Shown piece by piece: positions 1 to 40,852 of a stretch of 40,852 nucleotides of DNA; position 1 is the stretch's first letter, and every line of letters starts with the position of its first letter. Made by a program: the position numbers and the translations under genes. The stretch comes from Bifidobacterium breve. GTDB lineage: Bacteria > Actinomycetota > Acidimicrobiia > Acidimicrobiales > Acidimicrobilacustridaceae. The stretch spans positions 1-40,852 of the forward strand of contig CAMAYJ010000012.1 of the NCBI GenBank assembly GCA_945862505.1, in the 5' to 3' direction. The notes below the pieces were generated by a model that saw nothing but the letters and a program-made list of their open reading frames with translations, searched no databases and was not told the DNA's origin.

Positions 1-319
1 GGGATACCCGAGATGCCGCCAGTGGTCGCGGGGGCCACGGCGATATCAGGCAGTTTTGAAACAACTGGGGAACCGGAACTGTCAAACAATGGCACTCGGA
101 ACTCTGAACCGACTGCGGTCGGGCCACTACTGCCGAACGTCAACGTTGCGTCGATGTCGGCTGCAGCAGGAATCATGAATGTCTGCCACCGATACCCGGC
201 GTTTCCGTCACCCGGGCACGATGCACTTCCACCCAAATTGATCGTGAAGTTCGTTGCACCGGTACCCGAAGACTGTGTCAACGATGCCGTACCGTTGTTC
301 GTCGCCCCTGAAGCAGGGC
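1..319. repeat. Copy A of a ~319-bp intragenic duplication (partner 4424-4742)
   Basis: These bases align without a gap, at a constant offset of 4423, with 4424-4742. By eye about 85-90% of positions are identical. The repeat covers the mature N-terminal domain of two paralogous surface proteins. It stops being similar at the signal peptide, so it is a domain duplication and not a mobile element. Confidence 0.9.
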
Positions 320-401
320 TACTGAACACCACCGGCAGCAACGATGCGCCTAAGACGATCGATGCAATCGCAGCAATAGCCTTTTTCTTCAAGGAATTCA
401 T
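1..401 (-). CDS. Secreted surface protein, third paralogue of the Pst-locus family (partial, 3' end missing)
   Basis: The gene starts at the ATG at 399-401 and runs off the left edge, so its C-terminus is unknown. The visible 133 residues begin MNSLKKKAIAAIASIVLG, a clear Sec signal peptide ending near SPASGA. The mature part is nearly identical to that of the LPMTG-bearing protein at 3952-4842, including the CPGDGNAGYRWQTF stretch. It begins 9 bp after the stop of the PstS-like gene, with a TAAGGG ribosome-binding site overlapping that stop, so the two are probably cotranscribed. The function is unknown. The family sits beside phosphate-transport components and is probably exported and attached to the cell surface. 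Whether this copy also has a Thr-rich stalk and LPXTG end cannot be seen. Confidence 0.85.
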   Translation of the reverse strand, partial: MNSLKKKAIAAIASIVLGASLLPVVFSSPASGATNNGTASLTQSSGTGATNFTINLGGSASCPGDGNAGYRWQTFMIPAAADIDATLTFGSSGPTAVGSEFRVPLFDSSGSPVVSKLPDIAVAPATTGGISGI

Positions 402-410
402 CTGTGGCCC

Positions 411-1622
411 TTACTTGATGCCCGTGATGAGCGAACCGGTCAGCGTGATGGATCCGCACGTTGCGATCGTGGAGAAACCAAATGCATTGACGGTTTCTTG
501 GCCCGCAGCGGAGCAGACTGCCGAGGTCGGTCCGACAAAGAGAGTCTTGACATCGTTGTTACCGAAACCGGTCACTCGTGCTGTATCGAACACGTTGTAC
601 ACGTTGCGTCCAAACACTGTGCTGGCATAAAAGACTGACGAAGGTGCGTACACCGTGTCGGTTCCGACGGTGGTTGTGGTGTAAGCCAGACCGAGATTCG
701 CACCGGTACCGTCATTTGTAATTTCTGCGAGGTCAACACCTGCTGCAAGCTGACTCAACGCAACACCGTTACCTTGAGCAATGAAGTTCCCTGCGGAGAA
801 TCCAATGATCACCTGCTTGCCTGCCAGGGCGTCACCCTTCGCCTTCAGCGCAGCAGCATCGTTCTCCTGGAGTCGAAGACCGTTTCCTGCAGTCTCACAA
901 GTCAGGGTGGAACTGGCCTCCTGAACAGCAGTCGCCGTCGTCATTCCATTCCAAGACAAATAAGTGCCCGATCCGAGCTGGATTCCACACGGAACAACTT
1001 CAACACCATTAATGGTCTGCGGGCCAGTGGTGAACAGCGTTGTGATCTGCGCTTGAGTGAATTCCGTTACCGGCGTCGTCACCGATGAATCGGCATAGTA
1101 CGCAACCGACAGAGCATCTCGACCGAAAGGAATATAGGTAAGCGCAGTGCCGGTATCACCCGAGCTTGGGCCACTCGATGAACGAGCGAAATCAAACAGA
1201 CCAGTAACAACCTTGGAGCCACCACACTGATCAGCCGGGCCGTAAACAGTGCCGTCAATGGCACGGCTCAACGCACGACGACCCTCAGACGAACCATTGG
1301 GACGATACGTCGTAGGAGCCTTCAACTTAGGTGCAATGCAATTATCGGTATGAGAAGCAAGTTTCGAATCCCAAGAAGCAATGTGCTTCGAACCCGAGCC
1401 GGAAGAACTCTGAACCGGAGTAAAAGCGTTGCCGTTCGCGAAGCCAGACAGGGCAGCCATCACATCCATCGTCGTGTCCGAACCTGCACCCACAAGCGCA
1501 TCAGCGAACTTCGGGTCAGCACTAACCGGCGATGATGGAGCGAGAAGACCAACACTGATAGTCGCAGCCAAAGCAGCAAGAACCAGTTTTGAGCGCTTCA
1601 TTTTACGAGGGAGCAGCGGCAT
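411..1622 (-). CDS. PstS-like phosphate-type periplasmic binding protein
   Basis: This is a 403-residue exported protein with an N-terminal signal peptide (MKRSKLVLAALAATISVGLL, then a small-residue cleavage region near VSA). The mature start VGAGSDTTMDVMAAL resembles the TGAGSS opening of PstS-type binding proteins. The body has further PBP-like features (SSGSGSK, GRRALSRAIDGT, FARSSSG, VIGFSAGNFIAQGNG). The ATG at 1622 is preferred because AAAGGA lies 7 bases before it; a second ATG follows 7 codons later. There is no lipobox and no C-terminal membrane segment, so the protein is either free or held by partners. It lies just downstream of pstB and just upstream of the partial surface-protein gene. 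The ligand is inferred from context; the sequence is more divergent than the PstS at 8130-9722. Confidence 0.75.
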   Translation of the reverse strand: MPLLPRKMKRSKLVLAALAATISVGLLAPSSPVSADPKFADALVGAGSDTTMDVMAALSGFANGNAFTPVQSSSGSGSKHIASWDSKLASHTDNCIAPKLKAPTTYRPNGSSEGRRALSRAIDGTVYGPADQCGGSKVVTGLFDFARSSSGPSSGDTGTALTYIPFGRDALSVAYYADSSVTTPVTEFTQAQITTLFTTGPQTINGVEVVPCGIQLGSGTYLSWNGMTTATAVQEASSTLTCETAGNGLRLQENDAAALKAKGDALAGKQVIIGFSAGNFIAQGNGVALSQLAAGVDLAEITNDGTGANLGLAYTTTTVGTDTVYAPSSVFYASTVFGRNVYNVFDTARVTGFGNNDVKTLFVGPTSAVCSAAGQETVNAFGFSTIATCGSITLTGSLITGIK

Positions 1623-1721
1623 TTCAGATTCCTTTCACAGTCTCAGAGACCTATCTGGCAGCTGAGATACTCAACGTCATGCGAAGTGAAACAGACCCAA
1701 CCGACAACCAAATGAAGAGAA

Positions 1722-1745
1722 AGTAAACAAATCCGGTCAACCGGA
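1722..1745 (-). terminator. Possible weak terminator after pstB
   Basis: On the minus strand TCCGG-TTGA-CCGGA forms a 5-bp stem with a tetraloop (1732-1745), followed by TTTGTTT. It lies 16 bp after the pstB stop and before the PstS-like gene. The stem is short, so attenuation or a protein site is equally possible. Confidence 0.35.
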
Positions 1746-1760
1746 ACTGTTCACTTTTTC

Positions 1761-2975
1761 TCAACCAAAACGACCATTTACGTAGTCAGCAGTCCGCTGA
1801 TCCTGGGGATTTTCGAAGATCGCATTGGTCGGTCCGTGCTCAACGATCACGCCAGGAGTTCCCTGCTCCGCAAGAAAGAACGCGCACTGATCGGAAACGC
1901 GCGCAGCCTGCTGCATGTTGTGGGTGACGATCACGATCGTCACATCCTTTCTAAGATCAACAATCGTCTCTTCAATACGTCGAGTCGAAGTCGGATCAAG
2001 AGCCGAACATGGCTCGTCCATCAAGAGAACTCGAGGGCGAAGTGCTAGGGCGCGGGCAATGCACAATCGTTGTTGTTGTCCGCCAGAAAGTCCTCCGCCC
2101 GGCTGGCGAAGTCGGTCACGAACTTCCTTCCAGAGCCCAGCTCTTTGAAGACTTGACTCCACGATTTCGTCGCGCTGTGTGACTGTGATCTTTGTACCGG
2201 TAACTCGGAATCCGGCAACAACGTTGTCGTAGATGGACATGGCGGGAAAGGGATTTGGCTTCTGAAAAACCATTCCCACTTGGCGCCGAGCATCGATGAC
2301 TTTTTTCTGGAGGTCGTAGATATCTTCGCCGTCAAGCAGAACCTCACCTGACAAAGATGCACTCGGAACAAGCTCATGCATCCGATTCAGAATTCGTAGA
2401 AACGTCGATTTACCGCAGCCCGAAGGGCCAATGAGGGCGGTCACTTCGCCTGCCGACATCGTGAGCGAAATCCTGTCGAGGACGTGATGATTTCCAAACC
2501 AGGCAGAAATGTTTTCGGCGCTGAGTTCGGCGAGTGGCAAATCTTCGAATTCGAATTCCTTCCGTATCGAAAACATCCGTCGGCTCTTTTTGACTGAGTC
2601 GCCGACTACCGTCCGTGCCGGAACTTCTCCTAATGACTCCGCATACCGACGCTCGACCAGCCCAAGAAATTCCTCTTCATCTTCCGCCTTCAAGCAGAGT
2701 CCGAAGTTATGTAGTTCTGTTGTCTGCAACAGAACCGAATTTTCTAATTCGCGATCAATTTCAGTGATCTCGGAAAAGAGCCACTTCCATTCGCGCATCT
2801 CTTTGTGGGCTACGACACCTTCATCACTGACCGTAACGGTGGCGTCTAATGCAACGACGACGACCTCATTTGATTTCATCACTTGGATCACTGATATTTC
2901 CCGGAACTCGACAGGGTGAGAACCGGATTCGACTCGATTGCTGTCGTTATTTACGTCTGGCGCTATCTGTTTCAT
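1761..2975 (-). CDS. pstB: Phosphate ABC transporter ATP-binding protein with extra N-terminal domain
   Basis: This is the ATPase that powers phosphate import through PstC/PstA. The C-terminal ~220 residues are a complete PstB: Walker [10 protein letters not shown] (about residues 183-191), the Q-loop VFQKPNPFP typical of PstB, the signature LSGGQQQR, Walker [14 protein letters not shown] and the H-loop VTHNMQQA. Ahead of it lie ~150 residues absent from ordinary PstB (usually ~250-270 aa; 404 here). Residues ~35-112 contain beta-rich segments ([34 protein letters not shown]) that look like a small PH-like domain. The start is set by TGAGGAAAATGATG: the preceding gene stops 8 bp upstream, and the second ATG (2975) has the better spacing to GAGG. 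The first ATG at 2978 would add one Met. Confidence 0.93.
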
Positions 2976-2983
2976 CATTTTCC

Positions 2984-3955
2984 TCACAACATGTTGGGTA
3001 GCAAGCGAGCAAATTGGTCGCTCACTGCGAGTCCGACCAGAACCAATAGTGGTGAAACGACTATCCAAGTTTTCATGCGACTCCAGCGATTCCATCCCCA
3101 GATGAAGAGCGCCATCACAACCACAAGGGCCTCAAGCCAAAGAACTAATTGCCAAACAGTTGACGAATCCACGCCCATGAATTTCTCCGAAGCTGGGAGA
3201 GTCTTCGAACTAAAAGCTGCACCTGACGACGCGACAGCAGTCCCCTCTAATTCCGCATCGACTCGAACGATTCCGTCGGGCATGAAGGGGCGGCCCTCAA
3301 CTGTCACAAGTTGGACCCGTGATTTTCCCTTCTCGATTTTCGCTGGCACCGGCTCGCCCTCTGAACGAACCGCAATGACCGAGAACTCAAACTCTCCCTG
3401 GCCTGTCGTAACACGAATCGGGTCGCCAACCTTGAGTTCGCTCAAGCGACCAAACGGAGCGCCGAATGAGGCTCGTCTACCCATAACGATGCTGGTTCCG
3501 ACTTGACCGGGAAAGACGGTGTCCATGCGATAACCGGGACCATCCATGGTGATGCTCGATGAAGTCCCAGCAAACACAACCTGTTGAATTCCAATTGACG
3601 GTACTTCCAAATACGCCATAGCTGTACCGGGTCGGATCATCTGTCTTTCGACATTGACCGGTCCCGTCGGTGCTGTCCCCTCTGCCAATTCAACGCGAAA
3701 TGAATTGAATGCTTTCTGTTGGGCAGAGCGTTGCTGCATCCCTCCCACAACTGAAATTGAGGCCAAAAACGCGACCAGAAGCACAGCGAAAACCACTAGC
3801 GAAATTCGGACCAGTTGGGCCCGACCGCCAAGCGCTGGGGTCTCTCCTGCGGGCCGCCTGGCAAAGAACGATTTCAGCCAGGGTTGCGAACCGCTCTCGC
3901 TTTCGGACCCTTCGGCCGACGGCGCTTCTTCGACAACTGCTCCAGTTGGGTTCAT
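2984..3955 (-). CDS. Sortase-fold membrane protein lacking apparent catalytic residues (pseudo-sortase)
   Basis: This 323-residue protein has a polar N-terminus, a membrane segment at ~49-71, a sortase-like beta-barrel at ~110-240 and two further membrane segments at ~268-288 and 295-312. The barrel carries class D/E sortase landmarks: [51 protein letters not shown] and a final VRVDAEL strand. Active sortases have a His in AGHR and a Cys in a TLxTC strand. Here the first reads MGRR (Arg at 160) and the second LVTVEG (Val at 219), and the usual Arg before the last strand also appears absent. Transpeptidase activity is therefore unlikely; a structural, chaperone or binding role is inferred. It overlaps the LPMTG-protein gene by ATGA and ends 8 bp before pstB. 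Confidence 0.8.
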
Positions 3956-4842
3956 TCAACTTCATCTGCCGGTTTCGGAGACTTGCCCACGAGGTACATC
4001 ATTCGCCCCGCGACCAGGAAAACTATCGCCCAGAAAAGTATTGACCAGACGCCACTACCCGTCATCGGCAGTCCGCCACCCGAGCTCGAAACCGGAGTGT
4101 CTGTCGATCCATCACCTGCAAGGGGATCGGTAGTCGTGGTCGACGTTGACTGTCCAACCGTTGTCGTACTCGTCGTACTTGTCGGAGCGGCCGTGGTCGT
4201 TGTTGTCGGAGCGGCCGTGGTCGTTGTTGTCGTCTGAGCAACCGAAGCAACCCAGTCAACCTTCGCGTTGTCCTGGTTGGTCGCGTCGTTTGTGATCGTG
4301 ATCTGCTGACTCCAGTACGACTTCAACTGGGTAGAACCAGCCGCACCAAGTGTGCACGCCACCCCAATGTTGTATGCCCCATCGGGGATGTTGGTTGGTG
4401 AAAACACCTGGAAATTGAAATTGGGGATACCCGAAATGCCGCCAGTGGTCGCGGGGGCAACCGCGATATCGGGAAGTTTTGCAACAACCGGAGAACCGGT
4501 GGTGTCAAACAATGGCTGTCGGAACTCAGAACCAACTGCGGTCGGACCACTGCTGCCAAACGTCAACGATGCGTCGATGTCGGCCGCAGCAGGAATCATG
4601 AATGTCTGCCACCGGTACCCGGCGTTTCCATCACCCGGGCAAGATGCACTACCACCCAGATTGATCGTGAAGTTCGTTGCACCCGTACCCGAGGACTGTG
4701 TCAACGTTGCCGTACCGTTGTTCGTCGCACCTAAAGCAGGTACAGCGCTGAAAATTCCAAGAATCGACAACAGAACCGCTGATGCCAAGAGCAGACCCAT
4801 GGCACGAAGGTTCGTGAAGTACGTCCTAATTGTTGATTCCAC
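3952..4842 (-). CDS. Cell-surface protein with Thr-rich stalk and LPXTG-type C-terminal anchor
   Basis: The protein is 296 residues if started at GTG 4842, which overlaps the upstream gene by 17 bp and has AAAAGAG before it. Other in-frame starts are 4908 and 4800. Layout: signal peptide ending near PALGA; a ~160-residue globular domain with two conserved Cys (CPGDG and VACTLG, probably a disulfide); a Thr/Pro stalk containing TTTTAAPT repeats; LPMTG at ~258-262; and a hydrophobic segment (WSILFWAIVFLVAGRMMYLVG). The tail [10 protein letters not shown] is less basic than usual. The domain is paralogous to 4826-5554 and to the partial gene at 1-401. The gene overlaps the pseudo-sortase gene by 4 bp. 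The adjacent sortase fold seems inactive, so anchoring would need another sortase or simple membrane retention. Its function is unknown; it is probably a surface part of the Pst system. Confidence 0.85.
   Translation of the reverse strand: MESTIRTYFTNLRAMGLLLASAVLLSILGIFSAVPALGATNNGTATLTQSSGTGATNFTINLGGSASCPGDGNAGYRWQTFMIPAAADIDASLTFGSSGPTAVGSEFRQPLFDTTGSPVVAKLPDIAVAPATTGGISGIPNFNFQVFSPTNIPDGAYNIGVACTLGAAGSTQLKSYWSQQITITNDATNQDNAKVDWVASVAQTTTTTTAAPTTTTTAAPTSTTSTTTVGQSTSTTTTDPLAGDGSTDTPVSSSGGGLPMTGSGVWSILFWAIVFLVAGRMMYLVGKSPKPADEVE
4181..4228. repeat. Two exact tandem 24-bp units coding for the Thr-rich stalk
   Basis: Units 4181-4204 and 4205-4228 are identical 24-mers. On the coding strand each encodes eight residues of the TTTTAAPT type. 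The copy number is likely to vary between strains, changing stalk length. Confidence 0.9.
4424..4742. repeat. Copy B of the ~319-bp intragenic duplication (partner 1-319)
   Basis: Ungapped counterpart of 1-319, covering the globular domain of the LPMTG protein. The high DNA identity, extending to synonymous positions, points to recent duplication or gene conversion within the locus. Confidence 0.9.
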
Positions 4843-5554
4843 TTTTTGCTCTTTTCTTATCGAGAAATTTGTAGGAAATGAGTCCGGCAAGCGCGACAGC
4901 GACCACACCCAGCACTAATAGGACAACAGGGCTTGATTCGCTTTCGGCGGTCACGCCGCCAATAACAGTCCAGCGAATGTTGGCTGGGCTGTCGCTCGTA
5001 TCCTCACTGATTTCAATCGTCGTTTCCCAGATCCGCGTTGCATCGTTCATAAGCGAGCAGGCGATCCCCATCTTGTAAAGACCAGGCGCAAGAGTTCCTG
5101 GGGGGAAGACGGCAAATGAGAGTTGAGGAATGGAATCGATTCGTCCGGGTTTGTCTGGAGCAACAGCAACCGACGTGAGATCCTGAACGTACGGACGGGT
5201 GTTGACGTCGTAGAGAGCCCAGTTACCTTCACCAGCAGGCTTTGTGGATTCAAACCTCAGAGTCTTGGGGTCAACCGTTTGAGGAACGATGAAACTTTGG
5301 ATTCGGTAATTTCCCTCTGCGCTGTCGCCCTGGCATTCAGATTTTCCCTGCAGGATGAATGAAAACGACGTCGAACCTTTACCGTCGGCGATTTGCTTTC
5401 CAGCATTCGGACCGTTGCCTGCAACAACAACAATGGAATTCGAATCCACATCTGTTTCCGACGCACTCGCAAGGCTCAACCCTGCCACCGGCAACTGAAT
5501 GATGAAGAAACCCAGGAGCGCAAGGATCATTTTTGAGAGGAATCCGCGCCTCAT
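4826..5554 (-). CDS. Secreted membrane-anchored surface protein, divergent paralogue
   Basis: This 242-residue protein has a signal peptide (MRRGFLSKMILALLGFFIIQLPVAG...), a ~150-residue globular domain, a C-terminal membrane helix (VVLLVLGVVAVALAGLISYKFL) and a basic tail DKKRAKSG. It should face outward, tethered by its C-terminus. The domain aligns with the LPMTG protein (CQGDSAEGNYRIQSFIVP against CPGDGNAGYRWQTFMIP; SVAVAPDKPGRIDSIPQLSF against DIAVAPATTGGISGIPNFNF; shared second Cys in ACSLM/ACTLG), but it has no LPXTG motif. Its start overlaps the preceding stop by ATGA, so translation is coupled. No known function; its place between binding proteins and transporter genes suggests a role in capturing phosphate compounds or assembling the surface complex. 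Confidence 0.85.
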   Translation of the reverse strand: MRRGFLSKMILALLGFFIIQLPVAGLSLASASETDVDSNSIVVVAGNGPNAGKQIADGKGSTSFSFILQGKSECQGDSAEGNYRIQSFIVPQTVDPKTLRFESTKPAGEGNWALYDVNTRPYVQDLTSVAVAPDKPGRIDSIPQLSFAVFPPGTLAPGLYKMGIACSLMNDATRIWETTIEISEDTSDSPANIRWTVIGGVTAESESSPVVLLVLGVVAVALAGLISYKFLDKKRAKSGINN

Positions 5555-8133
5555 GATTGTCTCCGCCTCGGACGCTTGGTGATCTCAAGTGCCGACAGAG
5601 TTGCGAACACTCCAAGCGCTGCCAGTGCAGGAACGACGAACCTGATTGGCGACATCCCAAAAATTGGAGTCGTCGCGATGACTGATTCTCCGGTTGTTGA
5701 TGGCTCAACGACCTCGGAAGGAGTTGGCTGGGTCGGGGCACCGACCTGCACCGGCATTGCAGCCGAATTCCCGTACGAACTCTCCCCATCGGTATTGTCG
5801 TCGGCAACTGCAGATGAGGTCGGCTGCAGTTCACGGATTGTCTTCGCTGCTTGCGCTGATTGCTGTCGCAATGTCTGCGGCATTGAGGCATACCCGATCG
5901 GCAATTCTCCGATGTCATAGCCCGGCGATTGACCAGCACCGCTTGCGTATTCAATAAACGACGCGTAGTCGTTGCGATCCGCCTGCGGAAGTCCGAGTGG
6001 TCGAATTACTCCGTAATTTATGGCTGTCAGTGGATAGGAACCATTCGACATTTTTGTTTGGTCAGGTTCACGAACAGCCGGATTTGTCGGAGTAGTCATC
6101 GACGCCACCGCCTTCACGAGCGCCTCGCTCGTCGGAGAAATGAACTGACGTGACGCCGAGTTGTCTCCGGCTCGACTCAATTTCGCGATCTGTAAGCCGT
6201 AAATCAAGGCTGAGGATGTGTCTGTAACCCCGATCATGGCTCGGCGGCCCAAGTACTGGGGCTGTGAACGTTTCCAGACCTGGTCCGTTGATAACGCAAA
6301 GACATCTTTCACGATGCGGGCACCATCGTCAGCAACGCGCAAGACGCGGGCCACATCGGTAAGGCTTTGGGAGTACGGCATCCAATCCGGACCGCAAAGC
6401 GCATTTGGGATGACACCGGTGTCAATCGCTGGCGACTGGTAGCAAAAGGGATCAGCTTTGGGCAACGATTCCGGTACTGAGTCAGCGAACGGCAAGCCCG
6501 TAGAATTCGCAGCTCCCGTTGTCGCATAAACGGGATTGACTTTCATCCCCCACTCGTCGGGCTGGCCATCAAGCCATCGCTTCGCCTCCGGGTCTGCCAA
6601 AATCCATTCCCAAATTTGGCGGGCAGCATCTGAATTCCGAGACGGGAGTTGCAGGCCACTAAAGGTTCGCTGGTCACCAACTTGCAACAATGCGAATTCC
6701 GGATTGAAGTTCAGAAAATCTGGATCAGTCGCCAAATTGTTTGGATTTCCAGCCAGCCAGGGATAACCGGGATTCTGAAAGATCTGAACCTGCGAGACAT
6801 AGGACTGGGTCAAAAGTTTCGCCACGATTCGCGGCGTGAGATTGAGATTTGCAACCCTTAATCCTGCAAGAAGCTGCTCATCACTAGGCGCGTCCAGTTT
6901 CGGGATTCTCTCGAAATTAAAGGCAATGGCAAGTCCGGATATTGAAAGTGGGGCGTAGACCGTCGGCTTAAGCGGGTCCTCGTCACTTGATTCGAGAGGC
7001 CTCTGCACAACCGAAAGTCCTGCAGACCCTTCCACGGGATTCACAATTTGTTGTCTTGCGCTTGCGTCCGGAATTGTCGCATAGACAAATGGAGGAAGCG
7101 ATCCAGTGCCACACAACTTGGGCTGCCATTTTGTGATGGCTGCGACGAGTAACTCATTTCCAACAATTCGACGCTCGTTCTGCGAAATTGAACATTGCGA
7201 ATCGACCGCTACAAACTCGAGTGGAATTGCAATTCGATTACTCCACGCCGCAGGAGCGAGCGGAGAGGTGAACACTCCGAACGAACGAGCATCCTGCTCA
7301 TAAGGCGTATCGACGTTTTCAATTTCTGCGGTCGAGCGCGGAACGACCACGATCCAACATTTAGGAACTTTCAAGGAGCCGCCCTGCTGCGCCTCCACTC
7401 GCTGCCCACATCCCAAGCCAGAATTTTCAAGACCGGTAACGGTCTGGAAAATCTCCGAACCAGTACCGTCCGAAAGAGTTTGACCAGCAGCGATTTCGTT
7501 CGTTGTGCTGGCACTGAAATACGGGTTCAGCCAAAAGTTGCCCCCAACGATCGAGGGATTGAAGTTTGGATCTATGTGGCGGCCAATTTCGGTTCCGTCG
7601 ACGGCCTTAAAAGGCATCCAGACATTCGACGTTTGAGAGTCGACGTAGCCAACTTGTGGGTCAAAATTCGGCCAAGTGGTGCGACTAATCAAACGACTTG
7701 CGGAAAATCCTCCGGGCAATACGCCAGAGGGCAGACCGCCATAGACACCAGACGCTGCGCCAGTTGCGCACTGACTGGGCGGCGGTCCAGGGTTTGCTTG
7801 ATTTGATCCGTCATCCTCGCCCCAGCACTGGAATATCTGAAGAAAATTGCCGCCAAACCTTCCCGGTCCTTGCAATGTCGGTGTGGCCCCAGTCCAGGAA
7901 ATCGAGACGGCCTGATTGACCAGTTGGCGCGTTTGGTTCACCTTCACTTGCAACGCTGCGAACGATTCGCGTCCCGAAACCGTGACGGCCGAATCAGTAT
8001 CCGGAAGTCTTGTATCCGTTCCGGCGCTACCAATCACTGAATTTGCCGAGGACTGTTGTGGAAGCAGAGCTACAAGCAACAGCGCTACTGCGACGGAGAG
8101 AAGGACGTTCTTCGCGTGAGATCGAATTCTCAT
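5551..8133 (-). CDS. Large secreted, C-terminally membrane-anchored PstS-associated protein
   Basis: The 860-residue product starts at ATG 8133, which overlaps the pstS stop by ATGA; a longer frame to 8238 would run far into pstS. It has a signal peptide (KNVLLSVAVALLLVALLPQQSSA), a long extracellular region, a low-complexity Pro/Thr/Ser stretch before the end (~770-820), one membrane helix (IRFVVPALAALGVFATLSAL) and a basic tail KRPRRRQS. An early segment, VNQTRQLVNQAVSISWTGATPT, resembles a beta-sandwich opening that I recall from large actinobacterial substrate-binding proteins. A later part (YAPLSISGLAIAFNFERIP, then LAGLRVANLNLTPRIVAKLLTQSY) is reminiscent of the PstS hinge region. The central part, rich in Cys, Trp and Pro, is unrecognised. 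It may be a second, fused phosphate-compound binding protein or a scaffold. Confidence 0.8.
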   Translation of the reverse strand: MRIRSHAKNVLLSVAVALLLVALLPQQSSANSVIGSAGTDTRLPDTDSAVTVSGRESFAALQVKVNQTRQLVNQAVSISWTGATPTLQGPGRFGGNFLQIFQCWGEDDGSNQANPGPPPSQCATGAASGVYGGLPSGVLPGGFSASRLISRTTWPNFDPQVGYVDSQTSNVWMPFKAVDGTEIGRHIDPNFNPSIVGGNFWLNPYFSASTTNEIAAGQTLSDGTGSEIFQTVTGLENSGLGCGQRVEAQQGGSLKVPKCWIVVVPRSTAEIENVDTPYEQDARSFGVFTSPLAPAAWSNRIAIPLEFVAVDSQCSISQNERRIVGNELLVAAITKWQPKLCGTGSLPPFVYATIPDASARQQIVNPVEGSAGLSVVQRPLESSDEDPLKPTVYAPLSISGLAIAFNFERIPKLDAPSDEQLLAGLRVANLNLTPRIVAKLLTQSYVSQVQIFQNPGYPWLAGNPNNLATDPDFLNFNPEFALLQVGDQRTFSGLQLPSRNSDAARQIWEWILADPEAKRWLDGQPDEWGMKVNPVYATTGAANSTGLPFADSVPESLPKADPFCYQSPAIDTGVIPNALCGPDWMPYSQSLTDVARVLRVADDGARIVKDVFALSTDQVWKRSQPQYLGRRAMIGVTDTSSALIYGLQIAKLSRAGDNSASRQFISPTSEALVKAVASMTTPTNPAVREPDQTKMSNGSYPLTAINYGVIRPLGLPQADRNDYASFIEYASGAGQSPGYDIGELPIGYASMPQTLRQQSAQAAKTIRELQPTSSAVADDNTDGESSYGNSAAMPVQVGAPTQPTPSEVVEPSTTGESVIATTPIFGMSPIRFVVPALAALGVFATLSALEITKRPRRRQS

Positions 8134-9722
8134 TTTTGATTTCGTTTCGAAAAGTACTGAATGCCGATAGCCGGGCCGACAATGACCATCGCCAGAAGGA
8201 GCACGACGAGAAGCGTCAGTGTTTGAGAACTCGTCCATCCTCCCGGCGCCGCTAATGACACCGGAATTGCACTTGCTAATGAATTACTTCCTCCGGCGGA
8301 ATTGACTACCGAACAATCTTCCGTGGCCGGATCACAGTCGGTTCCCGATGCCGCGGTTGCCGCTGCTGCGGCCTCAGCGCCTGCCGCACCGGCTCCGGAA
8401 CCACCCGCAGACCCTGCACCGGAATTTGTTGCGGTGGGTTGGCCTGCTGCCCCACCAGTTCCAGCAGCGCATTGGGTCACGTTGATTTTGTCGCAGTCAG
8501 AGGGAAACGGCGCATTTTTTGCCAGCAGGTTTGTTCCATCCGGCGAAAAAGTCGGGTTGTTACAGCTTTTGACATCGACTGATTGAACCTCGACCCCAGG
8601 TATTTTCCGGATTTGCTCAAGGCTTGATGACACCAGATTGATTGGGAGTGGCGAATAGCCGAGTGATGCAGACTGCTGTTGCGCCTGGCACATCGCGTAG
8701 TAGGTGAACGCTCCAAGCGTCCTACCTTTTGCCGCATTGAATTGCCCTCGAATTGTTGTCGGCAGAATGAAATATGAGTACGACGACAGTTGGTAATTGC
8801 GTGGATCGGTGTCGTTGTACACATCATCGAGAATTTGAGTCAGGTAATTGGGCGAAGCAGCGTCTGTATTGATTCGAGCCTTCAGTAGTGAGACCGACAC
8901 GTTCGTCGGGCTGGGCTCTGTGTAGAAGCCGGCCTTATTCAGCACTTTTGCGACTGGGAACCTTGAGCCAATCGCATAGGAGTAATTCACGTATCCAATT
9001 GATCCCTCAGCAAAACCCTGCGTCACGTAACCCGTGATGCCAAGATCGCCTGCCTGTGCCTTCATCCCAGTAATCGTGGGATAGGTGGAGGTTGCGCCAC
9101 ACGCAGGTGCTCTTCCCGAGCGTCGGCAGTAGTCGTTCCAGAGCGGCCCGTGTTGGCTGATCATCCATCGTGTGAACTGCGCTGTCGAACCGGAACCGTC
9201 CGAACGTACGACGGGAACTACTGGGCGATCAGGCATTGTCAGCCCGGGATTGTCCGCTGCAATCGCAGGATCATTCCATCTTGTGATCGCACCGGTGAAC
9301 AGTTTGGTTACGTTCTCACCTGAAAGTCGGAGATTGGTGACACGTTGTCCGTTGATCTTCAAGTTGTAAATAAACGAGGTGCCACCGGCCGTTACCGGAA
9401 TATATGCATAGCTTCCCGGAGCGGGATTTTCAGGCGCCGAACCATCTTCCGGTTGAAACTGAAACGGAATATCAGAAGCTGCGTAATCAACGGTTCCGTT
9501 TAGGAAATTTTTGCGACCTGCGCTGGATCCGCTTGGGTTGTAGTCAACGGTGATTCCAAATTGTTTGACATTGACGCGCATCGCATCGATGGCAACCGCA
9601 GACCAGGAGGAGCCTTCGCCAGAAATTCGCTGATAGCTCGCCTGTGCCTCAGCACTCGGGCCTGAAGCACCAATGACGGATGCCACGAGTCCGAACAGAA
9701 CCAACGCCCATACCTTTTTCAT
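8130..9722 (-). CDS. pstS: Phosphate-binding protein PstS with C-terminal membrane anchor
   Basis: This 530-residue phosphate-binding component carries the PstS signatures in order: ISGEGSSW after the signal peptide, VDYNPSGSSAGRKNFLNGTVDYAASDIPF, YIPVTAGGTSFIYNL, LFTGAITRWNDPAI and RSDGSGSTAQFTRW, which supplies ligand contacts. The protein does not end with the binding domain. It continues into a Cys-containing segment, an Ala/Gly/Ser-rich linker (~430-460), a membrane helix (TLTLLVVLLLAMVIVGPAIGI) and a basic tail. There is no lipobox, so the usual actinobacterial lipid anchor is replaced by a C-terminal helix. The gene overlaps pstA (ATGA) upstream and the 860-aa gene downstream. Low phosphate is the expected inducer. 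Confidence 0.92.
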   Translation of the reverse strand: MKKVWALVLFGLVASVIGASGPSAEAQASYQRISGEGSSWSAVAIDAMRVNVKQFGITVDYNPSGSSAGRKNFLNGTVDYAASDIPFQFQPEDGSAPENPAPGSYAYIPVTAGGTSFIYNLKINGQRVTNLRLSGENVTKLFTGAITRWNDPAIAADNPGLTMPDRPVVPVVRSDGSGSTAQFTRWMISQHGPLWNDYCRRSGRAPACGATSTYPTITGMKAQAGDLGITGYVTQGFAEGSIGYVNYSYAIGSRFPVAKVLNKAGFYTEPSPTNVSVSLLKARINTDAASPNYLTQILDDVYNDTDPRNYQLSSYSYFILPTTIRGQFNAAKGRTLGAFTYYAMCQAQQQSASLGYSPLPINLVSSSLEQIRKIPGVEVQSVDVKSCNNPTFSPDGTNLLAKNAPFPSDCDKINVTQCAAGTGGAAGQPTATNSGAGSAGGSGAGAAGAEAAAAATAASGTDCDPATEDCSVVNSAGGSNSLASAIPVSLAAPGGWTSSQTLTLLVVLLLAMVIVGPAIGIQYFSKRNQK

Positions 9723-10951
9723 GACTGCTCCGTTTCGATATCAGGCTCGATGCGTTTCAGGTCCCGCAGCGAACGGCTTTCTGCTCGTTTTCGCTGGCGA
9801 GAGGAAAGCTGTCCGGCCGGCCGGCCGCCAATCAGTCGAGCCACTGCGAACAACACAAGAACCAACACCATCAAGACCGCCGCAGTAGCAAATCCACGGG
9901 CGATAAGAGCCGGTTGTGGTGACTGGACGAATTCGAACACCGACAGCGGTAGCGAAACCATGGGATCGCGCAGCGGATTGACATTCAGGGTCGATGCAAA
10001 CCCGGAAGTGAGCAGCACCGGTGCGGTCTCGCCGATACCACGAGCAACACCGAGAATGACTGCAGTACCGAGTCCGGGGCGAGCCGTTGGCAGAACCACA
10101 TGCCAGACAGTGCGGCGTTCCGGGGCCCCGAGTGATGCAGAGGCCTCGCGAAGGTTTCCTGGAACCAACCGGATAACGACATCTGCTGACCGGATAATGA
10201 TCGGCAGCATCATGATGCTCACCGCAAGGGCTGCGGCGAGTCCCGATCGTGGTAGTCCGAGAATCAGGATGAAGGTTGCGAAAATAAAGAGTCCGGCAAG
10301 GATCGATGGGAGAGCCGACATGGCGTCGACCACTGTTCTCACTAACCGATTGAAACGACCCCGCGTTTCGTTGAGGAAAACTGCGCAGGCGATTCCCAGA
10401 GGAACAGTCAATACGATCGCGATGCCGATGATGATGAGCGTTCCGATAATCGAATGTTGGATTCCCCCGACAGACAGCGGGTCAGCTGGTCCCGCCTCGC
10501 TCATATCCTCGGTGTACAAATTCCACGTGACAAGCGCATCTCGTCCACGCCACAAAGTGAACGCCACTACTGATGCAAGAGCCGCCAAAGCGAGGGCCCC
10601 CGATGCAGCCAAAATCGCTGTCATTACTTTGTCGACGACAATGGGACTTGGATTCGTGAGCGAGACCAGTAGCGCGTAGAGGCCAAGGAAGATAAAGAAC
10701 GCAACCACGACAAATCCGACCGAACCCTGCAGCGGTGCAAGAAGTCCGAACAACAAATAGGTCACGGCAATGGCACTCGCACCGGCGCCCAAAATGTTGC
10801 CAAGGTCCTCGCGGGAAATGCCAGCAATCCTCCGCGTGTTCGACGGGGGAAGTGCGATTGGTGATATTTGCGGGAGAGTGGTTTTCGGACGCTGAGACTC
10901 CACGTTTCCCACCTGGTCTCCCACCGAGTCGGATTTCTCCAAAATCGTCAT
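9719..10951 (-). CDS. pstA: Phosphate ABC transporter permease PstA, N-terminally extended
   Basis: One of the two membrane subunits of the phosphate importer. The C-terminal ~290 residues have the normal PstA layout: GGIQHSIIGTLIIIGIAIVLTVPLGIACAVFLNE, DAMSALPSILAGLFIFA, and the EAA-type loop EASASLGAPERRTVWHVVLPTARPGLGTAVILGVARGIGETAPVL. The protein is 410 residues, against ~280-300 in most PstA. The extra N-terminus holds a polar stretch (1-45) and at least two additional hydrophobic segments (~55-98), which may contact the unusual surface partners. It overlaps pstC and pstS by 4 bp each. Confidence 0.93.
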   Translation of the reverse strand: MTILEKSDSVGDQVGNVESQRPKTTLPQISPIALPPSNTRRIAGISREDLGNILGAGASAIAVTYLLFGLLAPLQGSVGFVVVAFFIFLGLYALLVSLTNPSPIVVDKVMTAILAASGALALAALASVVAFTLWRGRDALVTWNLYTEDMSEAGPADPLSVGGIQHSIIGTLIIIGIAIVLTVPLGIACAVFLNETRGRFNRLVRTVVDAMSALPSILAGLFIFATFILILGLPRSGLAAALAVSIMMLPIIIRSADVVIRLVPGNLREASASLGAPERRTVWHVVLPTARPGLGTAVILGVARGIGETAPVLLTSGFASTLNVNPLRDPMVSLPLSVFEFVQSPQPALIARGFATAAVLMVLVLVLFAVARLIGGRPAGQLSSRQRKRAESRSLRDLKRIEPDIETEQS

Positions 10952-11976
10952 GCTTCGCTACTCGCACCGGATCGCGATCGAGCGACAAACGCCGATGCGA
11001 TGAAATTGACGACAAGCGTCATGGCAAAGAGGGCTAAGCCGGCTGCCATGAGCGCCGAAAGGCCGAATGACGAAGCTTCCTTATACCCCAGAGCAATCAG
11101 ACTTGACACCGAATTTCCCCCCGTTTCGAGTATTCGGAATTTGATGTCGAAACTGGGCGAAATAATCAGCAGTACTGCGATCGTCTCTCCGAGTGCTCGT
11201 CCGAGCCCGAGCATCGTTCCTCCGATGATTCCCCCGCGGGCAAACGGCAACGAAACAACTCGAATTGCTCCCCAGCGTGTCGCTCCCAAAGCGAAGGCAC
11301 CTTCTCGCTCGCCTAGGGGAACCTGTGAAAAGACCTCACGCATCACCGAGCTTTGAATCGGCATCACCATGAGAGCGACGACGACACCAGCGATGAAGGC
11401 AGAAGCTGTAAACGCAGACGCGTTCGGTAACGCACTATTTGACTCGGCTCCTTCCACACTGAATATGGGGATCCAGCCAAACCATGTTGAGATCCACCGG
11501 GAAAGGCCAATTACTCCTGGTTGAAAGAAGAACAGCCCCCAGAGTCCATAGACCACGCTGGGAACAGCAGCCATCAGATCAACAAGTGATACCAAAATTC
11601 CGCGGAAACGCGCAGGAGCGATATTCGTAATGAAAAGCGCGGTGCCAAGCGATATAGGGATAGCGATTGCAATTGCCACCAATGCGATCAAAACCGTGCC
11701 TAGAAGAACTGACCCAATGCCGAATCGACCTCGATCCGGTTCCCATTCGGTGGTGGTGAGGAACGAAACTCCAGTTTCGCTAAGTGCATCAAAGGCCTGA
11801 ACGCCGAGAAAGACGCCTACGGCAACCATGATGGCCAGCACTGCGATGCCCGTTGAGGACAAACCAACTCTGAAAATTCGATCGTTTCGATCTCGAACAG
11901 TATTGATAGTCCGCGGATCTGGTTCGCGACTCTCTGGCTCCGTTTGCGGAACGAATGTCTCGGTTTGGGTCAGCAT
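10948..11976 (-). CDS. pstC: Phosphate ABC transporter permease PstC
   Basis: This 342-residue partner permease of PstA has a polar N-terminus, about six membrane segments and characteristic PstC stretches: GSVLLGTVLIALVAIAIAIPISLGTALFI, DLMAAVPSVVYGLWGLFFF and the coupling loop EGAFALGATRWGAIRVVSLPFARGGIIGGTMLGLGRALGETIAV that docks on PstB. The ATG at 11976 overlaps the end of a small upstream frame (ATGCTGA), which suggests translational coupling. It is the first recognisable transporter gene of the long minus-strand operon. Confidence 0.95.
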   Translation of the reverse strand: MLTQTETFVPQTEPESREPDPRTINTVRDRNDRIFRVGLSSTGIAVLAIMVAVGVFLGVQAFDALSETGVSFLTTTEWEPDRGRFGIGSVLLGTVLIALVAIAIAIPISLGTALFITNIAPARFRGILVSLVDLMAAVPSVVYGLWGLFFFQPGVIGLSRWISTWFGWIPIFSVEGAESNSALPNASAFTASAFIAGVVVALMVMPIQSSVMREVFSQVPLGEREGAFALGATRWGAIRVVSLPFARGGIIGGTMLGLGRALGETIAVLLIISPSFDIKFRILETGGNSVSSLIALGYKEASSFGLSALMAAGLALFAMTLVVNFIASAFVARSRSGASSEA

Positions 11977-12170
11977 CGCTCCACCAAATTGGAGTACTTC
12001 TCATGCTGAGTCCGCGGGCCGCGTCGAATGGCGTCGAGTCCTTTTTCGCCCAGTTCGGTAGACCCCAGGGGTCGCTCAATGAGTTTGTCGTCGGTTGGAG
12101 AACCAACGACAACTTCATTGGTCAAAAACTCTCTAGCCACAGCGGCGAATGTAGAGAGAGCGAACGACAT
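11970..12170 (-). CDS. Small uncharacterised protein between the regulator and pstC
   Basis: This is a possible 66-residue protein starting MSFALSTFAAVAREFLTNEVVVG at ATG 12170 (GGAAG just upstream) and ending ...HEKYSNLVERC, with its TGA inside the pstC start region. It is soluble and charged with no motif I recognise. Three observations favour it: it fills the gap between the regulator and pstC, it ends exactly where coupling to pstC would be expected, and its composition is protein-like. The frame could instead be a chance opening within a leader region. Confidence 0.45.
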   Translation of the reverse strand: MSFALSTFAAVAREFLTNEVVVGSPTDDKLIERPLGSTELGEKGLDAIRRGPRTQHEKYSNLVERC

Positions 12171-12172
12171 GC

Positions 12173-12220
12173 TTCCGAACTGCTGGTTACCCACAGAAGA
12201 AGGCAAGGTGAACAATTCCG
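12173..12220 (-). promoter_or_regulatory. Candidate phosphate-control region ahead of the pst operon
   Basis: On the minus strand a GTTCACC-like unit (12208-12214) is followed at 11-bp steps by weaker units, including GGTAACC and GTTCGGA. The unit and spacing resemble the 11-bp direct repeats of actinobacterial PHO boxes. Only the first unit is a good match, so this is a suggestion. Confidence 0.25.
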
Positions 12221-12222
12221 AC

Positions 12223-12885
12223 CTAGACCTTGTCGTCAAGGATGAAGCCAAACCCTCTCACCGCCCGTATTCGACGAATACCTTCCAAATTTTCGAGTTT
12301 CGTTCGAACCCGACGCACCACCGAGTCAAGCGAATCCGGGCCTTCGCAGCCGCTCTTCTCGCTCAAAACACGCTTTGACACCACCGAGCCGGGACGATCG
12401 GAAAGAACCGAGAGGACCGCAAATTCACTGGATGAGAGCCTGATTGCCTGTTCTCCCAAAGACACCGACAAGTTGCCCGGATTGAGAATGATTCCGCTTT
12501 CCGCTCTTGATATCGCGGGTCTCCTTCGAGCCACTGAACGAATTCTCGCCAGCAGGAGGCGATCGGAGATCGAACAGTCAACAAACTGATCAAATCCAGC
12601 TTCCAACGCTCCAACTACGACATCACTGTCCGCATCGTCACCGACGGCTATTGCCCGTAATCCGCCTGACTCGAGGAGTTTCGCCCACAACTCGACATCA
12701 GTCGAGGGTCCAAAGAATACGATTGGTACGCTCATCGGAGGGATTTCCGAAGTACCGGAGACGACTTCCCATCCCTCGTCACCAAGGAATCGTGCTATCC
12801 GATTAGCCCCTGGAAGACCTGCATCAACATAAACAGTGGGCGCGCTCTGCGAACCTCTCACTGCCGGCGAATTCCTAAGCCGCAT
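12223..12885 (-). CDS. OmpR/PhoB-type response regulator with degenerate receiver domain
   Basis: This 220-residue regulator has an N-terminal receiver-like domain (~18-122) and a C-terminal winged-helix DNA-binding domain (~132-220), seen in IRLSSSEFAVLSVLSDRPGSVVSKRVL and SVVRRVRTKLE...IRAVRGFGFIL. In the receiver, the strand that normally ends in the phosphate-accepting Asp reads VPIVFFGP, with Gly at the site. The conserved Lys-Pro after the GADDY-like element (GFDQFVDC) is also replaced. Phosphorylation by a sensor kinase therefore looks impossible, and no kinase gene is adjacent. It is the first gene upstream of pstC on the same strand, so it probably controls the Pst locus by another signal. 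GTG at 12888 is an alternative start. Confidence 0.88.
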   Translation of the reverse strand: MRLRNSPAVRGSQSAPTVYVDAGLPGANRIARFLGDEGWEVVSGTSEIPPMSVPIVFFGPSTDVELWAKLLESGGLRAIAVGDDADSDVVVGALEAGFDQFVDCSISDRLLLARIRSVARRRPAISRAESGIILNPGNLSVSLGEQAIRLSSSEFAVLSVLSDRPGSVVSKRVLSEKSGCEGPDSLDSVVRRVRTKLENLEGIRRIRAVRGFGFILDDKV

Positions 12886-13107
12886 CACTTGCAGGGAATC
12901 TGATCCTTCACCTCGAGCAAATTAGATGCGCTCGGTTAAGCCCTTGCTACGAACGCGCATTGCAAAGATGAACTTCAGATAAATACTTCCGTTGCTCGGA
13001 GGAGTTCGCCGTCGAACCGTAAGGACGGCCTCTCAAAGCGCTGGTAGTAAGCAACAAATTTGGCCAGAGTCGTTTGCAGACATTCGACGTGAGGCTGCGT
13101 CGCAGAT

Positions 13108-13917
13108 TTAACGGCCGACGAGACCGGCATCGACCTTCATCTGAAGACCAGTCACGTAACGGGCTTCGTCACTGGCGAGATACACAACCGCGTTCGACAC
13201 ATCGATTGGTTCGATGAACTCAACCGGCATGGTGTTCATGAACACCGGGCCAACGGTGGTTGCACGCTCCTCGATCAGTGCACCAAGCCCAGGAACATCA
13301 CCCATCGGTGTCGTGACACCGGCCTGATGAATCGAGTTGGCGCGGATGTTGTACTCGCCGTATTCGATGGCAAGCGCGTTCACGATGCCAACGAGTCCGT
13401 GCTTGGCTGCGGTGTAGGAAAGCGTGAAGGGTTGGCCCTTGAGACCGGCAGACGAACTGATCACGATGAAGCAACCGCCTTCGCCGCGCTCGAGAAAATG
13501 CGGAAGCACTGCCTGCACCGTGTTGTAGGCGCCGGTGAGGTTGACGTCGATGACGTCCTGCCACTGGTCCTGAGTCATCTCATGGGTACGGGCCCAGTTA
13601 AGAATGCCGGCATTGGCAACAACAGTGGTGATGAAACCGAGTTCATCGATGCCGCGCTTTGCGAGTGCCTTAAGCGCATCGGGTTCGCGAACATCGACGT
13701 GATCCCAAATGACACGTTGGCCGGTGGCCTCAACAAGACGAACAGTTTCGGCGAGATCTTCCGGGGTCGCGGGACGGACACCGCTCGTGCCAACAGGGCC
13801 GCAGATGTCGCTGATGATGACATCGGCGCCTTCTTCGGCCATGCGGACCGCATGGGAACGGCCCTGGCCTCGTGCTGCTCCAGTGATGAACGCGACCTTG
13901 CCTGCGAGACGATCCAC
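13108..13917 (-). CDS. Mycofactocin-type SDR family oxidoreductase
   Basis: This 269-residue NAD(P)-binding short-chain dehydrogenase has GKVAFITGAARGQGRSHAVRMAEEGADVI as its cofactor site, NAG at ~110, catalytic Ser in VISSSAG, YTAAK as the Tyr-x-x-x-Lys pair, and a C-terminal YLASDEARYVTGLQMKVDAG. The ARGQGRSHA version of the glycine motif, and an insert after the second strand (SDICGPVGTSG...), match the mycofactocin-coupled SDR group, which keeps its nicotinamide bound and passes electrons to mycofactocin. GTG 13917 is chosen because GGGGAG lies four bases upstream. No mycofactocin biosynthesis gene is in the window. The substrate is unknown, probably an alcohol. Confidence 0.88.
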   Translation of the reverse strand: MDRLAGKVAFITGAARGQGRSHAVRMAEEGADVIISDICGPVGTSGVRPATPEDLAETVRLVEATGQRVIWDHVDVREPDALKALAKRGIDELGFITTVVANAGILNWARTHEMTQDQWQDVIDVNLTGAYNTVQAVLPHFLERGEGGCFIVISSSAGLKGQPFTLSYTAAKHGLVGIVNALAIEYGEYNIRANSIHQAGVTTPMGDVPGLGALIEERATTVGPVFMNTMPVEFIEPIDVSNAVVYLASDEARYVTGLQMKVDAGLVGR

Positions 13918-13943
13918 AACACTCCCCTTACACAATCAGCGAT

Positions 13944-13959
13944 TCGGTCGGGCGACCGA
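13944..13959. promoter_or_regulatory. Palindrome in the divergent SDR/cupin promoter region
   Basis: TCGGTCG-GG-CGACCGA is a perfect 7-bp inverted repeat with a 2-bp centre, lying in the 95-bp gap between two divergent genes. The position suits an operator serving either or both; no regulator is identified. Confidence 0.4.
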
Positions 13960-14012
13960 TCAGGTGGCAAAGAGTAGTCACTGTCGAGAGGAACCATCTC
14001 TAGAATCCGAAG

Positions 14013-14504
14013 ATGATCTCTGGTCGCCGCAACCTCCCTCGAAACATCCTGATCGCCCTCACCATCACCGTGGGTGTCTTGGCGGCGGGGTGTTCAAGCG
14101 ACAGTTCGACCTCAGGTTCAAGCACCCCCACCTCCACCGCCGCCGGAACCACAGGCAAACCTGAATCTTCGGTTGTGCTCAACAAACAAGCACAAACTGT
14201 GCTCGATCAATTACTTCAATACCCAAGTGCGTCCCAAGCACAGGTGTCCTCAGCGATCCTCACCATTGCGCCTGGAGTTTCGACTGGCCTGCACAAGCAC
14301 GATGCTCCGATGTACGCATACATCCTTGAAGGGACCCTCACCGTGACCTACGAGGGGGGCATCGTGAAAGAGTTCTCCGCCGGTTCCGCAATTCTTGAAG
14401 CTGTCGGCACACCGCATAACGGTGAAAACAAAACCGATAAGCCGGTGAAGATTTTGGTCGTCAACATCGGCGCCGAAGGCGTTGCAAACTCGGTCACGCT
14501 GTAA
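14013..14504 (+). CDS. Cupin-domain lipoprotein
   Basis: This 163-residue protein has a lipoprotein signal (LTITVGVLAAGC, lipobox LAAGC), a Ser/Thr-rich tether (~28-50) and a single cupin barrel. The metal-binding first cupin motif is visible as GLHKHDAPMYAYILEGTLTVTYEGG, and the second is recognisable as GSAILEAVGTPHNGENKTDKPVKILVV. It should sit on the outer face of the membrane. Small secreted cupins bind a metal and a small ligand or act as dioxygenases or isomerases; which applies is not visible. It diverges from the SDR and converges with the 14520-15383 gene, 15 bp away. Confidence 0.85.
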   Translation: MISGRRNLPRNILIALTITVGVLAAGCSSDSSTSGSSTPTSTAAGTTGKPESSVVLNKQAQTVLDQLLQYPSASQAQVSSAILTIAPGVSTGLHKHDAPMYAYILEGTLTVTYEGGIVKEFSAGSAILEAVGTPHNGENKTDKPVKILVVNIGAEGVANSVTL

Positions 14505-14519
14505 TACAGCAGCGACTCA

Positions 14520-15383
14520 TCAGTTGTTTAACGCTTCGGCGAAGCACTCACTCGCAATTCGAGTGAGGACAAACGCTTGCTCCCAACGATCGCTCTCTTC
14601 TTCAAGATCACCGTTAGGTGTCGGAAACTTCCGGGCGTATCCGATGTCTGCGGGAAGAAGTTCGGGGGCAAAGCCGATCTGCAAGTCGAGTACCGGTTGC
14701 CGGTCATTCGCAGCGTTCGAAATAAAGCCAGCAAATGCTTTTGTCCACATCGCACGAAAGTGGCTGACAGGTGCGACATCTTCATCGCCCGCACCAACAT
14801 TGATCTGAACACAGCCACCAGTTCCGATGCGGCCATGCATGTATCGGACTCGTTCCATAACCGGCGCGAGTTGTTCAATCTTCGCGGTCATGTCACTAAC
14901 AGGCATGTCGTGGCCGGTGTACCAATGAGAAAAGTCGCCGTTGAAACGAATTTCCGGAAATCGCTCGATAAGTCTGAGTGTGCGCCAAATGTCTTGGGTC
15001 ATCGTGGCGCGGTGCGTTTCGATGAGAAGCGGGATGCCGGCAGTCGAGCTCGCTTCAAGCACTTCCTCAGTCAGGCGATCGGCTTCGGCATCGGATTCCA
15101 TTCCCGTGCCCACCATCAGCGTGCTGCATGCAATCCCTTGATCGGCCCATTCTTTGGCCCGTTCAACGAGCCCGCCGGGAACGATTCGAATGTCAAAGGT
15201 GATCGGAACCAAACCAAGTTCATGACATAGCAATGGACTCGCACCCTGGATGCCCTGATAACCAGCCTCCTTGGCGGCTTCCAGAATCGCCCGCTCATCG
15301 CCGACAGGGCCGCTGCTCCATTCGGGCAGGAGCCATGTACTTCCCATATTCAGGTCACGTCGAAAACTTGGAATCGTTGTCAT
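14520..15383 (-). CDS. Sugar-phosphate isomerase/epimerase-like TIM-barrel protein
   Basis: The 287-residue product resembles xylose-isomerase-like TIM-barrel enzymes. Likely metal ligands occur in LLIETHRATMTQD (Glu), FNGDFSHWYTGHDM (Asp and His) and VRYMHGRIGTGG (His). It is the last gene of the seven-gene minus-strand run, starting 7 bp after the P450 stop with GAGAG ahead of its ATG. Family members isomerise sugars, inositols or hydroxy-acids using a divalent metal; the substrate here is unknown. Confidence 0.75.
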   Translation of the reverse strand: MTTIPSFRRDLNMGSTWLLPEWSSGPVGDERAILEAAKEAGYQGIQGASPLLCHELGLVPITFDIRIVPGGLVERAKEWADQGIACSTLMVGTGMESDAEADRLTEEVLEASSTAGIPLLIETHRATMTQDIWRTLRLIERFPEIRFNGDFSHWYTGHDMPVSDMTAKIEQLAPVMERVRYMHGRIGTGGCVQINVGAGDEDVAPVSHFRAMWTKAFAGFISNAANDRQPVLDLQIGFAPELLPADIGYARKFPTPNGDLEEESDRWEQAFVLTRIASECFAEALNN

Positions 15384-15390
15384 TGCACTC

Positions 15391-16635
15391 TCACGTCTTT
15401 TCGATAAGTAACGGAAGTGTTCCGTGGCGGCGAATAAAAATGCTGGGTCGCCGAGTCATTGGGTTCGCGGGATCAAGACGAAACGACTTGGTTGATGCCA
15501 GCAACTGCTCCAGCGCGATTCGAGTCTCCATTCGAGCCACCGGTGCGCCGATGCAAAAATGGATGCCGCGACCGAACGCAAAATGCGGAGCCAAACGCTC
15601 CTCTTCCTCTTCGGCTGTCTCCTGTTCTTTCGAACCGGGTACCGGTCGATTTGCTGCCGCCCACATCAACATCACGCAACTCTCGGCAGGAATAGCGACA
15701 CCACCGATCATCGTGTCGGCGGGAGCGTAGCGATAGTGAAACTGAAACGGTCCGTTCTCACGCAGGAACATCTCGATTGCATCGGGGATTCCTGAAGGAT
15801 CTCGACGGAGCCGTTCCTGTAATCCCTGGTCTACAGCCAGAGTTTCGATCGCTGTTGCCATCAGGCTTGCAGTGGTTTCCGAACCGGCGGTCACAAACAC
15901 CAAGAGCATGCTGCCGACTTCGGTCATCGTGACTTCGCCCGCTTCGAACATGCCCGCAAAGACCCCAAGAAGCCCAGATCGATCTTCCGGAGCTTTCGCG
16001 AGTTCCCCGTCAAAACGCGTTTGAACAAAGGCTCCTAATTCCAGTGCAGCGGCCGCGCCTTGAGCCATGCCTTCAAGATCGGTTACGCCATCGAGCAACA
16101 TCCCCGTCGCAAATGTGAAGTGCAAAACCTGTGCGACATCGTCATCAGGTAGCCCCAGCAGTGAACACACTGTTTGCGCCGGCACCTGGTCACTGAAGGT
16201 CGAGACGATGTCAACTTGCTCGGTCGCCAACACGGTTTCAAGGGAACGATCGACAATCGCGCGTACTGCCGGTTCAAGTTCCGCCATTGCACCCGGGCTC
16301 AAATGTGGCTGAACGAGTTTGCGTTGACGGGTGTGGTCGGGAGGATCGGCCGTCGCAAACACATGGCTGGGATCGCGGTACGTCGAAAATCGCAACGCAA
16401 CCGGGCACCCATTCCCATCATTGTGCAAAAGACTGACAATGTTCGATGAGAAATCGTCAGTACGGCCCACGATCTCTTTGATCAGATTCGGATCAGAAAT
16501 CAAAAATGTGTCTTGACCCGGGATCTGCCAAACAGGTGCCTCTTTACGAAGCAGGTCATAGAACGAATGCGGGTCATCGAGCACATCATCTCGAAGAAGT
16601 GTCTTCGGATCATTGAGATCGATGGGCGCGTTCAT
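15391..16635 (-). CDS. Cytochrome P450 with altered K-helix motif
   Basis: This 414-residue bacterial P450 starts at ATG 16635, which shares one base with the preceding stop (TGATG); the frame upstream is spurious. The I-helix motif is FVTAGSETT (~247-255), the substrate-region HTRQRKLV precedes it, and the haem loop is FGRGIHFCIG with Cys at ~361. The ExxR motif, normally EELLR followed by xxxP, reads IEMFLRENGP, so the ExxR Glu is Met (~289). The meander before the haem loop is acidic (SKEQETAEEEEERL) in place of the usual DPxxFxxPxxFDxxR. The enzyme would hydroxylate a small lipophilic substrate with reductase partners not encoded nearby. Cotranscribed with the MBL hydrolase and sulfotransferase. 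Confidence 0.9.
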   Translation of the reverse strand: MNAPIDLNDPKTLLRDDVLDDPHSFYDLLRKEAPVWQIPGQDTFLISDPNLIKEIVGRTDDFSSNIVSLLHNDGNGCPVALRFSTYRDPSHVFATADPPDHTRQRKLVQPHLSPGAMAELEPAVRAIVDRSLETVLATEQVDIVSTFSDQVPAQTVCSLLGLPDDDVAQVLHFTFATGMLLDGVTDLEGMAQGAAAALELGAFVQTRFDGELAKAPEDRSGLLGVFAGMFEAGEVTMTEVGSMLLVFVTAGSETTASLMATAIETLAVDQGLQERLRRDPSGIPDAIEMFLRENGPFQFHYRYAPADTMIGGVAIPAESCVMLMWAAANRPVPGSKEQETAEEEEERLAPHFAFGRGIHFCIGAPVARMETRIALEQLLASTKSFRLDPANPMTRRPSIFIRRHGTLPLLIEKT

Positions 16636-17906
16636 CAGCCTTCCGCACTCCAACGTGCAAGTTCGGTACGAAGCCAACCGTTTTCCCAGAAGCTCACATC
16701 GCCACCATTGTCGAGCAAGTACCGGTGTGCGTTTGCCATCAGCGATCGAAGGCGCGGATTCTCTGATTCGGTCTGCGCGATCGCTTCGCCGAGCGTGAGA
16801 GCGAGTGGTGCGTTGCCTCGTTCGAGTGCTGCCTCCGCTCGATCAAGCGCTGCATCGGTTCCTGTGAGCACAAGAAGTTCCGCGAGCGCTGCCGGAGCAC
16901 TATCGGGATAGAACTCGGTGGTTGATTCAAGTTTGAACCAACCGACATATTCCTCCCAGAACGTGCGCACCGCCCATGAGACTTTGCCGTACCCCTGACC
17001 GACACGAAGCTCAGGTGGAAGTTCGATCTTTTCCATGAGCGTCCACATGTCCACGCCCGCGTTGAAACCTTTGAGTGCTTCTTCGTGCACGTAGACAACT
17101 GCGTCATGAAGTCGCTCAAGGGATGCTTCAATCAATTCTGCGCCAACGATCGGTTCGTAACGACCGGTAACGAGGATTTCTGGTCGGAGCTCGCGAACAA
17201 AACGATTCGTTGCGAGTTGCGGTTCAACAAATCGATACTTATCACCACGAATGGTGTTGACATTCGGGAAGTGCGGGAACAACGGACCAAAGAGGTTGCT
17301 GACAAGGGCGATCTTGTGATCGGGAAGCCAGACGATCAAGCAATCCGTCGTTTCACCAACTGCTGCAAACAGGTCGACACGAAGACCGTCGATCGTGAGT
17401 GAAAGTCGATCTTCAAAGAGGATGTCGGGCATTGGCTCTGACTGCGCCATTGAAACGCCAGGGTTTTCTTTGTAGATGCGCTGCGCGTCGGTGCCGAGCA
17501 TGTCGAACCAAATGCCCGCAGTACGCATACGCAAACCCTGGATGCGCTTGTCGTCACGCTGGTGCGCTGGGTTGTTGGCCTGTGCGACGTACTTGGTGTT
17601 CGGCTCTTTAAACAGATCGACACCACCGACGTGATCAACGTGACCTTGGGTCGTGAAGATGTAATGAGTCGGCCCGGGGCAAATCGCATCGAACACACGC
17701 TTGTGATGTGGTGCCTCGTACCCCATGCCGGTGTTCACGATGATTCGGCCGTTCTCGGTGAGGATCATGTACGAAGCAGTGGTTCCACCTGATCGATAGA
17801 TGAGGCCGTCGACGATCGGATACGCCGGATCGTCATACACCGGGATAAGCAGTTCTTTGCCCGGGCGCGTGTCAATGAGTTGGTCGACTTGCTCTTGGAT
17901 ATTCAT
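16635..17906 (-). CDS. MBL-fold hydrolase related to alkyl sulfatases
   Basis: The 423-residue protein has an N-terminal metallo-beta-lactamase fold and a helical C-terminal region (~250-380) like the dimerisation domain of SdsA1-type alkyl sulfatases. The metal motif normally reads THxHxDH; here it is TTQGHVDHVGG, so the first His is Gln (residue 87). The later segment VGETTDCLIVWLPDHKIALVSNLFGPLFPHFPNVNTIRG parallels the GE...vwlPdkk...GPxFpNxxTxRG pattern of this group. It overlaps the sulfotransferase by ATGA and abuts the P450. Hydrolysis of a sulfate or other ester is plausible; the altered metal ligand leaves the chemistry open. Confidence 0.8.
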   Translation of the reverse strand: MNIQEQVDQLIDTRPGKELLIPVYDDPAYPIVDGLIYRSGGTTASYMILTENGRIIVNTGMGYEAPHHKRVFDAICPGPTHYIFTTQGHVDHVGGVDLFKEPNTKYVAQANNPAHQRDDKRIQGLRMRTAGIWFDMLGTDAQRIYKENPGVSMAQSEPMPDILFEDRLSLTIDGLRVDLFAAVGETTDCLIVWLPDHKIALVSNLFGPLFPHFPNVNTIRGDKYRFVEPQLATNRFVRELRPEILVTGRYEPIVGAELIEASLERLHDAVVYVHEEALKGFNAGVDMWTLMEKIELPPELRVGQGYGKVSWAVRTFWEEYVGWFKLESTTEFYPDSAPAALAELLVLTGTDAALDRAEAALERGNAPLALTLGEAIAQTESENPRLRSLMANAHRYLLDNGGDVSFWENGWLRTELARWSAEG

Positions 17907-19156
17907 TTGACCTCAATCTTGACGGGAAACGCATTCATGTAATCGGTGTAACGGGTGCGGACTTCTTCTGGGGTGACACCAAAGTCGCCGCGGAGGTCAT
18001 ACACAACACGCCCCTCTTTGCCGCGGGGATGTGCCGCTTGGTACGCAGCGACTTCCGCCTTCGCTTCGCCAGTGAATTCAATTCCGGCCATGTCATAAAT
18101 GCGCTGCAGCGTTCCCATTTCATCGGCCATGTACTCGTGGAAGAAAACATCAACCGTGCGATCGGCAGGAAGAAGATGCCGATCACGGAGCGAGGAATCG
18201 AGAAGTCGGCCAATGCGGTCAGTCCAGTAGTCGCGATACCACTCGGGATTCGATGTCTTGTACGACGTACGTGCGCCATAGGTGAGCATCGTGATCGTGG
18301 ACTGCACGACGGCAACGGGATCGCGATGGGTCACAACAATCGTGGCATCAGGAAACGTTGTCATCAACGGACCGATCTGCTCGAGATGCTGTGGGGACTT
18401 CAGTACCCAACGCTCGCGCGGCCTGTACCACTGCATAATCTGCAGCACTGTTTTCATATACGCGTAATGAGGCGTCTGATCGTGGGCGAGGAAGTAGTCA
18501 CGCCACTTCGGAGTTCTCGCGACCCACTCAAGGTTGTAACTCGTGAAGTCAGGCGTCATGAGTTCAAGTTCTTCATGCACGTGATCCGGATTCATCGGGT
18601 GCATGGCAGCAATAAAGGGAGCGCCGGCCTGCATTGCTTCCCACTGACCCTGGCAACGAGTCCAGCGAGGGTCGACGCCATCAGTAGGAGTTTCCTCGCT
18701 GGGATCAGGAACCGGTTCATACGATTCCCACAGGGGCATCGAACGGAACCGACTGTCGGCAGCAAGCAAGTTCACGAGATTCGTGGTGCCCGAACGTGGA
18801 AGCCCGATCACGATCACGGGCTTCTCGATTGGGATATCGAGAATCTCAGGATGTTGCTTCAGTAGTTCCCGAATGCGCAGTCGATTCGACGCGTAGCGAA
18901 CACAATCGCCGAACATCATCATCCGACCGAGTCCGGTGCGCTCAGGGTCAGCATTCATTTCGTCGAGCTGGACCTCGAGCCGCTCGCGAAAGTCGTCAGT
19001 ACCGAAATCGCTTAGCCCTGTTTGAGTGACGGCTGCGGCGCAAACCGCGTCGACAGTGAGTTCCGTTTGAACTGTCTCGCCATAGTCAAGACCCATGCGC
19101 TGCATGTCGTTGAGAACAGGAGTACGGAGATCGTCGATTCGAATTTCGTTCGCCAT
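17903..19156 (-). CDS. Sulfotransferase family protein
   Basis: This 417-residue PAPS-dependent sulfotransferase carries the 5'-phosphosulfate loop in KPVIVIGLPRSGTTNLVNLLA (~112-132), a catalytic-region stretch HPMNPDHVHEELELM, and the 3'-phosphate segment ERWVLKSPQHLEQIGPLMTTFPDATIVVTHRDPVAVVQS. The family sulfates hydroxyls of lipids, sterols or glycans, or in some members acts on acyl substrates. AAAGG lies five bases before ATG 19156. It lies 12 bp after an SDR and overlaps the MBL-hydrolase gene by ATGA. Finding a sulfotransferase directly coupled to a sulfatase-like hydrolase suggests that a sulfate ester is an intermediate of the pathway. Confidence 0.88.
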   Translation of the reverse strand: MANEIRIDDLRTPVLNDMQRMGLDYGETVQTELTVDAVCAAAVTQTGLSDFGTDDFRERLEVQLDEMNADPERTGLGRMMMFGDCVRYASNRLRIRELLKQHPEILDIPIEKPVIVIGLPRSGTTNLVNLLAADSRFRSMPLWESYEPVPDPSEETPTDGVDPRWTRCQGQWEAMQAGAPFIAAMHPMNPDHVHEELELMTPDFTSYNLEWVARTPKWRDYFLAHDQTPHYAYMKTVLQIMQWYRPRERWVLKSPQHLEQIGPLMTTFPDATIVVTHRDPVAVVQSTITMLTYGARTSYKTSNPEWYRDYWTDRIGRLLDSSLRDRHLLPADRTVDVFFHEYMADEMGTLQRIYDMAGIEFTGEAKAEVAAYQAAHPRGKEGRVVYDLRGDFGVTPEEVRTRYTDYMNAFPVKIEVK

Positions 19157-19168
19157 TTCAACCTTTAC

Positions 19169-19915
19169 TTAGAGAGCAAGCCATCCGCCATCAATGGCGA
19201 AGGCGGTTCCAGTAGTGAACGACGACGCTGCCGAACAGAGAAAGAGGATCGCCGAAGCGACTTCTTCCGGTGTTCCCATGCGACGCATGATTTGATTCGA
19301 GAGTTCCCCGTCGAGCATCTCGGGAAACGGCTTCATCGGCGCCGTCATGGGAGTGTCAATCAGGCCAGGTGCAACCGCATTCACGCGGATGCCGTCCTCG
19401 GCCCAATAGAGAGCAAGGTTGCGAGTGAGAGCGAGCAGTGCAGCCTTCGACGAGGAATAACCGGGGACAATCGTTGTGGCTCGATAAGTCATCATCGAAA
19501 TGACATTGACCACACTTGCCCCGCCCGGCATCGAACTTTTCGCCAATGCCTCACGGCTGCGAACAGAAAGTCGTTGTGCTCCTTCCACGTTCATAGCAAT
19601 TGATGCATGAAACCCTTCGGGGCTCCACTCATCGAGCCCATCAGGAAAACTTGCCCCCGCGTTGTTGATTAACACGTCGAGAGATCCAAGGTTCGCCGCA
19701 AGGGCATCAATGGCATCGCCATCACGCATTTCGAGCTGCGTATAAGTGAACCGTGAGAGCTCGGTGTCGTAATCGGCCGCAGATGATCGAGTACCAGTAA
19801 CGGTTACTGAAGCGCCTGCATCAGCGAACGCCGTCGAGGCTGCGTATCCAATACCGCTTGTTCCGCCAGTGACGAGAACGCTTGTCCCTGTGAAATCGAA
19901 TGAAACGCCGTTCAT
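19169..19915 (-). CDS. SDR family oxidoreductase
   Basis: This 248-residue classical SDR has LVTGGTSGIGYAASTAFADAG as the cofactor loop, NNAGA, a Ser in VNVISMM, the active Tyr and Lys in YSSSKAALLALTRNLA, and the C-terminal GTAFAIDGGWLAL. The protein is cytosolic; NAD or NADP preference is not clear. It overlaps the zinc-type alcohol dehydrogenase gene by ATGA, so the two oxidoreductases probably act in the same pathway. Confidence 0.9.
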   Translation of the reverse strand: MNGVSFDFTGTSVLVTGGTSGIGYAASTAFADAGASVTVTGTRSSAADYDTELSRFTYTQLEMRDGDAIDALAANLGSLDVLINNAGASFPDGLDEWSPEGFHASIAMNVEGAQRLSVRSREALAKSSMPGGASVVNVISMMTYRATTIVPGYSSSKAALLALTRNLALYWAEDGIRVNAVAPGLIDTPMTAPMKPFPEMLDGELSNQIMRRMGTPEEVASAILFLCSAASSFTTGTAFAIDGGWLAL

Positions 19916-20919
19916 TGAGCACCTTCCATTGTGATCATGACCTTGCCGCAGTCTTTCGATCCCTCGAGGATCGCAAGTCCGTCACCAAATTCTTCAAGTG
20001 AAAGTTTGTGGCTAATGACGGCCGACAAATCGCGACGCCCAAGGAGTTCAATAGCGTCTTCGAATCGTTCCGGATATTCCATAGAGCCGCGCACGGTGAA
20101 CTGCTTCATCAGAAGGTCTAAGAAATTGGTGGGGACGGGTCGGAAATGCAACGCAACAATGACAAGGCGGCCGTCGACACGGCCCTTCTGTAAGACCTCG
20201 CCGATCACGCTGTCGGCGCCCGATGCTTCGATGAACACATCGGTTGCTGGCGTGGGTCCGAACATGAACGGCACCTCGCCGTGGATGCGCTTGAGCTCCG
20301 CCCATACATCGACCTCGGACGGGTTGAGCACATGGGATGCCCCCATCTCCTTCGCTAACTCAAGTCGTGCGGGGCTGAAATCAATGGCAACTACGTCGGT
20401 CACACCGCGATCGGCGAGTGTCGCCATCGCAAAGAGCCCGATGGGGCCGCAACCGAAAATGGCTACCTTCTCTCCCGGCTTGGCTTCCGATTGATTCACC
20501 GACTGCATGCCCACCGCCAACGGCTCGGCAAGTGCTGCGGTCGTGAGCGCCATGCCATCGGGAACTTTGAACAGTCGCTTGCCGTTGGCTGCCTCGGGTA
20601 CGTAAAGCAACGGCGTCAGCCCACCCTGTGCTCCCCCCGAACCCATCGGACCCTCTCCAACGTCTGATGGACAGACGACAACACGATCGCCGACTGCAAT
20701 ATCGACAACCTCGCTTCCGGCCCAATCGACGATGCCGGCCATTTCGTGACCCAGCGGAATCGGGTGCCCCGGTCCGAAACCCATGTGCACATAGGTAACG
20801 TCGCTTCCGCAGATTCCGCAGGCAGCAATACGCACAAGGGCATCGCGAGGGCCTGGTGTTGGCGCATCAATATCGTCGAGACGCCAGTCGTTCTCGCCAT
20901 GCAACATGATTTGTTTCAT
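19912..20919 (-). CDS. Zinc-type (MDR) alcohol dehydrogenase
   Basis: The 335-residue MDR enzyme starts at ATG 20919, which overlaps the TetR stop by ATGA and has AAAGG upstream. The catalytic zinc site is seen in AACGICGSDVTYVHMG and PIPLGHEMAGIVDWAG, and the Rossmann motif in KVAIFGCGPIGLFAMATLADRGV. The lobe that usually carries four Cys for structural zinc has a single Cys (VVVCPSDVGEGPMGSGG), so structural zinc is probably absent. It should oxidise an alcohol or polyol with NAD(P). It is the first enzyme gene after the regulator. Confidence 0.9.
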   Translation of the reverse strand: MKQIMLHGENDWRLDDIDAPTPGPRDALVRIAACGICGSDVTYVHMGFGPGHPIPLGHEMAGIVDWAGSEVVDIAVGDRVVVCPSDVGEGPMGSGGAQGGLTPLLYVPEAANGKRLFKVPDGMALTTAALAEPLAVGMQSVNQSEAKPGEKVAIFGCGPIGLFAMATLADRGVTDVVAIDFSPARLELAKEMGASHVLNPSEVDVWAELKRIHGEVPFMFGPTPATDVFIEASGADSVIGEVLQKGRVDGRLVIVALHFRPVPTNFLDLLMKQFTVRGSMEYPERFEDAIELLGRRDLSAVISHKLSLEEFGDGLAILEGSKDCGKVMITMEGAQ

Positions 20920-21584
20920 TTTGAAGTGACCTTTCGGTTCATTGAATTCATATGTGTTTGAGATTTCGCGTGTCGTCCAGATGTCTTTACGTTTGCTGCA
21001 TCCGGACGCGCACCATTGAGGACGACATTGACGAGCTGCGCGATCCATTCCTCGTCAATCTGCTGTGCCATTCCACCAAGTACTGCGTGCAGCACCGGCC
21101 CGTCGATCAACGACGCAAGAACCGAGGTATCGACGTCAGCGCGCAAGTCACCAGTTGCCTTCGCTCGTTCCAGACGTTCAGCAGTCAATCGTGAGGCCGC
21201 ACTTGATTGCGCAACGCTCTTTTTTCGTTCGGGTTTTGATTCACCGAGAAGACCAACGATGGCTGTAAGCGCGGCCGGATGCTGCAACTTCTCCACCGAC
21301 CAACCGATCATGGTTGCAAGATCTGCAGCGACATCACCGGTGTCGGCGACAACGTCGTCGCCATCAGTGCGGAACACTGCCTTCGCTACGAGTTCAGATT
21401 TGGATCCATAGCGTCGATAAATCGCAGCAGTAGTTGTCTCTGCTTGGTCAGCAACGGCAGCAAGGCTCAATTCGTTGTAGCCACGCTCGGTCAGAATCTC
21501 CACAGTCGCGTCAATGATTGCGGCATCAAGCCGCGAGTCTCGCGGCCGACCGGCCGAGGTCTGCTCGTTCGTGGTTTCCCCCAT
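20916..21584 (-). CDS. TetR-family transcriptional regulator of the downstream operon
   Basis: This 222-residue regulator has an N-terminal helix-turn-helix, GRPRDSRLDAAIIDATVEILTERGYNELSLAAVADQAETTTAAIYRRYGSKSELV, followed by an all-helical ligand/dimer domain with a TetR_C-like region (LASLIDGPVLHAVLGG). Start ATG 21584 fits the HTH position, and the longer frame upstream crosses a hairpin. The gene overlaps the ADH gene, and its start codon lies within a perfect 25-bp palindrome, so repression of its own operon is likely. The ligand is unknown, presumably a substrate or product of the pathway. Confidence 0.92.
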   Translation of the reverse strand: MGETTNEQTSAGRPRDSRLDAAIIDATVEILTERGYNELSLAAVADQAETTTAAIYRRYGSKSELVAKAVFRTDGDDVVADTGDVAADLATMIGWSVEKLQHPAALTAIVGLLGESKPERKKSVAQSSAASRLTAERLERAKATGDLRADVDTSVLASLIDGPVLHAVLGGMAQQIDEEWIAQLVNVVLNGARPDAANVKTSGRHAKSQTHMNSMNRKVTSK

Positions 21585-21607
21585 TACGATACGGACCGTA
21601 TCGTAAT
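21583..21607. promoter_or_regulatory. 25-bp perfect palindromic operator on the tetR start codon
   Basis: Twelve-base arms (ATTACGATACGG and its exact complement) flank a single central base. The left end contains the CAT complementary to the tetR ATG. The length, symmetry and place are those of a TetR-family operator. Overlap with the start codon implies either a leaderless transcript or a roadblock to elongation. Confidence 0.8.
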
Positions 21608-21623
21608 GCTTAGTTGTCTGCAC

Positions 21624-21660
21624 GCAGAAAGGCCGGCCCACAATGGACCGGCCTTTCTGC
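21624..21660 (-). terminator. Strong hairpin, likely terminator of the upstream beta-propeller gene
   Basis: GCAGAAAGGCCGG (21624-21636) pairs perfectly with CCGGCCTTTCTGC (21648-21660), 13 bp, and the 11-base loop allows a further CCA/TGG pairing. It lies between the stop at 21713 and the tetR operator. No U-tract follows, as is common in actinobacterial terminators. Confidence 0.75.
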
Positions 21661-21712
21661 AATTCTCGCCAGTGGTCAATCCGACACTGGCTCTTCCAAA
21701 TACTTTCGCCGA

Positions 21713-23395
21713 TCAGCCCGTGAAGGCAGGAGTCGCCACAACCCCGGTCACGGAAGGCTCTGAGCAATCGTCGGCGGCCCCGCCGGTCACTTGATACATC
21801 GTTGTGGTGCCGGAGATTTCATTGGCAACAAGCACGAGTGGAACTCCATCGCTGGTATCGCAACCGCTAACGAATACAAGCCCTTCAGGACCTGTATCGG
21901 TTGTGCCGGGCCCTTGGCCGCCCGCCAGCAATGGATTCACATAGGAGTTGAAGACTGGCGCAGTCGGCGTGGTGACGTCGTACACCATGAAACCGCCTGC
22001 ACGTTCAAGACCAATGAATGCAATCGAGCGGCCGCCGACCTTACCGACGACGAGTCCTTCTGGCTCGGGGCCTTTGTTATCCGAACGGGTATCGAACTTT
22101 GCGGTATCGCCATTCTGCGCGTTGTGAAGAGTTGGGTAGTTCGCTGTGATGTACTGCTCAAGTTGGTCGCCGCTGTCCCACACAAGGGAACCACTCGTGG
22201 ACCAAATGGAGAACGAACGCGCTCCGAATGAGTACATGTTTGTAATTGGCGAAGCGGTCGGAAACGCTTTTGTTGACGTCAGTCGACCCATAGTGAGGTT
22301 GGTTCGAAGTGAAGCGTCCACCGCTGAGCCGGTGAAGTCCAGACCTGAAATCCGAGATTCTTCTGAGAAGCAGTCGTAGTCCCGACCATCGCCTTCGTTG
22401 GCAGTAGCAAGGAACTCGCCTGATTCAGTGGTGAACGCCGAGATTGCATCGGGCATATACATACCCAGCAGCGGCCAGTTGGCGATGTTGATCGCTGGCC
22501 CGTTGCTGCCGTCGTCCTTGTCACTCACATCGAGCCCATTGCCTGGGAGCGAGTGGTCCTTGTATCCGAAAGAAACGACATCGAGGATTTGGTTGTTCTG
22601 CAGGTCAACAATCGCCATTGCATTGTTTTCCTGCAGCGTCACCCAAGCTCGAGTTCCATCGGCGGAAATGGTTGCATACTCAGGTTCAAGGTCTTGGGCC
22701 GCAGTTGAGTTCGGGAAAAAGATGCGTACGTTCTCGCTAAGCAACGTGCTGGCAGAGAAGCTTGAGAAATCGAGAGTCGTCACGGTGGGAGACGCTGGGC
22801 CGTTGGCAATGCTGATGATGCTGACGGTGCCAAGCGGATCCTGAGCTGCACTCACGTCGTCGTCGTTCGGATCACAGAGCGGTTCAGCTTCACCAGCAAC
22901 AACAATCGTCTTTCCATCACGAGAGAAGGTGAGGCTGTCGGGGAGCACGCCCACCGTCACCTGGCCGAGAAAATTCCCGGCCGTATCGAACAGCACAACG
23001 ACACCGTTTGAAGGTGTGTTCACACCGGTTGGGTCGACGGGAACCGTGACGGCTACGACACCGTTCTTCACAGCAACACTGGTGATATCGGACCCGTAGG
23101 CACTGATGCCCACGCTGGTAATCAGGGTAGGGGCTGAAGGTGTCGAAAAATCAACGATGTCAAGGGACGAAGTCACGCCATTGGTGATGAAGGCCCGCTT
23201 TGTCGTCGGATCAAATCCAACGATTTCGGCAGCGGATTCCCCGCCACCTGCATAGGTTCCCAAGGCGGTGACAGTCAGCGCGTTTGAAGGGGTCGGCACT
23301 GCTGCCGACGCATTCCCCGCAAAGCCCACCGACAAAAGTCCGATAGCAGCGACTGAGGCAACAGCTGTTCGAGCAATCTTTGAATGAATAATCAT
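21713..23395 (-). CDS. Secreted choice-of-anchor I-type beta-propeller protein
   Basis: The 560-residue product has a signal peptide (IARTAVASVAAIGLLSVGFAGNASA) and then a beta-propeller with features of choice-of-anchor I proteins: GTYAGGGESAAEIVGFDPTTKRAFITN, LPDSLTFSRDGKTIVVAGEAEP, DLEPEYATISADGTRAWVTLQENNAMAIVDL, KGPEPEGLVVGKVGGRSIAFIGLERAGGFMVYDV and DTGPEGLVFV. Relatives include extracellular phytase- and phosphatase-like propellers, often with varied C-terminal anchors. Here there is no LPXTG or membrane helix; the chain ends TPAFTG, like the PSFTG end of the protein at 28630. It is a single gene facing left, divergent from the P450 at 23566. An extracellular phosphoesterase role is possible but not shown. 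Confidence 0.85.
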   Translation of the reverse strand: MIIHSKIARTAVASVAAIGLLSVGFAGNASAAVPTPSNALTVTALGTYAGGGESAAEIVGFDPTTKRAFITNGVTSSLDIVDFSTPSAPTLITSVGISAYGSDITSVAVKNGVVAVTVPVDPTGVNTPSNGVVVLFDTAGNFLGQVTVGVLPDSLTFSRDGKTIVVAGEAEPLCDPNDDDVSAAQDPLGTVSIISIANGPASPTVTTLDFSSFSASTLLSENVRIFFPNSTAAQDLEPEYATISADGTRAWVTLQENNAMAIVDLQNNQILDVVSFGYKDHSLPGNGLDVSDKDDGSNGPAINIANWPLLGMYMPDAISAFTTESGEFLATANEGDGRDYDCFSEESRISGLDFTGSAVDASLRTNLTMGRLTSTKAFPTASPITNMYSFGARSFSIWSTSGSLVWDSGDQLEQYITANYPTLHNAQNGDTAKFDTRSDNKGPEPEGLVVGKVGGRSIAFIGLERAGGFMVYDVTTPTAPVFNSYVNPLLAGGQGPGTTDTGPEGLVFVSGCDTSDGVPLVLVANEISGTTTMYQVTGGAADDCSEPSVTGVVATPAFTG

Positions 23396-23479
23396 GTGCG
23401 CTGTCTAAACAGCCCACATGAACTGCGAATGAGCAGAAACGAAACTCAACGGGAATAGTAGACGTCAGGTTTCTTTACT

Positions 23480-23497
23480 CCTTCGCAGTAGCGAAGG
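23480..23497. promoter_or_regulatory. Inverted repeat in the divergent promoter region
   Basis: CCTTCGC-AGTA-GCGAAGG, a 7-bp perfect inverted repeat with a tetraloop-sized centre, lies 69 bp before the P450 start between two divergent genes. It could be an operator or a hairpin in the P450 leader. Confidence 0.4.
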
Positions 23498-23565
23498 CTC
23501 TTTGGTCTTCACGACGTGCAGATGAACACTCGGCTACCGTCAGCCCTCAAGCAACGGGGGCACAT

Positions 23566-24825
23566 ATGAGTAGCGACGAAATGCTGGCCAAGAAGGATGA
23601 CTTCTTCGGCCACAACGTGGTGCGCGATCCCTACCCGAAGCTTGCAGAACGAGCGGCCCAGTGCCCTGTGCACCCGGGGACCTTCTCAACCTTCTTCGAC
23701 ATGGTCGGTGCCGAGGACATCCTCTTCCCTGATGCAGAGCAGATCTCGGTGCTGTCCTTCGACGGTGTCGAGGCCGGGTTCAAAGACCAAGAGCACTTTT
23801 CGTCGTGTTGGTACGAAGCCAGCCTCGGAAAGATGATCGGTCGCACGATCATTGAGATGGACCCACCCGAGCATGGGCGTCATCGTCAACTCATTCAAGG
23901 TGCACTTACCAAACGGGAAATGCATCGATGGGAAGAAGAGTTCGTTCGAGCGATCGTTGATACAACGATCGACACATTCATCGAATCTGGTCGAGCTGAT
24001 CTTGTCGATGACTTTGCACTGCACTACCCGCTCAAAGTCATCGCTGCCGCCTGCGGTCTTCCCCAGGAAGATGTCTCGTCGTTCTATCGATGGGCGGCAA
24101 TCCTCACGAACGTCAGCATCTCGGCCGAGGAACGCGAAGAGGCGTCAGCTGAATTCGGCGAGTACCTCGCTGCAGCCGTTACCGATCGTCGAACTAACCC
24201 ACGTTCCGATCTGGTCACACACCTCGTACAGGCCGAGTTTCGCGACAGCGCCGGGCGTCAAGCGTTGAACGACGACGAAGTCATCGCGTTTCTTCGCCTG
24301 CTTCTTCCTGCCGCCGCACAGACCACCTATCGAACGCTCTGCAATCTCCTGTTTGGTCTGTTGTCGCATCCCGAACAGTTGCAGGCATTACGCGACGATC
24401 ATTCGCTGATCGAACAAGCCATCGAAGAAGGATTGCGTTGGCAGCCGCCGCTTATGTCATTCGGTCGCACAACAGTTGCCGATGCGGAAATTGAAGGCGT
24501 CACCGTTCCCGCCGGAACCCTTGTGAATCTTGTTGTCGGTATCGCGAACCGCGACCCACAACGTTGGGAGAACCCCGATGTCTTCGATATCTACCGCGAA
24601 CCGCAGGGCCACCTTGCCTTCGGAAGCGGCGCTCATGTGTGTCTTGGTATTCATTTCGCTCGCATGGAACTGCGCGTGGCTATGGAACAAGTTCTGACTC
24701 GCCTCGCCGGTCTGCAATTTGAACCCGGGATTGAACCAGTTCACATCGGCGGCCTCGGCCAACGCTCCCCCGCCCATCTTCCTGTCACTTTCACCCCAAC
24801 GACTCCGATTGGAACTGCACCGTGA
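23566..24825 (+). CDS. Cytochrome P450
   Basis: This 419-residue bacterial P450 has IEMDPPEHGRHRQLIQGALT before the I-helix, the I-helix segment LLLPAAAQTTYRT (AGxxT appears as AAxQT), a normal ExxR (AIEEGLRWQPP) and the haem loop FGSGAHVCLGIHFAR. The ATG at 23566 has GGGGG seven bases upstream. The gene overlaps the amidohydrolase start by GTGA, so oxidation and hydrolysis of one substrate may be coupled. No ferredoxin or reductase is adjacent. Confidence 0.93.
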   Translation: MSSDEMLAKKDDFFGHNVVRDPYPKLAERAAQCPVHPGTFSTFFDMVGAEDILFPDAEQISVLSFDGVEAGFKDQEHFSSCWYEASLGKMIGRTIIEMDPPEHGRHRQLIQGALTKREMHRWEEEFVRAIVDTTIDTFIESGRADLVDDFALHYPLKVIAAACGLPQEDVSSFYRWAAILTNVSISAEEREEASAEFGEYLAAAVTDRRTNPRSDLVTHLVQAEFRDSAGRQALNDDEVIAFLRLLLPAAAQTTYRTLCNLLFGLLSHPEQLQALRDDHSLIEQAIEEGLRWQPPLMSFGRTTVADAEIEGVTVPAGTLVNLVVGIANRDPQRWENPDVFDIYREPQGHLAFGSGAHVCLGIHFARMELRVAMEQVLTRLAGLQFEPGIEPVHIGGLGQRSPAHLPVTFTPTTPIGTAP

Positions 24826-26510
24826 GCACACCTGACCTCATTATCCGCAATGGTCGAGTCATCGATGGCACCGGCGCACCGGCATTCGATGCCGATGTCG
24901 AAGTCACCAACGGCAAGATTTCCTTCATTGGCGCCAGCACCGCGAGTGCACCCAATGAGATCGATGCGCACGGAAGTGTCGTTGCCCCTGGGTTTGTCGA
25001 CATTCACACCCATTACGACGCTCAGGCCCACTTTGAACCCACGATGTCGCCCTCGTCATGGCACGGAGTCACCACCGCCATGATGGGCAACTGCGGATTC
25101 AGCATTGCGCCGGCCGATCCCGAGAGCGTTGCGTGGCTGATCAACATGCTTTCTCGAGTCGAGGGAATGGAAGTCGACGCACTTTTAGAAGGCGTTGACT
25201 TCAAAGGTGGCGACTATGGCGACTTTCTCAACGGTCTCGAAGGCCGCATCGGCATCAACCTTGTTGGCTACGTCGGTCATTGCGCAATCCGTCGCCTTGT
25301 AATGGGCGCGGCAGGCTCTGAACGCGCTGCTACCGATGAAGAGATCACGCAGATGGCTGCACTCGTGCGCACGGCGATGACTCAAGGCGCCATCGGCTTC
25401 TCGAGTTCACAACTCGACATCCATTCCGATCATGAAGGAAAGCCAGTTCCGTCAAACCTGGCCGAACCGAAAGAACTCATCGCACTGTGCGCAGTGCTTT
25501 CCGAATTCGATCACGGGGTCATTGAATTCCTGCCCCGTTCAGGGTCTGCTGATTTCGATGCGCCTGATCAAGAGTTGCTCTTAGCGATGAGCGAGGCCTC
25601 AGGCTTCAAGTTGATCAACATCAACCCACTCACACTGTTCCCCGGTAACCCAGAGGGCCATCGCAACGCGCTCGCGTTCTGCGAAGAAGCAGCCGCCGCT
25701 GGTCATCACATCCACCCGATGTACATGATCAACGTGAAGGGGATTCACTTCTCTCTCGATTCAACATTCGTACTCGATGAGATGCCGACCTTCCGTCGGA
25801 TTCTCACACTTCCCATTGCCGAACGCTCTGCTGAACTCGGCCTCGAGTCCAACCGTGTTGCAATGCGCAGTGAGTTCGCAGACACCACTGGGCGCTCGTT
25901 CGTCTTTGGTTGGGCAGACGTGAGCGTTGCATCGGTCAGCAAAGATGCACTCTCAGCAGCCGTTGGAAAAACCATCTCAGAACTCGCTCATGACGCAGAG
26001 ATCGACGGTGTCGACGCGATGATCGACCTCGCACTGGCCGATGGCCTCGAAACCGTATTCGTCTGGCGACGCAAAGCTGACCCTGCATTGGCTGCAGCGA
26101 CCAAAGAGATCGTGACGCACCCGCTCACTCTGGCCGGCTCAAGCGATGGCGGTGCTCATCTGCTCACCTTTTGTGGGGCCGACTACACCACACGCACGTT
26201 GACCGAAACTGTTCCCGACATGATGACCTTGGAACAGGCCGTTGCTCGCCTCACCTCTGAACCGGCTCGGCTTCATGGCCTCAATGATCGCGGCACCCTC
26301 GCAGTTGGCAAAGCAGCCGACATCGTCGTGTTCACACCCGAAGAACTCGGCATCGACCCCATTACATTGCTGCGTGACTTCCCCACAGGTGCCGGACGCT
26401 TGGTCTTCGGAGCTCATGGCTACGACGCGGTGATCGTGAACGGCGAACCGCTGTTCATCGACGGCATCCATACCGGGGCACTTCCGGGAGCAATCCTTCG
26501 CCCTCAATGA
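24822..26510 (+). CDS. Amidohydrolase of the N-acyl-D-amino-acid deacylase type
   Basis: The 562-residue metal-dependent amidohydrolase starts at GTG 24822. Motifs in order: LIIRNGRVIDGTGAP (N-terminal beta-sandwich), VVAPGFVDIHTHYDAQ with the HxH metal site, MMGNCGFSIAP with the Cys found in D-aminoacylases, a later HPLTLAGSSDGGAHL with the catalytic Asp, and a C-terminal RGTLAVGKAADIVVF. Family members hydrolyse N-acyl-D-amino acids, hydantoin-like rings or related amides. The pairing with a P450 suggests an amide or cyclic substrate. Length and motif order are normal for the family. Confidence 0.9.
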   Translation: MSTPDLIIRNGRVIDGTGAPAFDADVEVTNGKISFIGASTASAPNEIDAHGSVVAPGFVDIHTHYDAQAHFEPTMSPSSWHGVTTAMMGNCGFSIAPADPESVAWLINMLSRVEGMEVDALLEGVDFKGGDYGDFLNGLEGRIGINLVGYVGHCAIRRLVMGAAGSERAATDEEITQMAALVRTAMTQGAIGFSSSQLDIHSDHEGKPVPSNLAEPKELIALCAVLSEFDHGVIEFLPRSGSADFDAPDQELLLAMSEASGFKLININPLTLFPGNPEGHRNALAFCEEAAAAGHHIHPMYMINVKGIHFSLDSTFVLDEMPTFRRILTLPIAERSAELGLESNRVAMRSEFADTTGRSFVFGWADVSVASVSKDALSAAVGKTISELAHDAEIDGVDAMIDLALADGLETVFVWRRKADPALAAATKEIVTHPLTLAGSSDGGAHLLTFCGADYTTRTLTETVPDMMTLEQAVARLTSEPARLHGLNDRGTLAVGKAADIVVFTPEELGIDPITLLRDFPTGAGRLVFGAHGYDAVIVNGEPLFIDGIHTGALPGAILRPQ

Positions 26511-26608
26511 CTGCCAAAGTTGGGAATTGCTCGGCAATCGCTCCGATTCTCACCAAATTCTTGCCTCGGCGGCGGCGTTCTCTTTCCTTGAGATGATGAA
26601 CTAGAGCC

Positions 26609-27157
26609 ATGAGCGATGTGCTTTGGTTCCTCACCCGATCCTCGGGCATCGTCGCGATGATTTTGATTGCTGCAGCAATCATCAATGGATTCATCTATTC
26701 CGGTCGCGAAGGCGGGCAGCGCATCCGCCCGGAGTGGTGGGTCGACCTGCACCGCGGTCTCGGTGGCTACGCGCTGATCTTCACCGTCTTCCACCTCTTG
26801 ACCGCTTACGGCGCCGACCTTGGTTATGGCGTCATTGACATCATCATTCCTGGTGTCTCAAAGCAATGGACCACGGCCGTCACTCTTGGCGTGCTGGCGT
26901 TCTACGCAATGCTCATCACCGTGTTCACGACCTGGCCTAAGCGAAGGTTTCGCAGCCGGATATGGCACGCGATCCATCTCCTTACGCTTCCGGCCACGAT
27001 CGCCATCGGCGTGCACGGTTGGCAAATGGGAACTGATTCGCGCACCGGTTGGTATATCGCACTCATGGCGATCCTTACCGGACTCGTGATGTATCCCGCT
27101 GGGCTGCGCATCTCCGGCCTCATACGCTCTCGTCTAGTGACGTTCTGGAACGCCTGA
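26609..27157 (+). CDS. Ferric-reductase-like transmembrane haem protein
   Basis: The 182-residue membrane protein has about five or six helices and the ferric reductase-like arrangement of paired His ligands: VDLHRGLGGYALIFTVFHLLTAYG and WHAIHLLTLPATIAIGVHGWQMG. It begins MSDVLWFLTRSSGIVAMILI. It should pass electrons across the membrane through b-type haems. It lies 3 bp ahead of the FMN-binding protein and is followed by ApbE, which fits a route from the inside to an extracytosolic flavin. The N-terminal cytosolic partner is not in the window. Confidence 0.88.
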   Translation: MSDVLWFLTRSSGIVAMILIAAAIINGFIYSGREGGQRIRPEWWVDLHRGLGGYALIFTVFHLLTAYGADLGYGVIDIIIPGVSKQWTTAVTLGVLAFYAMLITVFTTWPKRRFRSRIWHAIHLLTLPATIAIGVHGWQMGTDSRTGWYIALMAILTGLVMYPAGLRISGLIRSRLVTFWNA

Positions 27158-27160
27158 CCC

Positions 27161-27757
27161 ATGCCCACACCTAACGATCCCTACGATGACATCGTGACTC
27201 CTCCGGTTCCCGACGAACCCCTTTCAGAACTCGCCGCGCCTTCCGCAGCCCGTCCGAGTGAGTTGGAACTCAACCCATCACGACACAACGGATCGAAACG
27301 TCGTCATGCCGCGAAAGGAAGCCGTTCTGCAGCCTTAGGTTTGGCTGTCGTTTCCACCCTCGGGATGGCTGCGTATCTGCATCAAGCATCGCAATCCTCC
27401 GGCTCTGCTGCCACTATCCCTTCTGCCCCGGCAACAACATCGACCAAAAAACCTTCCGAAACCAAATCAATGGCCGATGGAGTCTGGAATGGTGATGCAT
27501 CGACGAACCGCTGGGGACTAGTGCAAGTTGCCATCACCGTTTCCGGCGGAAAGATCACTGCTGCCAGCGCGCCCCTCTATCCATCAGATGACAACCGCAG
27601 CCTTTCCATAAATCGCATTGCGATCCCGAAACTGGTGCAGTCCACGCTCACCGCACAAAACGCGAACGTGAACTCTGTGTCTGGGGCGACCTCTACCAGC
27701 GAGAGTTACCAGACTTCGCTGCAATCAGCCATCGACCAATCTCACGCTTCGTCCTGA
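27161..27757 (+). CDS. Membrane-anchored FMN-binding domain protein
   Basis: The 198-residue protein has a polar, basic N-terminal region, one membrane helix (~56-73), a Ser/Thr/Pro linker and an extracytosolic FMN_bind domain (~105-190). The flavinylation motif SGATS is at ~174-178 (in VNSVSGATSTSESYQ); the Thr at ~177 is where ApbE would attach FMN through phosphate. The domain start DGVWNGDASTNRWGLVQVAITVSGGKI is typical. Placed between the haem membrane protein and apbE, it is the expected electron acceptor of the module. Confidence 0.9.
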   Translation: MPTPNDPYDDIVTPPVPDEPLSELAAPSAARPSELELNPSRHNGSKRRHAAKGSRSAALGLAVVSTLGMAAYLHQASQSSGSAATIPSAPATTSTKKPSETKSMADGVWNGDASTNRWGLVQVAITVSGGKITAASAPLYPSDDNRSLSINRIAIPKLVQSTLTAQNANVNSVSGATSTSESYQTSLQSAIDQSHASS

Positions 27758-27760
27758 CCA

Positions 27761-28531
27761 ATGGCAACAGGTATTCACCATGTCGAAGTTGTCATGGGCA
27801 TGGCCGTTTCGCTCGACGTGCGAGATGACATTGAATCAAGCGCAATAGATACCGTCGTTGCCTGGCTCCATCACGTTGACGCCACATTCAGCACCTACAA
27901 AATGGAAAGTCCTATTTCACAGTTCGGTCTCGGACTCATTTCCGCTGATCAACTCAGTGAAGAAGTCCGCGATGTTTTGACGCTATGCGAGTCGGTGCGC
28001 GAGGAAACCTCTGGTGCCTTCAATATTGCGTGTGTTCCTGCGCCGAATGGTTCAACTCTTGACCCATCGGGACTCGTCAAGGGTTGGTCAATCGAACGAG
28101 CCGCAGAACTTCTCGAAGCGCACGGCGCCACGAACTTCTGCATCAACGCTGGCGGCGATATCGCACTTCGAGGTAACGCCGAACCTGATCAACCTTGGCG
28201 TATTGGCATTCGCCACCCATCAGAGCCGCTTGCGTCAGCTGCGGTTCTTTCTCTCGGCGGTCGCGCCGCGATCGCAACATCAGCAACCTATGAGCGCGGC
28301 GCGCACATCATCGATCCCAAAACAGGCGAACCAACAGCCGAACTCGCCAGCGTGACCATTGTTGGCGAAGACCTCACCTACGTCGACGCCTATGCAACTG
28401 CAGTCTTCGTAATGGGGCTCAACGGTGCCGAATGGCTACTGGAAACTCACCCCGAACTCGATGCATTTGTTATTGGCCATGACGGCCTCACATGGGAGAC
28501 GCCATGGTTTAACCGCTGGCGCTCCTCGTGA
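27761..28531 (+). CDS. apbE: FAD:protein FMN transferase (ApbE family)
   Basis: This 256-residue ApbE-family enzyme transfers FMN from FAD onto Thr of FMN-binding proteins. Recognisable parts are VVMGMAVSLDV, HHVDATFSTYKMESPISQFG, DPSGLVKGWSIERAAELLEAHGATNFCINAGGDI, and the catalytic/metal region ATSATYERGAHIIDPKTGEP followed by ASVTIVGEDLTYVDAYATAVFVMG. There is no signal peptide or lipobox, so as drawn it would act in the cytosol, although its partner's FMN domain is predicted outside; an unconventional route or prefolding transfer is possible. It starts 3 bp after the FMN_bind stop. Confidence 0.92.
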   Translation: MATGIHHVEVVMGMAVSLDVRDDIESSAIDTVVAWLHHVDATFSTYKMESPISQFGLGLISADQLSEEVRDVLTLCESVREETSGAFNIACVPAPNGSTLDPSGLVKGWSIERAAELLEAHGATNFCINAGGDIALRGNAEPDQPWRIGIRHPSEPLASAAVLSLGGRAAIATSATYERGAHIIDPKTGEPTAELASVTIVGEDLTYVDAYATAVFVMGLNGAEWLLETHPELDAFVIGHDGLTWETPWFNRWRSS

Positions 28532-28537
28532 TGTTGT

Positions 28538-28624
28538 TCAGTAACTGAAACCCGTTGCGGTAATCCACACAGGGTCATTGCCGAGTCAGATTCTTCGCCC
28601 CTGAATCCGTTCAAGTTGGAACGC
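28538..28624 (-). pseudogene. Decayed C-terminal remnant of a solute-binding protein gene
   Basis: Read on the minus strand this gives AFQ, then 13 codons including an in-frame TGA, then DPVWITATGFSY and a stop. The intact binding protein at 32091-33254 ends AFQVDPAWITATGFTY. The last 33 bases match at about 27 positions, and the flanking AFQ codons lie in the same frame. It is a leftover of a second copy, lying just beyond the stop of the large repeat protein. Confidence 0.7.
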
Positions 28625-28629
28625 GATGC

Positions 28630-31600
28630 TCAACCCGTGAACGAAGGTTTGACATCAGGAGTCTCAACGTAGGTAAAACCTCCAACGAGCGTCGCGGTCT
28701 GACCATCGGCTGTTGTCACGACTACGTCAAACACCCCGGGATCTTGAGGCCCCGTAGTGCAAATCAGCTGCGATTTCGTGACAAAAACGACTGGCACACA
28801 TGGAACTCCACCGATTTCGACAGCGGTTTCCGTTGTGAGATTTGTGCCGTCAATGGTTACCTCAGTGCCACCTGCATCCGGGCCTGATCCAGGTGTCACC
28901 GAATCGATTGTCGGAGCAGCGGTCGTTGCCAGCGGAGTGACGTCCGCGTCGTTTTCTGGGATCGGATCAGCGGTGTTTGAGGCCACAACGACTTCGGTGT
29001 CTCGCGATGCCGGAACCGGTGTGCTTGCCGAGCGCACCTCGATGTCAATCGTTGCCGATGCGCCGTTTACGAGATCGCCCAATGCACACGTAATCGTGGC
29101 CCCCGATTCGATGCATCCATTAGGAACAGCCTCCACCGAAAGCCCGTTCGGAATCGTTAGAACCATCGTTGCTGCGGTGGCATCGGATGGACCGTTGTTG
29201 AGCGCAGTGAACGACAATTTGGCTGACTCACCTGGCGCCACGATTCCGGGCCCATTCGCTGACGCTACTAAGTCGGCAAATGGGATAATTCGGGTCGTTG
29301 CAGATGCAGTGTTGTTTGCGAGATCAATATCATCGGTAATTGCAAAAACCTCTGCCTGATTTATCGCAAGGCGATCATTCACCGGGACCACGGAGTTGAA
29401 CGATCCACTTATCGTCAGGGTTCGAGTCGCTCCGACTGCCGTTGCTCCGCTCCAAAGACAACTCAACGCTGCGCCGGTTTGATCGCAGCTTCCGCCACCG
29501 CTAGGAGTAGCGACAACAGTTGAGGTATCTACCGCGTCCGGCAACAAGTCGACAATCTGGACATCTGTGGCTGCACTCGTTCCGTCGTTCGAGACGGTAA
29601 TCGTCCAGAGAACGGAATCGCCTTGCTCTGCAACCTCAATCGATGCTGTCTTCGCAATCGAAAGGTCAGTTGCGGGACGAATCACCAACGGAGCGGAATC
29701 AGTTGCTGGAGTAGGAGTGATGTCAGAACTCGCCGTTGCAGTGTTGATCACTGTTGTTCCTGCAATTTCCACCTGAACGCGAGCTCGGATAGTTACCGCC
29801 AACGTCGTCCCAACAGGTACCGACCCAAGTTGACATGAAACGATCGTGTCAACACCGCTACCACCGCTTGTTGAACAAGTTCCCTGCTGAGTTGTCACCG
29901 TCTCGACGTCAAGAAACGCAGGGACCGTATCGATCAACTCAGCATTCAACGCTGTTGCCGGCCCAGTGTTACGCAATTCGAGTCGGTAACCAGCGAGCGA
30001 ACCGACACTCACTGTTTCAGTGATCGCCGACTTCGCAAGTCGAAGGTCGGCATAAGGAGAAACTCCCGCTGCAACCGTTGAAACGTCATTCAACAATGCA
30101 GGACTATCGGGATCGGTTGGTTGTCCGCCACCCGAGACAGTTGCAGTGTTTGTCACCGGCTGTCCTGCTGCAAAATCAGCTTCCACATACAGCGGGTCTA
30201 ATGACGTTCCGGGGAGAAGCCCGGTGTATGAATCTTGGCAATTCAGTGTTTGGGCACCACCAGAGGAACACGACCATCCGAAGCCTGAGTACGTGATGTT
30301 GGTAGCCGCAGATCCGAGCACATCAGTCACAGAAATGAGTTGCGAAGATGCCGCCAGTGTTCCGGCGTTTGAGACCAGCACTTTGAAGCGATAGCGGGTA
30401 CCGCCCGAGACGGGCGTCGTTGAATCGATCGTCTTTGAAACGGAAGGATCGGGGTAGGTCACTGTTGCAGTGCGACTGGCAATCTTCGAGATCGGAAGCC
30501 CAAGATCGGGCGAAACGAAACGCAGCTGCGCGGTATTGGTGATTGCGCTACCAAGCACAGCGTCGCCATCAATAACAACATCGAATTCCACTGTCGCCGA
30601 CTGGCCGGGAGCCAATGTTCCCCCGGTGGAAGCGGTGGCCCCGCTGCCGAGACGTGCCGTGATCGAGTTACTCACAACCGTCGCATTACCAACTCCGCTC
30701 GTGACTGTCGGTGATCCACTAACAGTGGTTCCCCCCGGCAATGGATCAACCAGTTCCACATTGGTGGCTGGCCCAGACCCGTTGTTTGTTGCGGTGATTG
30801 TGTAGCGAATCGTCGCGCTAGGTTCAGCATTCGTTGACACTGGAAAACTTTGTGTCTTTGTGAGATCAACCTGGGGTGAAAAGAGTTCAGTAGCGAAAGT
30901 GATGGCCTGCGGTGCATAGGTGTCTCCGCTGGTCTTCGCGCGAAACATTGCACTCGTTGCCCCGTTGGGAAGAAATCCATCGGCTGAGAAAAGACTTGAG
31001 TCGTATCCCAGTTGGTTACGCCAATCAGGATTCTTCGTTGTGACATGCGCACCACGATTTGCAATCGTTGAATTCTCAGTGTTGTTCGAAGGATGCACCG
31101 CGTCGGTCAGCAAGTTGTCATTCACTGACAGGTAATCGCCGGTAGCGCCCGCGTCGCCTTCAGCAGCCACTACTCCGATCGTCGTGCGAACCGTTCCCGT
31201 CGATGGCGTTTTGAATCCGGATAACGCGATATCAATTGCATTGGTACCAGATACGACTTTCAGACCATCGAACACCGAAAGATTACGAAGAGGCTCGCTT
31301 GGATCGGCGTACGCGACGACGAGCGACCAGCCTGCAGCAATGTTTCCGCCCGTTCCGGTTTGTACGTCGGCAACCGTGTAGATGCCAGGGCCAGCCTCGG
31401 TCACCAATTCGGTGACATCTGCGAATGCTCCGTAACCACTTCCAACAGCGATCGAACCAAGATCAACATTCGCAGCCGTCACATTTTGATACACCGGCGA
31501 ATCCGGAAGTTTGAATTTCACTTGTCCAATGGCAGATGCATTGGGAGGTGGCATCGGCACACCGACGTATCCGTTTCCGCCAGTGATGACGTCGCCCTTT

Positions 31601-31998
31601 TTCTGAATGCCAGTCCAGTAGAGGCCAGCGAAGAGGACAATCCCGTCGGTTGGAAGGTTGAGTGTGGCCTGCGAGGAATCGAAAGTTGACGGATCGGCAT
31701 CAACATCGAGCCAGCCCATATCAAACGTGTTGTTATTGCGGGCGTTTGTGCCGGCGCGAGCACCTGTGCAGCCGGAGTTCGTGGCTGGGTCAACAGTCGC
31801 TAAAGGGCACTGCATCAAAGTGTTCGCGGCAATAGTGATCTGGCCATTGATGTTGTTTGAGTAGCGCAGCGTGAAGTTGCGGCCAGAGTTGGAAACGACC
31901 TGAGCACTTGACGAAGCAGCAGACACGACAATGGCCGGGGCGAGCAATATCCCGGCCAACAACGCAATCAATGACTTCAACGAACGACGACGAGCCAC
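28630..31998 (-). CDS. Large secreted DUF11-repeat and IPT/TIG domain protein
   Basis: This 1122-residue exported, adhesin-like protein starts at GTG 31998, seven bases after GGAGG (a TTG lies one codon earlier). After the signal peptide comes a ~350-residue N-terminal region (WLDVDADPSTFDSSQATLNLP..., TGGNIAAGWSLVVAYADPSEPLRNLSVFDGL). Four or more DUF11 repeats follow, with the pattern TKTQSFPVSTNAEPSATIRYTITATNNGSGPATNVELVDPLP, LRLAKSAITETVSVGSLAGYRLELRNTGPATALN, and others. Near the end lies an IPT/TIG domain (APTIDSVTPGSGPDAGGTEVTIDGTNL...GGFTYVE). There is no LPXTG or membrane helix; it ends KPSFTG. The likely role is surface structure or attachment. Confidence 0.88.
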   Translation of the reverse strand: MARRRSLKSLIALLAGILLAPAIVVSAASSSAQVVSNSGRNFTLRYSNNINGQITIAANTLMQCPLATVDPATNSGCTGARAGTNARNNNTFDMGWLDVDADPSTFDSSQATLNLPTDGIVLFAGLYWTGIQKKGDVITGGNGYVGVPMPPPNASAIGQVKFKLPDSPVYQNVTAANVDLGSIAVGSGYGAFADVTELVTEAGPGIYTVADVQTGTGGNIAAGWSLVVAYADPSEPLRNLSVFDGLKVVSGTNAIDIALSGFKTPSTGTVRTTIGVVAAEGDAGATGDYLSVNDNLLTDAVHPSNNTENSTIANRGAHVTTKNPDWRNQLGYDSSLFSADGFLPNGATSAMFRAKTSGDTYAPQAITFATELFSPQVDLTKTQSFPVSTNAEPSATIRYTITATNNGSGPATNVELVDPLPGGTTVSGSPTVTSGVGNATVVSNSITARLGSGATASTGGTLAPGQSATVEFDVVIDGDAVLGSAITNTAQLRFVSPDLGLPISKIASRTATVTYPDPSVSKTIDSTTPVSGGTRYRFKVLVSNAGTLAASSQLISVTDVLGSAATNITYSGFGWSCSSGGAQTLNCQDSYTGLLPGTSLDPLYVEADFAAGQPVTNTATVSGGGQPTDPDSPALLNDVSTVAAGVSPYADLRLAKSAITETVSVGSLAGYRLELRNTGPATALNAELIDTVPAFLDVETVTTQQGTCSTSGGSGVDTIVSCQLGSVPVGTTLAVTIRARVQVEIAGTTVINTATASSDITPTPATDSAPLVIRPATDLSIAKTASIEVAEQGDSVLWTITVSNDGTSAATDVQIVDLLPDAVDTSTVVATPSGGGSCDQTGAALSCLWSGATAVGATRTLTISGSFNSVVPVNDRLAINQAEVFAITDDIDLANNTASATTRIIPFADLVASANGPGIVAPGESAKLSFTALNNGPSDATAATMVLTIPNGLSVEAVPNGCIESGATITCALGDLVNGASATIDIEVRSASTPVPASRDTEVVVASNTADPIPENDADVTPLATTAAPTIDSVTPGSGPDAGGTEVTIDGTNLTTETAVEIGGVPCVPVVFVTKSQLICTTGPQDPGVFDVVVTTADGQTATLVGGFTYVETPDVKPSFTG

Positions 31999-32063
31999 CA
32001 AGGAACCTCCAGAGGGAATAAACGAACATTATCTGTTCGTTCGGCGTCCGTCTTGACGTTCCT

Positions 32064-32079
32064 GAGCCGAAATCGGCTC
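32064..32079 (-). terminator. Hairpin after the solute-binding protein gene
   Basis: GAGCCG-AAAT-CGGCTC, a 6-bp stem with a 4-base loop, lies 12 bp beyond the stop of the binding-protein gene and before the repeat-protein gene. No U-tract follows, so termination may be partial. Confidence 0.5.
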
Positions 32080-32090
32080 TGAGTTCAGGA

Positions 32091-33254
32091 TCAGTAAGTG
32101 AAACCGGTTGCCGTGATCCAGGCCGGGTCGACTTGGAACGCACCGGCACTTGTGACGATGTTGACGGTGACAGGTGCAGGAAGACGATTTCCTGTCGTTG
32201 CATCAAAGGCAACAGTGCCGGTCCAGCCCTTCCAACCCTTCGTTCCCGCAAGTGCGCTCTTCAACGCATCGGCGGTCGTGCTGCCAGCGCGAGTGATGGC
32301 GTCGGCAAGCACCAGCACCGAGTCGTAGGTGTACGGCGACCATGAGCCAGGAGCTGTCTTGAACTCCTTGGTGTACTCAGCAACGAGCGCTGCACTGTTG
32401 GGGAAATCACTCGGTGCCGGGACGCCAACAACTGGGCACTTCTGCGCGGCAGGAATTCCAGCGGCAGTGATGTAGCCGTTGTCGTACGCGCCGTAGTCAG
32501 CGAGGCAATTCACTGAGGTGTTTGCCGCAAGCATTGCTTGTGCGATCAATCCGGCTTCAGGGAAGTACGTGATGACATACACCGCTGAAGGTTTCGTGGC
32601 GAGAACCTTTGTAACCGTGTCGGCGTAGGTCTTCGCCCCCGGAGTGATCGATTCGGTTGTGGTGATCTTGACGCCAGCTTTGCCAAGCGATGCAGTCATG
32701 GCAGTGGCCGCTGACTTCGTGTAATCAGTGCTCGAATCGACGATAAGCGCAACCGAAGTTGCTTTCAGTTCCTTCACGATGGCATCGGTTGCAACGGGTG
32801 CAATCTGCGAGGTCATCGGCTGCAGTGTGAAACCCATACCCTCGGTTGCATCAGAAGACGTGAGCCGAAGCGGAACAAGTCCGGCAGCGGCATAGATCGG
32901 AAGCGTCTTGAGACCAACGCCAGAGTTGTAGGGGCCAACAACTGCATCGAGGCCTGCCTTCACTGCGGCGTTAGCGGCAGTGACACCTGCATCGGGATCG
33001 CCCTTATCGTCAATGGCAACGATCTCGATCTTTTTGCCATTCACGCCACCATTGGCATTCACCTGTGTGGCGGCCTGTTTGGCGCCATTCAACATGCCCT
33101 GACCGAGTTCGGAAAGGCTGCCAGTAATGGGCGCCTCGAGACCGATACGAATCGTGTTGGAAGACTTGGAACTGGATGATGAACATCCGACCGCCAAGCT
33201 GGCGACCGCAACAACCACCGCAAGTGTGGACAGTCCAACGATTCGTGACTTCAT
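32091..33254 (-). CDS. ABC-type solute-binding lipoprotein (branched-chain amino acid/amide type)
   Basis: The 387-residue lipoprotein has lipobox LAVGC and a Ser-rich tether, followed by a type-1 periplasmic binding fold: IRIGLEAPITGSLSELGQGMLNGAKQAATQVNANGGVNGKKIEIVAIDDKGDPDAGVTAANAAV and AVVGPYNSGVGLKTLPIY, then the second lobe (VALIVDSSTDYTKSAATAMTASLGKAGVKI, AVYVITYFPEAGLIAQAML). This is the Leu/Ile/Val or amide/urea-binding class. AGAGG lies eight bases before the ATG. No permease or ATPase gene adjoins it, so it must work with a transporter encoded elsewhere. A perfect 18-bp palindrome sits 18 bp upstream. Confidence 0.92.
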   Translation of the reverse strand: MKSRIVGLSTLAVVVAVASLAVGCSSSSSKSSNTIRIGLEAPITGSLSELGQGMLNGAKQAATQVNANGGVNGKKIEIVAIDDKGDPDAGVTAANAAVKAGLDAVVGPYNSGVGLKTLPIYAAAGLVPLRLTSSDATEGMGFTLQPMTSQIAPVATDAIVKELKATSVALIVDSSTDYTKSAATAMTASLGKAGVKITTTESITPGAKTYADTVTKVLATKPSAVYVITYFPEAGLIAQAMLAANTSVNCLADYGAYDNGYITAAGIPAAQKCPVVGVPAPSDFPNSAALVAEYTKEFKTAPGSWSPYTYDSVLVLADAITRAGSTTADALKSALAGTKGWKGWTGTVAFDATTGNRLPAPVTVNIVTSAGAFQVDPAWITATGFTY

Positions 33255-33271
33255 GTCTTCACCTCTGTTAC

Positions 33272-33289
33272 TAGGAGAAGTTTCTCCTA
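33272..33289. promoter_or_regulatory. 18-bp palindromic operator candidate
   Basis: TAGGAGAA-GT-TTCTCCTA is a perfect 8-bp inverted repeat between the binding-protein gene (minus, start 33254) and the membrane-protein gene (plus, start 33328). It is well placed to control one or both. Confidence 0.5.
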
Positions 33290-33327
33290 ACGGACAAACA
33301 AAGCCTAACCAGACCTAAAGTCTTAAT

Positions 33328-34047
33328 GTGACGTCACCGAAGGACTTATCCGACCAAGAGCGCGAATGTTGCCACGGAGGTCTCTGCGAAGGCGAGTGGC
33401 ATCGCCACCCGATCCACCTCTTCTCCTTTTTCCTCGTCGTGCTGTTGATCCAAGCCATGGATCTGCTTCTCACGCTCCGTATCGAGAATCTTGGTGACCG
33501 TTCAGAGCCAGTCGAAAAATTACTTCGAACAATCGGCAACGTCACCGACGTACTCTTCGTGGCTGTTCTTGTCATCGTTGTGATCTCCCTCCTTCGCGAC
33601 CGCTTTGTCGTATCGCGTGAATCGCGTTCACGATTCACCCTCATTGTTCTTTCCATCTATCTCTTTTTTGCATCTCTCAATGTGCTCTTCAACATGATCA
33701 CATTGGTCGTCGCGCCGAGCCTCAGAAATACAAGTCAAAACTGGCTGATCGTCGACCTCGGTCTACTTTTCGCATCGAACATGCTTGCGTTTTCGCTTTG
33801 GTATCAACTTGCTGATGCCTATCTCAAAGGTGGAGCCTTCGACTTTCCGCCTAACGCCGCGCACCCCGATGATCCCCCGAGATGGGTCGATTACTTGTTT
33901 CTCTCGTTCAATACTCAGTCCACGTTTGGACCAACGATTGAGGGAATTCGAACTCGACCGGTGAAGGTCCTGATGATGATGCAGATCTCACTTTCCCTTG
34001 TCGTGCTCGTTGTTCTTGTCGCCCGCATCATCATCGCCCCGACCTGA
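33328..34047 (+). CDS. Polytopic membrane protein, ion-channel/DUF1345-like
   Basis: This 239-residue protein has a short cytosolic N-terminus rich in Cys and His (ECCHGGLCEGEWHRHPIH) and about five membrane helices. The C-terminal part, WVDYLFLSFNTQSTFGPTIEGIRTRPVKVLMMMQISLSLVVLVVLVARII, has the layout of a pore helix, a filter-like STFGPT turn and an inner helix, as in two-helix potassium channels or DUF1345 proteins. The start is GTG 33328 with no clear ribosome-binding site, so a leaderless message is possible. Transport function is suggested only by this layout. Confidence 0.65.
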   Translation: MTSPKDLSDQERECCHGGLCEGEWHRHPIHLFSFFLVVLLIQAMDLLLTLRIENLGDRSEPVEKLLRTIGNVTDVLFVAVLVIVVISLLRDRFVVSRESRSRFTLIVLSIYLFFASLNVLFNMITLVVAPSLRNTSQNWLIVDLGLLFASNMLAFSLWYQLADAYLKGGAFDFPPNAAHPDDPPRWVDYLFLSFNTQSTFGPTIEGIRTRPVKVLMMMQISLSLVVLVVLVARIIIAPT

Positions 34048-34072
34048 CTAGGTTCCTCGAAAACTCTCTAGA

Positions 34073-34945
34073 TCAGAACAACTGATCTGTGTAGTCGTTT
34101 GTTCCGTGATTCGTTGGAATGAACGCAGCCTGCACGCCAAGCGAACCGTATCCACTCGCAGCAATTTGCTCTTCGGCTTCAGCAAAGTGTTTGTCCCATG
34201 CATTCTCGGGACTTGATTCGAGGAAGTGGAGAACGGTAACGATTCCATCGACGCCGTCTAGTTCTCGGACATGGGCGAGTTTGTCGGGAGGAAGTGGACG
34301 GGGTGCGAATCGGGTCGCGACGGCAACATCGCCCGTAACAACTGAGGGCAGGTAGTCATTCGTGAGCCATGCATCTAATCGGTTTCTATCGCCATCTTTG
34401 GCATCGATGACTTGGATGACCATGCCTTTGTAGGGCTGCACCAACGTATGCACGACGCGCGGAACTCCATCGTCGCGATACGTCGCGCCAAGAAAATCGC
34501 TAAATGAAGTGAAGACGTGGCTTCGTTCTTCAAGCGGGTTCTGATCATGGCCCCGATAGCTTCCGCGACCCTCGGCATGAAGTCGACGATTCGCCCCAAG
34601 TGACCATTGCTCGTGATCTTCAATTCGGCCGTCGTTGATCCAGTAAATCCCGATGTACTTTCCTGCTTCGAGCGGTTCGGCAACTCGTGATCCGATCGGG
34701 CCACGCAAGTGTTGGATCGAACGCGGAGAAACAAAACGCCGACATGAGAACATCCACGGCATCACCATGGCTCCAGTGATCATGTGATCGTCTTCGTACC
34801 AGCGGTTGTAACCAACAACGTGTTCGGGCGTTGGCTCGACCCATGTGATGAGTGCACCACCGACGATCGGGTCGTGCGGGCCCACCGAAGGCAGATCGCG
34901 GTAGGCCGGATCACTCCCCGGCTCGTATGCAGTCTCTGATGTCAT
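34073..34945 (-). CDS. Tandem EthD/dimeric alpha-beta barrel-like protein of unknown function
   Basis: The 290-residue soluble protein appears to contain two ferredoxin-like repeats. The first runs from VGGALITWVEPTPEHVVGYNRWYEDDHM to ~150, and the second from GMVIQVIDAKDGDRNRLDAWLTNDYLPSVV to ~255. The paired NRWYEDDHM and DAWLTNDYLP elements resemble the WY-x-x-H/Y pattern of EthD-like proteins, which act beside P450s or dioxygenases in degradation pathways. GGGGGAT precedes the ATG at 34945. No catalytic residue can be assigned. Confidence 0.6.
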   Translation of the reverse strand: MTSETAYEPGSDPAYRDLPSVGPHDPIVGGALITWVEPTPEHVVGYNRWYEDDHMITGAMVMPWMFSCRRFVSPRSIQHLRGPIGSRVAEPLEAGKYIGIYWINDGRIEDHEQWSLGANRRLHAEGRGSYRGHDQNPLEERSHVFTSFSDFLGATYRDDGVPRVVHTLVQPYKGMVIQVIDAKDGDRNRLDAWLTNDYLPSVVTGDVAVATRFAPRPLPPDKLAHVRELDGVDGIVTVLHFLESSPENAWDKHFAEAEEQIAASGYGSLGVQAAFIPTNHGTNDYTDQLF

Positions 34946-35057
34946 TCGATCCCCCTAGAACGCTTTGCGCGAACCCCGAGAGACTGACACGAATGACGAA
35001 CTCAATGACGACCGACTCAACAGCGCTGAATGGCCCGTGAACTCGTGACCCTTCCGC

Positions 35058-35087
35058 TTGTCTGATCTGGTGTCAGACCCCGACAAG
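35058..35087 (-). terminator. Possible hairpin at the end of the LLM oxidoreductase gene
   Basis: GTCTGA (35060-35065) pairs with TCAGAC (35073-35078), and CTTGTC (35058-35063) can alternatively pair with GACAAG (35082-35087). The structure covers the stop codon of the flavoenzyme gene. No U-tract; low confidence. Confidence 0.3.
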
Positions 35088-36065
35088 ATCCATTGCGTCG
35101 GCCGTCAACTCGATGGACCGAAGTCTTCCCTCGATCGTCGGAGACTGGAAACACACCATGAGCTCATCGGCATCGGCATAGGCCGTGAACTCAAGTAGTT
35201 GCTCTCGGACCGACTCGGGAGTTCCAACCGCGGTGTGTTTCATCATCGCTGCGATCTGCGCGCCTTGCGGCGACTCGAGGATGCGATCGACCTCGGCATC
35301 GGGAACTTCGACATTTGGCTTCAGCAGGAATCGGCGAAGGCGAGCTCGGCGAGTGGTGGTGAATTCATCCTGCGCCTCTTGCTCGGTATGTGCCGCAATG
35401 ACATTTACACCAGCAATGACATGTGGCCGCTCAAGTTGTTCTGAGGGGCGGAAGTTCACCCGATACAGAGCAACTGCTTCGCGCAGTTGATGCGGCGCAA
35501 AGTGCGAAGCAAATCCGTATGGCAAACCAAGAACCGCAGCAAGTTCCGCACCAAAGAGCGAGGAACCCAAAATGTAAATTGGGACATGTGTGCCGCGACC
35601 AGGCGTTGCATTTACTCCAGGTACCCGAGTGACATCACCGAGATAAGCCTGGAGTTCAAGAACATCTTGTGGAAAGTGTTCCGACGCTCGCGGATCGCGT
35701 CGCATTGCCTGCACGGTTACTTGGTCAGTTCCGGGAGCACGTCCAAGTCCAAGGTCGATGCGACCGGGATGCAAAGTGGCCAGCGTGCCGAATTGTTCAG
35801 CAATCGTGAGCGGCGAATGGTTGGGAAGCATGATGCCGCCCGAACCGAGACGAATCGAAGTTGTGTTCGCAGCAATGTGAGCGATCAGAACTGCAGTGGC
35901 CGAGGAAGCAATGGCATCCATGTTGTGATGCTCGGCGTACCAAACGCGGTTGAACCCATTTGCTTCAGCCGCTTTCGCTACCTCAACACAAGCGTTGAGT
36001 CCGTCGGAGACGGAATCGCCTGACCCGATAATGGCCAGATCAAGAATCGCTAAAGGAATCGCCAT
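35073..36065 (-). CDS. LLM-class flavin-dependent oxidoreductase
   Basis: The 330-residue luciferase-like TIM-barrel enzyme is recognised by [102 protein letters not shown]. This arrangement is typical of the MsnO8-like, single-component group that uses FMN or F420. Substrate and electron donor are unknown. It diverges from the dioxygenase gene at 36136 across about 70 bp. Confidence 0.93.
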
Positions 36066-36135
36066 ACTCCGAGCCTAGAACGACAGGCCGGAACTGGCGT
36101 AGGCGAGCAAGCCCCCGGTCGGGCCACAATGGGTG

Positions 36136-37068
36136 ATGCCCGCCGTTCCCGTTGTTGACATCTCCGCCCCTAGTGCCACATCCCGCGATGCGCTCGATGC
36201 TGCGTGTTGCGACCACGGATTTTTTCTCCTTACTGGCCATGGTCTCAATGACGTCATCGCCAATACCTGGGTCGCGACCAAGCGCTTCTTTGATGCTCCC
36301 CGGTCGGTCCGCACCGCAATCATGCGTGACGAACAAAACCCTCTGGGTTGGTTCGACCGTGAACTCACCAAACGCGTGCGCGATCACAAAGAAGTATTCG
36401 ACTTTGTCGATCCGGCCGCGGCCGATCAGATGAATCGGTGGCCCGAACTCTCGGGTTTTCGTGATGCGATGATTCAACACTTCAATGCAATGAGCACGCT
36501 CGCGCAGCGGACACTCGACCTGTTGCATTTCGTTCTTCAACTCGGCGAATCGTCAAGTGAAGAGCTCACGTTCGCCCGTCCAGGAAGCACCGTTCGACTC
36601 AACCTCTACACCGTTGGCGATCCAGTCCCCGACGACGAACGAGACGGGCTTGCTGATCTTGGCGAAGTTGCACTTGGACATCACACTGATCCAGGAACTC
36701 TCACACTCTTGCTTCAGGACAACATCGGTGGTCTACAAACTCTTTCAAATGATTCAGGATGGATAGATGTTCCGCCCGAACCGGGAACGATCGTCGTAAA
36801 CCTCGGTGACTGCACGCAAGCATGGACAAACGACCGGTATCGGGCGGCAGTCCACCGCGTGACGCCAATGACTGAGCGTCGACGATTTTCAATTCCGTAT
36901 TTCGCCAATCCCCCACGCGCCGCAATCGTTGCGCCACTCCCCGAACTCAGCGGTGCCGGCGCCCGATACCGAGCATTTGAATGGCGTGAGTTCATGGCGG
37001 CTCGTGCATACGACAACTTTGCCGATGTTGGTGCCGAAGACACCCAAGTCAGCGACTATCGAATCTGA
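36136..37068 (+). CDS. Isopenicillin N synthase-like Fe(II)/2-oxoglutarate dioxygenase
   Basis: The 310-residue protein belongs to the IPNS-like non-haem iron family: an N-terminal VPVVDISAPSATSRDALDAACCDHGFFLLTGHGL and a C-terminal double-stranded beta-helix with all ligands present. These are His and Asp in VALGHHTDPGTLTLLLQDNIGGLQ, the second His in AAVHRVTP, and the 2-oxoglutarate Arg-x-Ser in RRFSIPYF. GTG directly before this ATG is an alternative start. The substrate is unknown; family members modify amino acids, peptides or small metabolites. Confidence 0.9.
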   Translation: MPAVPVVDISAPSATSRDALDAACCDHGFFLLTGHGLNDVIANTWVATKRFFDAPRSVRTAIMRDEQNPLGWFDRELTKRVRDHKEVFDFVDPAAADQMNRWPELSGFRDAMIQHFNAMSTLAQRTLDLLHFVLQLGESSSEELTFARPGSTVRLNLYTVGDPVPDDERDGLADLGEVALGHHTDPGTLTLLLQDNIGGLQTLSNDSGWIDVPPEPGTIVVNLGDCTQAWTNDRYRAAVHRVTPMTERRRFSIPYFANPPRAAIVAPLPELSGAGARYRAFEWREFMAARAYDNFADVGAEDTQVSDYRI

Positions 37069-37119
37069 CGAGGTCGTATGTCGTAGATTGAACCCGCGGC
37101 TACACAACCGGGAGGCCTG

Positions 37120-37956
37120 ATGTCCAGCACGAGACATTCCTTACGGTGGATGGTTGTTGCTGGAGCCATCGTTAGCACTGTCCTCCTCGTTCCAATCATC
37201 GTGCTGCTGTCGATGTTTGTCTTTCGCGATAACCCAGGCGCTCGATCTCTTGAAGATGCACTCCAAGCATTTCGGAATGGAGATACATCTGCAGTGGAAA
37301 CACTCGGTGCTGTCGTAACAAGACCACCGTCTGGCGTGTATCGAGCCGACGCCTCAGGCAAAGCCTCAATCAGTTTTCCGCCGACTAGCCAGAATTACGG
37401 CGCATCGGCTCCGGTCACCGTGACCCACCAAGGCGACAATTGCTGGACCACCTCTGTTGATTTCAATGCAGCATTCCAGCAACGGTGGAACTACTGCATC
37501 GACAACGGCGTTATGACCGAACATGGAAACGTCACATCAACTTCCTGGGATCTTGGTGCGGCATCAATCACCAACGTCTCGGAGTTCACCTGCACACCTC
37601 CAGGCGAAATCATCAAGGCCGGTGAACAGCGCGACCAGCTGTCGACATACGTATGCGTTGGAACCAGCGACACCATCACCGGAATCACGACCTCCGACGT
37701 CACCTTCCAATCTCTTGGCATCACATTGCTTGAAGTCGAATCAATCCAAGTGCCTGTGTTTCACTATCGCGAGACCGACACCCTCACTGGCCCCCAACGG
37801 GGAACCACTACTCTCGACTATTGGTACGCCGTGCAGGACATGCTCTTGATCCGCATGGAACGTCACGTCGATCTGCGAACCAACTCACCGGTTGGCGACA
37901 TCACCTACAAAGAAGATGGTGAACTGCAGTTATCTTCGCTCACACCCACACGATGA
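37120..37956 (+). CDS. Membrane-anchored extracytosolic protein of unknown function
   Basis: The 278-residue protein has one N-terminal membrane helix (~10-35, WMVVAGAIVSTVLLVPIIVLLSMFVF) and a ~240-residue extracellular domain with four Cys (CW, YC, FTC, YVC) that could form two disulfides. No lipobox follows the helix, so it may be a type II membrane protein. GGGAGG precedes the ATG. I do not recognise the domain. It ends 2 bp from the convergent PhyH-type gene. Confidence 0.75.
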   Translation: MSSTRHSLRWMVVAGAIVSTVLLVPIIVLLSMFVFRDNPGARSLEDALQAFRNGDTSAVETLGAVVTRPPSGVYRADASGKASISFPPTSQNYGASAPVTVTHQGDNCWTTSVDFNAAFQQRWNYCIDNGVMTEHGNVTSTSWDLGAASITNVSEFTCTPPGEIIKAGEQRDQLSTYVCVGTSDTITGITTSDVTFQSLGITLLEVESIQVPVFHYRETDTLTGPQRGTTTLDYWYAVQDMLLIRMERHVDLRTNSPVGDITYKEDGELQLSSLTPTR

Positions 37957-37958
37957 AA

Positions 37959-38834
37959 TTACGGCCACGCAAGCGGACATGACTCATCGTTGAGAAAGTC
38001 GCCTTCTGACAACGAAGCGTGGTGCTCTTTTGTCGGTGAACCAGCCACCAGTTTGAACCGAGTTCCGTCACCGGTGTAGCGAACACTGATTGCTCGTCGC
38101 CGCTGAGTCCGACTCAGATTTCCACTGGCGGCATGGATCGTGCGGGCATGATGAACGGTGAGGTCTCCCGGAGCCGTGTCGAAACTAATGATGCGCGCTT
38201 CGCCAACCATTACGTCGTAATCAGGAACCTCAGCACCTTCCGTATCGGGCATTGCTAAATCGGAAACAAACATGTTCGGCCGGTACTTGGTGTTGTCGAG
38301 GTGCGATCCCACAACAAAACGGACGGCCCCAGTTTCGGCGGTGACAACATCAAGGGGAACCCATGTTGTGCAGACCAAATCTCCAACGAGATGGAAATAT
38401 GACATGTCCTGATGGAACCCGGTTTTTTCCTGCGTTCCTGGTTCTTTCACCAAAACGCTGTCTTCATACAGACGAATTTCGTCACTCCGTAATATTGAGG
38501 CAACAATCTCGGGCAGTGGTGAACACAGCGCAAAGTCCCGAAATTCCTGCTGAAGAAGCCAGTGGTCGGTTCCCGCTTTGAAGTGACCGCGTGGCGCTCC
38601 CGAAGCAACCACTAACTCATCAACGTTGCGGGCCGCAACGGCTCCGCTTTCAAGAGCGTCCGCCATCTCTGACAGATCAGTCGTTGCCGAACTGACAAGA
38701 GCTTCTTCAATCGGTTCCGCCATCGATTCCACAAGTTCCACCGGAAGTATCGAACGCAAACACACAACGCCGTCGCGCCAAAAAGTCGCCACTTCCTCCT
38801 GCGTCACCGAGCGAGTCGGAGATATTCGTTCCAT
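37959..38834 (-). CDS. Phytanoyl-CoA dioxygenase (PhyH) family protein
   Basis: The 291-residue non-haem iron/2-oxoglutarate oxygenase has the metal site HxD in EKTGFHQDMSYFHLV, the distal His in DLTVHHARTIHAASGNLS, and the 2-oxoglutarate-binding Arg in RRRAISVRYTGDGTRF. The ATG at 38834 is chosen because AGGATGGGC precedes it; a TTG-type start nine codons earlier is possible. Family members hydroxylate acyl-CoAs, lipids or small metabolites. It is convergent with the unknown membrane protein and divergent from znuA. Confidence 0.9.
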   Translation of the reverse strand: MERISPTRSVTQEEVATFWRDGVVCLRSILPVELVESMAEPIEEALVSSATTDLSEMADALESGAVAARNVDELVVASGAPRGHFKAGTDHWLLQQEFRDFALCSPLPEIVASILRSDEIRLYEDSVLVKEPGTQEKTGFHQDMSYFHLVGDLVCTTWVPLDVVTAETGAVRFVVGSHLDNTKYRPNMFVSDLAMPDTEGAEVPDYDVMVGEARIISFDTAPGDLTVHHARTIHAASGNLSRTQRRRAISVRYTGDGTRFKLVAGSPTKEHHASLSEGDFLNDESCPLAWP

Positions 38835-38992
38835 CTGCCCATCCTGCCTCAGATGGATCAAACGCGCACCGATTCGGCTTCATCGATGCTCATTGATCAG
38901 AAAAAGCCGTTATAGAGCAGGACCCCTCCAGATCTTCCGGTTTATCGACACACGGCCCCGAGCATCTGCGGGCAGTTCGGTAGAGTCCTGCG

Positions 38993-40069
38993 GTGACTTT
39001 CTTGCGCAACACCTCGACTCGCATCGCGGCCGCCGTTTTGGCATTTGCGATCATCGGGGGCTGTTCCTCGACAGCTGGAAACGACGCGACTGGCCAATCT
39101 GGCGAAATCCAGGGCGAGGCGCTGGCGGAATGCCTGTCGGGTCAGACCATTTCCGCTGGCTCGACACTCAACATCTCAACCACTGTCGCCCCAATCACGT
39201 CAATCGTTGCGAATGTGGCCGGGGGAGTGGCGCAAATCACGGGAATCGTTCCTGAAGGCACCAACTCGCACACGTTCGAACCCTCGCCGAACGTGGCGGT
39301 AACGCTGGCCAAAACCGATGTGCTCTTTGCAAACGGTCTTGTTCTCGAGGAACCGACGAAAGAACTTGCTGATAGCAACCTCCCTAAATCGGCTGCTCTT
39401 TGTGAACTCGGAACGGCCGTATTGCCCGTTACCGACTACATCTATGACTTCTCATTTCCCAAAGATGGCGGCAAGCCGAATCCCCATCTCTGGACTGATC
39501 CGAAACTCGCCATTAAGTACGTCGCGCTCATTCGTGATGTTCTCGTGAAGATGGATCCGGCGAATGCCGCGGCGTACACAGCAAATGCGTCCGCCTACAC
39601 AAACAAGCTCAATGAACTCGACGCGGCTGTAATCACGGCGAGCGCAACTCTGCCTCCTGAAGATCGCAGACTCCTCACCTATCACGACGCCTACGCCTAC
39701 TTCGCCGCCGACTACGGATGGGTAATTGTGGGCGCTATTCAACCTTCCGATTTTGCCGAACCCACCGCGCGCGAAGTCGGTGACCTGATCATTCAGGTAA
39801 GGGACTCCAAAGTGAAGGCCATCTTCGGCTCCGAGGTCTTCCCGAGTCCGGTGCTTGAACAGATCGGACGCGAGACCGGCGTCACCTACATCGACGTTCT
39901 TCGTGACGACGATCTTCTTGGTGAACCCGGTGATGCTGAACATTCTTTTCTCGGCCTCATGCAGTTTGATTACATCACCATGATTGAGGCCCTCGGTGGC
40001 GACGCTACAGCTCTCCGCAATCTCGACATCACTGACGTCGCACCCGACAACGCCAAGTATCCCCAGTGA
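38993..40069 (+). CDS. znuA: Zinc/manganese-binding lipoprotein of an ABC importer (ZnuA-like)
   Basis: The 358-residue metal-binding lipoprotein (lipobox IIGGC) belongs to the cluster A-I family. Likely metal ligands are His in EGTNSHTFEPSPNVAVTLAKTDVLFANGLVLE, His in KPNPHLWTDPKLAIKYV, His in LTYHDAYAYFAADYGW, and an acidic residue in the FGSEVFPSP-to-DDLLGE region. The His-rich loop of many zinc-specific ZnuA proteins is absent, so manganese or mixed specificity remains possible. It starts at GTG 38993 and overlaps the ATPase gene (GTGA). Confidence 0.92.
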   Translation: MTFLRNTSTRIAAAVLAFAIIGGCSSTAGNDATGQSGEIQGEALAECLSGQTISAGSTLNISTTVAPITSIVANVAGGVAQITGIVPEGTNSHTFEPSPNVAVTLAKTDVLFANGLVLEEPTKELADSNLPKSAALCELGTAVLPVTDYIYDFSFPKDGGKPNPHLWTDPKLAIKYVALIRDVLVKMDPANAAAYTANASAYTNKLNELDAAVITASATLPPEDRRLLTYHDAYAYFAADYGWVIVGAIQPSDFAEPTAREVGDLIIQVRDSKVKAIFGSEVFPSPVLEQIGRETGVTYIDVLRDDDLLGEPGDAEHSFLGLMQFDYITMIEALGGDATALRNLDITDVAPDNAKYPQ

Positions 40070-40815
40070 CAAGTCTGATCGAGCTCGACGGAATCTCGCA
40101 TTCCTACGGCGGCCCGACCGTGCTCGAGCATGTCCATCTGACAATCGACGAAGGCTCGTTTCTCGGGGTCATCGGCCCTTCCGGTTCTGGAAAGACCACG
40201 CTGTTGCGTTTGGTGCTCGGAAATCTTCGGCCCACCGAGGGTGAAGTGCGACGGCGCGCCAATCTGCGGATTGCCTATGTTCCCCAGGTCGAAACGGTCA
40301 ACTGGAACTTCCCCATCACGGTGAGCGAGGTCGTTCTGATGGCGGCCGCGGCCAAGTGGTATCGACCGCGTGCCACCGAGTCAGAGCGCAAACGCGTGGC
40401 TGAGTTACTTGAGCAACTCGGACTCGGCGGTTTCGAACACCGGCACATCCGCGAACTCTCCGGCGGCCAGCAGCAGCGGGTGTTCCTCGCCCGCGCCCTT
40501 CATCGCGATCCCGAACTACTCGTTCTCGATGAACCAACTTCGGGTGTCGATGTGCGCACCCGTCATGAAGTTGTCCATTTACTTACTGATCTTCATCGCA
40601 AAGGCACATCTGTTGTGCTCTCCACTCATGACATCAACGGTCTTGCTGCGCATCTGCCGTTAATCGCTTGCGTCAACCGCGAACTCATCGCCGTTGGAAG
40701 TCCCGCCGAAGTTCTCACCTCGTCGGTTCTCGAACGCACCTACGGAGCGCCGATGGAAGTCCTCGAACACGGCGGCATGCTCCTCGTTACCGACAGCCCG
40801 ATGGGAATCGAATGA
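40066..40815 (+). CDS. znuC: Metal ABC transporter ATP-binding protein (ZnuC-like)
   Basis: This 249-residue ATPase energises the metal importer. Walker A GPSGSGKTT (~37-45), Q-loop AYVPQ, signature LSGGQQQR, Walker B LLVLDEPTSGVD and H-loop VLSTHD are all intact. The sequence VNWNFPITVSEVVLM after the Q-loop is typical of the ZnuC/MntB-like group. Start GTG 40066 overlaps the znuA stop, and its own stop overlaps the next ATG. Confidence 0.93.
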   Translation: MTSLIELDGISHSYGGPTVLEHVHLTIDEGSFLGVIGPSGSGKTTLLRLVLGNLRPTEGEVRRRANLRIAYVPQVETVNWNFPITVSEVVLMAAAAKWYRPRATESERKRVAELLEQLGLGGFEHRHIRELSGGQQQRVFLARALHRDPELLVLDEPTSGVDVRTRHEVVHLLTDLHRKGTSVVLSTHDINGLAAHLPLIACVNRELIAVGSPAEVLTSSVLERTYGAPMEVLEHGGMLLVTDSPMGIE

Positions 40816-40852
40816 CACTGTTCGAACCATTCCAGTTCGAGTTCTTTCGCAA
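40812..40852 (+). CDS. Metal ABC transporter permease (ZnuB-like), 5' end only
   Basis: ATG 40812 overlaps the znuC stop (ATGA) and opens MTLFEPFQFEFFR before the window ends. The position and the aromatic-rich N-terminus fit the permease subunit of the same transporter; identity rests mainly on context. Confidence 0.75.
   Translation, partial: MTLFEPFQFEFFR

Follow-up and report, generated by a model that had tools for sequence, protein, structure and literature searches.

In the 40,852-nucleotide stretch of DNA analysed here (hereafter the window), a Pst-type transporter operon contains a gene whose product has the fold of a sortase and lacks all three catalytic residues of the enzyme, and this loss is shared by a family of relatives across actinobacteria. 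The gene (2984..3955, minus strand; 323 amino acids from an ATG start) and its catalytically dead product are named srtX and SrtX here. Neither the fold nor the transporter is new; what appears to be new is their combination, with a catalytic loss that is conserved. In the open-licence literature, no paper was found for the phrases pseudo-, inactive or non-catalytic sortase, and among the matches listed, judged by titles and abstract openings, there was neither a dead sortase nor a sortase homologue in a Pst operon. On balance, and with no great confidence, we are inclined to regard SrtX as a membrane adaptor without catalytic activity, part of a specialised Pst-type machine and equipped with a groove that has taken on a new specificity.

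The SrtX chain comprises a transmembrane (TM) helix at residues 44-92, a sortase barrel at approximately 107-239, and two C-terminal helices (264-290 and 293-322) that are read from the structural model as TM. It scores 44.8 bits on the Pfam Sortase model PF04203, above the cut-off of 26.6, and stays below the cut-offs of the class E sortase model NF033747, which is its best NCBIfam match (60.6 bits, cut-off 160), and of the TIGR01076 sortase model (31.4 bits, cut-off 39.35). The class E model and two class D models match all 47 family members that were scanned. An AlphaFold2 model (pLDDT 88.8, pTM 0.80), for which an alignment of 47 family sequences served as input, has a single long N-terminal helix including the first TM segment, followed by the barrel and the two C-terminal helices. 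Fold comparison overlays the model on SrtD of Clostridium perfringens (Z 18.3, 3.0 Å, 153 residues), SrtE of Streptomyces avermitilis (Z 15.7, 2.0 Å, 127 residues) and SrtE1 of Streptomyces coelicolor (Z 15.4, 2.3 Å, 131 residues), and the 50 rows displayed in two such comparisons are all sortases. The sortase barrel that the original prediction placed at 2984-3955 is thus upheld both by the PF04203 score and by the overlay on solved class D and E enzymes.

The window genome encodes only one other sortase-domain protein, a canonical class E enzyme whose catalytic residues are H129, C200 and R209. These residues align, respectively, with R160 (codon 3476..3478), V219 (3299..3301) and I229 (3269..3271) of SrtX, all on the minus strand. 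For comparison, the catalytic residues of SrtE1 are His251, Cys320 and Arg329 (PMC5148588). Neither His nor Cys occurs anywhere in the SrtX chain, so that no substitute catalytic residue is possible, and the catalytic His-Cys-Arg set of a sortase enzyme is missing. The original prediction had reported the absent His and Cys and had named another His or Cys in the active site as the finding that would overturn it; the alignment and the composition of the whole chain agree with it on both points. The loss of the third catalytic residue, Arg, is equally real and was absent from that prediction. A further active-site position has changed, as the Tyr that follows GPGH in class E sortases (Y128 of Thermobifida fusca SrtE, read from the aligned wild-type and Y128F entries) is R143 in SrtX.

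The same pattern is found across the family. The sample of 81 sequences consists of the window SrtX and the best 80 of 190 relatives across actinobacteria; the relatives came from a family-profile scan of named genomes and were picked by two peptide patterns that exclude the catalytic positions. At the His site there are 80 Arg and 1 His; at the Cys site 76 Ala, 2 Thr, 2 Ser, 1 Val and no Cys; and at the Arg site 66 Val, 6 Thr, 4 Ile, 4 Leu, 1 Ala and no Arg. In the control set of 30 class E sortases, which are matches to the canonical sortase of the window genome as query and include that enzyme, Cys and Arg are present in all 30 and His in 29, the single gap being a sequence broken by an in-frame stop. 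An in-frame TAG is seen in L139, a class E sortase match in the congeneric genome G053. Because the same pattern holds over 80 relatives, the loss in the window SrtX is not due to chance; on the aligned sequences, catalytic loss is a family trait and not local decay. Homologues keeping both residues had been named as grounds for the opposite conclusion, and Cys occurs in none of the dead-family homologues examined. Of the two positions singled out by the original prediction for conservation, R160 is common to 80 of the 81 sequences, but V219 is confined to the window, the family residue being Ala. The window SrtX is also atypical at other near-invariant positions: with V219, the set comprises T136, Y142 (His in 80/81), M144 (Arg in 80/81), E275 and S292. 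Its nearest relative, L054, has His at the His site and Ala at the Cys site.

The best 80 relatives belong to Acidimicrobiia, Streptomyces, Microbacteriaceae, Actinoplanes, Propionibacteriaceae, Planotetraspora and others, and the best named relative shares 54% identity with the window SrtX. In an order-level search of 298 genomes, 10 besides the window's own have long relatives at 45-49% identity; the next matches above 100 bits lie at 33-41%, and lower down dead and active proteins are mixed. Among 13 more distant dead relatives, the Cys site is Ser in 10, Ala in 2, Thr in 1 and Cys in none, while His is found in 1 and Arg in 7, 6 of these 7 together with Ser. That 7 of the 13 retain Arg suggests that His and Cys were lost first and Arg later. 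A tree was built from 72 rows. All 30 class E sequences make up one side of a branch (support 100/99) and the core dead family forms one group (88/98), with the distant dead rows in between. When the tree is rooted at its midpoint, with no outgroup, the dead protein L053 falls next to the class E side, so that whether the catalytic loss had a single origin depends on where the root lies.

Matches of at least 180 bits to the family profile were obtained in 9 of the 296 genomes of a phylum sample, which means that the system is scattered. A canonical sortase in this sample scored 142 bits and the dead distant relative G216 less, so scores are not a full separator of dead and active proteins. A horizontal origin was considered; the composition of the window is even (GC 0.53-0.575), and none of the four congeneric genomes sampled reached a close-family score. 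A Streptomyces SrtX query gave no match in the plasmid collection, and PADLOC gave no anti-phage defence match for five operon proteins. Two strains, Streptomyces sp. Ag109_O5-1 (L081 and L126) and S. diastatochromogenes (L079 and L120), each carry two different srtX copies in two system types.

The operon that holds srtX lies on the minus strand in the order pstC, pstA, a PstS-like gene with a TM segment, the gene of an 859-residue protein, a small surface protein gene, the gene of a surface protein ending in LPMTG, srtX, pstB and a third PstS-like gene. The permeases PstC (10948..11976; TIGR02138 242.8 bits, cut-off 196.45) and PstA (9719..10951; TIGR00974 214.7 bits, cut-off 193.45) and the ATPase PstB (1761..2978; TIGR00972 350.7 bits, cut-off 343.2) all pass the curated cut-offs and thereby qualify as Pst subunits. 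The likely start of pstB is 5 nt past the srtX stop. From this start, PstB has an N-terminal extension of approximately 150 residues. Judged by ORF lengths, many Acidimicrobiia-type loci probably have such an extension, and the PstB of several Streptomyces and Actinoplanes loci is approximately 270-290 amino acids long. A response-regulator-like gene (12223..12888, minus strand) is located upstream of pstC; a relative occurs in 5 of 80 loci, and its membership of the system is uncertain.

Three proteins of the operon are PstS-like. PstS1 (8130..9722, minus strand), which has a C-terminal TM segment, aligns with solved phosphate-binding proteins, with a TIGR00975 score (174.1 bits) below the cut-off of 205. 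The large membrane-anchored protein (5551..8130, minus strand; 859 amino acids from its likely start) consists of an N-terminal region, a PstS fold at residues ~317-771 and a C-terminal TM segment. It overlays PstS3 of Mycobacterium tuberculosis (Z 30.0, 2.6 Å, 309 residues) and matches PstS1 in profile comparison (probability 97, E 2.8e-11). In that profile alignment the 859-residue protein has not kept the Ser-Gly-Thr loop with which PstS binds phosphate, so it may depart from the usual mode of phosphate binding. The third protein, S403 (411..1622, minus strand), was recognised by its family profile, whose matches are phosphate-binding proteins and a receptor akin to them (best E 9.8e-7); S403 matches the PstS1 profile with probability 80 over 96 columns.

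The linkage of srtX to pst genes is nearly constant. PstB was found by tblastn at more than 180 bits in 78 of the 80 loci from named genomes and in 24 of another 25 regions, which share species with the 80 loci and are not independent of them; a looser ORF search (blastp, E 1e-4) gave 79 of 80, and the stricter count is used here. The three loci or regions without PstB have other Pst genes, and in L072 and L202 the contig ends at the pstB site. Altogether, at least one Pst gene is present in 105 of the 105 loci and regions examined. In contrast, when the surroundings of 20 canonical class E sortases were examined, none had PstB above 180 bits, PstC, PstA or PstS1; weaker matches to the PstB query (58-149 bits), seen in 11 of the 20, are taken as other ABC ATPases. 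A set of 20 regions was chosen from the top order-level matches; one of these, L052, is a canonical class E sortase and was moved to the controls. The window genome has a separate Pst operon elsewhere (PstB 395.5 bits), so the srtX-linked Pst system is an addition. Constant Pst neighbours could mean shared regulation and not contact.

The genes between the PstS-like genes and srtX encode lineage-specific surface proteins. In the window, the secreted protein encoded at 3952..4908 (minus strand) ends in LPMTG (4071-4057), a TM segment and a short tail, and has no Pfam match. Its neighbour M242 (4826..5554, minus strand), also secreted, with a C-terminal TM segment and no Pfam match, is apparently a distant paralogue of its domain. 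A second copy of this domain, encoded by the first gene of the contig at 3..401 (minus strand), is cut by the contig end; by eye, it is a near letter-for-letter repeat of the LPMTG protein's N-terminal domain, and we regard it as a recent duplication or gene conversion inside the operon. Neither WxL nor WxLIP was seen in the window operon, where no Pfam family matches the proteins of 318, 242, 403 and 133 amino acids at E 1 or better. Across other loci, 68 of 83 candidate lineage-specific proteins were scanned, with 15 left out, and matches at E 0.01 or better comprised 20 to WxLIP_PGBD, 17 to a bacterial Ig domain and 7 to WxL; two Actinoplanes proteins exceed the Pfam cut-offs of WxL-type families. 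In L110, L093 and loci like them, the Pst operon itself contains actinobacterial genes for WxL and WxL-interacting proteins. We know of no earlier description of a Pst operon as a setting for WxL complexes. Elsewhere in the window, a long secreted protein (28630-32001, minus strand; 1123 residues) consists of repeated domains that are DUF11-like by eye, with an IPT-like end. At 26609-28531 (plus strand), a ferric-reductase-like membrane protein and FMN-binding-like and ApbE-like proteins are seen by eye in a row, and this looks like a flavin-based electron-transfer set.

The original prediction proposed that SrtX could dock the surface protein encoded next to it onto the transporter by holding or recognising its LPXTG tail. 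The gene of the LPMTG protein does lie directly before srtX, as had been claimed: its stop overlaps the ATG of srtX, the two genes having 4 nt in common (ATGA, 3955-3952). Also in favour of the proposal, the site loops at SrtX 130-149, 160-168 and 219-229 keep lengths equal to the class E medians. The signal itself was defined as L[PAS]x[TS]G followed by a hydrophobic stretch within the 60 C-terminal residues, a pattern that may miss variants. A protein with such an LPXTG/LAXTG-like end is found at srtX in 22 of 73 loci (80 minus 7 without upstream DNA), 12 of these being strict LPx[T/S]G, and in 16 of the 24 loci that we assign to the window lineage. For example, LPKTG and LPLTG occur upstream of srtX in two Actinoplanes-type loci, and LASTG ends the gene before srtX in four Streptomyces loci (L113, L127, L130 and L132); LAXTG is a form known for class E sortases (PMC5148588). 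However, the signal is absent from the end of the srtX-upstream gene in 51 of the 73 loci, while Pst genes are nearly constant; a large Streptomyces group has there a protein of approximately 660 residues without an LPXTG-like signal. A universal LPXTG partner for SrtX is thereby ruled out. The groove has also changed where class E enzymes read the signal: the catalytic Arg is replaced by Val or Ile, the Tyr after GPGH by Arg, and the beta6/beta7 segment, which forms the P4-Leu pocket of SrtE1 (PMC5148588), differs in sequence and has 15-16 residues in the family versus 17-40 in class E. Moreover, the canonical class E sortase of the window genome could serve LPXTG proteins. The part of the original prediction that stands is a dead sortase fold tied to a transporter. 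That SrtX holds an LPXTG tail is possible, and we do not favour it.

Within the barrel, the groove is still better conserved than the rest. Barrel positions conserved in at least 95% of the family amount to 20 of 52 in the groove and 13 of 82 elsewhere (rank test, a modest p of 0.02), and the corresponding numbers for class E sortases are 16 of 42 and 17 of 82; the groove segments were hand-picked, and "groove" is defined by alignment to class E structures. The conserved set includes R143 (79/81), R144 (80/81; Met in the window), D145, R160 (80/81), R197 (81/81), G200, P204, G221 and P226, together with D233 next to the groove. A conserved groove set without catalytic residues is as expected if the groove still binds and no longer cuts.

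These arginines allow a second alternative: the Arg-bearing groove would bind wall polymers rich in phosphate, or phosphorylated ligands, which SrtX would deliver to the Pst pump or sense on its behalf. In its favour are the Arg residues newly conserved where the active site used to be (R143, R144, R160 and R197), together with the linkage to a phosphate-type transporter. The charge of the barrel speaks against it, as the mean net charge is near zero (0.28 across the 81 sequences; -2 in the window), D145 and D233 are equally conserved and may neutralise the arginines, and the window SrtX has M144 in place of R144. Since the barrel is not unusually basic, the anion-groove reading is kept as a rival, and an improbable one. 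An extended form of the idea, in which a dead sortase family provides a Pst-type pump phylum-wide with a receptor that faces the wall, the Arg groove capturing anionic wall or surface ligands and holding the three PstS-like proteins over the channel, appears to us a shade less probable still; if true, one machine would grip the cell wall and import phosphate or a phosphorylated compound.

Much less credible is the suggestion that SrtX is still an enzyme with an unusual chemistry, using a Ser or Thr nucleophile and Arg as the base. The distant relatives give it some ground: 10 of 13 have Ser in place of the catalytic Cys, and 7 have kept Arg, 6 of them with Ser. But the Cys position is Ala in 76 of the 81 core members and Val in the window, neither of which is a nucleophile, and Ser-type catalysis in the core family is ruled out on this account; in the distant relatives it stays conceivable. 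A local pseudogene or sequencing artefact, for which the unusual residues of the window SrtX at several near-invariant positions might speak, is contradicted by the open frame, the tight spacing to both neighbours and the same losses in the ten close relatives of the order and the best named one, and can hardly be taken seriously.

We return to SrtX as a non-catalytic adaptor, a role that we infer from gene order and conservation. SrtX would be an ancient class E-like pseudoenzyme from which the whole catalytic triad was lost, and which became a fixed subunit of a second, specialised Pst-type ABC uptake system. It would sit in the membrane with the barrel outside and act as a binding adaptor, bringing together, beside the PstC/PstA channel, the PstS-like proteins that have membrane anchors and the surface proteins specific to each lineage (LPXTG, WxL or Ig). 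The groove of the former active site would still serve for binding, its catalytic and signal-reading residues having given way to a new conserved set. As for the groove ligand, a segment of a partner protein is our first guess and an anionic wall polymer the second. There is a precedent in SipA, a dead signal-peptidase relative that is needed for pilus assembly in Streptococcus pyogenes (PMC4049620).

Sortases attract study as enzymes, as drug targets and as tools for protein ligation. If the adaptor reading is true, a sortase family that has abandoned catalysis and belongs to an ABC transporter would put the fold to a new use and would show what the groove does without chemistry; actinobacteria would also have a second kind of Pst system, with surface-bound binding proteins. 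It would be more than a variant if the groove ligand and the substrate of the machine prove unusual. Caution is needed in annotation, as a sortase-domain assignment alone labels these dead proteins as enzymes. The relatives include cultured Streptomyces, Microbacterium and Actinoplanes, in which the role is directly testable.

Four known systems can be set beside the one described here. Class E sortases (SrtE1 of S. coelicolor, SrtE of S. avermitilis and SrtE of T. fusca; NF033747) resemble SrtX in the barrel fold (Z 14.3-15.7) and in the N-terminal TM segment, and two class E rows have, by eye, a C-terminal tail of two TM segments. SrtX differs from them in the loss of His, Cys, Arg and the Tyr after GPGH, and in the presence of a Pst gene in all 105 loci and regions. 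The high-affinity phosphate transporter PstSCAB is similar to the window operon in its PstC, PstA and PstB, which score over the cut-offs, and in the alignment of PstS1 with solved phosphate-binding proteins. Unlike PstSCAB, the window operon has three PstS-like proteins, two of them with C-terminal TM anchors, a PstS1 below the TIGR00975 cut-off, and surface proteins together with a dead sortase.

Surface complexes of WxL proteins and WxL-interacting proteins are known from low-GC Gram-positives, and to our knowledge they include no Pst transporter or sortase homologue. They are like the srtX operons of other lineages, in which WxLIP_PGBD and WxL matches are found, and unlike the window operon, which has no WxL or WxLIP domain in its scanned proteins. 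SipA of S. pyogenes, as described in PMC4049620, has the fold of a signal peptidase and not of a sortase and belongs to a pilus operon and not to a transporter; like SrtX, it is a conserved dead relative of a protein-processing enzyme, one that retains its peptide cleft and that surface assembly requires.
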